64,000 nucleotides of DNA, taken from Aegilops tauschii subsp. strangulata (taxonomy: Eukaryota > Streptophyta > Magnoliopsida > Poales > Poaceae). Positions 1 through 64,000 of this stretch are shown here, piece by piece. The notes beneath the pieces were generated by a model. That model had not been told where the DNA came from. It ran no database searches and saw nothing but the letters and a program-made list of their open reading frames with translations. Within the stretch, counting starts at the first letter, position 1. The number at the start of each line of letters is the position of its first letter. The translations under genes were made by a program, and so were the position numbers. The DNA lies in the NCBI RefSeq assembly GCF_002575655.3, contig NC_053035.3, positions 500,246,601-500,310,600 on the forward strand. The letters are read 5' to 3'.

Positions 1-172
1 CAATAGGTCTGTCACCTAGCGGTGCATCAAGGACATAATTTTTCTGTGCAGCAATGAGGATAATCCTCAGATCACGGATACAATCCGCATCTTTGCTACT
101 AACATCTTTAAACATAATTTTTCTCTAGGAACATATCAAAAATAAACACAGGGAAGCAACAACGCGAGCTAT
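1..172 (-). pseudogene. gag 5' end of Copia A, start codon lost
   Basis: The reverse strand encodes fragments matching the gag N-terminus of element B (LRIILIAAQKNYVL... against the same stretch in B). At the place where B has ATGGCCCGTGC, A reads ATAGCTCGCG, so the initiator ATG is ATA (170-172). The frame between the start and the conserved block is also disturbed. This is a decayed gag; the capsid-forming protein would not be made from this copy. The leader upstream (173-1418) has no supported gene. Confidence 0.7.
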
Positions 173-1418
173 TGATCTACAACATAATTTGCAAAATACT
201 ATCAGGACTAAGTTCATGATAAATTTAAGTTCAATTAATCATATTACTTAAGAACTCCCACTTAGATAGACATCCCTCTAATCATCTAAGTGATTACGTG
301 ATCCAAAGCAACTAAACCATGTCCGATTAACACGTGAGATGGAGTAGTTTCAATGGTGAACATCACTATGTTGATCATATCTACTATATGATTCACGCTC
401 GACCTTTCGGTCTCTGTGTTCCGAGGCCATATCTGTATATGCTAGGCTCGTCAAGTTTAACCTGAGTATTCCGCATGTGCAACTGTTTTGCAGCCGTTGT
501 ATTTGAACGTAGAGCCTATCACACCCGATTAACACGTGGTGTCTCAGCACGAAGAACTTTTGCAACGGTGCATACTCAGGGAGAACACTTTTATCTTGAA
601 ATTTTAGTGAGAGATCATCTTATAATGCTACCGTCAATCAAAGCAAGATAAGATGCATAAAGGATTAACATCACATGGAATCAATATAAGTGATATGATA
701 TGGCCATCATCATCTTGTGCTTGTGATCTCCATCTCCGAAGCACCGTGCTCGTGATCTCCATCTCCAAAGCACTGTCATGATCACCATCGTCACCGGCTC
801 GACACCTTGATCTCCATCGTAGTATCGTTGTCGTCTTGCCAAATTATTGCTTTTACGACTATCGCTACCGCTTAGTGATAAAGTAAAACTATTACATGGC
901 GATTGCATCTCATACAATAAAGCGACAACCATATGGCTCCTGCCAGTTGCCGATAACTCGGTTACAAAACATGATCATCTCATACAACACATTATATCAC
1001 ATCATGTCTTGACCATATCACATCACAACATCCCTGCAAAAACAAGTTAGTCGTCCTCTACTTTGTTGTTGCATGTTTTACGTGGCTGCTACGGGCTTAG
1101 CAAGAACCGTTCTTACCTATGCATCAAAACCACAACGATAGTTTGTCAAGTTGGTGCTGTTTTAACCTTCGCAAGGACCGGGCGTAGCCACACTTGGTTC
1201 AACTAAAGTGAGAGAGACAGACACCCGCCAGTCACCTTTAAGCAACGAGTGCTCCGAACGGTGAAACCAGTCTCGCGTAAGCGTACGCGTAATGTCGGTC
1301 CGGGCCGCTTCATCTCACAATACCGCTAAACCAAAGTATGACATGCTGGTAAGCAGTATGACTTATATCGCCCACAACTCACTTGTGTTCTACTCGTGCA
1401 TAGCATCAACGCATAAAA

Positions 1419-1435
1419 CCAGGCTCTGATACCAC
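1419..1435 (-). other. Primer binding site of Copia A
   Basis: The reverse complement reads GTGGTATCAGAGCCTGG directly next to the inner end of the LTR. TGGTATCAGAGCC is the standard complement of the initiator tRNA-Met 3' end used to prime reverse transcription in this family. It fixes the orientation of A as minus strand. Confidence 0.85.
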
Positions 1436-3162
1436 TGTTGGGGAACGTAGTAATTTCAAAAAATTTCCTACGCACACGCAAGATCATGGTGATGCATAGC
1501 AACGAGAGAGGAGAGTGTTGTCCACGTACCCTCCTAGACCGACAGCGGAAGCGTTATCACAACGCGGTTGATGTAGTCGTACGTCTTCACGATCCGACCG
1601 ATCAAGTACCGAACGTACGGCACCTCCGAGTTCTACACACGTTCAGCTCGATGACGTCCCTCGAACTCCGATCCAGCCGAGTGTTGAGGGAGAGTTTCGT
1701 CAGCACGACGGCGTGGTGACGATGATGATGTTCCACCGACGCAGGGCTTCGCCTAAGCTCCGCAACGGTATTATCGAGGTGTAATATGGTGGAGGGGGGC
1801 ACCGCACACGGCTAAGAGATCTCAAGGATCAATTGTTGTGTCTCTGGGGTGCCCCCCTGCCCCCGTATATAAAGGAGCAAGGGAGGAGGAGGCCGGCCCT
1901 AGGAGGGGGCGCACCAAGTGTGGAGTCCTACTAGGACTCCCTAGTCCTAGTAGGATTCCACCTCCCATATGGACTAGGAAAAGAGGAAGGGAAAAAGAGA
2001 AGGAAGGAAGGGGGTGCCCCCCTCCCCTAGTCCAATTCGGACCAGACCAAGGGGAGGGGTGCGGCCACCCTTGAGGCCCTTTTTCTTCTTTCCCGTATGG
2101 CCCAATAAGGCCCAATACGTATTCCCGTAACTCTCCGGTACTCCGAAAAATACCCGAATCACTCGGAACCTTTCCGAAGTCCGAATATAGTCATCCAATA
2201 TATCGATCTTTACGTCTCGACCATTTCGAGACTCCTCGTCATGTCCTCGATCTCATCCGGGACTCCGAACTCCTTCGGTACATCAACATACATAAACTCA
2301 TAATAAAACTGTCATCGTAACTTTAAGCGTGCGGACCCTACGGGTTCGAGAACTATGTAGACATGACCGAGACACGTCTCCGGTCAATAACCAATAGCGG
2401 GACCTGGATGCCCATATTGGCTCCCACATATTCTACGAAGATCTTTATCGGTCAGACCGCATAACAACATACGTTGTTCCCTTTGTCATCAGTATGTTAC
2501 TTGCCCGAGATTCGATCGTCGGTATCTCGATACCTAGTTCAATCTCGTTACCGGCAAGTCTCTTTACTCGTTCCGTAACACATCATCCCGGAACTAACTT
2601 ATTAGTCACAATGCTTGCAAGGCTTATAGTGATGTGCATTACCGAGTGGGCCCAGAGATACCTCTCCGACAATCGGAGTGACAAATCCTAATCTCGAAAT
2701 ACGCCAACCCAACAAGTACCTTTGGAGACACCTGTAGAGCACCTTTATAATCACCCATTTACGTTGTGACGTTTGGTAGCACACAGAGTGTTCCTCCGGT
2801 AAACGGGAGTTGCATAATCTCATAGTCAGAGGAACATGTATAAGTCATGAAGAAAGCAATAGCAACATACTAAACGATCGGGTGCTAAGCTAACGGAATG
2901 GGTCAAGTCAATCACGTCATTCTCCTAATGAGGTGATCTCGTTAATCAAATGACAACTTATGTCTATGGCTAGGAAACATAACCATCTTTGATTAACGAG
3001 CTAGTCAAGTAGAGGCATACTAGTGACACTCTGTTTGTCTATGTATTCACACATGTATTATGTTTCCGGTTAATACAATTCTAGCATGAATAATAAACAT
3101 TTATCATGATATAAGGAAATAAATAATAACTTTATTATTGCCTCTAGGGCATATTTCCTTCA
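1436..3162 (-). repeat. 5' LTR of Copia A (1727 bp)
   Basis: Bounded by TG...CA on the reverse strand (TGAAGGAAATATGCCC at 3162, ending CCCCAACA at 1436). A TATA-type promoter motif (CTTTATATACGGGGGC on the reverse strand) lies near 1861-1878, as in the LTRs of B. The length matches the reassembled 3' LTR of B (about 1733 bp), so this is a full LTR. Open frames within it, in both strands, are not genes. Confidence 0.88.
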
Positions 3163-5600
3163 GTTTTTTTTCCTGCCAAGACGAATTTTCTAATTATCCA
3201 GGAGTTTACAGATTTATAGAAAAGTCCCTCTAAATCATGCATTTAATAACTCACAAACCGTGCATCATTTGTAAATAATTTATATATGAAAAATGCTTCG
3301 ATTTCTGTCTAGTCTCATAATATGCAACTCTCATCCATGTTTAAAATGTTTAACTTGCTGTTTGTTTAATTTGCTCAAATAGCATGTTAAAATGATTTAT
3401 TCCATAACCAAATAACCGTAGCTCCATTTTATATAAACTTCATATGTAAATGGGGTAGAAAAATGCATAGATTAACATGGTGCACCTTGTTTTACTGTTT
3501 AACAACAATAAAATATGGTTTTAGGCAGAACAGTACCAAATCTAAAATATGGACATGAGGATTTTCCGGAATTGTTGTTGATTGTTTCTGGCCTCATTTA
3601 ATTTGCTTAAATAGTTAGTTTACTTATGCTTCACCTCTTGCCATGTTAATCAACATTTAATATTGTTGGGTACATAAACGAGAGAGAACTAAATATTTGA
3701 TGTGGTGTTTTCGTCAATATGCAACTTGTTACATATTGAGCTCCACTTAATTTGTAGTGTTGTTTGTTGCATTTTGCCATGCCATGCCTCATTAAACCAG
3801 ACATGTATCATACTTGTTTGTGCATCATGCCATGTGTATGTGGTGGTTGTTTACTATGTTGTTTGCTTCTTTCCGGTTTGCTTCTCTCGTTAGCTTCGGT
3901 TTCGTTCCGGAGTTGTGAGGATTCGTTCGACTACATCCGTTTGTCTTCTTCATGGACTCGTTCTTCTTCCTTGCGGGATCTCAGGCAAGATGACCATACC
4001 CTCGAAATCACTTCTATCTTTGCTTGCTGGTTGTTCGCTCTATTGCTATGCCGCATTACCTACCACTTGCTATATCATGCCTCCCAAATTGCCATGAAAC
4101 CACCTCTAACCTTTGTCACCCTTCCTAGCAAACCGTTGTTTGGCTATGTTACTGCTTTTGCTCAGCCCCTCTTATAGCGTTGCTAGTTGCAGGTGAAGAT
4201 GAAGTTTGTTCCATGTTGGAACATGGATATGTTGGGATATCACAATATATCTTATTTGATTAATGCATCTATATACTTGGTAAAGGGTGGAAGGCTCGGC
4301 CTTATGCCTGGTGTTTTGTTCCACTCTTGCCGCCCTAGTTTCCGTCATACCGGTGTGATGTTCCTTGATTTTGCGTTCCTTACGCGGTTGGGTGATTTAT
4401 GGGACCCCCTTGACAGTTCGCTTTGAATAAAACTCCTCTAGCAAGGCCCAACCTTGGTTTTACCTATTGCCTACCTAAGCCTTTTTCCCTTGGGTTCTGC
4501 AGACTCAAGGGTCATCTTTATTTTTTTCCCCGGGCCAGTGCTCCTTCGAGTGCTGGTCCAAACCGAGCGATGTCCGGCGCCCCCTGGGCAACCAGGGTCT
4601 ATGCCAACCCGACGTCTTGCTCACCCGGTGTGCCCTGAGAACGAGATATGTGCAGCTCCTATCGGGATTTGTCGGCACATCGGGCGGCTTTGCTGGTCTT
4701 GTTTTACCATTGTCGAAATGTCTTGTAAACCGGGATTCCGAGACTGACCGGGTCTTCCCGGGAGAAGGTTTATCCTTCGTTGACCGTGAGAGCTTATAAT
4801 GGGCTAAGTTGGAACACCCCTACAGGGTATAAACTTTCGAGAGCCGTGCCCGCGGTTATGTGGCAGATGGGAATTTTGTTAATATCCGGTTGTAGAGAAC
4901 TTGACACGTGACTTAATTAAAATACATCAACCGTGTGTGTAGCCGTGGTGGTCTCTTTTCGGCGGAGTCCGGGAAGAGAACACGACTTTTGGGTTATGTT
5001 TGACGTAAGTAGGAGTTCAGGATCACTTCTTGATCATTACTAGTTGACGACCGTTCCGTTGCTCCTCTTCTCGCTCTTATTTGCGTATGTTAGCCACCAT
5101 ATATGCTTAGTGCTTGCTGCAGCTCCACCTCACTACCCCTTTCCTACCCTTAAGCTTAAATAGTCTTGATCTCGTGGGTGTGAGATTGCTGAGTCCTCGT
5201 GACTCACAGATACTTCCAAACAGTTGCAGGTGCCGATGATACCAGTGCAGATGACGCAACCGAGCTCAAGTGGGAGTTCGACGAGGAACTTGGTCGTTAC
5301 TTTGTTTCTTTTCCTGTTGATCAGTAGTGGAGCCCAGTTGGGACGATCGGGGATCTAGCATTTGGGGTTGTCTTCTTTTATTTTGGTTCCGTAGTCGGAC
5401 CTATGTGTGTACTCTGATTGATGTATGGTTCATTTATGTATTGTGTGAAGTGGCGATTGTAAGCCAACTCTTTATCCCATTCTTGTTCATTACATGGGAT
5501 TGTGTGAAGATGACCCTTCTTGCGACAAAACCACAATGCGGTTATGCCTCTAAGTCGTGCCTCGACACGTGGGAGATATAGCCGCATCGTGGGCGTTACA
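3163..5600 (+). repeat. Gypsy-type LTR-like sequence, 5' end truncated
   Basis: No credible coding region. The stretch ends with CATCGTGGGCGTTACA at 5600, which looks like the terminal ...CA of a long LTR, and contains GTAGTGGAGCCCAGTTGGGACGATCG-type sequence that I recognise as abundant in Triticeae Gypsy LTRs; I do not name the family. The left end is cut off by Copia A. Immediately after 5600 the MULE transposase tail begins, so this LTR appears to sit at or within the left repeat unit. Either a solo LTR or the end of an element continuing left. Confidence 0.5.
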
Positions 5601-5950
5601 GTGTGCCTGAGCCTGAGCAGACTGAAGAAAATCCTGCTGCAGTCAACATTCAGACTGAAGAAACTGCGCTCGAGGTTGAAACTGAACCTGAGCGTGTCGA
5701 GGTTCAGACTAAAGAAAGCCATGTTGAGGTACACACCGAAGAAACTGAAACTGCTGTCAACATTGAGACTGAAGACACTGATCACGAGGGTGTTGGCGAG
5801 GTGTTGAAAAGACCAGTGAAGAAAAACAAGATGATCAGTGAACTTATTTGTGTAGTAGAACCAAAAAAAGAAGTGCTAAGGCAAAGAAGGGCACGCGACG
5901 TGGTAGGAAGAGGTAGAACAGAGAACAATTTGAAAATTTGGGGCATGTAA
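5601..5950 (+). pseudogene. MULE transposase C-terminal tail (left copy), fragment
   Basis: An open stretch of about 115 codons with no start of its own, ending at a stop at 5948-5950. It is acidic with repeated QTE units (EPEQTEEN, NIQTEET, EVQTKES, HTEETE), then a basic stretch with PVKKNKMISEL and RQRRARD. The minus-strand tail at 44439-44981 has the same plan: QTE repeats, then PVQKTKTLSEL and a lysine-rich end. There a zinc knuckle is just upstream, typical of Mutator/FAR1-type transposases. So this is inferred to be the last exon of a degraded MULE transposase, cut at 5600 by the LTR-like sequence. The upstream catalytic part is missing. Confidence 0.6.
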
Positions 5951-6827
5951 TAATATTTATAACTTGGTGCGTACTGGTAGTCACTATGTATCCCCGTATT
6001 TCTATTCGAACTTGTTTGTTGGTACCTTGTCTAAACCAGCCAAATAAAATTCAAATTTAAATTCAAATTTGGGCTCAAATTTTAATTAGGGATGGGGTAT
6101 TGATGTTTTAATGCTATCTAAAGTACCTCAACTGAAATATGTTTGCTTGCTGATCATTCCGAGCCCTTTTGGTAAGTTGAACTCATAGTCATGAAAAGTG
6201 TGTCTCAAATGACCTCCAAAGGTAGGGTAAAGGGCCTCATATTTAAGCAAGTTTTTTGGCACCTTGTCTAAACCAGCCAAATAATTTTTCTACACATCTA
6301 TTCTACCTATATAGTGTAAATCTAAAGTCTCACTATTTATTGACTTAATTTTCTATTATTTTCTTTTTTTTGAAAAAACAAGGTTTAATAGAAAATTATA
6401 TATAAAACAAGTTTAAAACATGAAAATGATAAAAGTAAGTTAAGATCTTTCTTAGTCAATCCAAAATGAAGTTTTGGTGAGGTTTTCACACTTTTCATTT
6501 TCAAAACCCCACCTACTCTCGGGTGCCCACTACTCTCTCCCTTGAACTCCATACTACATTGTTCGAGGAATGACAATTTTGTGAAGGATTTTTCGTAAAA
6601 ATGTATGTAAACCAATTTATATTTTTTTTCTCGTTACTATATGACATAATAAGACTATGTGCGCAAGTTTTATATTTTTTTTGATTTTTTTTGAATTAGT
6701 TATGCTCAACCCTAATCAGTCAAAACCCCTCAAAAACCCCTCTCAGAACCCCTCAAAACCCCGCACACTACCGGATCGTCGATCGTTGTGCGTGGACGGT
6801 TGAGATCAGGCGCTAGGGTTAGCTACG

Positions 6828-6911
6828 GTGTGCATCGATCCGCATGAGACGCGTTGATTGGTTGAATCAGTGTGCATCGATCCGCATGAGACGCGCTGAT
6901 TGGTTGAATCG
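6828..6911 (+). repeat. Tandem duplication, 2 x 42 bp
   Basis: The unit GTGTGCATCGATCCGCATGA... GCGYTGATTGGTTGAATC occurs twice head to tail with one or two differences. The inverted copy near 43700-43745 has only a diverged single version, so the duplication is specific to the left unit. No function is evident. Confidence 0.8.
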
Positions 6912-7445
6912 GTGGGGTTTGGATCAGCCTCTCTCGTTGGGGCATCAGGACCGTTCATTTGAATCCAACGGCAAGAGTTGATGCGGTGCATGGACCAAGC
7001 CTACGCAGTGCCCTTTCCATCGTTGCATGAGTGCCCGTGCCTACCCGCAGCATGCATGCCCACCCGCAGAACTGCGCATGTGCGTTGCATGCATGCCCTC
7101 GACGTAGCCCTGCTCCGCCACCCCTATCGACGCAGTAAGCTGTCGCATGCCTACCATTAGAACCGATGCATCGTCGCATCAAAGCATGCACCCGGCCACA
7201 ATGCAACAGCCCGATGAAGACAACCAAAAAGCCAACGCTGCATGGCGTGCTGTACATGGTGTGCTCCTCTTTGAGGGCGCAATACTGGCATGGGGTATCG
7301 GTGTGGGTATCGATGCAGTTCAAACGGCATGCTGCCCGTTACAAGATGGGCAAATGAAGGCGTCCATTATTGTCACGTCTCCCATCGACCGAACGTTGCC
7401 CTCAAGCCAGGCCCTAGCAAGATGTGCAAATTAATGGGCTATGGC

Positions 7446-8601
7446 TGAAGGAAATATGCCCTAGAGGAAATATGCCGGTAATGAGATTGAACTAGGTATC
7501 GAGATACCGACGATCGAATCTCGGGCAAGTAACATACCGATGACAAAGGGAACAACGTATGTTGTTATGCGGTCTGACCGATAAAGATCTTCGCAGAATA
7601 TGTGGGAGCCAATATGAGCATCCAGGTTCCGCTATTGGTTATTGACCGGAGAGGTGTCTCGGTCATGTCTACATAGTTCTCGAACCCGTAGGGTCCGCAC
7701 GCTTAACGTTACGATGACAGTTATATTATGAGTTTATATGTTTTGATGTACCGAAGGTTGTTCAGAGTCCCGGATGTGATCACAGACATGACGAGGAGTC
7801 TCGAAATGGTCGAGACATAAAGATTGATATATTGGAAGCCTATGTTTGGATATCGGAAGTGTTCCGGGTGAAATCGGGATTTTTCCGGAGTAACGGGAGG
7901 TTACCGGAACCCGCCGGTAACTTAATGGGCCTTAGTGGGCCTAGGTGGAAGAGAGGAGAGGAGGCCAGGGCAGGGCCGCACGCCCCTCCCCCCCAGTCCG
8001 AATAGGACAAGGAGAGGGGGGCGGCGCCCCCCTTTCCTTCCTCCCCTCCACCTCTTCCCCCTCTCTCTCCTAGTCCAACATGGAAAAGGGGGGAGTCCTA
8101 CTCCCGGTAGGAGTAGGACTCCTCCTGGCGTGCCTCTCCCCTTGGCCCTCCGAACCCCCCCTTGCTCCTTTATATACGGGGGCAGGGGGCACCTCTATAC
8201 ACACAATTGATCAACGATCTCTTAGCCGTGTGCGGTGCCCCCTCCACAATATTACACCTCGATAATATCATAGCGGTGCTTAGGCGAAGCCCTGCGTCGG
8301 TAGAACATCATCATTGTCACCATGCCGTCGTGCTGACGAAACTCTCCCTCAGCACTCGGCTGGACCGGAGTTTGAGGGACGTCATCGAGCTGAACGTGTG
8401 CTGAACTCGGAGGTGCCGTACGTTCGGTACTTGATCGGTCGGATCGTGAAGACGTACGACTACATCAACCGCGTTGTGTTAACGCTTTCGCTTTCGGTCT
8501 ACGAGGGTACGTGGACAACACTCTCCCCTCTCGTTGCTATGCATCACCATGATCTTGCGTGTGCGTAGGATTTTTTTTTGAAATTACTACGTTCCCCAAC
8601 A
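7446..8601 (+). repeat. 5' LTR of Copia B, internally deleted
   Basis: Begins TGAAGGAAATATGCCCTAGAGG, then jumps directly to GGTAATGAGATTGAACTAGG, which lies roughly 600 bp inside the other LTRs. It ends CGTTCCCCAACA. Length 1156 bp against about 1733 bp for the 3' LTR, so some 577 bp are missing, mostly the U3-side sequence. GAAATATGCC is repeated at the junction. The TATA motif CTTTATATACGGGGGC is kept near 8167-8183. Confidence 0.9.
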
Positions 8602-8618
8602 GTGGCATCCGAGCCTGG
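8602..8618 (+). other. Primer binding site of Copia B
   Basis: GTGGCATCCGAGCCTGG directly follows the 5' LTR. It resembles the initiator tRNA-Met complement TGGTATCAGAGCC with two substitutions, whereas the site of Copia A is unaltered. Downstream, 8619-9844 is an untranslated leader in which I see no gene. Confidence 0.8.
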
Positions 8619-9844
8619 TTTTATGCGTTGATGTTATATGCACGAGTAGAACACAAGTGAGTTGTGCGCGACATAAGTCATACTGCTTACCAGCATGTCA
8701 TATTTTGGTTCAGCGGTATTGTGAGATGAAGCGGCCCGGACCGACATTACGCGTACGCTTACGCGAGACTGGTTTCACCGTTGCGAGCACTCGTTGCTTA
8801 AAGGTGACTGGCGGGTGTCTGTCTCTCTCACTTTAGTTGAATCGAGTGTGGCTACGCCCGGTCCTTGCGAAGGTTAAAACAACACCAACTTGACAAACTA
8901 TCGTTGTGGTTTTGATGCGTAGGTAAGAACGGTTCTTGCTAAGCCCGTAGAAGCCACGTAAAACTTGCAACAACAAAGTAGAGGACGTCTAACTTGTTTT
9001 TGCAGAGCATGTTGTGATGTGATATGGTCAAGACATGATGCTATATTTTATTGTATGAGATGATCATGTTTTGTAACCGAGTTATCGGCAACTGGCAGGA
9101 GCCATATGGTTGTCGCTTTATTGTATGCAATGCAATCGCCATGTAATTGTTTTACTTTATCACTAAGCGGTAGCGATAGTCGTAGAAGCAATATTTGGCG
9201 AGACGACAACGATGCTACGATGGAGATCAAGGTGTCGCGCCGGTGACGATGGTGATCATGACGGTGCTTCGGAGATGGAGATCACAAGCACAAGATGATG
9301 ATGGCCATATCATATCACTTATATTGATTGCATGTGATGTTTATCTTTTATGCATCTTATCTTGCTTTGATTGACGGTAGCATTATAAGATGATCTCTCA
9401 CTAAAATTTCAAGATAAAAGTGTTCTCCCTGAGTATGCGTCGTTGCCAAAGTTCGTCGTGCCCAGACACCACGTGATGATCGGGTGTGATAAGCTCTACG
9501 TCCATCTACAACGGGTGCAAGCCAGTTTTGCACACGCAGAATACTCAGGTTAAACTTGACGAGCCTAGCATATGCAGATATGGCCTCGGAACACTGAGAC
9601 CGAAAGGTCGAGCGTGAATCATATAGTAGATATGATCAACATAGTGATGTTCACCATTGAAAACTACTCCAATTCACGTGATGATCGGTTATGGTTTAGT
9701 TGATTTGGATCACGTAATCACTTAGATGATTAGAGGGATGTCTATCTAAGTGGGAGTTCTTAAGTAATATGATTAATAGAACTTAAATTTATCATGAACT
9801 TAGTACCTGATAGTATCTTGCTTGTCTATGTTAATTGTAGATAG

Positions 9845-10666
9845 ATGGCCCGTGCTGTTGTTCCGTTGAATTTTAATGCGTTCTTTGAGAAAGCAAAGTT
9901 GAAAGATGATGGTAGCAATTACACGGACTGGGTCCGTAACTTGAGGATTATCCTCATTGCTGCACAGAAGAATTACGTCCTGGAAGCACCGCTGGGTGCC
10001 AGGCCTGCTGCAAGAGCAACACCAGAAGTTATGAACGTCTGGCAGAGCAAAGCTGATGACTACTCGATAGTTCAGTGTGCCATGCTTTACGGCTTAGAAC
10101 CGGGTCTTCAACGACGTTTTGAACGTCATGGAGCATATGGGATGTTCCAGGAGTTGAAGTTAATATTTCAAGCAAATGCCCGGATTGAGAGATATGAAGT
10201 CTCCAATAAGTTCTACAGCTGCAAGATGGAAGAGAATAGTTCTGTCAGTGAGCATATACTCAAAATGTCTGGGTATAACAATCACTTGATTCAACTGGGA
10301 GTTAATCTTCCGGATGATAGCGTCATTGACAGAATTCTTCAATCACTGCCACCAAGCTACAAGAGCTTCCTGATGAACTATAACATGCAAGGGATGAATA
10401 AGACAATTCCCGAGCTCTTCGCAATGCTAAAGGCAGCGGAGGTAGAAATCAAAAAGGAGCATCAAGTGTTCATGGTCAATAAGACCACTAGTTTGAAGAA
10501 AAAGGGCAAAGGGAAGAAGAAGAAGAAGGGGAATTTCAAGAAGAACAGCAAGCAAGTTGCTGTTCAGGAGAAGAAACCCAAATCTGGACCTAAGCCTGAG
10601 ACTGAGTGCTTCTACTGCAAGCAGACTGGTCACTGGAAGCGGAACTGCCAAGTATTTGGCAGATAA
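9845..10666 (+). CDS. gag: Copia B gag (capsid/nucleocapsid)
   Basis: 273 codons starting MARAVVPLNFNAFFEKAKL at the ATG that matches the gag start position of element A. It holds the retrotransposon gag core (WVRNLRIILIAAQ near residues 29-41, later SYKSFLMNYNMQGM) and, at the end, a CCHC zinc knuckle CFYCKQTGHWKRNC (near residue 255) preceded by a lysine-rich stretch. In this family gag and pol are normally one frame. Here the stop at 10664-10666 follows loss of one C in AACTGCCAAG (near 10650), so gag is cut off from pol. The product would form the particle that packages element RNA. Confidence 0.88.
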   Translation: MARAVVPLNFNAFFEKAKLKDDGSNYTDWVRNLRIILIAAQKNYVLEAPLGARPAARATPEVMNVWQSKADDYSIVQCAMLYGLEPGLQRRFERHGAYGMFQELKLIFQANARIERYEVSNKFYSCKMEENSSVSEHILKMSGYNNHLIQLGVNLPDDSVIDRILQSLPPSYKSFLMNYNMQGMNKTIPELFAMLKAAEVEIKKEHQVFMVNKTTSLKKKGKGKKKKKGNFKKNSKQVAVQEKKPKSGPKPETECFYCKQTGHWKRNCQVFGR

Positions 10667-13600
10667 GAAGGATGGCAAGGTGAACAAAGGTATATGTGAT
10701 ATACATGTTATTGATGTGTACCTTACCAGAGCTCGCAGTAGCACCTGGGTATTTGATACTGGTTCTCTTGCTAATATTTGCAACTCGAAACAGGGACTAC
10801 GGATTAAGCGAACACTGCCCAAGGACGAGATGACAATGCGCGTGGGAAACGGTTCCAAAGTCGATGTGATCGCCGTCGGCACGCTACCTCTACATCTACC
10901 TTCGGGATTAGTATTAGACCTAAATAATTGTTATTCGGTGCCAGCGTTGAGCATGAACATTATATCTGGATCTTGTTTAATGCGAGACGGTTATTCATTT
11001 AAATCAGAGAATAATGGTTGTTCTATTTATATGAGTAACATCTTTTATGGTCATGCACCCTTGAAGAGTGGTCTATTTTTAATGAATCTCAGTAGTAGTG
11101 ACACACATATTCATAATGTCGAAGCCAAAAGATGCAGAGTTGATAATGATAGTGCAACTTATTTGTGGCACTGCCGTTTAGGTCATATCGGTGTAAAGCG
11201 CATGAAGAAACTCAATAATGATGGACTTTTGGAATCACTTGATTATGAATCACTTGGTAGTTGCGAACCGTGTCTCATGGGCAAGATGACTAAAACACCG
11301 TTCTCCGGAACTATGGAGAGAGCAACTAATTTGTTGGAAATCATACATACAGATGTATGTGGTCCGGTGAATATTGAGGCTCGTGGCGGATATCGTTATT
11401 TTCTCACCTTCACAGATGATTTGAGCAGATATGGGTATATCTACTTAATGAAACATAAGTCTGAAACATTTGAAAAGTTCAAAGAATTTCAGAGCGAAGT
11501 TGAAAATCATCGTAACAAGAAAATAAAGTTTCTACGATCAGATCATGGAGGAGAATATTTGAGTTACGAGTTTGGCCTACATTTGAAACAATGCGGAATA
11601 GTTTCGCAACTCACGCCACCCGGAACACCACAACGTAATGGTGTGTCCGAACGTCGTAATCGCACTTTACTAGATATGGTGCGATCTATGATGTCTCTTA
11701 CTGATTTACCGCTATCGTTTTGGGGTTATGCTTTAGAGACGGCTGCATTCACTCTAAATAGGGCACCATCGAAATCCATTGAGACGACGCCTTATGAACT
11801 ATGGTTTGGCAAGAAACCAAAGTTGTCGTTTCTTAAAGTTTGGGGTTGCGATGCTTATGTGAAGAAACTTCAACCTGATAAGCTCGAACCTAAATCGGAG
11901 AAATGTGTCCTCATAGGATACCCAAAGGAAACCGTTGGGTACACCTTCTATCACAGATCCGAAGGCAAGACATTCGTTGCTAAGAATGGATCCTTTCTAG
12001 AGAAGGAGTTTCTCTCGGAAGAAGTGAGTGGGAGGAAAGTAGAACTTGATGAGGTAACTATACCTGCTCCCTTATTAGAAAGTAGATCATCACAGAAACC
12101 AGTTTCTGCGACACCTACACCAATTAGTGAGGAAGTTAATGATAATGATCATGAAACTTTAGATCAAGTTATTACTGAACCTCGTAGGTCAACCAGATTA
12201 AGATCCGCACCAGAGTGGTACGGTAATCCTGTTCTGGAGGTTATGTTACTAGACCATGACAAACCTACGAACTATGAAGAAGCGATGGTGAGCCCAGATT
12301 CCGCAAAATGGCTTGAGGCCATGAAATCCGAGATGGGATCCATGTATGAGAACAAAGTATGGACTTTGGTTGACTTGCCCGATGATCGGCAAGCAATTGA
12401 AGATAAATGGATCTTCAAGAAGAAGACTGACGCTGACGGTAATGTTACTGTCTATAAAGCTCGACTTGTTGCGAAAGTTTTTCGACAAGTTCAAGGGATT
12501 GACTACGATGAGACCTTCTCACCCGTAGCGATGCTTAAGTCTGTCCGAATCATGTTGGCAATTGCCGCATTTTATGATTATGAAATTTGGCAAATGGATG
12601 TCAAAACTGCATTCCTGAATGGATTTCTGGAAGAAGAGTTGTATATGATGCAACCGGAAGGTTTTGTCGATCCAAAGGGAGCTAACAAAGTGTGCAAGCT
12701 CCAGCGATCCATTTATGGACTGGTGCAAGCCTCTCGGAGTTGGAATAAACGCTTTGATAGTGTGATCAAAGCATTTGGTTTTATACAGGCTTTTGGAGAA
12801 GCCTGTATTTACAAGAAAGTGAGTGGGAGCTCAGTAGCATTTCTGATATTATATGTGGATGACATATTGCTAATTGGAAATGATATAGAATTTCTGGATA
12901 GCATAAAGGGATACTTGAATAAGAGTTTTTCAATGAAAGACCTTGGTGAAGCTGCATATATATTGGGCATCAAGATCTATAGAGATAGATCAAGACGCTT
13001 AATTGGACTTTCACAAAGCACATACCTTGACAAAGTTTTGAAGAAGTTCAAAATGGATCAAGCAAAGAAAGGGTTCTTGCCTGTATTACAAGGTGTGAGA
13101 TTGAGTAAGACTCAATGCCCGACCACTGCAGAAGATAGAGAGAAGATGAAAGATGTTACCTATGCTTCAGCCATAGGCTCTATCATGTATGCAATGCTGT
13201 GTACGAGACCTGATGTGTGCCTTGCTATAAGTTTAGCAGGGAGGTACCAAAGTAATCCAGGAGTGGATCACTGGACAGCGGTCAAGAACATCCTGAAATA
13301 CCTGAAAAGGACTAAGGATATGTTTCTCGTTTATGGAGGTGACAAAGAGCTCATCGTAAATGGTTACATTGATGCAAGCTTTGACACTGATCCGGACGAT
13401 TCTAAATCGCAAACCGGATACGTGTTTACATTGAACGATGGAGCTGTCAGTTGGTGCAGTTCTAAGCAAAGTGTCGTGGCGGGATCTACGTGTGAAGCGG
13501 AGTACATAGCTGCTTCGGAAGCAGCAAATGAAGGAGTCTGGATGAAGGAGTTCATATCCGATCTAGGTGTCATACCTAGTGCATCGGGTCCAATGAAAAT

Positions 13601-13835
13601 CTTTTGTGACAATACTGGTGCAATTGCCTTAGCAAAGGAATCCAGATTTCACAAAAGAACCAAACACATCAAAAGACGCTTCAATTCCATCCGGGATTTA
13701 GTCCGGGTGGGAGACATAGAAATTGGCAAGATACATAAGGATCTGAATGTTGCAGACCCGTTGACTAAGCCTCTTCGACGAGCAAAACATGATCAGCACC
13801 AAGACTCCATGGGTGTAAGAATCATTACTGTGTAG
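10650..13835 (+). CDS. pol: Copia B pol (protease, integrase, reverse transcriptase, RNase H)
   Basis: Open to the stop at 13833-13835. Domains in Copia order: protease with VFDTGS (Asp codon at 10755); integrase with the HHCC motif (LWHCRLGH...CEPCLMGK) and catalytic residues in HTDVCGP, RSDHGGEY and GVSERRNR; reverse transcriptase with WQMDVKTAFLNG and YVDD at 12852-12863; RNase H with YIDASFDTD, CEAEYIAASEA and DNTGAIALA. The reverse-transcriptase stretch reads KVFRQVQG where KGFRQVQG is usual. The frame is intact, but it has no start of its own: it joins gag one nucleotide out of frame near 10650, so translation would need the indel to be a sequencing error or a frameshift. Confidence 0.9.
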   Translation, partial: KYLADKKDGKVNKGICDIHVIDVYLTRARSSTWVFDTGSLANICNSKQGLRIKRTLPKDEMTMRVGNGSKVDVIAVGTLPLHLPSGLVLDLNNCYSVPALSMNIISGSCLMRDGYSFKSENNGCSIYMSNIFYGHAPLKSGLFLMNLSSSDTHIHNVEAKRCRVDNDSATYLWHCRLGHIGVKRMKKLNNDGLLESLDYESLGSCEPCLMGKMTKTPFSGTMERATNLLEIIHTDVCGPVNIEARGGYRYFLTFTDDLSRYGYIYLMKHKSETFEKFKEFQSEVENHRNKKIKFLRSDHGGEYLSYEFGLHLKQCGIVSQLTPPGTPQRNGVSERRNRTLLDMVRSMMSLTDLPLSFWGYALETAAFTLNRAPSKSIETTPYELWFGKKPKLSFLKVWGCDAYVKKLQPDKLEPKSEKCVLIGYPKETVGYTFYHRSEGKTFVAKNGSFLEKEFLSEEVSGRKVELDEVTIPAPLLESRSSQKPVSATPTPISEEVNDNDHETLDQVITEPRRSTRLRSAPEWYGNPVLEVMLLDHDKPTNYEEAMVSPDSAKWLEAMKSEMGSMYENKVWTLVDLPDDRQAIEDKWIFKKKTDADGNVTVYKARLVAKVFRQVQGIDYDETFSPVAMLKSVRIMLAIAAFYDYEIWQMDVKTAFLNGFLEEELYMMQPEGFVDPKGANKVCKLQRSIYGLVQASRSWNKRFDSVIKAFGFIQAFGEACIYKKVSGSSVAFLILYVDDILLIGNDIEFLDSIKGYLNKSFSMKDLGEAAYILGIKIYRDRSRRLIGLSQSTYLDKVLKKFKMDQAKKGFLPVLQGVRLSKTQCPTTAEDREKMKDVTYASAIGSIMYAMLCTRPDVCLAISLAGRYQSNPGVDHWTAVKNILKYLKRTKDMFLVYGGDKELIVNGYIDASFDTDPDDSKSQTGYVFTLNDGAVSWCSSKQSVVAGSTCEAEYIAASEAANEGVWMKEFISDLGVIPSASGPMKIFCDNTGAIALAKESRFHKRTKHIKRRFNSIRDLVRVGDIEIGKIHKDLNVADPLTKPLRRAKHDQHQDSMGVRIITV

Positions 13836-13854
13836 TCTAGATTATTAACTCTAG

Positions 13855-13868
13855 TGCAAGTGGGAGAC
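13855..13868 (+). other. Polypurine tract of Copia B
   Basis: TGCAAGTGGGAGAC directly before the TGAAGGAAATATGCCC start of the 3' LTR. The purine-rich core AAGTGGGAGA is where plus-strand DNA synthesis would be primed in LTR retrotransposons. Confidence 0.75.
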
Positions 13869-14188
13869 TGAAGGAAATATGCCCTAGAGGCAATAATAAA
13901 GTTATTATTTATTTCCTTATATCATGATAAATGTTTATTATTCATGCTAGAATTGTATGAACCGGAAACATAATACTTGTGTGAATACATAGACAAACAG
14001 AGTGTCATTAGTATGCCTCTACTTGACTAGCTCGTTCATCAAAGATGGTTATGTTTCCTAGCCATAGACATGAGTTGTCATTTGATTAACGGGATCACAT
14101 CATTAGGAGAATGATGTGATTGACTTGACCCATTCCGTTAGCTTAGCACTCGATCGTTTAGTATGTTGCTATTGCTTTCTTCATAACT
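13869..14188 (+). repeat. 3' LTR of Copia B, first part
   Basis: Starts TGAAGGAAATATGCCCTAGAGGC and runs colinear with LTR A (reverse strand) until it is interrupted after TTCATAACT. The last three bases ACT (14186-14188) are the target duplication of CACTA-1. Confidence 0.9.
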
Positions 14189-14565
14189 CACTACTAGAAA
14201 AAGGCTTACTAGTGGCGCACCAGTTTTGCCTACTAATGGCGCACTACTGGTGCGCCACTAGCACCACGCCACTAGTGTTTTTTACTAATGGCGCACCGCT
14301 GGTGCGCCATTAGTATAGGCCACGGTGCGCCATTAGTATGCCTCCCACGGGGCCATATATACCCATGTGCTTTGCCACACTAATGGCGCACTGCGGTGTG
14401 ATGCGCCATTAGTATCCTTCGGCATACTAATGGCGCACTGCTGGGTGATGCGCCATTAGTACCCTCTGGCATACTAATGGCGCATTGCGGTGTGATGCGC
14501 CATTAGTATCCTTTGGCATACTAATGGCGCACGTTGGCGTGATGAGCCATTAGTATGTATATTAG
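14189..14565. repeat. CACTA-1 left terminus and subterminal palindrome array
   Basis: After the CACTA end come palindromic units with arms ACTAATGGCGCAC and GTGCGCCATTAGT. From about 14377 they form a tandem array of roughly 46-48-bp units, each an inverted repeat around a short centre, the last ending at 14556. Subterminal repeats of this kind bind the element-coded TNPA-type protein in En/Spm; binding here is inferred. Confidence 0.9.
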
Positions 14566-14799
14566 CGATTTTTTTTCTTTTCTGATTTTTGCACAGATTA
14601 CAAAATATATTATTGGACAAAATATAAGCAGCACCACACAGCAACAACGGATTCATCGAATACAATAGAAGATTAGTCTCCGAATACAATTCATCATATT
14701 AGTCTCCGAATTCAAAAGACCGAACAAAGATAGAACATTACAAGTCTCGAGACCGCGAGTAGCGAGTTTGTCTTCACATTACAAGTCGATATCGATCAT

Positions 14800-15054
14800 C
14801 TAAACTACCATCACATAGAAGAGAGCTGCGGTCATCACGATGAGCATCATCGCGATGAAACTGGTCTTCATCCGGTTCCTCCAACGCTCCCTCCTCTCTC
14901 CCGCTAGATAGCGCGCGTATCTAGATTCCGCCTCCACCCTAGTGGTGTACCCTTTGTAACTGTTACCGCTGAAACGGTGAACCTGTCTCCGACACTCCTC
15001 CCAGTCGTCGTAGACTCCGGGAACCTTACCCTTGTACACGACATACGACGGCAT
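14800..15054 (-). CDS. Small protein with RNase H1 N-terminal (viroplasmin-fold) domain and C-terminal membrane segment
   Basis: 84 residues starting MPSYVVYKGKVPGVYDDW. Residues 3-50 match the RNase H1 N-terminal/viroplasmin fold (PF01693): YVVYKGKVPGVYDDWEEC, then SGNSYKGYTT and a SRYARYL end, a fold known to bind RNA/DNA hybrid or duplex RNA. No RNase H catalytic domain follows. Instead the C-terminus, from about residue 65, is a hydrophobic helix (FIAMMLIVMTAALFYVMVV). It is the last gene of CACTA-1 on the minus strand, about 250 bp downstream of the Ulp1-like exon, and ends near the subterminal array. Such domains are known as cargo in grass CACTA elements; the membrane tail is unusual for a nucleic-acid-binding protein. 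14566-14799 holds only the 3' flank. Confidence 0.65.
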   Translation of the reverse strand: MPSYVVYKGKVPGVYDDWEECRRQVHRFSGNSYKGYTTRVEAESRYARYLAGERRERWRNRMKTSFIAMMLIVMTAALFYVMVV

Positions 15055-15299
15055 CTCTATGCACTAGCCAAACAACAGATAATACATAAGCAATATATAA
15101 GTATGCAACAAAAGGATCGGAAGAGAAAAGCAAGACATTAATAGCACGATTCATGGTCCTACTAAGAAATAGCATCGATTACATCTAAGTTGAACGACTG
15201 TCCAAACCAAAGAGACATACAAGTTCATTAAAGTTTAATTACAACATGAGCTAATCAATGTTTCAGAACTACAGATAGCATCACTACTTTCGACTCGAC

Positions 15300-16894
15300 T
15301 CATGGGACCGGAGCGTGGATGAAGCCGCCATCTGTCGTGATGGTCATGAAGTCGCGGGCGTTGTCAGCCTGCATTTGTAGCATTGTGTCTATGTCGCTGT
15401 TGGACGGTTGAAATTTGAGGTAGAACTGCCCCGAGGTACGAAGGACATCTTGATGGATGATTTCTGCAAACTCCGACTGGATGCGAAAGAATTCTTGTCG
15501 GATGTCCGCGTCCTGGATTGCCGCCAAGCTTGCGGCCCAATCTTTGAGATTATTTGGTAGCAGAAGGTGATTATGGTCCCGCACGATCGCCCGCATGTGA
15601 TGGAGGGCGTAGTAGGCATCCTTCTGACCGCCAGGCGGCTGCTTGACGCAGGGGAACATCGTATTGTGGGTGAACACGTGCCTGCCGTACCTATGAACTG
15701 GCCTCTTAAAGGTGCCTCCAGATGCAGCGTAGCCAGGGAGAGCATCATCAAGAACTTTCTTGATATTTGTTTAGTCTATCTAGGAGTCACGGTCCGGGTC
15801 GAAATACGTGGCCATGGAATATTTCGGGCTTAAGAGGATGAGTGTGCAATGTGTGTCACTGCACAGAACACGGAATGTTAGACAAAAAAGAACGATCGAA
15901 ATCTAAGAAATCATATGTTACGGGGCGGTTAGGAGATGACTTACTCGGGAAAGTAAGGCACGAGGAAGTTATCCTTATCTGGGTTTCCCAGAATGACGCC
16001 TTCGAGGTGTGAACTCGCGACTTGCCGGTCCCCAGCGCTGCCCAAGATCTTGGCACGCATGTAGAAAGGGTCGACTATCACAATGTCCGGGGTCTTGTCT
16101 CTAATGATCCGCATCTCCATACTCAGCGAAAACAGCCGAACGAAGGTGTAGTGCAGCGGATGAAGGTTAAGCATAGCAAAGATGTCATCAAACCGCAGGA
16201 CAATCGTACCCCCGAAGGCGCTATCCACAAAGCCCTTTCCCTCTGGCACCTTGGCCACAAAAACCGGGTAAGCCACATCATTCTCTCTGAGACGCCGCTT
16301 CTCCAAAGAAAGAACACTGTCATGCAGACTCCGCATAGCACTGGTTGCAGCATTGAGCATATTTGTCGGTAGCATCGGCCTACCCGCCACATGCACCCTC
16401 CTCGAGATATCCTTAGGTGAAGGTGGCCCGTCCTGAGCACGGATCGTACTCGGTGCCGGCTGGCTCGCACTGGCGCCCTTGTTAGTCTTTCGTTTCCGGC
16501 CCTTCTTCCTGATCTGCTGTAATGGGATCGAGTTCTGCTGATAGACCGCCTTTTTGAGCGTGTTGGGGCTGATAATATTTGGCACCTCAGCTATCTGAGG
16601 CTCGGTGAAGGCGGCAGCTAGAGGCGTCTCCTGAGAACTGAACGCCAGACGACGCCTGTTGCAATTGGGTTTCTCCGCCGTACCAGCTAGATCGCGGTCG
16701 TCTTTTTGAGGGTTGGATTCTTGAGAAGGAGGCCCGCAGAACTCGTCACCGTACCCATGTTCGGCAAAATACTTATCGACGTTGGAAAATGTACCGCCGT
16801 CGTTGTCGTCGTCGTCCGGATCCTGTGCCATATGCATGTCCGGATCCTGTGCCATAGGGATGTCCGGCATGTCGCGTTGCGGCGTTCTTGCCAT
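15300..16894 (-). pseudogene. CACTA-1 Ulp1-like (C48) peptidase part of second gene, catalytic Cys absent
   Basis: The minus strand encodes a long exon (16894-15941, from MARTPQRDMPDIPMAQDPD to NFLVPYFPE), a short exon near 15862-15780 (THCTLILLSPKYSMATYFDPD) and an exon from about 15757 to 15300 (KVLDDALPGYAASGG... to GGFIHAPVP). The order matches plant transposon-borne Ulp1-like proteins: a basic linker, an N-terminal helical region, a His-containing strand, then the region that normally holds QxxGxxxCGYYV. Here that block reads PPGGQKDAYYALHHM, with Asp in place of the catalytic Cys, so peptidase activity is not expected. The reading frame changes near 16890 relative to the exon upstream, by an indel or an unrecognised intron. 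Confidence 0.6.
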
Positions 16895-18906
16895 GGCTTG
16901 GCGCTGGCATGACTGGCGGTCTTGTCTGTGGGGTGGTGTCCCCCGCCCCCAAACGAATCTGGCTCTTCGGCCAAAGCAGGGGCCAACTTACACAGGCGCT
17001 GAGGGTCATCACATCATCTTCATCGGCCCCAGCGGGTCGAATCGGAGGTAACAACTCGTCGCAGCCTGGCAGCACCCGAACCAGTTCAACCCTATACAAG
17101 GTGGGTGGCATCGGATTACCGTGGAACACGCGGTTGCCCGGTTGAACGATTCTGCCCTTGGCGACATCGACCAACTCGCCGCCCACGAAGTGCAGGAGAG
17201 TGCAAGGAACATCGGTGGCGCCCTGCGAAAACATGTAGGGCGTCAGGGATGCCCAGTCAAAGGCAAGGAGATGAAGTCATCGGCCGAGAGGCTTAGTTAC
17301 CGTGATGCCGTCGAGCTCGGCTAATGTCGAGGCACCGCCAAAGGCGGGCATGCGCGTGCAACTGACGGAGGGGCCGCTTGCTGGCGAGGTGCCGGCCGGC
17401 GTACACCCGGGTGCATTAAGCTCCAATGCCCGTGCCGGCGCCGGAGACACGAATACCTCCTCCACCGGAGACACCAATGGCGCCGCCTGCGCATTGTGCG
17501 AGTTGCTGGCCGTGAAGCTGGGAACCGGGGGAGGCCCCTGTTGGCCGCCCGCAATCCACGTCGTCAGCCCCTGAATCAAGGTAGGCACAATGGCGGTGAG
17601 CGTCGTTCCCAGTTGTTGTTGCACTTGCTCTTGGACAATCTCTGGAATCCGCGCCACTTGTGCCTTGAGTTCTTGAACCTCGCGCGACTGGCTTTCCGAG
17701 CTGGTCTTTTTCTCCTTTCGCCCACCAGCGGTATAGTATGACGACCATTTTGTGGACAAGCCTTTGCCGGCCACACGACCAGCTGACGACGGCTTACTGA
17801 GCTTATCCTTGTTTTTCATTACGTTCAACGCCCTATTTAAAGGGGTGTCAAAAGGGGAGCTCTGAGACGACCCCGCGTTACTGCTTTCAGCCTCCCGCGG
17901 AAGGAATGTGAACCATTTAGAAATTTGGCTTCATTAATTAGAATGCAACCATATGGAGCTAATTACGCGGGGGTGTATTCCTTACCAGAACAAGCTCAAG
18001 CGCCCTGGTCTTCGGATCCGTGGTAAGCTCCTTTGTTACCGGGTCCTCCTTGTACCGGGCCCTGACAAAGTTCCTGGTCTGCTTGTCATGTAATTTCTCG
18101 AAGCGGGGTGGTAGGCCTTGCTCGGCACGCTCCGCGTCCTCCTTGTCCCATATAGGCTCCGCCACTCTGTAACCGCCGGGACCGAGTTGGTGGACCCCTA
18201 AGTTCGACTCCCGCATTTCTTTCCCCCACTGACTTGATTCGGAGGTTGCGCTGCTCTCGCACTTGATCTTGAACTCCTTGTAGTCATCTTCGCTCATCAA
18301 AGGATATTTCGCCTTGATCTTGTCATAACTATCACCTTTTTCAATCATTGCCTTCACCGTGCTTCTCCATGTAGACAGGGTCGTGCTCATCCTCGTGAGT
18401 GCGGCACTGTTCACTTTATTCCCTGAGAGGCGTGTGTTTGCAAACTCAGCGGGGAACTTGTATCGTTCGTGCAGCTTCGTGAAGAGGAGGCTGCGCAAAT
18501 TCCCTCGGTCCTTATGCCTTAGGTTCTCGGTGTTGATCGAGACGGTACTCCAGAGAATGCACCCGAGCTGAACCGAGTACCCCTTGACTACATGTTTGCG
18601 CGCCGTTGGATGCCCGTCGGAGTTCACTTCAGTAAATTCCTCCTTGACGGTGCCGAGCACGTTCGGGCGCCGGTCCTTCCGTTGCCTCTTCGGTTGGCTG
18701 CCATCTGTGCATGCGCCGCCATCATCAGTGGTGGCATCCTCGGCGGCACCATCAGTGGTGTCATCCCCGACGCCACTAGGGGTTGTGTAGTCAGGATCGG
18801 TGTCTTCCGCGGCGTCCTCATAGCGGTGAGGTTCTTCCTCCATCTCCTGGGACAACTCCCAGAATTGCTTGCCGCCCGAACCGCCGGCCTCATCTTTGTG
18901 GGCCAT
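16773..18906 (-). CDS. CACTA-1 second gene, TNPA-like (En/Spm, Ptta-type) region
   Basis: Exon 1 from MAHKDEAGGSGG (18906) to about 17970 has an acidic N-terminus, then a conserved helical block (LRSLLFTKLHERYKFP, LSTWRSTVKAMIEKG, KYPLMSEDDYKEFK) of plant En/Spm-type PF03004 proteins. Exon 2, about 17873-17290, has a coiled-coil heptad stretch (SREVQELKAQVARIPEIVQ) and a Pro/Ala-rich tail. A GT donor near 17296 and an AG acceptor near 17225 lead to exon 3 (ATDVPCTLLHFVGGELVDVA...), a Tnp1/En/Spm-type block ending WPKSQIRLG. TNPA-type proteins bind subterminal repeats to assemble the transposition complex. I infer one gene with the Ulp1-like exons downstream. I did not verify the splice sites. 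Confidence 0.6.
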
Positions 18907-18959
18907 GTTTCGCTCTAAATAGGAAAAAAGTTTGGTCAAAAAGTTGGTTATTGTCAAGG

Positions 18960-19215
18960 AACAAGATCATGGTCTCATCATTTAGGGTTTGTCGACATCG
19001 AGGCATCCTAAAAGCTAAGCTTTTATCATTTAGGGTTTGTCGACGCCGAGGCACCCTAAAAGCCTAAGCGTACATCATTTAGGTTCTCATCGACACCGAG
19101 GTACCCTATAGAAGCCAAGGTTTCATCATTTAGGGTTTGTCGACGCCGAGGCACCCTAAATGCTAAGTTAAGTTTTCATCATTTAGGGTTTATCGATGCC
19201 GAGGCACCCTAGGTT
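18960..19215 (+). repeat. Five tandem ~50-bp units with TTTAGGGTT (telobox-like) motifs
   Basis: Five diverged copies of a unit reading CATCATTTAGGGTTTGTCGA, then CGCCGAGGCACCCTA. They lie just upstream of the TNPA-like gene start (18906, minus strand). TAGGGTTT resembles the plant telobox bound by telomere-repeat-binding factors in promoters. Each unit also has a short inverted relation between TAGGGTT and ACCCTA. Role in expression is inferred only from position. Confidence 0.85.
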
Positions 19216-19320
19216 GGGCCTAATCACTTGGCTCTATTGCCACCTATGCAGCAAGAATGGCGGGGCAGTTGATCCTACTTAACTAAGTACTAAGATACCC
19301 CGGCCCATGCATTAGTCGCA

Positions 19321-19413
19321 AGTACCCCATATGTCCTATTTTTAGCAAAGTCATGCTAAAATTCACGGAAAATTTCAGCATGACCTTTGCTAAAAATAGG
19401 ACATATGGAGTAC
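19321..19413. repeat. Near-perfect hairpin, ~36-bp arms
   Basis: AGTACCCCATATGTCCTATT...TCATGCT (19321-19357) pairs with AGCATGACC...GACATATGGAGTAC (19377-19413), leaving a loop of about 19 nt. I see one mismatch and one single-base indel. The right arm resembles sequence before the TNP2 gene at about 25990-26080 (GCATGACTTTCCCTAAAAATAGGAC, then GCCGAAACGGAA), so it may derive from a duplicated gene leader. Confidence 0.85.
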
Positions 19414-20858
19414 CCGAATTTGCCGGAACGGAAGTTAATCGACATTCCAGCAAACTCAAGGGCCTCTCGGGGTACCTGCAATATCAGTATCCCCGCGTAA
19501 TGAAGTCGCCAATGGGTCATTTCAGAAGATCACAAGTAGCATCATCACAAGTACAACATCATCTATAGCTTTATATTAACAAAGCATCAGCACATATACA
19601 AAAGACCACTTATGCCAACAGTATGGTTTATATCAGATTCAGAGTTAGAAACAGGAAAAACCGGTGCTTCAAAGCCTACTGGACACAATTTACATCTATC
19701 AGTACGGGATGTCCTAACTAATTTCAAGTGTTCACAGGTGAACTTGTACCATGGATGAGCCTAGTGCTTCATTAGTCAACTGAACAGAGATAACAGGGCA
19801 TAACACCATACATAAAGTGATGAGCATACATACTACTGTCCAAGCAAATTAACTTAATAGTATTGTGTGAAGTTCAGTTTGAAAATTCAGTTACTGCTTG
19901 AGTGATTTGACACCAAAAATTACTCCCAAAAATTACAATGACTGTATATTGACTGCATATATTCACTGTACAGGACTGAATTCAGTCAAGAAAACCTGTC
20001 AATTTCTGTTCACTGCATATATTCACTGTATAGGCTGTCAAGTTCTATTTCAGCTCAAGTTTTATTACAACACAAACACTGTAATTCATCTGCTCACAGA
20101 AAAATTAATAATCAAAATCAAATTACAATAGGGGTCCCAGGTTTGACCCCATGATAGGTGCTATCTAGGATTATTCCTCTTCTGAACAAACCATCATGCA
20201 TCATTTTCTAACCAAGGCATAGCTCAGGAAAACCACTTGCTTTGACCAGAACTAGCTGATTACCCCAAATCTCATGGTAAAATTAGCAAGGCAGAGCATC
20301 ATGCATCATTTTGTCTGTATCTTTAGATTATGTACTTTAGGCACAATCATACACAATTCTGACTAATTCATCACTGTAGGCCAGCATGAAACACACTCCT
20401 CCAAACAAAGCCTAAAATTCCACTATTATTGCCTGTAAAAAGGCCTAATATCCACTAGTATTGCCTCTAAAAAAGCCTTAAAAGTCCACTATTGTTGACA
20501 ATCAAAATATGATCTGAACTGTAAGGAGTTAACTGAAAAATGAGTGGTTGTTGGCATGAGGGAGTAAACTGATTGTTGGCACAAAAATATTGGTTCTGCA
20601 AACATGAAAACAGTCACAAAAATAATGCACTTGGTTTGTGTTGAGTTTTTGCTTTCAGGGATTGGTTTGTGTTGAGTTGTTAACCTAAAGGTTCGGTAGT
20701 TTGAATCTCCTTTAGCTACTTTGAATCCATGGACTACCCTGTTAGATTGGGACTGAAGATAGGTACCTGCTTATCTTTCTATTCCGTCACCAATAGTGGC
20801 TTTTCCAAGAATAATATCCCTGCATGAACATAGGTGAGAGGTTAACTAACTGCCTCAA
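19414..20858. other. CACTA-1 internal non-coding stretch
   Basis: No supported gene, RNA or element end. It is AT-rich, with an imperfect repeat CTGCATATATTCACTGTA(C/T)AGG at about 19952-19973 and 20012-20033. It is presumably the upstream region of the TNPA-like gene. Confidence 0.6.
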
Positions 20859-21430
20859 AGGCATAATCAATGGTTATACATGGAACAAATTGCCAACGGT
20901 CAGATGACCTAGACCGCCACGGTCGAGGGGAGGGAGGGATGGAATGGGGAATGGTGGAGGGAGGGAGGAAGGAGGAAGGAGGAGAGGTACCTGGTCGCCG
21001 GAGGGGTCGGGGTCGGCGAAGGGGTCGCAGTCGGGGTCCGAGCTCGTCCGGGTCCTCGCTCGCCGCGGTCGAAGGAGAGCAGGGGCCGGTGGCGGAGGAC
21101 GGCAGGGGCAGGCGGGATGGGCGCGTCGGGGCCGCGCTCGCCGGCTGCTGCAGGGGCTGGAGAAGGCCCTCGCTCGTCGGAGGGAGGAGGAGAGGAGAGG
21201 AGCGGGCGGCGCGTGCTCGGCCGATCTCGTTCGTGGGGCGCGGGGGCGGCGGGGGTGGAGTCCCGCGGGGGTCGGGGCAGCGGCGTCGATGCAGCGCAAG
21301 ACCACAGCGGCGGCGGCGGCGCCGACGGCGTGCAGGCGCGGCGGACGGAGGGGGCGGAGCAAGGGGGCGGCGGCATACGGTTGGGGTCGAGTGGGGGATC
21401 TGGCGAGGGAGGGAGGGAGGCCATAAGTAC
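20859..21430. other. GC-rich, CpG-rich tract in CACTA-1
   Basis: Roughly 570 bp of CGG/GGA-rich sequence, open in many frames on both strands with Arg/Gly/Pro-rich translations. That is the signature of composition, not of coding. It sits between the TNPA-like gene and the internal subterminal units, the same place where CACTA-2 has its GC-rich tract (56560-57085). Probably a promoter/5' leader region on the minus strand. Confidence 0.6.
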
Positions 21431-21439
21431 GTCATAAGT

Positions 21440-21522
21440 ACGTTGATTCTAATGGCGCACCGCCCCTAGTGCGCCATAAGTACGTCGATTCTAATGGCGC
21501 ACCTCCCCTGGTGCGCCATTAG
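21440..21522. repeat. Internal subterminal-type palindromes in CACTA-1
   Basis: Two palindromic units, CTAATGGCGCACCGCCCCTA...GTGCGCCATAAG and CTAATGGCGCACCTCC...GGTGCGCCATTAG, like those at the element ends but about 7 kb from the left terminus and 5 kb from the right. They lie upstream of the second gene. Confidence 0.9.
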
Positions 21523-21539
21523 AATTTTGTTTTAATTAC

Positions 21540-21671
21540 TAGCCCGACTGGTCAGCTTATATTCCACCTAACCCTATCTCCATCAGAACACGCCCACTAG
21601 CCCGACTAGTCAGCACGCAGCACACACACTAGGAGGTCCTGGGTTCGATTCCCAGGCTCCCCAATTTTTTT
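21540..21671 (+). ncRNA. tRNA 3'-half-like Pol III unit candidate (A-box-like, B box, T7)
   Basis: A perfect B box GGTTCGATTCC at 21642-21652 lies in a T-arm with a 5-bp stem (CTGGG/CCCAG, 21639-21655). It is followed directly by GCTCCCC-A, the shape of a tRNA acceptor strand and discriminator base, and two bases later by T7 (21665-21671), a Pol III terminator. Upstream, TAGCCCGACTRG occurs twice (21540-21551 and 21598-21609), about 44 bp before the B box in the nearer case, and partly fits the A-box consensus TRGCNNAGYNGG. No GGGGAGC 5' acceptor partner is seen, so this is not a full tRNA. It could be a tRNA-derived remnant. Confidence 0.45.
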
Positions 21672-21776
21672 ATGCATTTAAAATGCTGTTTGATATTTAT
21701 TTGTGTTTAAATATGTTCAAACTTGTTTAAATCATAGCAGTAATATTTTTTTATAAAAACAGTAATGATTTTTTTA

Positions 21777-21895
21777 AAAATATCATCAAATTTGTTATTT
21801 GAAAATATTTATGAATATGAAAAAATATCATCAAATTTATTATTTGAAAATATCATCAAATTTGTTATTTGAAAATATAATCAAATTTGCTTTTT
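21777..21895 (+). repeat. AT-rich tandem repeat, ~25-bp unit
   Basis: About four copies of ATATCATCAAATTTGTTATT, with GAAA spacers. Low complexity and without coding evidence. Confidence 0.8.
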
Positions 21896-21907
21896 TTGCA
21901 ATTTTAG

Positions 21908-22260
21908 TTGCATTCATTTGTGACGGTGGAGCGGGCCGGGGAGGGTGCGGGGGAGAGGGTGCGGGGGGTCATCGGCGGCGGTGGAGTGGGGGAGGGTGCG
22001 GGCCGGGGGTCGGCGGCGACGGCCGGTGGAGTGGGGGAGGGTGCGGTGGGTCGTCGGCGACGGTGGAGTGGGGGAGGGTGCGGGCCGGGGGTCGGCGGCG
22101 GCGGCCGGTGGAGCGGAGGAGGGTGCGGTGGGTCGTCGGCGGCGGTGGAGTGGGGGAGGGTGCGGGGGGTCGGCGGCGGCGGCCGGTGGAGCGGGGGAGA
22201 TGGTGCGGGGGGTGCTCGGCGGCGAGGGGAACCGAATCTGGCGAGGTGGGATAGCGATCG
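21908..22260 (+). repeat. G-rich tandem repeat, ~60-bp unit
   Basis: Five or six copies of a unit around GTGGAGYGGGGGAGGGTGCG followed by GGTCGGCGGCG. The plus strand is strongly G-rich with many runs of three to five G. It abuts the 3' end of the TNP2 gene (22384). Gly/Arg-rich and Pro-rich open frames here are compositional. Confidence 0.85.
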
Positions 22261-22383
22261 AGATGGAGGGGGATCGAGATCGAGTGTCCATGAAATTTAA
22301 AAACATTCATGAGTTCAAAAAGTGCCCATGAAATACAATCGAGAAATGAAGGCTACAATTTAAATACAATCAATCTTAGATAG

Positions 22384-25300
22384 CTATCTGTTCACAATCT
22401 TCTTGCCCTTATTTTTCGTAAATGGAGTTCTTCTCTTGAACGGACGTCCTTTAGGTAGGGTGGTCCTGCTTCTTCTTGTGGTGTATGCTGATACTTCATC
22501 GTCGTCGTCATGTTCCATCTTCGGGTCGCCGTACTTGTCGAAGTCTTGCTCATTGGCGACTCCATCCATTCCGATGATCTTCCTTTTGCCTCTCCTCACG
22601 ACAACACGACTAGGCTTTGATGGGTCGGTAATGAAGAAGCAATGGTCCACTTGGGAAGCCAGTACCCATGGCTCATTTTTCGCGGTGACGTTCGCGCCTG
22701 CGGTCTTGGATTTGGCTTCGGGTATAACCATGGTGGTGAAATACCGGTCTTCTTTTATGACGCTCTTGGCCCATCTGACACAGAACATCGGGACCTTCTC
22801 TCCAGCGTAGCTCAGCTCCCAGATCTCCTCGATCCTTCCGTAGTATCTGTCCTTGTCGTTACCGGTGTAGGATTCCATCGTTACCCCGGAGTTCTGATAA
22901 CCATCGCTCTTCATGTCCTTGTCCTCGGTGTAGAATGTGTAGCCGTTGATATCGTACGCCTCATACGTCATCAGGTTGTGCTCGGCGCCCTGTGACAAGG
23001 CGAATATGAGTTGTTCTTCCGCGGAAGAATCCTCATGTAAAGGGTACGACAGAAGCTTCTGCTTGAACCAACGCGTGAAACATGAGTTGTGCTCTTTGAT
23101 TATATCTCCGTCCGTCCTCTGTTGGCCTCGGTAATTGTACGTCTTCTCAATAAACGTTTTGTGCTTTACCACCCAAGGATCGACCACGTCTATGTGTTGT
23201 AGCGCGACTAGGTTTGCTCTTTCAAAGTCGGCGAGTCGACCATCGAAGTCGACATGCATTTCGCGGCGACCCTCACGGTGACCCCATCCAGCAAGCCTGC
23301 CGAGGTGCCTGTTGACGGCCAGACCAACGGGGTTCTCGATGCCTAGATAATTCGTGCAGTAGGAGATGCACTCTTTGGTCAGAAAGCCCCTGGCTATGCT
23401 TCCCTCTGGACGTGACATGTTGCGAACGTATCCTTTGATGACACCATTCATCCTTTCGAACGACATCATGCTGTGCAGGAATGTCGGCACGAGTTGGATG
23501 ATATCCTCCACGATATGGACCAGCAGATGCACCATAACGTCGAAGAATGCGGGAGGGAAGTACATCTCAAGCTCGCATAGTATCACCACGATCTCTTCCT
23601 GTAGCCTTCTGAGTTGCCTCACGCCAACCGACTTCCGAGAGATGACGTCGAAAAAGTTGCATAGGCCAAATAGCTTTTCACGGACGTGCGCGTCCATGAT
23701 CCCACGGATTGCAACTGGAAGTATCTGCGTCATCAGCACGTGACAGTCGTGAGACTTCATCCCGCTGAACTTCTACTTCACTGAGTCTAGGTATCTGCTT
23801 ATCTTCCCCGCGTAACCGTAAGGAAGTTTTACTCCTACGAGGCAGGTGAAAAACTGATCGATCTCCTCCTGACTTGGAGTGAAGCACGCAGAAGGGAAGT
23901 CATTTCCGGTCTTCTTGGCCTTTTTGCCTTTGCGACGACTTTCCGTGTCCTGCTTCGCCTCATCATCATCATCATCATTAGCGTGAAGCTCCTCCCTGAT
24001 GCCCATTGATTTCAAGTCTGCCCTTGCTTTCGGCCCATCTTTGGTCCTCTCTGGCATGTTGAGCAGGGTACCAAGCAGACTCTCGCACACGTTCTACGTG
24101 ATATGCATGACATCAAGGCTGTGAGGCACACGGTGGATCTTCCAGTACGGCAAGTCCCAGAAAACAGACCTCGTTTTCCATACCTTCAGTAGTGGCTCTG
24201 GCGCCTTTCGCTTCTTTCCCGGCTCTGGCGCCTTTTGCTTCTTTCCCGGCAGTGGGCAATCTTTCCAATTTTTCAACAACTCGTCTATTTCCTCGCCGCT
24301 CCTCGTACGCGGGCGTCTTCGGGGTTCGGTTTCACCATCGAACAGATCCTTGCGTTTCCTCCACGGGTCATCGTCGCGAAGCCACCTTCGATGTCCCATG
24401 AACACGGTTTTCGAAGACCCGGGATCTCTATCTAGCTGGCGATACGTTGTGTCATCCATGCACCTGACGCATCCAGAAAATCCGTGGACCACCTGCCCCG
24501 CGAGATATCCGAAACTGAGATAGTCGTGCACCGTCGTGAGCAGTGCGGCTCTCATAGGGAAATATTCTTTCTCTGCGGCGTCCCACGTATTGGCTGGCGT
24601 TTTCCACAGCGTGTCTAGCTCCTTTTTTAGCAGCCCCAGATACAGATTGATGTCGTTCCCTGGTTGTTTCGGCCCTTCAATTAGCATACTCATGTGAATG
24701 TACTTCCTCTTCATGCACAACCAGGGGGAAGGTTGTACATCCACACAAACACAGGCCAGGTGCTATGTGTGCTTCTCTGGCTGCCAAACGGATTGACTCC
24801 ATCGGTGCTCGCGCCTAGCACGATGTTCCTTGGATCGTTCCCAAATTCTGGGTGTTCGAAGTTCAACGCTTGCCACTGGCTCCCATCCTTAGGGTGACTC
24901 AGCATCTTGTCTTTTTTATTTATCTCCGGATCATTTGCGTCATCTTCTCGCTTCTTCTCCTCCCTATCCGTGTGCCAACGCAGGAGCTTTGCTACCTTAG
25001 GGTCCGTGAAATACCGCTGCAGACGAGGAGTGATCGGAAAGTACCACACCACTTTTCGAGGAGCTTTCTTCCTCTTCTTGTATCGAGTGACGCCGCACAC
25101 CGGACATATGGTAGACTCCGCGTGCTCGTCCCGATAAATGATGCAATTGTTCATGCACACATGGTATTTCACGTGTGGTAAATCCAGAGGACACACGATT
25201 TTCTTCGCCTCCTCGAAACTGGTCGAGCACTTGTTCCCCTTGGGAAGACGTTCGTGCCAGAATGACATGTTCTCGTCGAAGCATGCGTCGGTCATTTTGT

Positions 25301-25940
25301 GCTTTACCTTCATCTCCAGAGCCATGAGCGTTACTTTCAGACGGGTATCCTCGGGCCTGCATCCTTCATACAATGGAGTAACCGCGTCTATCTCCAGTTG
25401 ATCCAGCTTGGCTTTCTCTCGGGCGGCAGCTCTTGCGTTATCCGTCTGCTTGAGAAGCAGCTCTTGAATATGAGGGTCCTGCACCTAGCCCATCGATGGT
25501 CCATCGTCGTCTGCTCCGCCGGCATCTTCATCTTCATGATCATGCCCTTCGTCTGCTCCCGCATCTTCCTCATCATCATGTCCGGCATCTTCTACATGAT
25601 GACTGTGTACAGCATCACCGTCGTGATCATGTCCTGGAGATTCTTCATCTTCTCGCCCGCCCGAGCCGCGGTGGTTGTCTTGCTGCCCATCCTCATTTCT
25701 TGCCCGACCCCCATGGACGACTTCATAGTCATCTTCATCACCTTGCCACCGATAGCCATCCATGAAACCACGCAAGAGCAGGTGGTCCCGCACCTGCCCG
25801 GAATCCGGGTCCGCAATAAGGCTCTTCAGCTTGCATCTTCGACACGGACATCTTATCTCCGTGTCGTTCTTTTCAAGCATCTCGGCCTTCGCGGAGCTCA
25901 AAAACCTATTCACGATGCCTTCGGTCATCGTGCGGACCAT
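22384..25940 (-). pseudogene. CACTA-1 TNP2-type transposase, broken
   Basis: Minus-strand gene starting MVRTMTEGIVNRFLSSAKAEM at 25940, just after an AG acceptor-like CCCGCAG. Domains in order: transposon-associated N-terminal domain (IRCPCRRCKLKS, near residue 30), an acidic linker, Transposase_21 with its Cys cluster (CMNNCIIYR, CPVCGVTRYK) and STDGVNPFGSQ, then DUF4218 (FPPAFFDVMVHLLVHIVEDI) and DUF4216 (YYGRIEEIWELSYAG) with a basic tail ending at 22384. Lesions: in-frame TAG at 25485-25487, 24094-24096 and 23773-23775, and a one-base frameshift near 24722, where PPWLCMKRK becomes PPGCA-stop. The comparison for each is the intact TNP2 at 58785-62144. The enzyme would cut and move CACTA ends in the nucleus; this copy cannot give the full protein. 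Confidence 0.88.
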
Positions 25941-26395
25941 GGTCGCCTGCGGGGTAGAGCAAAACGATATTTTAGAACCAAGAAAAAATTTGGCATGACT
26001 TTCCCTAAAAATAGGACCAAAAAGAATGCATAGTGCCAAAATTCTCGCCGAAACGGAAATGAATCAACATTCCGGCAAAATATTTGCAACTATCGCATTT
26101 CAAATACCGGTACCTGCAAACACAAACATATATGCAACACCACAAACATACATAGATCTAGCTAGGACATAAAAAGTGCATGTGCACGTTGTTGGAGGGA
26201 GAACAACATAAAGATAGCTTCCCGCTTACTTACCTATCAAAAAAAGGGGGTTTAACCACGTAATTTGGATGAATTTATGGTGCAAATGAGGTGAGGAGGA
26301 GGAGGCAGCCGAGACAAGCTTGGAGGAGGAGGAGGAGAGAATGAAGTGGGGAAAGTGAGCGGGTAGGTGTGGCTGTCCAAAATATCTAGCTCGTC
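25941..26395 (-). other. CACTA-1 TNP2 upstream leader
   Basis: No supported gene. It contains the block GCATGACTTTCCCTAAAAATAGGAC (minus-strand gene upstream side, about 25993-26017) that resembles the hairpin arm upstream of the second gene, a GAGGAGGAGGAGG purine run near 26290-26335 and a possible intron 3' end just before the start codon. Confidence 0.5.
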
Positions 26396-26870
26396 CCAGG
26401 TTACTAATGGCGCACCACCACCTAATGCACCATTAGTAACCCTGGTTACTAATGGCGCACCTGCTGGTGGTGCGCCATTAGTAGTTTTGCAAAAAAAAGA
26501 CACTAATGGCGCACCAGGGAGCAGTGCGCCATTACTAGCTTAAACTAGTAATGGCGCACTGCCCCAGGTGCGCCATTAGTAGTTTTGCAAAAAAGTAAAA
26601 AATAAAAAAAATATTGTAGTGGCGCACTATGTGGCTGGTGCGCCATTACTAGTTAGAACTAGTAATGGCGCACTGTGCCCTGGTGCGCCATTAGTATGTC
26701 TGGAAAAAAAATTGTTACTAATGGCGCACCGTGTGGCTGGTGCGCCAGTAGTGTATTTCACACTAATGGCGCACCAACACATGGTGCGCCACTGCTACAT
26801 AGCAATGGCGCACCACATGTCTGGTGCGCCATTAGTGTCCATTCCATCTATAGCCCTTTTCCTAGTAGTG
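26396..26870. repeat. CACTA-1 right terminus and subterminal palindrome array
   Basis: Eight or so palindromic units with arms ACTAATGGCGCACC and GGTGCGCCATTAGT, some as AGTAATGGCGCAC...GTGCGCCATTACTAG, separated by A-rich spacers. They end in the TIR CCTTTTCCTAGTAGTG. Centres differ between units, as in the left array. Confidence 0.9.
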
Positions 26871-28286
26871 ACTTATACATGTTCCTATGACTATGAGATT
26901 ATGCAACTCCCGTTTACCGGTGGAACACTTTGTGTGCTACCAAACGTCACAACGTAACTGGGTGATTATAAAGGTGCTCTACAGGTGTCTCCAAAGGTAC
27001 TTGTTGGGTTGGCGTATTTCGAGATTAGGATTTGTCACTCCGATTGTCGGAGAGGTATCTCTGGGCCCACTCAGTAATACACATCACTATAAGCCTTGCA
27101 AGCATTGTAACTAATGAATTAGTTGCGGGATGATGTACTACGGAACGAGTAAAGAGACTTGCCGGTAACGAGATTGAACTAGGTATCGAGATACCGACGA
27201 TCGAATCTCGGGCAAGTAACATACCGATGACAAAGGGAACAACGTATGTTGTTATGCGGTCTGACCGATAAAGATCTTCGTAGAATATGTGGGAGCCAAT
27301 ATGAGCATCCAGGTTCCGCTATTGGTTATTGACCGGAGAGGTGTCTCGGTCATGTCTATATAGTTCTCGAACCCGTAGGGTCCGCATGCTTAACGTTACG
27401 ATGACAGTTATATTATGAGTTTATATGTTTTGATGTACCGAAGGTTGTTCGGAGTCCCGGATGTGATCATGGACATGACGAGGAATCTCGAAATGGTCGA
27501 GACATAAAGAATGATATATTGGAAGCCTATGTTTGGATATCGGAAGTGTTCCGGTTGAAATCGGGATTTTTCCGGAGTACCGGGAGGTTACCGGAACCCC
27601 CCGGTAACTTAATGGGCCTTAGTGGGCCTAGGTGGAAGAGAGGAGAGGAGGCCAGGGCAGGGCCGCACGCCCCTCCCCCCCCCCAGTCCGAATAGGACAA
27701 GGAGAGGGGGGCGGCGCCCCCCCTTTCCTTCCTCCCCTCCACCTCTTCCCCCTCTCTCTCCTAGTCCAACATGGAAAAGGGGGGAGTCCTACTCCCGGTA
27801 GGAGTAGGACTCCTCCTGGCGCGCCTCTCCCCTTGGTCGGCCGAACCCCCCCTTTCTCCTTTATATACGGGGGCACCTCTATACACATAATTGATCAACG
27901 ATCTCTTAGCCGTGTGCGGTGCCCCCCTCCACCATATTACACCTCGATAATATCGTAGCGGTGCTTAGGCGAAGCCCTGCGTCGGTAGAACATCATCATT
28001 GTCACCACGCCGTCGTGCTGACAAAACTCTCCCTCAACACTCGGCTGGATTGGAGTTCGAGGGACGTCATCGAGCTGAACGTGTGCTGAACTCGGAGGTG
28101 CCGTACGTTCGGTACTTGATCGGTCGGATCGTGAAGACGTACGACTACATCAACCGCGTTGTGTTAACGCTTCGCTTTCGGTCTACGAGGGTACGTGGAC
28201 AACACTCTCCCCTCTCGTTGCTATGCATCACCATGATCTTGCGTGTGCGTAGGAATTTTTTTTTGAAATTACTACGTTCCCCAACA
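26871..28286 (+). repeat. 3' LTR of Copia B, second part
   Basis: Resumes with the duplicated ACT (26871-26873) and TTATACATGTTCC, colinear with LTR A. It includes the TATA motif CTTTATATACGGGGGC near 27859 and ends CGTTCCCCAACA at 28286. With 13869-14188 it makes an LTR of about 1733 bp. Confidence 0.9.
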
Positions 28287-28510
28287 ACGGCATGAATGCA
28301 CGGGCGGCACACGCAGAGAACCCGGGGCAGGCATGTCCCCTTGACCCACGACGGCACAGACGCGTGCGTGAGCCCGTCCCCCTTGACCCGCGACCGGTGG
28401 CACAGAAGGATCGCAGTCCGTTTCCCACGCTCGTGTACACACTTTCATGGGGCGCCACCAAACGCCGCCCGCCCATTAATTCTACGAGGTGAAACCACGT
28501 CGCACTTGGG

Positions 28511-28520
28511 CTATTTAAGC
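28511..28520 (+). promoter_or_regulatory. TATA box of the small unknown gene (left)
   Basis: CTATTTAAGC, 114 bp before the ATG at 28634. The same CTATTTAAGC occurs at the matching place in the inverted copy (42988-42997, minus strand), so it is conserved across the pair. Confidence 0.65.
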
Positions 28521-28633
28521 TGGGCACTATCATCTTCCTCTCCCTCCTCATCCACTCCCCATCCTCTGCCTCCTCTGCCCTCCTTCCTTCTTCTTCATCA
28601 AACCCGATCGAGCCCTCGAGCCACCCCGCCACC

Positions 28634-29041
28634 ATGCAGTACAACGGCCCCACCTACCGCTTCCCCCCAACCGTGCCGGAAAGGCTCTACCCGGCCGGAG
28701 TGTATGTAGAGAGAACCCTTAGGGTTTGGGCGATCTCGAGGTGGAGGGGCGCAAGGGAGTTAACGGAGTTCTTCCTTGCGGCCGGCTTCTGCCACCTCCC
28801 CCGCGGCTCTCCTCGGATGTATCATCTTGAGGAGGTCAACCACAACGGCGTTGTGGTTGGGCTCCTCGCCACGTTCACTAACCCTTTCGATGCTTTCCAT
28901 CTCCTCGGGCGAGCGTATTGGGTTGGTTGTGAGTTCATAGCTTTCACAACCTACAATATCTTCACCGACTTCAACGTCATCTTCCCCAACAACGGCGTTA
29001 TGCACACGCTCCCATACCCCATCAACAACGGGGAGGAGTGA
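28634..29041 (+). CDS. Unknown 135-residue protein of the repeat unit, intact copy
   Basis: Starts MQYNGPTYRFPPTVPERLYP with a favourable CCACCATGC context and ends INNGEE-stop at 29041. I do not recognise a family. The sequence is rich in aromatic residues and ordered-looking (VWAISRWRGARELTEFF, VVVGLLATFTNPFDAFHLLG, CEFIAFTTYNIFTDFN), without signal peptide, zinc motif or clear membrane helix. The related copy on the minus strand (42506-42914) differs at many third positions but keeps most residues where its frame is right, which argues for past coding constraint. It lies between a MULE transposase tail and a GRF zinc-finger gene, so it may be transposon cargo. Confidence 0.65.
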   Translation: MQYNGPTYRFPPTVPERLYPAGVYVERTLRVWAISRWRGARELTEFFLAAGFCHLPRGSPRMYHLEEVNHNGVVVGLLATFTNPFDAFHLLGRAYWVGCEFIAFTTYNIFTDFNVIFPNNGVMHTLPYPINNGEE

Positions 29042-29912
29042 AGGGCGGCGCCCGGAGGAGCGAGGTGGCCCCGGAGGAGGAGGAGAAGAAGAACCCGCGT
29101 TTGGTGCCCCCTATCTATCTAGCTATAGATCTATCGTATTAGTTTTTTAAGTTGTAATCGTTATGCTACTATTATTAAGTTTTATTAGTACTTTAAGTTG
29201 TAAGGCTATCATGGAGTTGTAAGGCTATCGTGGAACTATGGGTTGCAATCGTTATGCTTCTATATAATCGTTATGCTACTATATATATTGTGTGTTTCGT
29301 GCTATTATTTGTGGATTGCTATGGGTTGTTTTTGCTTATTATTCGTGTATTGCTATGGGTTGCTACGGGCCCGGGTTTCTACACCCCAATCACCACACAC
29401 ACCATCTTCAAAATATTGGCAAACCATGGACATGCAACTAGGAGCCCCATGCAAACCCACTATGGACATGGGTGCAACTAGGAAATGCAAACTAATTTAC
29501 TTCGGGCACTTCATGCAAGCATGCAACTCATTTAGTTCATGGAACCGTAGACATGCATAAAAACAATTAACATTTAGTTTTAGTGCATCAAAAAATGATC
29601 CATCACAAAATTTAGTGCAAAAAAAAGACCAAAATAAAAACAAGTAACATTTTATTGGGCCCCATTTTATTTGCCGAAGTTAGAGGTGGGCTGGTGCCCC
29701 TACGTGGGTGGGCTGGCCACGGCCCAACATCTATTCGGTAGCCCAATTTTGTTTTTTACTAGAAACTGAATGGGTGTGTACTCTGTTAACTGAAGATCAA
29801 AAACAAAGGAAACAGAGCATGAACACTGAATAATTTGTGTTCCATATTGCCGCTTCAATTCAGATACATAACTTGGCATGGCTCACAGATCACATCCTCT
29901 ACCCTGACAGGC
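29042..29912. other. 3' flank between the two unit genes (left)
   Basis: No gene supported. It contains repeated ATCGTTATGCTWCTAT and TGCTATGGGTTG stretches, also seen inverted near 42220-42330, and a A-rich stretch. It lies between the 3' ends of the convergent small gene and the GRF pseudogene. Confidence 0.6.
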
Positions 29913-30583
29913 CTAAATGCCCATTCTAATGACGGATGAACAACAAATAAAACAAAAACAGAGCAATGATACAACAATAGAATCCCCTGCCATGATATTT
30001 GCTTGCTTCTGCAAATCGATCATCTGCATTAGATGTTTCTTGATCTTCTTCAGTTCCTCGGTCAGTTCGGACTCCGCATGCAGTTCAGCATTGTGCGCAT
30101 ACATCGCCATCGGCACGACTCTGCCCGCCCCTCCGCCCGAGCTCCCCGTATTCTCCACAGCAATCGGCGGCACCCCGCCCAAATTGAGCTCCTAGGTTGC
30201 GGCCACGCTCGAATCAACGTAGCCCTCAAACGGAATCCTATCAACATATTCATCAATCCACTCGAAATGGTAACATTTCTTCAAGATCTGAAAAGAACAA
30301 CATGAACCCTAAATCCCAAATTCGAGGAGAAAAAACAAAATATGGAGAAATCAGAGCAAAAGACAGCAAAAGAACGGGCTAAGAACAGAGATCTAACCTT
30401 GCCATCCCTTCCTGCCATTGGTTTGCTCAAGCATTTCACAAATTCCCGCCCAAGATTGCCATTGTCATCCCTCTTAGTGACCAACCGTTTAAGAGGGTCT
30501 GGGCGTGGGCAGTCAGGGCACCTTGTGAGCAGCACTGGTCCATACTGTCGCTATTTTGAGTGTGTGGCGGAGGAGGTAGACAT
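29913..30583 (-). pseudogene. GRF zinc-finger protein gene (left copy), two nonsense codons
   Basis: Two exons, 30583-30398 and 30287-29913, with GT donor and CAG acceptor matching the right copy (40613-41275). Exon 1 would give MSTSSATHSK then a TAG at 30551-30553 where the intact copy has TGG. Exon 2 has a second TAG at 30192-30194, again where the intact copy has TGG. The rest is preserved: CPDCPRPDPLKR and LGREFVKCLSKP of the GRF zinc finger, HFEWIDEYVDRI after the intron, a coiled coil ELTEELKKIKKHLMQMI and a hydrophobic C-terminus. Both lesions are G-to-A changes in Trp codons. Likely non-functional. Confidence 0.8.
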
Positions 30584-31010
30584 TTGCGCTAGGTCGCCGG
30601 AGAAGAGAAAGATTGGAGAAAGGGGATGAATGGGCGGCGGCGGGCGGACAGGCACGGGCGCTCGTCTCTTCTAGCTTCGAGGAGGTGGGTCCCGCGAATA
30701 GACAAGTGGTGGGTCCCGCGCTTACGTGGATAAGTGGTGGGTCCAGCCCCCAACAGCTAACGAGGGCATCAGTTGAGTTTAACAGCCATGTCGTGCGTGG
30801 GCTATTTACCTGCTCAAAATTGTCGCACCACAGCCATTCGCTCGAACAACGTCGCACTCTTGCCAATTCACCTCAAATGTGTCGCACAGGAGCTATTGGC
30901 GCACTTCTGGACATTCTTTCGGCATCACACCTCTATGTTAAAATCTCAAGGAACTCAACCAGGTATGATCTACACTGTAATCTCGGCTCCATAGGCATAT
31001 CATATATTCT

Positions 31011-31831
31011 TGTCCCCACTATAAGAAATGGTCTCAATATCCAGCCTTTCACCTCATCAAGTGTGATATATCAGCATACACTAGCACTATTTTTTAGTTG
31101 TGCACCCACATTCACTACCTTTAATTCTTACAACATGCATTCTCCCACCTCACCAAGTCAAGAATGTCATGCATGTCTTCCGCATCATAATTAGTCATGT
31201 AATTATCCATGTCATATATCCTAGACAAACTCATGTCATTAGCATATGACATCCTATTCACGTGGTATGGAAAATTGATTGAAATTGGCGGTAGTCATTG
31301 ATCGTAAAAATGTAAATTTAAGAAGGCAGTAAGTGTATACAACTATTGGTTGGTGAGTCATATATTTGTAAATACTAAAGTATTTTTCTTAAAAACACTA
31401 CAATATAATGATATAAGAATCTTCGGAGATACGTATATGGATATTAATCTATCTGTCTCACTTGAGATGTTTCTTCATTACAAACTTAGTTTAATTTATT
31501 TCAAAATTTCCTCGAATCGTTAAGTTGCTAACTTAAAAAAATAAATGTTAGGATGCAGTGGCAATATGTAATAGCTACATGACTTTTAGTATTTCCGCAG
31601 CAGCGTGTTGCTGCAGGGAATCATCTAGTTTATTTAGTGATCTATACCCATACATATTGTGGGAACTGATTAAGTTAGTTCGCTGCAAATGAGATTAATT
31701 CGTTATGTTTTAGATAATTAGTTTTTCTATATACAAATTATTAAGTTACACTATTTTTTAGACAAGGTTTACTATGTTTCAATTATTTTGTTTGTTTCTT
31801 TGTCATATTCTTTCATACTGCTATGTCGGTA
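31011..31831. other. AT-rich spacer without recognised features
   Basis: No gene, RNA or element ends that I can support. Similarity to the right unit stops near the left limit. Confidence 0.5.
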
Positions 31832-32109
31832 CTGCTTCCATTTTTGTATACAAGGCCACTATCCCATTTTCCAAATACAAACGAAATGAAGCTAACTAAT
31901 AAATTTTATGGAAAAACTTTCTTGTTCCAGACAAATTAAACATGCTGCATGTGGTTCCTATTTCTCTATGGCCGCATGCAACGTTTGCATTAATAAGCAC
32001 CATCATACAAAGCAAATATTGAATGGGTTATTTTGAGGAAGAGAAATTGGCCTTGTATAAATGCAAATTGTAATTTTGAAAGTTGCTTTGTATATGAAAA
32101 TGGAGGGAG
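31832..32109. mobile_element. Stowaway-type MITE (278 bp)
   Basis: The right end reads GTATATGAAAATGGAGGGAG, the reverse complement of the Stowaway terminus CTCCCTCCATTTTCATATAC. The left end is the diverged CTGCTTCCATTTTTGTATAC. TA flanks both sides (31830-31831 and 32110-32111), the Tc1/mariner target duplication. It has no coding capacity. Confidence 0.8.
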
Positions 32110-32220
32110 TATTAATAATATTGTGAAAGTAAGATTATCTTTGTTAAATAAAGATTAATCTAGATAAAATCTATGACGGTACCAAAATTCACACTATCCT
32201 CGGTAGGGTGCAGAGCGTAA

Positions 32221-34070
32221 GAGCATCTTCAGCCGTTGGCCCCCCAGGAGGCGCTAAAAATCGCCCCCTGGGGGCGCATTGGCGCAAAACGCGCGCTGGG
32301 GGCGTGATGCCACCCAGTTGCGGCGCCGACGAATTTTTGTGAAAATTAAAGTGCGGCACAAACATGGCGCAAATTCAACCATTTTCGGCGAGTTCATACA
32401 TATTTCGGCAAGTTCAAACCAAATTCAACCAAACACGGCGAGAGTTCATACATATTTAAAATATTTTACAAAAAAGAAAAAAAAACACTACTAGGCCCGC
32501 CGTCTCCCTCGCCTCGCCGCTCTCGCCGTTCTACATGCCGAGGAGGCTGTAGAACCGCGTGTAGTCGCCGCCGTCGGCGTCGTCGTCGTCGTCGCCTCCG
32601 CCGCGGCCGCCGTCCCTGCTGCAACCCTCCCCCGGTTGGCGCGGCGGGTTGGACGGTCCGGCGGCGTCCTCGTCGTCGTCGTTGTCGAGGATCACGACGC
32701 CGTGCTCATCCTCGCGCCCACGCTTGCTGGCGGCGATCTCCTCCAGGGCCCGGCGCTGCCAGACCATCTCGTCGCGGAGGTACTCGTCGCGCGCCCACCG
32801 TAGGGCGTCCTCGTCGGAGAAGCCGCGCTGGGCTAGCTCCTCGTACTCCGGGGGGAGGCTGGGCTCCGGTTTGGGCGTGACGAGGACGAGGCGGCCAGAG
32901 GCGGGGGTGGAGTCGGCGATGCGGACACCGGAGCTGCGGGTACGCCGGCTGACAGGCGTGTCCTGGGGCTCCGGCTTGACGGGGCGTAGGTAGGGAGAGT
33001 CAGTCGACCGACCAGACGAGGGAGGAGGACGCCCCGGGGTCCATGCGCCTCGGCGTCCACGAGCTCCCACGGCGGCGAGAGAAGGACGGGGGCTCGGGGT
33101 ACTCCAGCCTCGGCGTGTTGCCGCCCTCGATGTACTCGAGGACGGCCTCCAGCGTGCGGCCGGGCACGCCCCACCATCGGCGCCGCCCCTCGGAGTTGAG
33201 CCTGCCGGAGGGCACGACGCCGTTGGTGGCCTCGAGCTGCTCGGCGTGACGGCGGCGGAAGTACGGCTCCCAGAGCGGGCTGTCGGGGACGTAGCGCGGC
33301 CCCTCCCTCACCGCCTGCGGCAGGGAGGCGCGGATACGCGCGATCTCCGCACGCCGCGCCGCCCCGGTGGATGGTGGTGGCACCGGGACCCCGCCGGCGC
33401 TGATTCTCCACGCCCCGGGCACCCGCATGTCCGGCGGGACCGGGTACTCGGCCTCGAAGAGGAGCCGAGCTTCGTCCTCGTGAAGGTGGCGGCGGCCGAA
33501 ACCGTTCGCCGCCGCGCCGTCGCCTGGGAATCGTTCGGCCATTTCTTTGAACTGGGACGGCGAGGGGAGAGGGAGGAAGGGGAGAGAGGACGCGTCGGCG
33601 GTGGAGACTCTGTGCGTGCCACCGGCGCTCTGGGGTCGGCTTATATAGGCGGAGGCGCCGCGAGCACGCGTGGCCGCCGCGTCTATGTGTGGCATGCGCG
33701 GGGACGCGTGTCGTCACGCCTTCACTGCGCCGCCCTTGAGGCATCAATGGCGTAGGCTAACCGGCGCGGCAGCGCGCGGCAGCTTTGGCATTGATTCGCC
33801 GCGGGAAACGAGGCGATGAGGACGACGAAGCGGCGAGAAGCGAGACGAGTCGCTGGCAAGGAGGGCCCGCGGCTCTTTCGCGCCAAAAACGATTCGCCCG
33901 GCTCCCCCGAGCGCCCCCAGCACGCCGGGTTCGGGTTGGGTCCGCCGGCGCCAATTTCGGCCCGAGCTGGCGAAAATTGGGCCCTTGGGAGCGTGACTGG
34001 ACCGATTTTTGGCGCCGGCGGCTGAAAAGTCGCCTGCGGGGCCTTGTTGGGGGCGTGGTTGGAGATGCTC
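32221..34070 (-). mobile_element. PIF/Harbinger-like element (1850 bp) carrying an unknown gene
   Basis: Left TIR GAGCATCTTCAGCCGTTGG; right end, reverse complemented, GAGCATCTCCAACCACGCC. TAA at 32218-32220 and 34071-34073 forms the 3-bp target duplication expected of PIF/Harbinger. Subterminal sequence contains GCGCTAAAAATCGCCCC-type blocks at both ends. The inside has one gene (32531-33542) that is neither a DDE transposase nor a Myb-like ORF, so mobilisation would depend on another element. Confidence 0.75.
32531..33542 (-). pseudogene. Unknown acidic-tailed protein inside the Harbinger element, one frameshift
   Basis: Starts MAERFPGDGAAANGFGRR at 33542. The first part contains PPDMRVPGAWRISAGGVPVP, WWGVPGRTLEAVLEYIEGG and PPSFSRRRGSSWTPRRM, a combination I recall from many Triticeae hypothetical proteins. 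The frame changes near 33010-33060; the continuation has SPYLRPVKPEPQDTPVSRR, a helical block (FSDEDALRWARDEYLRDEMV), HGVVILDNDDDED and an Asp-rich end with stop at 32531. VVIL followed by acidic residues fits a SUMO-interaction motif. No enzymatic domain is recognised. A single indel separates the two halves, so this copy is probably inactive. Confidence 0.6.
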
Positions 34071-34073
34071 TAA

Positions 34074-35071
34074 CCTGATGTACCTGAGGGATCGCACACA
34101 GTGGTTCTACCTAGGTTCAAGCCCTTATGGTTTAAGATAACACACTATTTCCTGCTTTGCTTATGGTTAATGGTGGAAACAACCCGTGTGAAGGGGGGTT
34201 ACAGATTCGATGTAGTAATAGCTACCGAGGTGGTGACGATAAGTCCAATGCCCCTCAATCTACCCCTAGGGTCGCCTTATATAGTGGGATGAGGGCTAGG
34301 ATTTACAGGATTCCTAACCGATCTCGCCTCTAAGTTGGTCGAGAGGACCTTGGTTTGTACACCAAGGTTATGATTAACCGAAAGTCAGGCTTCCTGTCGA
34401 TCGAAAGGCCCCTGACAATTCCAGGCCTCCGGGCATTGAGGCCAATCCATTGACAGGGGCCTCCCGAGTAATGGCCACTGCCGGCACAGTACACCGTCAG
34501 TAGCTCCGGAGCATATTTGGTGCTTTAGAACGAACCTTCCTTAAGGAAGAAATCCAAGCTAGCTCCTCCGTGTGAAATAGATGTATTAGACCGGCTTTTG
34601 GTGAGTTGAACCCACAACCTCATTGTTCAGAGGTAAACCCAACAACCAACCAGACTAGATTTTTTTCTTAGTGGAGATCCAAGTTTTTTTTTTGTTATAT
34701 ATACAAGTAAATCCTGTTTGAACAGTGTGAACCAAAAGGTAAGCCATTGTGAGGTCATTATTTTTTTGGAGAGGCTTGTTGATATAAACTTGTCGAGAAA
34801 CGGGTGAACTTAATTAGAGCTTGGCCGAAATGGTGCCGGTCTGACTTTTCCAAATATATAGGAGTATTTTACTGGTGGTGGATGGTGAACAAGTAATATA
34901 CTTGCTACGGGATATTTTACTGGTGGTGGATGGCAAAGAGAGCTGGAAACATGGTAAACTTAGCTGCCAATGAGAGCTGGCTCGAGTGCACCGTAAACAC
35001 GGTAAACTTAGTTGACTCAGTCCTGGCCGATCAGACGGCTGTTGGGCCGGCGGTTCCTCCTAAGCCTTGAC
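34074..35071. other. Unclassified repeat-like DNA
   Basis: No supported gene. The stretch 34090-34560 looks like part of a retroelement (TATATAGTGGGATGAGGGC, then a GGCCTC-rich part) but I cannot place it. A 20-30-bp motif TATTTTACTGGTGGTGGATGG is duplicated at about 34865 and 34913. Confidence 0.4.
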
Positions 35072-37100
35072 TCAGGTAGAGGCTAAGGCCAGTTGTTTCC
35101 GGTGAGAAGACGAGCCAGTGGGCGGCGTGACCGTGATGCCTTTCAGGGCCACCATGGTGCATCGGCGCTGGAGTGCTCTGGCCAGCGCCCGGAGTAGCCG
35201 GGCGAACGACCTCCGCCAGATGCTCACTGCGATGGAGGCGATCATTATTGCCACAAGCAGCTTCATCGGAGTAGCGAGGATGGCCATCACAGGGACGGCG
35301 AGGATCAGAGTGAGTGTGCCCCCGAGGATTGGTGACGAGATCTCCAATCCGAGGGGCTCCTCGTTTGTCCCACCTGCGATGCCGACCTCCAACTCATCCT
35401 TGGACCCGTTGTCCTCCTCTGCAAATGGATCCACTCCGATGAGGAGCTGGGGCGATCCGATTCTTTGCACGAGTCCCTGCACAAGGCCTCTCGCGGTTCC
35501 TGACATGAACATTGTAAGATGGAACGCGGTGAAGAGCAGAACCACCAAGACCAGAACAAGGACATCCATTGTGGATATCTCCCTGTAGCCCCGGGCGGCG
35601 AAGGCTCCCATGAGGCCGATCATCTCAACTATCACGCACACCCGCAGCGCGTGCAACCGTACACCTCTAGCCACTGGGAACTTGCTCTTGGCCAGCATCA
35701 TAATGATGGACAGGGACGCCATGAAGACGGTTGCTATGCAGTACTGGAATGCCAGGCGCCAGTAGCTTACCAATTTGTTGTGCCGGGGGGTTGCGCGGCC
35801 ATGGTAGGCGAGTACTGCTGCCAGAATTGCAAGGAGCAGCAGAAGCTTGCGCCTCTTCTCTTGCTTCCGATCCATGATTACTACCTCCTCCTCCTCCTCC
35901 TCCTCCTCCTCCTCGTCGTCGTCGTCATCATCGTCATCATCATCATCATCACTGTGCTCATCGATTGACAAGCCAAACAATTTCTTGAGCCAATCCGGCG
36001 TCCAACATTCAATCTTCTCCCTTAGCGCTTGCCACCATATTGCCCAAACCAGGAACACTTGTAATAGGAAAACCACGACGTGGATGACAACAAGGACGGG
36101 CGCCCAATCGAAAAGATTGGACATGGGCACATACTTGGAGTCTTGCCATCTTGTTCCAGCAACATAGGCTCCAATAAGGCTAAGCAGTTCCAGGATCACG
36201 CCGACTTGCAACGCGCGGTAGTACTTGGTTCCACGGGTGCTGAATACATTGCTCAGGATAATTATGGGATTAATAGCCAGCGACAAGACAAAGGCGGAGA
36301 CATTGCAATCGTGGAGGACACTGTCGCCGGCGAGGTCAGCAGCTTTGCCTTGCCAAAAGCCGCTCCATGGGCTCAGGCCAGCTTTGTAAGTGACACTCGC
36401 CGTAAGAGTCCCGAGCAGAAGGAGATGCATTTGAGATCTCTTCAAGATCTGATAGGCATCGCCACTACCTCGCCCGGACACTATGTTTTGCTGCTCGTGA
36501 TCTTTCTGCTCCAACTTCAGCAGGTACTTATTTTTCTTCGAGCGAAACAATTTCGGACACTTTTGAGGTGTTCCATGCACACGGCTGACCGCAATCTTCA
36601 CGGGCTCGCACTCGCGCAACGATGCCAGGATCAGAAGAACGATGTAAAGTAGCACGGCTCCCGCCAATGCGTTGACCCAGCTAAAGCACCTCCCGACATA
36701 GTTGCTGATAATCAGACCAAGCAGGCTCAGGGTCATGGCGACCCGCTGTACGTACCACTGGATTCGCGGGTTCCTCGGAAAGCCGAAAACCTAACATTCT
36801 CGGCTAATCAGGGAAAACCGAATGAAAACCCAGACAGAAAGAAAACGAGGCTGGCCGCCAGTGACGCAGCAAAGGTGGCGGTGTTGCAGTACAAGAACAC
36901 CACGTACGTTGTAGGGCCAGAGCCCGCCCCGCGGATTCAGTGCCGCCAGGTAGGAGACACTGGCTCCTGTAAGGGTGCCCAGGACCAGCATCACCTTCCC
37001 CCGCCGCAGCTGCAGGCCGGGGTTCCGGGCTTTCGGAGTCGCTGTCGTGTGCTGGTTTCACGGCAATCTCCCAGAAGATACGGGAGGAACTTAAAGGAGG
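35072..37100 (-). pseudogene. PGG-domain membrane protein gene, 5' part disrupted
   Basis: The only host-like gene. An open frame from 36736 (MTLSLLGLIISNYVG) to 35072 gives 554 residues with about ten hydrophobic helices. Two PGG-type repeats are inside it: LLLLGTLTASVTYKAGLSP, with WSG in place of PPGG, and LLLLLAILAAVLAYHG. A first repeat lies upstream in other frames (VMLVLGTLTGASVSYLAALN, then PRGGLWPYN). Reading on from it needs a one-base shift near 36908 and then meets stops near 36790, before re-joining at FPRNPRIQWYVQRVAM. Between repeats 2 and 3 is a run of 12 Asp and 10 Glu (near 35877-35960, GAC/GAG trinucleotides). PGG domains occur in plant multi-pass membrane proteins, often with ankyrin repeats; none is seen here. 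Confidence 0.6.
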
Positions 37101-38560
37101 ACGTGTCCAAAACATACGCAGAAATGCTACATCTATGAATTTTCTACGTGCTCTTACCCAATCTTCCCAACTTAATCACTCTACCCGTAATGGTAGACCC
37201 ACGAAAACTTGTATGAATATTTTACGTAAAGACTGATGTGAGGTACTAATTAACCCCCTGATGATCTAAAAAGGTACTAATTAATTGGATCAGGACTAGT
37301 GGTTGAGGTACGTACGTAGGTCTAGTATTTTCACCCCACCCTCCTTGAATTTAACTGTGTGCCCCTTTCCCCTAATTTCGTCCAACAATAAACTGCCACC
37401 TAGACTCTTACGTTAATCTCGTATAATTAATTACGTACATGTAGCTTTCCTCTAATATACGCGATTTGATGATCTACCTTGGATGGGCTAAAAGTACATT
37501 TTGGGACGATTTGATGATCCGTGTTCTAGATTTCCTACATTTTTGTCTCAAAAAAGACCATGTCCAACAGTTTACATCGGTTTTTTGTATGAAAACCAGT
37601 CAGCCAAACAGGTCATTAATTGATCTTTCCTACTCGTTCTTATGTATTCACCCTTACTAGTTTTAGGTCGGTTACGACCGTTCGATCTTTATCCATGGAC
37701 CGGAACTACTCTTGGGCTCCTCCACCCCAATCCGGTAAACCCCTTTCACTTTGGAGCACGGCGATGGCGCCGCGGCTCGTTGGCATGCGACCATGGGGCC
37801 TCAAACCCAGACTACATCTTGAGATTGACGAAGTCGTCACAGATGCCTTTGTAGTCGGCGGGAACATCTTCTCCCACTGAACGCACATCGTTCAAAGGCC
37901 TGAAAATAAATCAAGAAAAATGCGACCACTAGTGGTAAGTCCAAAATGGTAAAATTAATGTTGTGCAGCTAATTAAGTAATTAATGTTGGAGTAGCAACA
38001 AACAAGGATGAATTGCGGTAAAATTCATTTTTGCAAGGAACAAGGGCATAGGATGTATACTTGCAGGACAAGAGGCAGCGATGCGCGCGAGGGGTAACCA
38101 GCCAGGGGTTAATTCAAATTAAACATGATCTTGGCCGGCCTGCGTGTGAACTTTTAATCAACTAGCAAACCTATCCTGACAAGATCGAGGTCACGAGATA
38201 AAACACCAGCAAACATGCCGGCGTGCCAGCTTTGCAGAATTTAATCATCATTCAACAAGAAATGTTGTGACGAACGCCAACAGAAACATCATATGGCTAG
38301 CGACGCGCCAGGCCTTCCATACGGCGGCGGGAGGCATCGGAAGACTGGACGGACCGCCTCCGACTTAAGCTCGTCACGATTCAGCTCCGTCAGTTAACTG
38401 GGAGGCTGCCACTGCACTGAGGTCCAGGCAGTTCAGGCCTCAGGGCATGCAGCAGCTGCATCAAATCAAAATTTCGACAAGGCCTGAGCTTCTTGTGAGC
38501 ATGTAACTTGCTTGGACTGATCAATGTCAGGCTTCACATGTGCATTCCGTTCCTGGCGTA
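37101..38560. other. Non-coding spacer
   Basis: No supported gene, RNA or element end. Short open frames here lack codon bias or recognisable motifs. Confidence 0.5.
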
Positions 38561-40042
38561 GTGAAGTCTGTTTTAAACCCTAAATTCATACAGCTCGTCG
38601 GAATCGAACACTCACGTTTTAATCCCTAAAATTGGTACCCTGACCTCTGGGATCTCGGTCAATATCAACCTTGCATCCACCCTAGAGCTGTTTGTGGCAC
38701 TGACAAAAGTCTATCCCGGCCGGGATTACTAGGATCTCTCCCTGACTCAGCGGCCCTAATATCCATCTTCTTGTGCTACTGTTGCCTGGAGCTGCCCGAG
38801 CGACGATGGTCACTACAGCATGCATGCCCCAAAGTCTCCCATGCCCGTGCGACGATGTTCACCACGGAAACGTGTTCTTGTGGTTTCACGTCTTTAGTTT
38901 AGCTCGTCGCGGTGTGCGCGCAGGTCCAGCATGTGTTGTCCCACCGGCCTTTGCTGCACGTGTGGCTCAACGTGTCCACAGCGTGTGCATCGCCAAGTTT
39001 CGCCAGTACAGCTCGATCAAGGCTAGCGGCGGTGTGTAGCAAGTTGCTATGTACGTGAGGTCGTGAGCTAGATGCTGAAAAAACCATCCACCTGCTTGCC
39101 TGCTTCAAAGCCAACTTCTATGTGAAGTGAAAGTACGCTGCCTAACCCACCGCATCGTTTGAGTCAGCTTAGCATCATAGCTAGTGTTCGCCGGAGAGTA
39201 GTCGGCGACGATTTGGCGTCCTGGTATTGTGCGTGTTCACCCACGGTGTCATGCGCCATCACGGTCACCGTCTCGTACGGCGGAACCAGCTCCGAGCATC
39301 CGTTGCTCACAATCAACGCGCAGTTTGAGCACGCGCCTGTAAATCGCCGCACCACACAGTTGTGATAGACTGATAGCCGAGGACCTGGAGCACGAAGCCG
39401 AGCAGGCCAGCGTAGCCGTACAGCGCAGCGTCGCGCACCTCCTGCTGGCCATCGCCATGACAGAGGTCGCCGGCACGCGGGTCCGCCGCGTCGGCCCAGC
39501 GGCTCGCGCCACCCCGCTCTCCCTCATCTCCGACGTGCAGACATTTTCCACCGCGTCGGCACGCACCGGCCACCTCCACGTCATGCGCGCCATCGCAGGC
39601 CGCCCCCTCGCAGCTCCGGTTCTTCCTCTCACCTGTCACGTCTCGCCACAAGAGCTGCCGCTGGCCACGTCGTGCTCTGCATGGAGCGAACCTCCATGGA
39701 TGCCCCCGCGCGAGCCATGAAGACTAAGAAAACCGCCAGAACCGCGGGCGCCCTACATGCGGACCTCCATAGATTCCAGCGGTACAGCCGCAGGCTCTGG
39801 TTTCAGGAGAGAGAGAGAGGGGGAAGGGGATTGGGATAGAAGATGGATATGACGTGGGGCGGGGATGTCAGTGAAAGTAGTGTGTGATCCCGGGCGGGAT
39901 GGATTATTTCCAGATGCGTCAAACAGGTCAAGGGTTGATATTGACCGGGATTATAGAGGTCGGGGTACCGATTTCAGGGATTCGGACGTCGGGGTTCGAT
40001 TTCGACGAGCCCTACGAGTTTGAGGTTTTAAACAGACTTTAC
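38561..40042. mobile_element. Candidate long-terminal-inverted-repeat element (1482 bp)
   Basis: GTGAAGTCTGTTTTAAACC at 38561 pairs with the reverse complement of the right end, GTAAAGTCTGTTTAAAACC (40042 inwards). Similarity continues for about 150 bp: GCTCGTCGRAATCGAAC, then GGTACCCYGACCTCT and TCGGTCAATATCAACC. Long inverted repeats suggest a Mutator-like non-autonomous element, but I find no 9-bp target duplication. The inside (38730-39880) has GC-rich open frames on both strands around 39160-39720 that I cannot assign; they could be captured gene fragments. Confidence 0.5.
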
Positions 40043-40612
40043 TCTTCCTCGAGATATCAAACCGGTTCGGAGTAGTATTAAACATAGATCTCGAATATAT
40101 CATACAGTACCAATTACTACTCAACATGAACTGGGCTAAGCGTGCCATTGCCAAGATTATGTCCCAGGTTTGAGACAGAGAGATATTGCTTTACAGATAT
40201 ACCAAACCATGCATACCCCGGTCACCACAAAAAAGTGCAAGAAAATGAGCTTCACAGCATGAAATCTCTGGGTCAATAGCTCATGTGCAACATCTTTCGT
40301 GGGAATTGGAAGGTGTGCGATGTTGTTGACGAAAATGGCTTTGGGGCGACACTTTTGAGGGAGAAAATAGCCCAGACACGACATGGCCCTTAAGCTGAAC
40401 TGATGCCCTCATTAGCTGTTATGGGCTGGACCCACAACTTATCCACGTAAGCGCGGGACCCACCACTTGTCCAGTAAGCGCCGGACCCACCTCTTCGCCC
40501 CTGCCCGTCCGCTCGCCGTCGTGACCCACCTCTTCGCCCCAGCCTGCCCGCCCGCCGCCGCCCATTGCTTCCCCTTTCCCCATTCTTCCTCTTCTCCGGC
40601 GACCTAGTCCAG

Positions 40613-41275
40613 ATGTCCACCTCCTCTGCCACGCACTCAAAATGGCGCCAGTATGGTCCAGTGCCGCTCACAAGATGCCCGTCATGCCCACGCCCAGAGC
40701 CTCTGAAACGGTGGGTCAGTAGAACTGATGAGAATGGAAATCTTGGGCGCGAATTTGTGAAGTGCTTGAGCAAATCAATGGCAGGAAGGGATGGCAAGGT
40801 TAGATCTCAGTTCTTAGCCCGTTCTTTCACTGCCGTTTGCTCTGATTTCTCCCTATTTTGTTTTTCCCCCCTCGAATTTTGGATTTAGGGTTCATGTTGT
40901 TGTTTTCAGATCCTGAAGAAATGCACACATTTCGAGTGGATGGATGATTATGTTGAGAGGATTCAGTTCGAGGGCTACGTTGATTCGAGCGGGGCCGCAA
41001 CCTGGGAGCTCAATTTGTGTGGGGTGCCGCAGATGGAGAATTTTGTAAGCTCGGACAGAGGGGCGGGCAGAGTCGGGCCGGTGGCGAGCTATGCGCGCAA
41101 TGCTACCCATGCTGAATCGCACTTGGAGTCTCAACTGACCGAGGAACTGAAGAAGATCAAGAAAAATCAAATGGAGATGATCAATTTGCATAAACAAGCA
41201 AATATCATGGCAGGGGGGTTTTATTGTTGTGTCATTGCTTTGTTTATGTTTTACTTGCTATTCATCCGTCATTAG
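40613..41275 (+). CDS. GRF zinc-finger protein with coiled coil and C-terminal membrane anchor (right copy, intact)
   Basis: Exon 1 40613-40798 and exon 2 40910-41275, joined by GT (40799) and CAG (ending 40909), give 183 residues. Residues about 20-75 form a GRF-type zinc finger (PF06839): CPSCPRPEPLKRW, LGREFVKCLS and, after the intron, CTHFEWMDDYVER. GRF fingers bind single-stranded DNA or RNA in nucleases and topoisomerases. Then come a variable linker, a coiled coil (LTEELKKIKKNQMEMINLHK) and a final hydrophobic helix (FYCCVIALFMFYLLFI) ending RH, like a tail anchor. No catalytic domain is present. The gene is convergent with the small unknown gene of the unit. The left copy has two stops, so this is the preserved one. 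Confidence 0.75.
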
Positions 41276-42505
41276 AGGGGGCATTTAGATCTGTCAGGGC
41301 ATAGGATGTGATATGTGCGTCATGTCAAGTTCTTATAACTGAATCGAAGCAGAAATATTCAGTGTTCATGCTCTGTTCTTACTCTTCAGTTAACAGAGTG
41401 CACACCCCCCAAATTCAGAAACAACAAATCTTGCTGCCGAATAAATGTTGGGCCGTGAGAAAATAACCAGGCCCAAATTGAGAAAAGCCCACCCGCGTAG
41501 GGGCACCAGCCCAGTTTTATAGCATAGAGGTACCCATGTTAAAAAAAATGCTTCGACTAAATTAAAATAAAATGTTGCTTCGGCAAATAAACCTTTAACA
41601 AACATGTACTTCTTTACTTTTTTTTCTTTAGCCAAATTTTTCTGTCGAATAAATGTTGGGTCGTATGTATTGTACTTTTTTGTTTTTCTTTACATATTTG
41701 TTGTGATTCTTTTTATGCATGTCTATGGTTCCATGAAACCCAAATTAAATGGGGATATGTGACAGCCTCAGAAATCATTTTTGGAAATGATCATGTTAAA
41801 ATTTGATTGAAATAGGTCCAAGAAAATGTTCCTGTTTTGCTCTGAAAATATTGGCCAGAGGTAAAATTCAAACCAATATTGGCTAGCTAGGGTGGCCCTA
41901 AATAGCCAGGGCCTAGATACATGCATGCCCACATGCAGCACACCAATATATGATTTTTTTTTCTTTTCGCAAAAACAATTGGGTACCCATACACTTGCAT
42001 GTCCATAATGGACTCTTCCTTGTATTAGTAACACATAGATCAACTAGATAGAACATCAAGCACATATATCAATTAACCAATATCAACTAGATAGGAAAAA
42101 ACAAAAACTAGATAGAACACTTTGTGAGTATGTGGGTCATGACTCATGATTTGGCCAACATTATGAAGACGTTTGTGTGGCGTGGTGAATGGGGTGTAGG
42201 AACACAAGGCAACACACAAATTATAGCACGAAACAGGTACAACCCATAGCAACCCATAAATAATAGCACGAAAAAAATATCAAAACAAGAAAACCAACAA
42301 CAATATAAATAGTAGCACAACCGATAGTTCCACGACATAGATAGCATAGCCTTACAACTTAATAATAGTAGCACACAAACATAAACTATTACAACTTAAA
42401 ATACTAAAATGATAGATAGATAGCTAGATAGATCGGGGGGACCAAACGGGGTTCTTCTCCTTCTCCTCCTCTTGGCGAACGCCACCACGCTCCTCCAGGT
42501 GCCCT
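41276..42505. other. 3' flank between the two unit genes (right)
   Basis: No gene supported. Inverted counterpart of 29042-29912 in part; the piece around 41640-42130 has no evident match in the left unit and may be an insertion. Confidence 0.5.
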
Positions 42506-42914
42506 TCATTGCTGGTTGTCGACGGGGTACGGGAGGGTGTGCATGCTGTTGTGGGTGGGGAAGATGTTGTTGAAGTCGGTGAAGATGTTGTGGGTGGTGA
42601 AAGCAATAAACTCACACCCACACCAAAACACTCGGCCGAGGAGGTGGAAGGCGTCGAAGGGGTTGGTGAATGTAGCGAGGAGCCCAACCACAACGCCATT
42701 GTGATTGACCTCCTCAACATGGAACATGGTTGGAGAGCCGGGGGGAGGTGGCGGTAGCCGGCCGAAAGGAAGAACTGCGTGAACTCCCTTGCGCCCCTCC
42801 ACCTTGAGATCGTCCACACCCTAAGGGTGTTCTCTACATAGATGCCGGCGGGATAGAGCCTCTCCGGCACGGGGCGGGGGGGGGTAGCGGTAGGTCGGGC
42901 CGTTGTACTGCATG
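42506..42914 (-). pseudogene. Unknown protein of the repeat unit (right copy), two compensating frameshifts
   Basis: Starts MQYNGPTYRYPP at 42914. Relative to the intact copy (28634-29041) it has four extra bases at a run of nine C (42876-42884 as G on the plus strand), which shifts the frame and gives a stop about 20 codons later. A one-base loss near 42755, in CACCTCCCCCCGG, restores the original frame, so the last 60 per cent (MFHVEEVNHNGVVVGLLATF to TLPYPVDNQQ) reads normally. The TATA box at 42988-42997 is kept. As it stands it would give only a truncated product. Confidence 0.75.
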
Positions 42915-43256
42915 GTGGCTTCGGGACCCTCTACTTTGTGGAGAAGAAGGAAGAAGGAGGGCAGATGGGGCCAGATGTGAGAGGATGGCTTAAATAGCCC
43001 TAGTGTGACGTGTTTTTTGATTTTTTTTGAATGGTTTCACCGGGTGGAAGTAATGACTGGGCGGCGTTTGGTGGCATCTGGAGTGTGTACACACGCATGG
43101 AAAACCAAAGGTTGCATGCATTAATGGGGGTGCCCCTGCATCAATAGCCCCGCTTCGACGTTTCACACGGGTGCACGCGTCTGTGCCATCGGTCGGGGGT
43201 CAAGGAGTCACGCTGACCCGTTTTCTATGCGTGTGCCGCCCGTGCATGCATGCATC

Positions 43257-43426
43257 AGTGGCGGAACTTAGTGTAGATCAAGCTGGGCCATCGCCCCCCT
43301 GCCCAAGAGATTTGTTCATATTATCATGAGGAAATTGCCCATAGATTCATAGAAATCTAGCCTAAACCTGATGTTGGTTGCCCCCACGGCCCATTTGCCC
43401 CTACTAAGATGTGTCCCAAGCTCCGC
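43257..43426. mobile_element. Small hAT-like MITE (about 170 bp)
   Basis: Left end AGTGGCGGAACTT, right end AAGCTCCGCCA, imperfect inverted repeats around GGCGGARCTT. The octamer CATGCATC occurs on both sides (43249-43256 and 43427-43434), fitting an 8-bp target duplication, though it overlaps the possible ends. It is absent from the left unit. Confidence 0.5.
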
Positions 43427-43699
43427 CATGCATCGTAGGCTTCGATCGAGCATGGCAACGTAGCCTGCTGGCTAGGGCCTGGCTAGAGGAGGCGTGGTTC
43501 GGTCCAAAGGTCCAAAGGGTGGGCTTCTTTCACCAGAGCCCAACGGCAAGCCCACTCGTCGCAGCGCAAAAAATGTGTTTATTAATCCAGCAAATCAAAG
43601 CGTAGTGCGCGGATCGCTGACGTGTAGCACTGCATGATGATCCACACCGTAGAACGCGCAGTGATCCAGTGATCCAGAGTTGAGGCGGGGGGTTATCCA

Positions 43700-44438
43700 G
43701 CGATCCAACGTTGTCGACTGCAGCCAATCACAGAGCCTCACGCGGATCAGTGACGTAGCCCTAGCGCCTTATCCAGGCCGTCCACTAACAGAGATCACGC
43801 GGCGCGGAAGGGTGCGGGGTTTCAGATGGGGTTTTGAGGGGTTTTTAGGGCTAGGGTTGAGCATAATTAATTAAAAAAAAATATGAAACTTGCACTCATC
43901 ATCGTTTTAAGTGAGTGAGTTGTTGGGAAAAATAAGAAACTTGGTCTATGGGTATTTTCATGAAAAACCCTTCACAAAACATAGCTATCATGAAATTCAA
44001 GCTAGGGTTTAGGGCTAAACATGTCATAATTTATCCAAACGATCTCATATTGGGCATGGACCCTATATTTGCACACTAGATGTCAAGTTTTGATTTTTGG
44101 CCCATTTAGAAAAGGTCAAAAAAATTTGCTTACTTACAAATGGGGTGTTTAGCCTAGCTTCGGAGGTCAATTGGAGCCCATTTTTTGTGACTAGTGTTTC
44201 ACATCAACAATAAGTGCTCGGATTGATCGCTTAACATGCTTATATATGACTAATATTTGAGAAAGCACTGTAACATCAATACCACATACTAAACAATTTC
44301 AAATTTGAATTTTGGGTCAAATTTGAAATTCGGCGAGAATTTGAATAGCATTACACAAATACCATTGTACACAAATTGAGGTAAGTTTGTTATTCTACAA
44401 CACACATCACCATTAAACAAGTTTGACAAAAGAAGTTT
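43700..44438. other. 3' region of the right MULE transposase
   Basis: No gene supported. Contains the AACCCCTCAAAACCCC and GACCTCCGAAGC blocks shared with the left unit. Confidence 0.6.
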
Positions 44439-44981
44439 TCACTTCTTCTTCTTACCACTCCATTTCTTCTTCTTCTTACCACTTTTTGATCCTACCACAC
44501 CTAGTTCACTCAAAGTCTTGGTTTTCTGAACTGGACTAGCTGGGACAGCTCCTGTTGGCACCACAACATCTACATGAGGCTCAGTTTGCACAACATCAAC
44601 TCCAGTAGCTTCAATTGGTAATACAACTTGCAATATAGGCTCAGTTTGCGGAACATCTGCCGCAACATCTTCAGTTTGCAGAACATTTGCCGCAACAGCT
44701 TCAGTTTGCACCACATTGTGCAGCACATCATCATCCAAATGTTACTCATGATGCATCACAAGATCAAAGACTACCTTATTTTGCACAACATCATCCAAAT
44801 CTTGATCATTTTGCATCACAACATCATCCAACTCTTGCTCATTTTGCACCGCAGCATCATCCAACTCTGGTTCATCACCAAAATTTCTCTTTTTTCTACA
44901 GCAATTGATTCTTGACTTTTTGATTGCCCAGCAATCTTCAACAACAAGGGGTTGACCTCCACGCTTCCTCCTGGAAAACAA
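44439..44981 (-). pseudogene. MULE transposase C-terminal exon (right copy)
   Basis: An exon following a TTTTCCAG acceptor near 44973. It reads RRKRGGQPLVVEDCW, a basic stretch, acidic repeats (NEQELDDVV, NDQDLDDVV), an in-frame TAA at 44742-44744, then QTE repeats and PVQKTKTLSELGVV with a lysine-rich end. The zinc knuckle is in the exon upstream (45066-45121). The similar left tail (5601-5950) supports a shared family. The catalytic DDE region is not in the window, so only the end of the gene remains. Confidence 0.6.
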
Positions 44982-45049
44982 AGCTTGTAACTTTGCTAGT
45001 AATTAAAAACAAGACCCCAAATAAAAAAAACACAAACGTAAACATAGTT

Positions 45050-45150
45050 TGGCCTTTCAGGAGTGTAACGACATTTTGGAGATCCTTTTCGGTGCCCAAG
45101 TTCCTGGCACAGCTTGCATCTATTTTTGTTACCTTTTGGGATCTTTTTGG
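45050..45150 (-). pseudogene. MULE transposase zinc-knuckle exon, fragment
   Basis: The minus strand reads GNKNRCKLCQELGHRKGSPK and then C, a C-x2-C-x4-H-x6-C knuckle followed by RYTPERP. This form is typical of the C-terminus of plant Mutator/FAR1-type transposases, where it contacts DNA. Upstream in the same frame stops appear about 25 codons earlier, so the exon boundary or a frameshift lies there. A GT donor follows near 45045. Confidence 0.6.
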
Positions 45151-45553
45151 CTTTGCATCCTTCTTCCCCTTCCCATTTTTACTACTCCCACCTTTCCGAT
45201 GAACCACGTGTCGGACTATCTCGACCTTATCCACCGCCCGCAGACCCAGCCGCGCCGGATCATCGGGAGGAATCGCCATTTCCACGAGCAGAACCACCTC
45301 CTCTTTGGGGTACCCAACCCTAAAAGCCTCGCATATCGTATCCGATGGCGTTCGCGACGCCGTCTCCGGCGCCCCGCCGCCCAAGTCGCCGTCGTCGTCC
45401 TCCGAATCCCCGGCGCTGTCCTCAGCCAGCGCCTAGAACCGGCCTCCAACGTGCCGCCTCCCGTCGGGGGAGTTGGATGGCTTCGGGGCCGGCTGAGCTA
45501 CCGGTCGCTTTAGACGGGGAGTTAGACGTGGTGGCGGTGGAGGCGGTCGCAAC

Positions 45554-47649
45554 ATGGTGTGGACGCGCGACATCGAGGAGGGCGGCCAGATCTCCACCAA
45601 CATGGATCGTGGGCGCGGGGCGTCAGATCAAGCAAGGTGGGAGGCCGCGGCCATGGAGACGCAGAGCGACGGCCGCCGGGTCGAAAGATGGGGAGACAAC
45701 ACCCAAGGCAAGGTGACCGCGGGGGATTCTGGTCATCGTGATCTTCGTCTCCAACAAGATGCGCGCCTACAACAAGATCGCCGTCAACCAACTCCAGGAA
45801 GAAGGAATGTTGCCCCACTAGTGGGTGGCGCTGAGGTTTGCGTTACTTGCAAAGAACCAGGGCATATTCCCATATGCTGTCCTCGTGCTGTATGCGGTAG
45901 ATGTGGTCTTAGTGGGCATCTTGTTCCTATTTGCAATATTGTTCTTCCTTGGGAATGTGTGGCTCCTATGTGTGGATTTCAAGCTAAGGGAAAGGGATTC
46001 TTCTATATCCATGTTGCTAGTACACCTAAGCATAATACTGATATAAACAGATATATTGTGATCACTATGATTGAGGGGCAGGCTAGTAGCAGACAGTTAG
46101 AGGAATTCTTTAATGCATACATTAATACAAACTAGAAATGCTCAGCCAGATCGATTGGGCTCAATACTTTTGTCATGAGATTTTCTTCGCCCAGGGACGT
46201 TGACAAAGCTTGTTTTGCTGAAACTATGAACATTAAAAGCTGTGGGGCTATGGTGAGTCTTAAAAAATGGTCTGAATCTGTTGGTGAAAAGGGTGTACTT
46301 AACATTGCTTGGGTCAATGTTAGCAACATCCCTTTGGAAAAAGGGCATGAAAAAAATATAGCATATGTTGGATCTTTGGTGGGTGTCACATTAGACATTG
46401 ATAAATCTACTGTAAATAGACCTGAGTCGGTCAGAATCAAATTGGGATGTAGAGATCCTGAGAATATACAAGAAAAGGCTGAGGGGGTGCTGGGAGATCA
46501 TTTTTATGATTTCTTCTATTCTGTGGACAAGATCCTGGTCAAAAATCCACCAAAAGAAAATGTGACAGTGGCATAGAAGGCTAACAAAGGGGTGTCGCCC
46601 AAAAGATCCAGAATCACAGGAAACACACAAAATGATGGGCAGGGGGTTCCTCTTCTACTCTGGGGAATTTCTCTGCTCCACCCAACTCTGTTGGGAGGGG
46701 AGTGAATATGCCTACTATGATAGAAACAGTGGAAGAGGAGAATGGGGCTGATAAAAATCAAGGGGGCAATGAGGAGAGTCTATTTGAAGAGGAAAGTGAT
46801 GAGATTGATAATGAGTTGCTTATTGATACCATAGTAGCTGAAAACAGGAAAGATCAGTTGGAAGGAGTGGAGTCCCCTGAATCTCAGTCATATGAAAAAA
46901 TTGTGGTCAATTCTATGCAGATCCTACCCAGTGTTCCATTGATGAGAAAGTCCATATCTTATCTAGATGCTGTGCTGGGACAGCCTCTGGTTACTGAAAT
47001 GTCTCCTGATGATACAACATGTCAGCAAGTTCCTTCATTGTACTCTATGCAATCTCCTGATACTTCTGGGGAGGAGAATGTGGAGGTTATCCCTACTCCA
47101 CCTATGGTGGAAGAAATACAGACCAGGCTGAGTCAAAGGGCCGCTGGTGGGAATATGGAACATATGGGAGTTCGGGCTGAAAAAATGACCAAGAAGAGAA
47201 ACCTTCAAGGTAATGAAAAAACCCCTATTTCCAACTCTTTTGAAATTCTTTCAAACTTAGAGATTGTTGATACTTCTGCGCTGATGGGAGTTGATATTCC
47301 TGACAACAATTTTACTGTTGTTGATGTGATTAGGGAATTGGAAAAATCTAGAGCTAACATAGCTGAGAAAATTGTAAAAATAGAGAAACAACAGGATAAA
47401 ATGTTGTTTATTACCAATGCTGCTGGTGATAAATCTTCCTTAAATACGGATTGGATGAGGGATGGTGAGATTGATGAGGACGAATTTACTACTGTTAGAT
47501 CTAGAAGGAAAGAAAAAAAGAAGGTAAATGTCGTTATTTCCAAACCTGTGACGAGAAGTCAAAAAAAGGTGTGTTCTGATGCCGGTTCGACCATGCCTCC
47601 TGGTAAACTTAGCAAGAGAAACCACTCTCCAAAATGTAACAAAAAATGA
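45554..47649 (+). pseudogene. LINE ORF1 (nucleic-acid-binding protein), broken
   Basis: From MVWTRDIEEGGQ the frame holds two zinc knuckles, CVTCKEPGHIPICC and CGRCGLSGHLVPIC (near residues 96-120), then an in-frame TAG at 46133-46135. The same frame continues with a DUF4283-like block (MRFSSPRDVDKACFAE, WVNVSNIPLEKG, GVTLDIDKSTVNRPE), a further TAG at 46574-46576 and a frame change before 46702. The last part, MPTMIETVEEENGADKN to HSPKCNKK, is acidic then basic. ORF1 proteins coat LINE RNA. Its final TGA (47647-47649) overlaps the ORF2 ATG (47646-47648). In plant LINEs the knuckles are usually C-terminal to DUF4283; here they precede it. Confidence 0.75.
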
Positions 47650-50600
47650 TTAGTCTTTTTTGGAATTGTAGGGGTGTGGGGAAGAGAGGTATGGCAACTT
47701 GCTTGTCTGACTTGATTAGAGAATACTGCTTGGATTTTGTTGGTATCCAGGAAACTATGAAAAAGGATTTTTCCTCTAGATTCTTGAGGAAAATTGATCC
47801 AAGAGAATGTTTTGAGTGGAAATGGATCCCCTCAGTGGGCAAATCTGGGGTAATTTTGTGTGGTACTAAAAAGATACTTTTGATATCATAACTTGTGGGG
47901 CAGGGAAATATGTCATGAAACTTGAGGTGTGGGATAAGAGTAAAAAAGCTGAATTATTGTATTTGGGTAGTCTATGGATCTGCTCATGAGGAGCATAAAG
48001 TAGAATTTTTTACTGAGCTTTCTGACATGTGTAACAGTATTACTTGCTCATACATTGTAGGTGGTGACTTTAATATCCTGAGATATGCTAGTGAGAAAAA
48101 TAAGAAAACTAGGACAAGCCATGCTTCTGATCTTTTTAACTCCATCAGTAATACTTTCTGTCTTAGGGAAGTTGACATGAATGGGGGTCTTTATACCTGG
48201 TCTAATAATCAGCAAAAACGCAGCCTTGAAAAGTTGGACCGAATACTTATGTCCAGTTCTTGGGAGAGGCAATTTCCTGTGACTTTTGTGAGAAAGCTGA
48301 TCAAAGAAATTTCAGATCACAACCCCCTAATATTGAACACTGAAGACTTTATCCCTAATTCAGTTCGGAAGAGAGAATTTAGATTTGACCTTAATTGGCT
48401 TAAGAATCCTGAGTTTATACCCTTAGTTACTAAGGCGTGGATGAAACCTATGAAATCAAAGGACCCCATTGACATATTGAACATTAAGTTGAAGATATTG
48501 TAAAAGTTTTTCAAAGGATGGGGGCAAACTTATTTGGAAAATCCAGAAACAGGAGGAGAGAACTTAGAGAAGAGTTAGAACATCTGGAGAGATTGGAAGA
48601 AACAAATGTGGTATCTCCTGAATTATATGATAAAAAAGGTGATATACTGGTAGAGCTATATAACCTCCTGGTAGAAGAGGAAATTTCTTGGATGCAAAAA
48701 TCTCATGAAAACTGGTTGTTGAAAGGGGACCGAAATACTGACTATTTTCATAGAATAGTGAACGGGAGAAGACGGAGGAATACTATCTTCTCTCTTAGTT
48801 GCGGTGATGAGGTGATTGAGGGGACCAATAATGTTTTGAAACATGCCACGGAATTTTATAAGGACCTTTTTGGGCCTGCAGCTGGAAATTTATGCAAGAT
48901 GAGGGAGAATATGTGGGAATCAAACGAGAAATTGACAGACATTGACAACTTCATCCTTACTAGACCCTTTTCTGAAATAGAAATAAAGAACGCTCTCTTT
49001 TCCATGAAACCCAATAAAGCACCAAGTCCAGATAATATCCCCATTGAATTTTTCCAACATTGTTGGGAGGTAGTTAAAGGCAAAGTGATGCTTTTATTTG
49101 AATGGTTTCATGACAATAAGCTTGATGTACAACGTTTGAATTATGGGATTATAACTCTGCTTCCTAAGGTTGTTGGGGCAAATAAAATTCAATAGTTTCG
49201 TCCGATATGTTTGCTTTGGTGCATTTATAAACTGGTTACCAAAGTGCTTACTATTAGACTAGAACCTTTTGTTGATATACCGTTCAGTAGACATCAAAAT
49301 GCTTTTATTAAAAAGCGAGACATCATGGATGGGATCATGTCTCTACATGAAATCCTCCATCACACCTACAGTAGGAAAAACTAGGATTGTGTTGAAGCTA
49401 GACTTTGAAAAGGCATACGACAAAGTTAATTGAGATTTCCTGTTAGATTGCCACAAAATGAGAGAGCTTCATCTGCAATGGATTGAATGGGTCAGAAAAA
49501 TCCTAGTGGGAGGTACGGTTAGTGTGAAGCTGAATGATGAGGTGGGCCCCTACTTTCAAAGCTCGAAAGGGGTGCGCTAGGGGGACCCATTCGCGCCTTT
49601 TCTTGTTAACTTGGCTGCTGATTGCTTAACTAAGATGGTGCTTAAAGCTCAACAAAATGGCTTATTCAAAGGTTTGGCTTCCGACCTAATTCCAAATGGA
49701 GTAGCTATTTTACAATATGTGGATGACACAATTTTGTGCTTTGGGGATGATCTTAGAAATGCACTAAATATTAAGCTGCTCTTATATCTTTTTGAAATCA
49801 TGTCTGGGCTGAAAATCAATTTCCTAAAGAGTGGAATTTTTTCGGTCCGTGCGGACGATTAGACTGTGCAAAAATATGCTGAGATGTTTAACTGCCAAAT
49901 AGGTAACTTCCCTATAAAATACATAGGCATGCATGTTAGCTATGCTGGACTGAAGTGCAGCGGCTGGATCTTTGTAGATGATAAATTCATTGATCACTGT
50001 GAAAACTGGGTTAGTGAAGTATTATCTATGGGAGGGAGACTTATTAAAGTTAATTCTGTGTTGTCACATATCCCAACTTTTTTCATGTCCATGTTTTTAC
50101 TGAGCAAAACCACTTTGGAGAAGTGGGACAAACCTAGAAGAAAGTTTTTCTGGCATAGTAAAGGGAAGAAAAAAGGATACCATATGGTTAAATGGAGCCG
50201 TATATGTCGATCCAAAAAGAAAGGGGGTCTGGGAGTTAAAGACTTGAGAAAACACAATATTAGTTTGCTGGTGAAGTGGTGGTGGAAACTTGATAAGAAC
50301 AAAGGGCTCTGGCAAGATATTGTTACGGCAAAATACTTGAAGAAAACTTCGGTGGCCATGGTAAAAGCAAAAGCTAATGATTCACCATGCTGGAAATCCC
50401 TCTTGAAAGTAAAAAACTTGTATATGTTGGGCAAGGGTATCAAATTGAATAGGGGGGATGTGGCCAGACTCTGGTTTGATGAACTAGAGGGTAGGACTCC
50501 CTTTAAAGAAACATTCACATTGCTATTTGAAATTTGTGTTGAACAAAATTGTACTGTTAACAGAATTGATTCGTTGAATCAAATATCCTCCTTTAGGAGG

Positions 50601-50959
50601 AGGATGTCTCCTGAGATGATGAAACAATGGGAGGAAATGAAGAAAGAGGTATATTGACATTAAAAAAATGATTTGCCCGATGAGGTGTATTGGAAATTTG
50701 ACAATTCAAAAAAGTTTACGACAAAATCAATGTATAGATGGCTGGATAATGATATTGCTGGCTCTAGCTTCAAGTGGGTATGGGATGCCAAGCTACCTCT
50801 AAAAATTCAAATTTTCTTGTGGCAAGTGGGGCAAAATGCCATCCTGACTAGAGACAACATGAAAAAAAGACTCTAGCCAGGGAATCATTGTTGTTCCTTC
50901 TGTGATCAATTGAAAACAACCCAACACTTGCTATTTTTATGCCCCGTATCTAGAGTGGT
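47646..50959 (+). pseudogene. LINE ORF2 (endonuclease and reverse transcriptase), broken
   Basis: Starts MISLFWNCRGVGKRGMATC, the usual start of plant L1 endonucleases. Endonuclease motifs: DFVGIQETM, VGGDFNIL, YTWSNNQ, ISDHNPLIL. Reverse transcriptase: NWLLKGDRNTDYFHR, MKPNKAPSPDNIPIEF, KLDFEKAYDKVN, ILQYVDDTILC (Asp pair at 49722-49727). Then KYIGMHVSYAGL, KWSRICRSKKKGGLGVKDLR and the zf-RVT region (CSFCDQLKTTQHLLFLC). Lesions: frame shifts near 47870 and 47970, a TAA then a shift near 48497-48518, stops at 49193-49195, within 49380-49435, at 49578 and 49860. CACTA-2 cuts it just after the zf-RVT cysteines. Confidence 0.85.
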
Positions 50960-51265
50960 CACTAGTAGAAAAAGGGGCTTTTACCCCGGTTCGTAAAGGC
51001 CTTTTGTCCCGGTTTTCGAACCGGGACTAAAGGGTCGTTACTAATGCCCTAACCCTTTAGTCCCGGTTCTTACACGAACCGGGACAGAAGGTCCTCCACG
51101 TGGCCGCTTCTGCCAGCCCAGGCAGGGGGGCCTTTGGTCCCGGTTGGTGACACGAACCGGGACAAAAGGCCATGCCTATTGGTCCCGGTTGGTGTCACCC
51201 ACCGGGACCAATAGGCAGGGCCTTTTGTCCCGGTTGGTGTCACCAACCGGGACCAATAGGCATCC
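50960..51265. repeat. CACTA-2 left terminus and subterminal palindromes
   Basis: CACTA terminus followed by palindromic units such as TTAGTCCCGGTTCTTACACG/AACCGGGAC and GTCCCGGTTGGTGTCACC/AACCGGGACCAA, about five in 300 bp. Positions 51266-51629 hold only the 3' flank of the second gene, with a G-rich stretch near 51308-51340. Confidence 0.9.
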
Positions 51266-51629
51266 ACGCGTCAGCATTTCAGGAGCTGGGGTTTTTGTTT
51301 TTTTTTAAAGGGGGGGTTGGGGGGTTTTGGGGGGTTAATTTAGGTGTTTCATATATTGTGTTAGCTAGCTAAGTAATAGAGAGAAGTGTCCTCTCTTATC
51401 TCCGTGCTTGGTCGACGCTACGTACTATATACGTATGGAGAGGAGTAGACACGCTAGCTAGTAAGCAAATGAAGGAAACAGAAGATCGTCATGAACATAT
51501 GCATACAGAGAGAAGTGATATCGACCACCTCTCCTTGTCCGAGAGATTGGTCGAACAACAAGTTCTCGTATATCTATCTGACACTACCGGCTACATATAT
51601 ACAATAATTATCTCTTACAATATAATCTC

Positions 51630-54600
51630 CTAATTAAATTGTAAGAACACAGGGTCCGCATAGTATTCTCCGTTTTCAGCGATCACGTGGTCAAGGAAGA
51701 ATGACGCCAATTCCTCTTGAATTGCCCGCATACGATCTTCTGCTAGGAGTTCATCCCGCATCCGAAAGATCAAATTTGAAGAAGGGGGTCAATACATATA
51801 TATATGAATAAATGAAACTCGACACAAATGATGGTAATAAAATAAAATTGTGAATATTATTGCTTACGCACTTCATATTGTTCGTCAGAGTAGCCCCGCT
51901 CACAGGTCGTGTGGCGGATAGACTCGCAAACGTAGTATCCACAGAAATCATTCCCTTGTTCCTGCCACAACCACTTTACAAGAAATAGAGGTCAATCTAA
52001 CTGATAGGCAAGCATGCTAAATGGTATTGATGAAACTAGCGCTTGAATCACTAGGAGATGTGCGGAACATGCTACTATAGTACTTACTTTCGGGTGTCTA
52101 AATTGCAGCTTATTCGGCAGTCCCGGAGCTTTTGTGGTGAATTTTCTCCAAACCCTACCAGACAAAGAAAACAATTACTTGATATCAGGAAATGAACAAA
52201 GTTGCTGATATGGTGGATAATGATCGATTTAACTTACTTCTCGAGCATTTGAGTCATGTCCGCATAGTCCTGGGGATCTATTCGTCTCGAGTCTAAGACG
52301 GTTACTACTCCCTGATCAAGCTTAATCTCTAGGAGAATATAGTGGAAGATGCGCATGCATGCATAAGTCATCAATTACATTACCATAACCTGGACTAATA
52401 AGGGAAACCGAATATGCACAAGACAGTAACACTCACTTGAAGTTGTAAGGAAAGAGTATTATAGCTTTGTTTTGATTTAATACCAACGATCGTAGCAAGT
52501 TGGCCTCGGCTTCTTTGGCATTGTTTTGAACCGTATATGCATCTATGAGATTTGTGTTAATGAACCCAATATCACCGATTTGTCTTTTCTTCAATTCGGC
52601 GATCTTCAATCTGCATAATATAGTGAGGATAATTATAAATACATGCAATGAAAGAGCTGACCTATATAGAGAGACTTAATGACAGAAGTAGTACTACTTA
52701 CAGACAATATCAAGTGATCGTTGATTTATCGAGGGCCTTTTGATTGAAAAATTGGAATAACTCCTCAAATGGAACATTCAACAGTTCAATTCCAACGAGG
52801 TCATGCTCCGGTTTAACTCTCAACGTCATAGTATTCATCCCATCAGACTCTCTGCAGGTTTTCATGTACCAATCATGTAATCTTCGCATCATCGTTGTTA
52901 GAATAGTTCCATCTTTGACGAGAGGCTTCCCGTAATGGTATTTGTGTTCGTCCACCTCCATGATTTCATAATGTACATCGTCGGGCAGGTAATCTCCAAC
53001 ATTGGTATAACCGGGCACCATCCTCGGATCATTAGCGGGCACCTTGAGCGGGGGGCACGATTGGTTCGCTTGTTCGCCGAGCTGGGCAATTTTTTTCCCA
53101 GCTCATCGTTCTTTTAACCTTTGATCACTGACAGTACTTCCCGACCGCTCCGCTTCGGCATATGTCTTTGCAAGAATGCGCTCATAGTTGCCTCTCGGCG
53201 GAGACTTTGGTGGTTTTGTCAGGGCAGCCAGAGTGCGCTTTGCTTTCACCGGATCTACCTTCTCCTCCGGAGGTGGATGTTTCTTTGCTTTCACCCCTTC
53301 AAAGAAGTTCGTCACTTCGGCTCGCACGATCTCCGCGGTTTCCTCCTCGGTCCTCTCGTATGGTAACTTCTCTGGAGTCTTCAGAGAAGGACCGGATCTG
53401 TATTGCCTCCCGCCTCTGGCAGCTGTACTGCTAGACGCTGGCAGAGCAGACGGAGCGGCTGCGGCTGTTCTTTCCTTGCTTACGAGGCGGAGGAGGACTA
53501 CGACGTGCCGGAGCACCGGCGGGTCTCTTTCGCCCTTGCTGACGAGGCGGAGAAGGAGGAGGCTGGCTGCTCTGGCACGCCAGCGCAGGCGGAGTGCCGC
53601 CACGCGCCGGAGAAGGAGGCTGATTGCCCTGATCACTCGCCGGAGGAGGAGGCGGAGGAGGAGGCGGAGTGCCGCCATGTGCCGGAGAAGGAGGCTGAGT
53701 GCCCTGATCACTCGCCGGAGGAGGAGGCGGCAGAGTGCCCTTACTCGCCGGAGGCGTCCAGTTCGGAAGGTTAATGAGCTCCTTCCGCCATAGGCACGGA
53801 GTCTTCAGAGCTAAACCCAGCCGAGTCTCCGCTTCACCGGTAGGGTGGTCAAGCTGGAGGTCCTCAAATCCCTCCGTTATTTCATCCACCATCACCCTAG
53901 CATATCCTTCTGGAATCGGCCGGCAGTGGTAGGTTGCGCCGGGTTCAGGAGGTAAAACAGAGCCAACAGCCGCCTTGACTTTGAAGTTCTGCCATTGCGC
54001 CATAAGGTGGCAATGTTGAGACTCCGTGATAGAATCCACGGGGTAGCTAGCAGGAGACGTCAAGACATGCTCTGGCTGAAGCAGCTCGGTGGAAGCCACG
54101 CTGCTTCTCCGCTGAGATGGCGGGGTAGCTTCGGGGGTAGTTTCGGCATGTCGATTGCCGTCTCGTTCCTCTAGCGCTAGAACCCTTTCGTGCAGCTTCT
54201 GAATTTGGATCTGCTCCATTTTTTTCCTCCTCTCCTGGCTTTTGTAACCGCCTGCGTCCGAAAAACCAGCCTTCCACGGAACGGAGCCTGGCGTGCCTCG
54301 TGTCCGTCCAGGGTGCTCAGGATTCCCGAGGGCCATTGTGAGCTCGTCGTTCTCTCTGTCTGGAACGAATGTCCCTTCCTGCGCTGCATCGATATATTGC
54401 TGAATCTTCTTGACTGGTATTCTCAAAAGCTCGTTCGTCCAAACGCACCTCCCTGATACAGGGTCCAATTTTCCGCCAGCCCCGAAGAACCAAGTCCGGC
54501 AACGGTCTGGCCAGTTCATTGTCTGTGGTTCGATCCCTTTTCCAAGCAGATCATTCTCAGCCTTGGCCCACTTAGGTCGGGCTTTGAGGTAGCCACCTAA

Positions 54601-55497
54601 CCCCGTGCGATGGTGAAGCTTCTTCTTCGCAGCATTCTGCTTGTTTGTCGCTGACATCTTCTTACTCTTTTCCAATGTCTTGTGGGCCACAAATGCGGGC
54701 CAGTGATCTCTGATCTTCTCATACTGGCCGATGAATTCTGGTGTCTCTTCTTTGTCGACAAACGTTTTCAGCTCATTCTTCCACCTCCTGAATAGGTCTG
54801 CCATCTTCTTAAGAGCATGAGACTTGATTAATTGCTCTTTAACTGGCTTCTCTGGATCCTCCTCTGGCGGTAGGGTGAAATTTGCCTTCAGCTCAGTCCA
54901 AAGATCATCTTTCTGCATATCATTGACATAAGACACCTCAGGATCTTCCTTCTTAGGCTTATACCATTGGTGGATGCTGATCGGGATCTTGTCCCTAACA
55001 AGAACCCCGCACTGAGCAGCAAATGCTTCCTTTGTCCGGATGGGTTCAATCGGTTGGCCGTCGCGCGCGATTGCTGTGATCTCAAACCTTTCATCCGAGC
55101 GCAACTTTCTCTTCGGGCCTCGTCTCTTTACCGAAGTTGTGCTTGATCCGGAGGGCTAGAAAAAAGAAGAAAGACGAGAGTTAATTAATATGTGTACATA
55201 CCAAAACAATGAATGCATCAATTAGCTAGTCAGCACAGGCTTAACTAATATATTTACCTGGCCGGACTCTATTCGGTCACCGGAGCCGTCACCACGGGTT
55301 CCTTCTTGCACCAGCATTGGGTCACCGGAGCCATCATAATCATGTCTTTCCTCCTCCACTCTTCGATCACCGTAGCCTGCTTCTTTACCCTGTTCTTCCA
55401 GACCATCATTGTCGTTCAGATACGACAAGATATCACCTCCGGCTAAGATTATGTCCCCCAACACCTCTTCTGCTTGCTCGTCTCGTCCGTGCTCCAT
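51630..55497 (-). pseudogene. CACTA-2 second gene: TNPA-like region joined to Ulp1-like (C48) peptidase
   Basis: Exon 1 55497-55258 (MEHGRDEQAEEVLGDIILAG), GT donor; exon 2 from 55155 (PSGSSTTSVKRRGPKRKLRS) through the En/Spm-type PF03004 region (RDHWPAFVAHKTLEKSKKMS, RHHRTGLGGYL-like block, RTWFFGAGGKLDPVSG), a coiled coil and a Pro-rich tail. The frame breaks near 53470 and again near 53109, and a TGA (52710-52712) stands before the next donor. Further exons: 52616-52436 (IAELKKRQIGDIGFINTNLI), about 52340-52240 (FHYILLEIKLDQGVVTVLDS), 52160-52090, 51975-51865 (QEQGNDFCGYYVCESI) and 51765-51630, stop at 51630-51632. The peptidase keeps His, Asp, Gln and Cys of the C48 active site. Such peptidases act on SUMO-like conjugates; the role in transposons is unclear. 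At least three lesions, so a pseudogene. Confidence 0.7.
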
Positions 55498-55569
55498 TGT
55501 TTCTGCAAATATTACAACATGGCAATTATTACACAAACATGACAGCAGGTGGATATATTAGTGCAAACG

Positions 55570-55990
55570 TAGACCTAGCTTATTCCGGGTTTGGGGTGGC
55601 CTCGGCAACGCTTCAAGGGTAGGGGCGCGGCAGGAGGGGGTAGGAGACCGACATCGTTTTTTTCTAGGGTTTGGGTGTCCTTGAGAGTTTTGGTCGAGCG
55701 AGAGGGCCCGGGGGTGCTCCCGTGGTATAAGTTATCACGGTCGAAGTTATCCGGGAGGGGGAGGCAACTGGCGAAGAAAACTAAAACTTTTCACAAGTGT
55801 TTGTTATATAGTCCGACGTCCCCCCCCCCCCCCTCATGTCGAAGTTATCTGGGAGGGCCTGGGTAGATCGACAACGACGACGCTCTTTTTCTAGGGTTTG
55901 GGTGGCCTCGATAGTTGGTCGGGCAAGCGGACCGCCTCTCTCTCATGCATGTCCGACGTCCCCCCTCATGTCAAAGTTATCGGGGAGGGG
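55570..55990 (+). repeat. Diverged tandem repeats with CTAGGGTTTGGG upstream of the second gene
   Basis: Two clear copies of a unit starting TTTTTCTAGGGTTTGGGTG (about 55657 and 55888) and ending GAAGTTATCNGGGAGGG or a variant, with a third weaker copy at 55588. TAGGGTTT is a telobox-like motif, in the same position relative to the gene as the array at 18960-19215 in CACTA-1. Confidence 0.65.
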
Positions 55991-56555
55991 GTAAATTTTA
56001 CAAAGTTTTCATACAATCAAAGAACTCTATATATATCATCATCATCTATCATCACAATCAAAGAACTCTATATATCATCATCATCATATCATTTACAGAA
56101 AAATTCTAAAGAAAAAATAATCTATATATCACAATATCAATATTTTCTATATACATACATACATACACATACATATACATCTACATTAATTATATATATA
56201 TGAACAAAAAAATAATTCTATGAACATAAAAAGGTCTATGAACAAAAAAACATCACATCAATATTTTCATTGTTCATATGAATCTATCTTCTTGCACCAT
56301 CATATGTTCAAATAGGAAATTTAGAAAAAAAAAAAGTAAAGGTTTTGCCTAATGCATTGTTCATATGAATATACAAACATTTGCATATTCTACAATAATT
56401 AATATCACCAAAAAAATCTATGAATAGAAAAAATCCTAACTTTTCTAAAAATCTATCTTTTGCATATATACATGAACATACATATACACAGAGAACATAT
56501 ATACAGAAAAAAATCCTAACTTTTCTAAAAATCTATGAACAGAAAGTAAAGGGAG
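55991..56555. other. AT-rich stretch with simple repeats
   Basis: No gene supported. CATCATCATCATAT-type and CATACATACATACACATAC microsatellites, and a duplicated AAAAAATCCTAACTTTTCTAA (about 56428 and 56509). Confidence 0.7.
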
Positions 56556-56559
56556 GAAG

Positions 56560-57085
56560 GGGGCAGTGTCGGCCCTGACCAAGGCGACGGCGGCGCGTCG
56601 GGGCAGGGGCAGAGGCGACAGCGGCGTGGTCGGGGCAGGGGCAGAGGCGACGGCGGCGTGGTCGGGGCAGGGGCAGAGGCGACGGCGGCGTGGTCGGGGC
56701 AGGGCGAGGCAGAGGCGACGGCGGTGTGCTCGGGGAAGGGGCGGCCAGGGGCGACGGCGTGGTCGAGGGCAGGGCGGCGCGACGACGGGCGCGGGCGATG
56801 GCGTGGTCAGGGGCAGTGGCGGCGTGACGACGGGCGCGGGCAACGGCGACGACGACGACGGGCGCGGGCGATGGCGACGAGGAGCAGGGCGCCGGGGAAG
56901 GGGCGGCCAGGGGCGACGGCGTGGTCGAGGGCAGGGCGGCGCGACGACGGGCGCGGGCGACGGCGTGGTCAGGGGCAGTGGCGGCGCGACGACGGGCGTG
57001 GGCAACGGCGACGACGACAACGGGCGCGGGCGATGGCGACGAGGAGCAGGGCGTCGGGGCAGAGGGCGGCGTCGGCGGCGGGGAG
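56560..57085. repeat. GC-rich tandem duplication, ~160-bp unit, upstream of the CACTA-2 second gene
   Basis: Two long copies (about 56740-56900 and 56907-57062) of a unit containing GCGGCCAGGGGCGACGGCG, GACGACGGGCGCGGGCG and AGGAGCAGGGCG, after several shorter repeats of GGCAGAGGCGACGGCGGCG. Open frames on both strands (Arg/Gly-rich and Pro-rich) reflect composition and I do not call them genes. Confidence 0.8.
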
Positions 57086-57129
57086 AATGAGAAACTGCTG
57101 AAATTTTCCTAAATGCTTCTTATATAGCC

Positions 57130-57375
57130 AGAGCATTGGTCCCGGTTCGTGGCACCAACCGGGACCAATGCCCCTTTTAGTTCTGGTTGGTGCCACCAAC
57201 CAGGACCAAAGGTCTCTTTTCAGCAGCCCAAAGGGCGGGAAGCAGAGGCCTTTGGTCCCGGTTGGTGGCACCAACCGGGACTAAAGGGGGTGCATTGGTA
57301 CCGGTTCGTGGCACCAACCGGAACCAAAGGCCCCCTTTAGTCCCGGTTGGTGCCACCAACCGGGACCAAAGGCCT
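57130..57375. repeat. Internal subterminal-type palindromes in CACTA-2 (upstream of second gene)
   Basis: Units such as GTCCCGGTTCGTGGCACC/AACCGGGACCAA repeated five times. They match the terminal arrays but lie about 6 kb from each end. They are directly followed by a Pol III-type cassette (57410). Confidence 0.9.
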
Positions 57376-57409
57376 TGTGCTGGAACTGGCGCGGTGCGGT
57401 GGGATGTTT

Positions 57410-57453
57410 AGTCCCACCTCGCTAGCCGAGAGGCTTCGACAGTGGTTTATAAG
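57410..57453 (+). promoter_or_regulatory. U6-type Pol III promoter core, copy 1 (USE + TATA)
   Basis: AGTCCCACCTCG (57410-57421) fits the plant snRNA upstream sequence element RTCCCACATCG with one change, the same variant I recall in a wheat U6 promoter. A gap of exactly 24 nt leads to TTTATAAG (57446-57453). A 24-nt edge-to-edge gap is the U6 (Pol III) spacing; Pol II snRNA genes have about 10 nt more. The conserved GAGCTC that would start the RNA lies 29 nt after the first T. Confidence 0.75.
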
Positions 57454-57474
57454 CGCGGCTGCGCTGACCACTTC

Positions 57475-57623
57475 GAGCTCCTCTCAAATACAGGCTTACG
57501 GGCCTATTCTGTCACTATGTGCCTGTGGGCCCACTGGGCCTTCTGCGGGCCTGAATCCTGGCCCATGGATGGGTTTCTAGTCGTATTCAGGCCGTGGTGG
57601 CCCAGTAGGTGGCACTTATTTTT
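57475..57623 (+). ncRNA. Predicted Pol III transcript, copy 1 (~149 nt)
   Basis: From GAGCTCCTCTCAAA (57475), placed as in U6 genes relative to the TATA box, to T5 at 57619-57623, a Pol III terminator. A hairpin precedes the terminator: outer stem ACTGGGCC (57533-57540) with GGCCCAGT (57599-57606), inner stem GGCCTGAAT (57548-57556) with ATTCAGGCC (57585-57593). A smaller AGGC/GCCT hairpin is near 57492-57505. I do not recognise the RNA; it is not U3, U5 or U6 by its start. Expression is not shown. Confidence 0.5.
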
Positions 57624-58233
57624 GCTTTATTTATTTTATTTTATTTATTTCCTACTTATTTATTAAAGTTTATTTTGTTTCTACTTATTTATTTTATTTT
57701 CTTTTTTGTTTTTTTATTTATTTTATGAAAATTCTTTTGCTTTTAATGTTTTGAATAGAAAATACTTTGATAATTTTAGTTGCATAAATTTTATATAATT
57801 TTAGTTTCAATAATACTTTGAAAATACTTTTTTTTTCTTTGTTGCTTTTTTTAATTTTGTTTCTACTTACAACAAAATACTTACTGTTGCTATTTTTATT
57901 TATTTTATTAAAGTTTATTTTTTTATTTTCTTTTTGCTTTTAGGTCACAAATATTATAAACTTTTTGTTAGTGCCATTAGTTTTCAAATTTGAATAGTTT
58001 AAATTTGAATTCTTTGAAATTTGTGTGAATCACTAGCTTGTGATTAACTTTACTATAAAAATAGATTTTGGAGTGATTTTTTTTCCTGCTATTTAATATT
58101 ACTGTGTTTTATGATTCTATTCAAAAACGGATTTTGTTATTTTAGTTTCCAACAAAAAAATCTTTATGATAATGCTTTTTGCTATTAAAGTTTCTAACAA
58201 AAACATTCTTTATGAAAATTCCTTTTGATACTG
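57624..58233. other. T/A-rich stretch after Pol III copy 1
   Basis: TTTATTTATTTTATT-type low complexity with no gene. The beginning parallels the sequence after copy 2 (62790 onward), so the duplicated block extends into it. Confidence 0.7.
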
Positions 58234-58707
58234 TGTTTCATCATTTCACCCACATAGCATGTGCTAAAAAGTTGAGAGGGTTATGGCAAAAACTGGATGC
58301 ACTTCGTGTACAGAATGGACAATCTCTTCCGAAGTATCAGGGTTTCGAACGAAAACTCATTAGTTACAAAGGGATTTCATTTTTTTGAACTTATTTGAAC
58401 TCCAGACTTTTTGTGTGTTCAAAATGCACCATTCAAAGCCAAATCATCAATTTTCAACCCTTTCTGACTTCATTTGTTATTTTTCATGCATTTACTGATT
58501 TTCATGAGCTATATGACCGTGAAATTGAAAAGCAGTACAAATGAACTCTGGAAAGGTTGAAAGTTGGCATGGTGTCATCATTTCACCCACATAGCATGTG
58601 CTAAAAAGTTGAGAGGGTTACGGCAAAAACTGGATGCACTTCGTGTACAAAAAATGGACAATCTCTTCCGAAGTATCAGGGTTTCGAACGAAAACTCATC
58701 TGTTACA
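58234..58707 (+). repeat. Direct repeat pair, ~135 bp each, downstream of TNP2
   Basis: CATCATTTCACCCACATAGC ... AAAACTCAT occurs at about 58234-58371 and 58574-58707 with few differences. It lies just beyond the transposase stop, in its 3' region. No function evident. Confidence 0.8.
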
Positions 58708-58784
58708 ACAGGCATTTCAAATGAACTACAAAAAAGGTTGAAAGTTGGCATGGTATCATCATAATAGTTGTGGAGAGAAAGTCT

Positions 58785-61700
58785 TCACTTTTTCTTCGCT
58801 TGTGTCCTTTGCTTATTGCGCTGTAACCATGGATAATCTTCATCGTTTATCAGGATGCTTGGATCAACCTTGACTTTGAAGGGAGGAATTTCATGAAACT
58901 TTTCATAATCTTCAGACATGTCTGTCTTGCCCTCCACTCTCACGATGTCCCTTTTTCCTGAAAGAACTATGTGGTGCTTTGGCTCATCGTATGATGTATT
59001 CGCTTCCTTATCTTTTCTTTTTCTCGGTCTGGTAGACACGTCCTTCACATAGATAACCTGTGCCACATCATTGGCTAGGACGAACGGTTCGTCAGTGTAC
59101 CCAAGATTGTTCAGATCCACTGTTGTCATTCCGTACTGTGGGTCTACCTGTACCCCGCCTCCTGACAGATTGACCCATTTGCACTTAAACAAAGGGACCT
59201 TAAAATCATGTCCATAGTCAAGTTCCCATATGTCCACTATGTAACCATAATATGTGTCCTTTCCCCTCTCAGTTGCTGCATCAAAGCGAACACCGCTGTT
59301 TTGGTTGGTGCTCTTTTGATCTTGGGCGATCGTGTAAAATGTATTCCCATTTATCGCGTATCCTTTGTAAGTCAATACAGTCAAAGATGGTCCCCTGGAC
59401 AACGAGTACAGCTCATCACAAACAGTGTTGTCACCTCTGAGACGTGTTTCCAACCAACTGCTAAAAGTCCTGATGTGTTCCCATGTAATCCAGTCGTCGC
59501 ACTGCTCCGGGTGTTTGGAGCGCAGACTGTTCTTGTGTTCATCGACATACGGGGTCACCAAGGTAGAGTTCTGTAGAACTGTGTAGTGTGCTTGAGACCA
59601 AGAATATCCGTCCCTGCATATTATTGAGTCCCCTCCAAGTGTGCCTTTTCCAGTCAGTCTCCCCTCATACCGCGATTTAGGGAGACCTATCTTCTTACGG
59701 CCAGGAATGAAGTCAACACAAAACCCAATGACATCCTCTGTTTGATGGCCCATGGAGATGCTTCCTTCTGGCCTAGCGCGGTTACGGACATATTTCTTTA
59801 GGACTCCCCTGAACCTCTCAAAGGGGAACATATTGTGTAGAAATACGGGCCCCAGAATGACAATCTCGTCGACTAGATGAACTAGGACGTGCGTCATGAT
59901 ATTGAAGAAGGATGGTGGGAACACCAGCTCGAAACTGACAAGACATTGCGCCACATCACTCCTTAGCCTTGGTATGATTTCTGGATCGATCACCTTCTGA
60001 GAGATTGCATTGAGGAATGCACATAGCTTCACAATGGCTAATTGGACGTTTTCCGGTAGAAGCCCCCTCAATGCAACCGGAAGTAGTTGCGTCATAATCA
60101 CGTGGCAGTCATGAAACTTTAGGTTCTGGAACTTTTTCTCTGGCATATTTATTATTCCCTTTATATTCGACGAGAAGCCAGTCGGGACCTTCATACTGAG
60201 CAGGCATTCAAAGAAGATTTCTTTCTCTTCTTTCGTAAGAGCGTAGCTGGCAGGACCTTCATACTGCTTCGGAGGCATGCCGTCTTTTTCGTCCAAACGT
60301 TGCAGGTCCTCCCGTGCCTCAGGTGTATTTTTTGTCTTCCCATACACGCCCAAGAAGCCTAGCAGGTTCACGCAAAGGTTCTTCGTCACGTGCATCACGT
60401 CGATTGAAGAGCGGACCTCTAGCTCTTTCCAGTAGGGTAGGTCCCAAAATATAGATTTCTTCTTCCACATGGGTGTGTGTCCCTCAGCGTCATTCGAAAC
60501 AGCTAGTCCGCCGGGACCCTTTCCAAAGATTACGTGTAAATCATTGACCATAGCAAGTATGCGATCACCGGTACGCATGACGGGCTTCTTCCGGTGATCT
60601 GCCTCGCCTTTGAAATGCTTGCCTTTCTTTCGACATTGATGGTTGGTCGGAAGAAATCGACAATGGCCCAGGTACACATTCTTCCTGCATTTGTCCAGGT
60701 ATATACTTTCAGTGTCATCTAAACAGTGCGTGCATGCGTGGTATCCCTTGTTTGTCTGTCCTGAAAGGTTACTGAGAGCGGGCCAATCGTTGATGGTTAC
60801 AAACAGCAACGCGTGCAGGTTAAATTCCTCCGGTTTGTTCTCATCCCACGTACGTACACCGTTTCCATTCCACAGCTGTAAAAGTTCTTCAACTAATGGC
60901 CTTAGGTACACATCAATGTCGTTGCCGGGTTGCTTAGGGCCTTGGATGAGAACTGGCATCATAATGAACTTCCGCTTCATGCACATCCAAGGAGGAAGGT
61001 TATACATACATAGAGTCACGGGCCAGGTGCTGTGATTGCTGCTCTGCTCCCCGAAAGGATTAATGCCATCCGCGCTTAAACCAAACCATACGTTCCTTGG
61101 GTCAGCTGCAAACTCAGCCCAGTACTTTCTCTCGATTTTTCTCCACTGCGACCCGTCAGCGGGTGCTCTCAACTTCCCGTCTTTCTTACGGTCCTCACTG
61201 TGCCATCGCATCAACTTGGCATGCTCTTCGTTTCTGAATAGACGTTTCAACCGTGGTATTATAGGAGCATACCACATCACCTTCGCAGGAACCCTCTTCC
61301 TGGGGGGCTCGCCGTCAACATCACCAGGGTCATCTCGTCTGATCTTATACCGCAATGCACCGCATACCGGGCATGCGTTCAGATCTTTGTACGCACCGCG
61401 GTAGAGGATGCAGTCATTAGGGCATGCATGTATCTTCTGCACCTCCAATCCTAGAGGGCATACGACCTTCTTTGCTGCGTATGTACTATCGGGCATTTCG
61501 TTATCCTTTGGAAGCTTCTTCTTCAATATTTTCAATAGCTTCTCATATCCTTTGTCAGGCACAGCATTCTCTGCCTTCCACTGCAGTAATTCCAGTACGG
61601 TACCGAGCTTTGTGTTGCCATCTTCGCAATTGGGGTACAACCCTTTTTTGTGATCCTCTAACATGCGATCGAACTTCAGCTTCTCCTTTTGACTTTCGCA

Positions 61701-62144
61701 TTGCGTCCTTGCATCGACAATGACCCGGCAGAGATCATCATCATCGGGCACTAGTTCCTCTTGATCTTCAGCAGCTTCCCCCGTTGCAGCATCATTGGGC
61801 ACATCGTCTGGTTCCTCTTGATCTTCAGCAGCTTCCTCGGTTGCAGCATCACCATATTCAGGGGGCACATAGTTGTCATCGTCCTCTTCTTCTATGCCGT
61901 CTTCCATCATAACCCCTATTTCTCCGTGCCTCGTCCAAACATTATAGTGTGGCATGAAACCCTGGTAAAGCAGGTGGGTGTGAAGGATCTTTCGGTCAGA
62001 GTAAGACTTCGTATTCCCACATGTAGGGCATGGACAACACATAAAACCATTCTGCTTGTTTGCCTCAGCCACTTCAAGAAAATCATGCACGCCCTTAATG
62101 TACTCGGAGGTGTGTCTGTCACTGTACATCCATTGCCGGTTCAT
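58785..62144 (-). CDS. CACTA-2 TNP2-type transposase, intact
   Basis: An uninterrupted frame of 1128 codons (from 62171); I choose MNRQWMYSDRHTSEYIKGVH at 62144 (1119 residues) because family members start at this conserved block. Domains, numbered from 62171: transposon-associated N-terminus (CCPCPTCGNTKSYSD, residues 45-59), an acidic linker with a duplicated AAEDQEE unit (114-139), a Cys cluster (C250, C254, C267, C270), Transposase_21 with SADGINPFGEQSS (Asp368) and TINDWPAL (Asp462), then DUF4218 (FPPSFFNIMTHVLVHLVDEI) and DUF4216 (TYYGYIVDIWELDYG) and a basic C-terminus. It cuts and joins CACTA ends in the nucleus. Upstream lie subterminal repeats and Pol III copy 2. No lesion seen, so this element may supply transposase. 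Confidence 0.92.
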   Translation of the reverse strand: MNRQWMYSDRHTSEYIKGVHDFLEVAEANKQNGFMCCPCPTCGNTKSYSDRKILHTHLLYQGFMPHYNVWTRHGEIGVMMEDGIEEEDDDNYVPPEYGDAATEEAAEDQEEPDDVPNDAATGEAAEDQEELVPDDDDLCRVIVDARTQCESQKEKLKFDRMLEDHKKGLYPNCEDGNTKLGTVLELLQWKAENAVPDKGYEKLLKILKKKLPKDNEMPDSTYAAKKVVCPLGLEVQKIHACPNDCILYRGAYKDLNACPVCGALRYKIRRDDPGDVDGEPPRKRVPAKVMWYAPIIPRLKRLFRNEEHAKLMRWHSEDRKKDGKLRAPADGSQWRKIERKYWAEFAADPRNVWFGLSADGINPFGEQSSNHSTWPVTLCMYNLPPWMCMKRKFIMMPVLIQGPKQPGNDIDVYLRPLVEELLQLWNGNGVRTWDENKPEEFNLHALLFVTINDWPALSNLSGQTNKGYHACTHCLDDTESIYLDKCRKNVYLGHCRFLPTNHQCRKKGKHFKGEADHRKKPVMRTGDRILAMVNDLHVIFGKGPGGLAVSNDAEGHTPMWKKKSIFWDLPYWKELEVRSSIDVMHVTKNLCVNLLGFLGVYGKTKNTPEAREDLQRLDEKDGMPPKQYEGPASYALTKEEKEIFFECLLSMKVPTGFSSNIKGIINMPEKKFQNLKFHDCHVIMTQLLPVALRGLLPENVQLAIVKLCAFLNAISQKVIDPEIIPRLRSDVAQCLVSFELVFPPSFFNIMTHVLVHLVDEIVILGPVFLHNMFPFERFRGVLKKYVRNRARPEGSISMGHQTEDVIGFCVDFIPGRKKIGLPKSRYEGRLTGKGTLGGDSIICRDGYSWSQAHYTVLQNSTLVTPYVDEHKNSLRSKHPEQCDDWITWEHIRTFSSWLETRLRGDNTVCDELYSLSRGPSLTVLTYKGYAINGNTFYTIAQDQKSTNQNSGVRFDAATERGKDTYYGYIVDIWELDYGHDFKVPLFKCKWVNLSGGGVQVDPQYGMTTVDLNNLGYTDEPFVLANDVAQVIYVKDVSTRPRKRKDKEANTSYDEPKHHIVLSGKRDIVRVEGKTDMSEDYEKFHEIPPFKVKVDPSILINDEDYPWLQRNKQRTQAKKK

Positions 62145-62369
62145 CCGCGTGCATTCCGCTAAACCGTACAAATCTCAAGGAAAATGGAGCTTTGAGGTCG
62201 AGCTTCGAGAGGAGAAAGCTTAACTACTGTGGCTCGGGCATTTCATCGAACACCTCATGTGCATAGGAGGTGAGCTAGAGCACCACAAAGCCCTCCCCTC
62301 GCTGGCCACAGAAAAACAGAGCACTCCACTGCTCTGCTCGCGGGCGAGGGGTATATATAGGCACCTCAT

Positions 62370-62550
62370 TGGTCCCGGTTCGTGGCACGAACCGGGACTA
62401 AAGGCTATGGTCCCGGTTCAAGCCACCAACCGGGACCAATGGTGGTGGGCCAGGAGCAAGAGGCCTTTGGTCCCGGTTGGTGCCACCAACCGGGACTAAA
62501 GGGGGGGCATTGGTCCCGGTTGGTGGCACCAACCGGGACCAAAGGTCCTG
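62370..62550. repeat. Internal subterminal-type palindromes in CACTA-2 (upstream of TNP2)
   Basis: Four units such as GTCCCGGTTCGTGGCACG/AACCGGGACTAA directly upstream of the transposase gene. With the following 240 bp they repeat the block at 57130-57640, so this is a duplicated promoter-side module. Confidence 0.9.
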
Positions 62551-62577
62551 TGCTGCCCGCGTCGCGGCCAAAACTAT

Positions 62578-62621
62578 AGTCCCACCTCGCTAGTTGAGAG
62601 GGGCTCGGAGTGGTTTATAAG
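62578..62621 (+). promoter_or_regulatory. U6-type Pol III promoter core, copy 2 (USE + TATA)
   Basis: AGTCCCACCTCG (62578-62589), 24 nt, TTTATAAG (62614-62621). The 24-nt gap differs in sequence from copy 1 at several positions while its length is kept. It points away from the TNP2 gene, which is on the other strand. Confidence 0.75.
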
Positions 62622-62642
62622 CCCCGCTGCGGCTGCCCTCTC

Positions 62643-62789
62643 GAGCTCCTCTCAAACGCAGGCTTACGGGCCTAATCTCACACTATGCTGTCTGTGGGCC
62701 TATTGGGTCTTCTGCGGGCCTGAATCCTGGCCCAGGTTGGGTTTCTAGTCGTATTCAGGCCGTGGTGGCCCAATAGGTGGCATTTTTTT
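62643..62789 (+). ncRNA. Predicted Pol III transcript, copy 2 (~147 nt)
   Basis: From GAGCTCCTCTCAAA (62643) to T7 at 62783-62789. Hairpin: outer stem ATTGGGTC (62702-62709) with GGCCCAAT (62767-62774), inner stem GGCCTGAAT (62717-62725) with ATTCAGGCC (62753-62761). Relative to copy 1, the second outer pair changed from C-G to U-A on both sides and another C-G became U-G, so pairing is kept. Function unknown. Confidence 0.5.
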
Positions 62790-63163
62790 CCAGTTTTTTT
62801 GTTTTGTTTACTCATTTGCTTTATGATAATGCTTTTATTTTTTCCCTGTTTCTTGTTTTCTTTTTTGCTTTATTTATTTTGTTTTTTTTATTTTTTATTC
62901 CATTTTGTTTCTAGTTACTTATGTATTTTACTTTATTTATTTTATTTTTATTTATTTTACTGCTGCTATTTTTATTTATTTTATTAAGGTTTATTTATTT
63001 TATTTACTATAGTTTATTTTATTTTATTTTATTAAAGTTTATTTATTTTTATTTATTTTATTAAGGTTTATTTATTTTATTTACTATAGTTTATTTTATT
63101 TTATTTTATTAAGGTTTATTTATTTTATTTATTTTATTAAGGTTTATTTATTTTATTTACTAT
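62790..63163 (+). repeat. T/A-rich minisatellite
   Basis: Repeated TTTATTTATTTTATTTACTATAGTTTATTTTATT and shorter variants, written here only by type; units of about 40-60 bp recur from 62975 to 63163. No gene. Confidence 0.75.
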
Positions 63164-63303
63164 AAAAAATGAACATAGATGCACCTATAGAGAAAATTCG
63201 ACCTAAATTCATAATAAATTTCTATGAATTTCAAAGAAATTTACTCTGAATTTAGGTCAAATTCCCTATATAGGGGCATCTATTTTCACTTTGAGACGAG
63301 CTC
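63164..63303 (-). ncRNA. Predicted Pol III transcript, copy 3: long hairpin RNA (~140 nt)
   Basis: Minus strand, from GAGCTCGTCTCAAAG (63303) to a run of six T (A6 at 63164-63169 on plus). Between them lies a near-palindrome, about 63175-63283: arms ATAGATGC...CGACCTAAATTCA and TGAATTTAGGTC...GCATCTAT, some 45-50 nt each with few mismatches. If transcribed it would be one long hairpin, like a small-RNA precursor. The inside differs from copies 1 and 2, but start distance, length and terminator are the same. The palindrome could also be a tiny inserted MITE. Confidence 0.45.
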
Positions 63304-63324
63304 AACAAGGCAGAGAGGGACGGG

Positions 63325-63368
63325 CTTATAAACAGGTGTGAGCGCCCTTCGGTTGGCGAGGTGGGACT
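63325..63368 (-). promoter_or_regulatory. U6-type Pol III promoter core, copy 3 (USE + TATA), inverted
   Basis: On the minus strand AGTCCCACCTCG (63368-63357), 24 nt, TTTATAAG (63332-63325). It faces copy 2, so the two would be transcribed convergently towards the minisatellite. Confidence 0.72.
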
Positions 63369-63389
63369 AAACTGTGACCGCAACTAGGA

Positions 63390-63688
63390 CTAACCCATTA
63401 GTCCCGGTTTGTGGCATGAACCGGGACTAAAGGGTGAGCCTCTGGTCCCGGTTCAAGCCACCAACCGGGACCAATGGTGGTGCGCCAGGAGCGAGGACCA
63501 TTGGTCCCGGTTCGTCCCACCAACTGGGACCAAAGGGGCCAGACGAACCGGGACCAATGCCCCCACGAGGCCCGGCAGGCCCCTGGCCTCACGAACCGGG
63601 ACAAATGCTCACATTAGTCCCGGTTCGTGACTGAACCGGGACTAATGTAAATGTTGCCCTGTGACCAAAGCCCTGTTTTCTACTAGTG
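63390..63688. repeat. CACTA-2 right terminus and subterminal palindromes
   Basis: Units such as TTAGTCCCGGTTTGTGGC/ATGAACCGGGACTAA and GTCCCGGTTCGTGACTG/AACCGGGACTAA, then the terminus CCCTGTTTTCTACTAGTG ending at 63688. Confidence 0.9.
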
Positions 63689-63691
63689 GGT

Positions 63692-64000
63692 GTAGAGAAC
63701 TGTAGGATCTCTACTTGGGACTGATTGCTGTCCTAATTCTGTTTGGCAGTATTATGCTTGGGTTTATAGTTTCTTGCTTGGCCTTGAACAAATTTATACC
63801 GTTGGCTTGGCAGCTATATGCTGGGCTATCTGGTTGGCTCGGAACCGGGCCACCTTTGAGTACAAATGGATTAACTCTCTGTTTGAGATTGTGTTCATAG
63901 CTTGTGCTTTTTTGATATACTGGCCGGGCCTCCAGAAACCTGAGATGGAAGGGATGATGAAGAGGGGCGCGGAGATGCTGAAAAAAAACACAACTCAGAT
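63692..64000 (+). pseudogene. LINE ORF2 C-terminal part, after CACTA-2
   Basis: Joined to 50959, the frame reads RVV, a TAG where Trp is usual, then RTVGSLLGTDCC and YAWVYSFLLGLEQIYTVGL, AICWAIWLARNRATFEYKWI and a basic end still open at the window edge. AIWLARNRATFE is typical of the plant LINE C-terminus. It confirms that CACTA-2 split one LINE. Confidence 0.8.

Follow-up and report, generated by a model that had tools for sequence, protein, structure and literature searches.

The three promoter cores of a complete CACTA transposon in the window, the 64,000-nt stretch of Aegilops tauschii subsp. strangulata DNA analysed as a whole, match the genome's own U6 genes in layout and are each followed by a predicted hairpin RNA and an oligo-T run. 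Each core is very probably a type-3 (U6-type, gene-external) Pol III promoter of a compact RNA gene borne by the transposon. In the proposed mechanism, Pol III would be brought in, together with the snRNA-activating complex, by the USE and TATA box at U6 spacing. The polymerase would initiate about 29 nt past the first T of the TATA box, transcribe a hairpin of about 135-145 nt and terminate in the T5-T7 run at its foot.

The core AGTCCCACCTCG-N24-TTTATAAG was detected with zero mismatches at 57410-57453 (+), 62578-62621 (+) and 63368-63325 (-), the three positions reported in the initial annotation; a search tolerating up to 3 mismatches gave no further site in the window. No match was obtained in 100 dinucleotide-preserving shuffles. 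The USE was located at 57410-57421, 62578-62589 and 63368-63357 and the TATA box at 57446-57453, 62614-62621 and 63332-63325 in modules 1, 2 and 3, respectively, separated by 24 nt each time. The leader GAGCTC(C/G)TCTCAAA, also pointed out earlier, was seen in 3/3 modules, 29 nt past the first T of TTTATAAG, at 57475, 62643 and 63303. Among the three cores, 12 of 12 USE and 8 of 8 TATA positions were invariant, and the corresponding values of the gap and the TATA-to-leader spacer were 8/24 and 6/21. The cores do not count as independent occurrences because they are related via duplication within the CACTA element: modules 1 and 2 align with gaps across ~890 bp including the promoter, part of it low-complexity, and module 3 gave 71% pairing with module 2 over 80 nt. 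Matches of the core pattern in viruses (5) and prokaryotic genome stretches (6) were rejected as chance, the 11 flanks being without the GAGCTC leader in place and the gaps being variable.

The earlier assignment of all three cores to one CACTA transposon was borne out by the limits of the element, which spans 12,729 bp (50960-63688). Its CACTAGTAGAAAA terminal inverted repeats, beginning CACTA, lie at 50960-50972 (+) and 63676-63688 (-) and are flanked by the 3-bp target-site duplication GGT/GGT (50957-50959 and 63689-63691). The transposase open reading frame of 1129 codons, counted stop to stop (58785-62174, -), gave the Pfam matches Transposase_21 (E 7.7e-86), DUF4218, Transpos_assoc and DUF4216, which are of tnp2 type; modules 1 and 2 are antiparallel to this frame and module 3 is parallel. 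A Pfam search with the second long open frame (574 codons, 53431-55155, -) resulted in zero matches. Subterminal repeats were found upstream of each module: an internal block of subterminal-type GGTCCCGGTTGGTG... repeats (57126-57375; repeat families D4 and D5) before module 1, repeats of the same type (62359-62548) before module 2 and the right subterminal repeats (63388-63658) before module 3. By the repeat and core searches, the left subterminal repeats (51018-51277) are without a U6-type core. The element ends were sought in the window only; elsewhere in the genome, modules in L031 and L032 adjoin stretches resembling the transposase region of the window, and the class c consensus has subterminal-type repeats upstream of the module.

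The predicted RNA of module 1, with its start taken from the TATA distance, is a class a hairpin of 144 nt (57475-57618, +). The fold of 57475-57622 had an MFE of -63.6 and a z of -3.09, and the first T4+ run past the predicted start, a T5 run at 57619-57623 (+), is the predicted Pol III terminator. Module 2 gave a class a hairpin of 140 nt (62643-62782, +) which is 91% identical with the module 1 RNA over 141 columns (fold of 62643-62790: MFE -55.4, z -2.24) and has a predicted terminator of seven Ts at 62783-62789 (+). The 134-nt RNA predicted for module 3 (63170-63303, -) is a near-perfect class b hairpin whose arms, 63292-63230 and 63228-63166, constitute the inverted repeat I4 (63 nt, 84% complementary). 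Its fold (63303-63161) had an MFE of -66.8 and a z of -14.4, and a T6 run at 63164-63169 (-) is the predicted terminator. A premature Pol III stop could occur in module 3 at an internal T4 at +108 (63196-63193). An oligo-T run (T5-T7) follows the hairpin in 3/3 modules of the window, the predicted RNAs measure about 135-145 nt and the hairpin stands directly behind the USE promoter, as it does in a Cuscuta-type MIRNA locus.

No tRNA was found in a search over 50900-63750, and Rfam gave zero matches at gathering score in the whole window. The sequence and fold of U6 RNA were absent even among the weak Rfam matches, and the modules are not a U6 snRNA gene or pseudogene. Identity with miRNA families was also rejected, as the weak Rfam matches were below the gathering scores, mostly on both strands and derived from inverted repeats. 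Short strings of the module RNAs had no match in the text of papers.

The 4.10-Gb genome of the window contains 9,593 cores with a gap of 20-30, compared with 0 for the reversed-pattern control, and the gap was 24 in 100 of 100 among the matches listed. The search pattern consisted of the core only, with terminator and hairpin left out. At least three RNA classes (a, b and c) were distinguished among the modules examined. In 58 of 64 distinct modules the first T5+ run was met 112-158 nt past the predicted start, and in the remaining 6 only at 179-255 nt; the distance from the last paired base to the T-run, 0-15 nt in 64/64 modules, is without a control and was not counted as evidence. Transcript-like sites numbered 103, or 83 after dropping 1 edge site and 19 identical ones, and the promoter was present at 60 of the 83. 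The other 23 were judged by eye to be antisense hairpin arms except L039. Derivation of the class b hairpin from a MITE was rejected on account of this promoterless site (near 924), which keeps the module downstream sequence and looks like a truncated module. Partner sites beside modules had a gap of 24 in 15/15 cases, and 5 of their 300 core letters were mismatched; some of the 15 are the same pair seen twice, and 3 of the original 18 were excluded by eye as chance (two transposase-like, one with a gap of 28).

The promoter layout was compared with the U6 genes of the same genome, of which at least 48 scored matches were found. The gap was 24 in 44/47 U6 reads, representing 26 distinct upstream sequences, and the TATA-to-start distance was 29 or 30 nt in 45 of the 46 reads with a TATA found. 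The U6 USE is the same as that of the modules or differs by 1-2 letters: the exact form TCCCACCTCG occurred in 1/47 U6 reads and TCCCACATCG in most. In barley HvU3, the USE TCCCACCTCG is described as standing 25 bp from TATA, with the start 23 bp from TATA (PMC6181210). The proposal of the initial annotation that the element carries snRNA-type external Pol III promoters is thus supported, in terms of sequence and evolution, by the host U6 layout together with the copy divergence given below. From these features we infer Pol III transcription of the modules.

The same data bear on the possibility that the cores are promoters read by Pol II or by both polymerases, for instance for the transposase or a long non-coding RNA. 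The USE is common to Pol II and Pol III plant snRNA genes, and plant Pol II snRNA promoters have a longer USE-TATA spacing than Pol III ones. Module 3 runs in the same direction as the transposase frame, and type-3 promoters are reported to be capable of Pol II activity (PMC6023835). This possibility is nevertheless improbable: the 24-nt spacing is that of U6 in the same genome, only 39 genomic cores have a gap of 25-45, the range for the longer Pol II spacing, modules 1 and 2 are antiparallel to the transposase frame and T5+ runs stand behind the hairpins.

The modules differ from the U6 genes in the monocot MSP element. At 45-95 nt upstream of the USE, the MSP was found in 8/64 modules and 30/30 U6 promoters (shuffles 14%), and within 130 nt upstream in 13/64 and 30/30 (shuffles 36%). 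Being without the MSP, the modules therefore do not have a standard monocot snRNA promoter. Expression in monocots is stated to require the MSP (PMC11961915), and in maize its loss is given as costing 30-60% (PMC6181210). The MSP-less module promoter may act like an snRNA promoter all the same.

The family-wide conservation check proposed in the initial annotation was conducted in the window's own genome with copies chosen by RNA sequence alone, the promoter not being considered: 60 consecutive copies were taken among 2,951 matches. With up to 3 mismatches per 12 allowed in the USE and 2 per 8 in the TATA box, the promoter was retained in 55/60 anchored copies, with a gap of 24 in 54 of the 55. 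The 5 copies in which the promoter or TATA was lost were excluded from the divergence counts (n = 55). The divergence was 1/275 in TTTAG, 12/550 in the USE and 6/440 in the TATA box (about 1-2% for USE and TATA), compared with 292/1315 in the gap and 294/1155 in the spacer (22-26%), 404/2140 upstream and 70/770 in the leader. Indels were detected in 1/55 rows in the gap and in the spacer alike, and in 32/55 rows in the 39 nt upstream and 36/55 at +15..+60. A T5+ run was first met 20-24 nt past the anchor in 57/60 copies. Copies selected by their RNA keep the USE, the TATA box and the 24-nt spacing while the letters between diverge; therefore, the type-3 Pol III promoter appears to have been kept by selection in this CACTA transposon family. 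In class c, promoter and gap were kept in 40/40 copies, with a divergence of 1.5% in the USE and 1.3% in the spacer. There is no USE/spacer contrast because the copies are too uniform, and class c was rejected as independent proof of constraint.

The recency of some copies also agrees with passenger cores, in which an old U6-like promoter fragment was captured once, spread in recent bursts and is now functionless. Modules 1 and 2 are duplicates and class c is young and uniform. Module gaps and U6 gaps were alike at 9.96/24 positions compared with 6.73 after shuffling, a likeness above shuffles which would fit capture from a U6 gene, weakly, since a one-base rotation scored 9.69. Such an origin of functionless cores is less probable still than Pol II reading, as recency leaves unexplained both the 1-2% divergence of USE and TATA beside 22-26% in gap and spacer and the gap indels in 1/55 rows as opposed to 32/55 directly upstream, and the T-run and the class a fold are kept too.

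The class a fold was studied in alignment A1, in which 96.8% of 1,078 cells were paired, a share raised by the omission of damaged RNAs. A1 takes in 37/64 modules and omits class b (9), class c (10) and a further 8 that are class-a-like or odd; among these 8 are four with the first T5+ at 255 (L040, L043, L049, L050) as well as L034, L017:424-550, L050:1163-1325 and L058:483-642. Pair counts are from A1 only, A2 and A3 being likewise aligned. The covariation score, in which related sequences may exceed shuffles even without structure, was 0.094 compared with 0.065 in shuffles and was reached by 0/500 of them. Pairs changed on both sides numbered 3 and were not above shuffles (2.1; 135/500). 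The unpaired motif TCTAGTCGT was conserved, with 10/324 changes in the 3' bulge compared with 29/136 in the terminal loop and 319/1428 in the linker. By these values, class a RNAs retain the fold and the unpaired motif. Conservation of the USE and TATA as protein-binding DNA that serves transposition or chromatin, e.g. as an insulator or as a platform on which transposase or a host factor assembles, with any RNA a by-product, is the least probable explanation: the cores do adjoin subterminal repeat blocks like the transposase-binding repeats of CACTA elements, but neither the T-run behind the hairpin, nor a paired RNA with a conserved unpaired motif, nor the match to the U6 start distance is predicted by it.

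To the initial annotation, the reading of the modules as Pol III RNA genes adds a hairpin RNA and T-run after each core, thousands of copies, several RNA classes and the absence of the MSP. It is less certain that the RNAs serve the transposon in trans, either as Dicer substrates yielding small RNAs (classes b and c, whose hairpins are long and near-perfect) or as protein- or RNA-binding structured RNA (class a, with its conserved unpaired motif). With moderate confidence, a DNA transposon family is proposed to have its own battery of type-3 Pol III RNA genes (three here, ~9,600 promoter copies), in which selection kept the promoter, spacing, terminator and class a fold and the RNAs act in trans for the element, e.g. 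as input to small-RNA pathways directed against host silencing or as regulators of transposition. Transcription, if confirmed, would constitute a new route for a DNA transposon to produce its own RNAs, and the RNA genes of a cut-and-paste transposon might then escape silencing directed at Pol II transcripts. In a cereal-type genome, much of the stock of U6-type promoters may reside in CACTA modules, and anyone annotating small RNAs or U6 promoters there will encounter thousands of them. The modules supply many naturally occurring variants of the core promoter, and they offer a natural test of whether, in a grass, USE and TATA are enough when the MSP is absent. In Nicotiana benthamiana and poplar, USE-TATA promoters of 70 bp are reported to be sufficient, some exceptions aside (PMC12268498).

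No description of transposon-borne U6-type hairpin RNA genes was recognised in searches of the open-licence PMC literature. Plant U6/U3 genes, as measured on U6 of the same genome, share with the modules the TTTAG-TCCCAC(C/A)TCG type USE, the 24-nt gap, TTTATAAG, the start 29-30 nt from TATA and the T-run end. In contrast to these genes, the modules lack the MSP, encode an RNA other than U6, have thousands of copies and lie, here, in a transposon; the variable USE letter is A in most U6 genes and C in the modules. Cassandra retrotransposons, with 5S rRNA promoters, and SINEs are transposable elements with Pol III promoters, as the CACTA element would be; to our knowledge, the transposons known to carry such promoters are retroelements with internal promoters. 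The promoters of Cassandra and SINEs are internal, of type 1 or type 2, whereas those of the modules are gene-external, of type 3, and belong to a cut-and-paste element. Rice miR820 is a CACTA-encoded hairpin RNA as well, which targets OsDRM2 and has a precursor similar to OsDRM2; it has five copies, and the accessible text of PMC3459959 gives neither a USE promoter nor Pol III for it. In Cuscuta campestris, the interface-induced MIRNA loci are reported to have a U6-like USE promoter with Pol III features before hairpin precursors (Hudzik et al. 2023, via PMC10226582 and PMC12506650), and Pol III primary transcripts are called unique to the knowledge of the authors (PMC12506650). The Cuscuta loci are genes of a parasitic dicot which the accessible text of these sources does not describe as transposon-borne, whereas the modules with their predicted hairpins are borne by a CACTA element and may be, next to Cuscuta, the second instance of Pol III hairpin genes in plants.

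The initial annotation had described three cores, each consisting of a USE, a 24-nt gap and a TATA box, and these were found exactly at 57410-57453 (+), 62578-62621 (+) and 63368-63325 (-) (modules 1, 2 and 3, respectively), with no occurrence in 100 shuffles. Their location inside one CACTA transposon was confirmed as well: the element at 50960-63688 is complete, with CACTAGTAGAAAA ends and a GGT target duplication, and it contains a 1129-codon frame for a tnp2-type transposase. All three modules share one layout, in which the core is followed after 21 nt by the leader GAGCTC(C/G)TCTCAAA, then by a hairpin and finally by a T-run. Counted from the predicted starts (57475, 62643 and 63303), the first T5+ run is met at +145, +141 and +135 in modules 1, 2 and 3, respectively, and module 3 additionally carries a T4 at +108. 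The module 3 RNA (class b) is a near-perfect hairpin with a z of -14.4. The folds of the module 1 and 2 RNAs (class a) had z values of -3.1 and -2.2, and equally stable folds were obtained in 1 and 4 of 200 shuffles, respectively. Modules 1 and 2 are duplicates and module 3 is a remoter relative; the three cores are not independent.

The stretches 57233-57641 and 62448-62809, one on either side of the transposase frame, are direct duplicates that each comprise a repeat block, a promoter and an RNA. The subterminal palindromes at 57305-57358 and 62445-62560 gave below-cut-off matches on both strands to the miRNA families MIR5387 and MIR1437, and annotated miRNAs of this kind may be CACTA repeats. 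A 162-bp GC-rich unit is present as a tandem pair at 56731-57054 (97% identity). At 14189-26870, the window holds a second CACTA-ended stretch, which has the ends CACTACTAGAAAA and CACTACTAGGAAA and is flanked on both sides by ACT; no U6-type core was found in it by the core search of the window, and its subterminal sequence differs from that of the 50960-63688 element.

The conservation of USE, TATA and the 24-nt gap across the family, which the initial annotation had proposed to test, was seen in copies chosen without the promoter. The anchor, 23 bases of the class a RNA 3' half, has 2,951 exact genomic copies, and 60 consecutive ones among the matches listed (18th-77th), from the first 25.6 Mb of one contig (C1), were sampled. 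A recognisable promoter (USE with ≤3 and TATA with ≤2 mismatches) was present in 55 of the 60, the gap being 24 in 54 and 19 in one. In these 55 copies, the divergence from the consensus was 1/275 for TTTAG, 12/550 for USE and 6/440 for TATA; it was 292/1315 in the gap and 294/1155 in the spacer to the start. Outside the promoter, the values were 404/2140 upstream, 70/770 in the leader, 382/2488 at +15..+60 and 94/1910 at +60..+95. Since the copies are related, no p-value is given for these counts. Indels were carried by one of the 55 rows in the gap, one in the spacer, 32 in the upstream 39 nt and 36 at +15..+60. To a considerable extent the gap divergence lies between subtypes, and within subtypes of 71 core-selected sites it amounted to 176/1704 (spacer 184/1491, leader 61/994). 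The distance from the anchor to the first T5+ run was 20–24 nt in 57 of the 60 copies and 31, 38 and 39 nt in the other three. Among the copies lacking a recognisable promoter, L104 and L105 are two copies of one deletion, L135 and L150 have a different upstream sequence, and L143 has an intact USE and a destroyed TATA.

A third RNA, class c, differs from class a, has no GAGCTC leader and gave no BLAST match to class a or b, which themselves have only the 14-nt leader in common (13/14). Its anchor has 986 exact copies. In 40 consecutive ones among the matches listed (35th-74th), the promoter was always recognisable with a gap of 24 (no mismatch in 32, one in 8), and the first T5+ run followed the anchor by 36–40 nt in all 40. 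The divergence was 6/400 in USE, 1/320 in TATA, 45/960 in the gap and 11/840 in the spacer; class c is uniform throughout and therefore provides by itself no contrast between the promoter and the neighbouring letters. A fourth RNA (L017+360) is partially similar to class a, 71% over 66 columns. At about 924 on the plus strand of L039, a fetched stretch of the same genome, a class b hairpin has its usual downstream sequence, and its promoter is replaced by an unrelated sequence.

When gaps of 20–30 were allowed, 4,799 + 4,794 core matches were obtained in the 4.10-Gb genome, and the reversed core pattern gave none with the same gaps. The gap was exactly 24 in 100 of 100 among the matches listed, all within the initial 7.7 Mb of one contig. 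With gaps of 25–45, the same genome gave 16 + 23 matches, 37 of them at 25–30. The listed matches include several clusters of three to four cores inside about 7 kb. In L040 and L041, class a and class c modules stand back to back with promoters separated by 236 bp, so divergent RNA genes are possible within one region.

The class a fold was studied with 36 distinct RNAs, damaged ones excluded, the structure being derived from the same alignment. In the consensus stem, 96.8% of 1,078 cells were paired (shuffles 94.9%, as high in 0/500), and shifting the partner by 1–3 columns lowered the pairing to 23–45%. Cells changed on both sides numbered 16 versus 3.9 in shuffles (0/500). Pairs with a two-sided change (3 versus 2.1; 135/500) and further pair types (20 versus 19.0; 103/500) were not above shuffles. 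In all these comparisons, values above shuffles can arise among related sequences in the absence of any structure. The unpaired 3' bulge TCTAGTCGT diverged by 10/324, the terminal loop by 29/136 and the linker by 319/1428. In the first 120 nt of 64 distinct modules, 12 T4+ runs (T = 28.5% of letters) and 19 A4+ runs (A = 21%) were counted; in 58 of the modules the predicted start and the first T5+ run were 112–158 nt apart, and in the other 6 the distance was 179, 187 or 255 nt.

The U6-type core with its spacing, the T-run and, in class a, the RNA structure are all kept. At the sequence and evolutionary level, the reading of the cores as snRNA-type Pol III promoters holds, and it extends from three cores to a family of predicted transposon-borne RNA genes, with the CACTA context established for the window element. 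By analogy with known U6 transcription, Pol III would initiate close to the leader and terminate within the T-run. The retention of the promoter in most copies points to selection during the spread of the transposon, which would mean that the RNA is probably beneficial to the element. The class b and c long hairpins resemble Dicer substrates and the class a bulge motif looks like a binding site; as a guess, the RNA might act in trans.

For comparison, the same genome contains at least 48 scored U6 matches, the scoring having been confined to 48 first-look candidates. The 30 fetched loci, partly overlapping, gave 47 U6 reads, among whose upstream sequences 26 were distinct. The USE-TATA gap was 24 in 44 of the 47 reads, 26 in one and 19 in one, and in one altered read TATA was not found; the distance from TATA to the U6 start was 29 or 30 in 45 of the remaining 46 and 28 in one. 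The modules therefore share the U6 spacing on either side of TATA. The U6 USE was TCCCACATCG in most cases, TCCCACCTCG in L063 and TACCAC(A/C)TCG in some. In contrast, the monocot promoter element MSP (RGCCCR or its complement) was located 45–95 nt upstream of USE in 30/30 distinct U6 promoters and in only 8/64 modules (shuffles 14%); within 130 nt upstream the figures were 30/30, 13/64 and 36%. The modules are thus without MSP, unlike the host U6 promoters, and capture of the core from a U6 gene may have been its origin.

Another USE-bearing sequence, TTTAGTCCCACCTCG followed after about 25 nt by TTAAATAT, occurs at about 125 on the minus strand of L034 and, with one mismatch, at about 556 on the plus strand of L012; the wheat marker tag rs31586 (PMC9746167) is similar, the distance being 24 nt. 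These sequences may represent a further family whose core resembles that of U6. In the same source, TTTTTAGTCCCACCTCG occurs in two wheat marker tags.

No report of U6-type promoters in a CACTA element was recognised among the papers listed in searches of the open-licence PMC literature, where most subscription papers are absent. The barley Caspar CACTA family is enriched distally, according to PMC5738225; the 100 listed of the 986 class c copies extend on contig C1 to 450.6 Mb and are sparse at about 86–377 Mb, the comparison being one of distribution. The barley U3 USE has the same form as that of the modules (PMC6181210), and miR820 is carried by rice CACTA elements (PMC3459959). In Cuscuta, the hairpins of interface-induced miRNAs lie behind a USE that has Pol III features (PMC10226582), an arrangement of Pol III type which PMC12506650 terms unique to its authors' knowledge.
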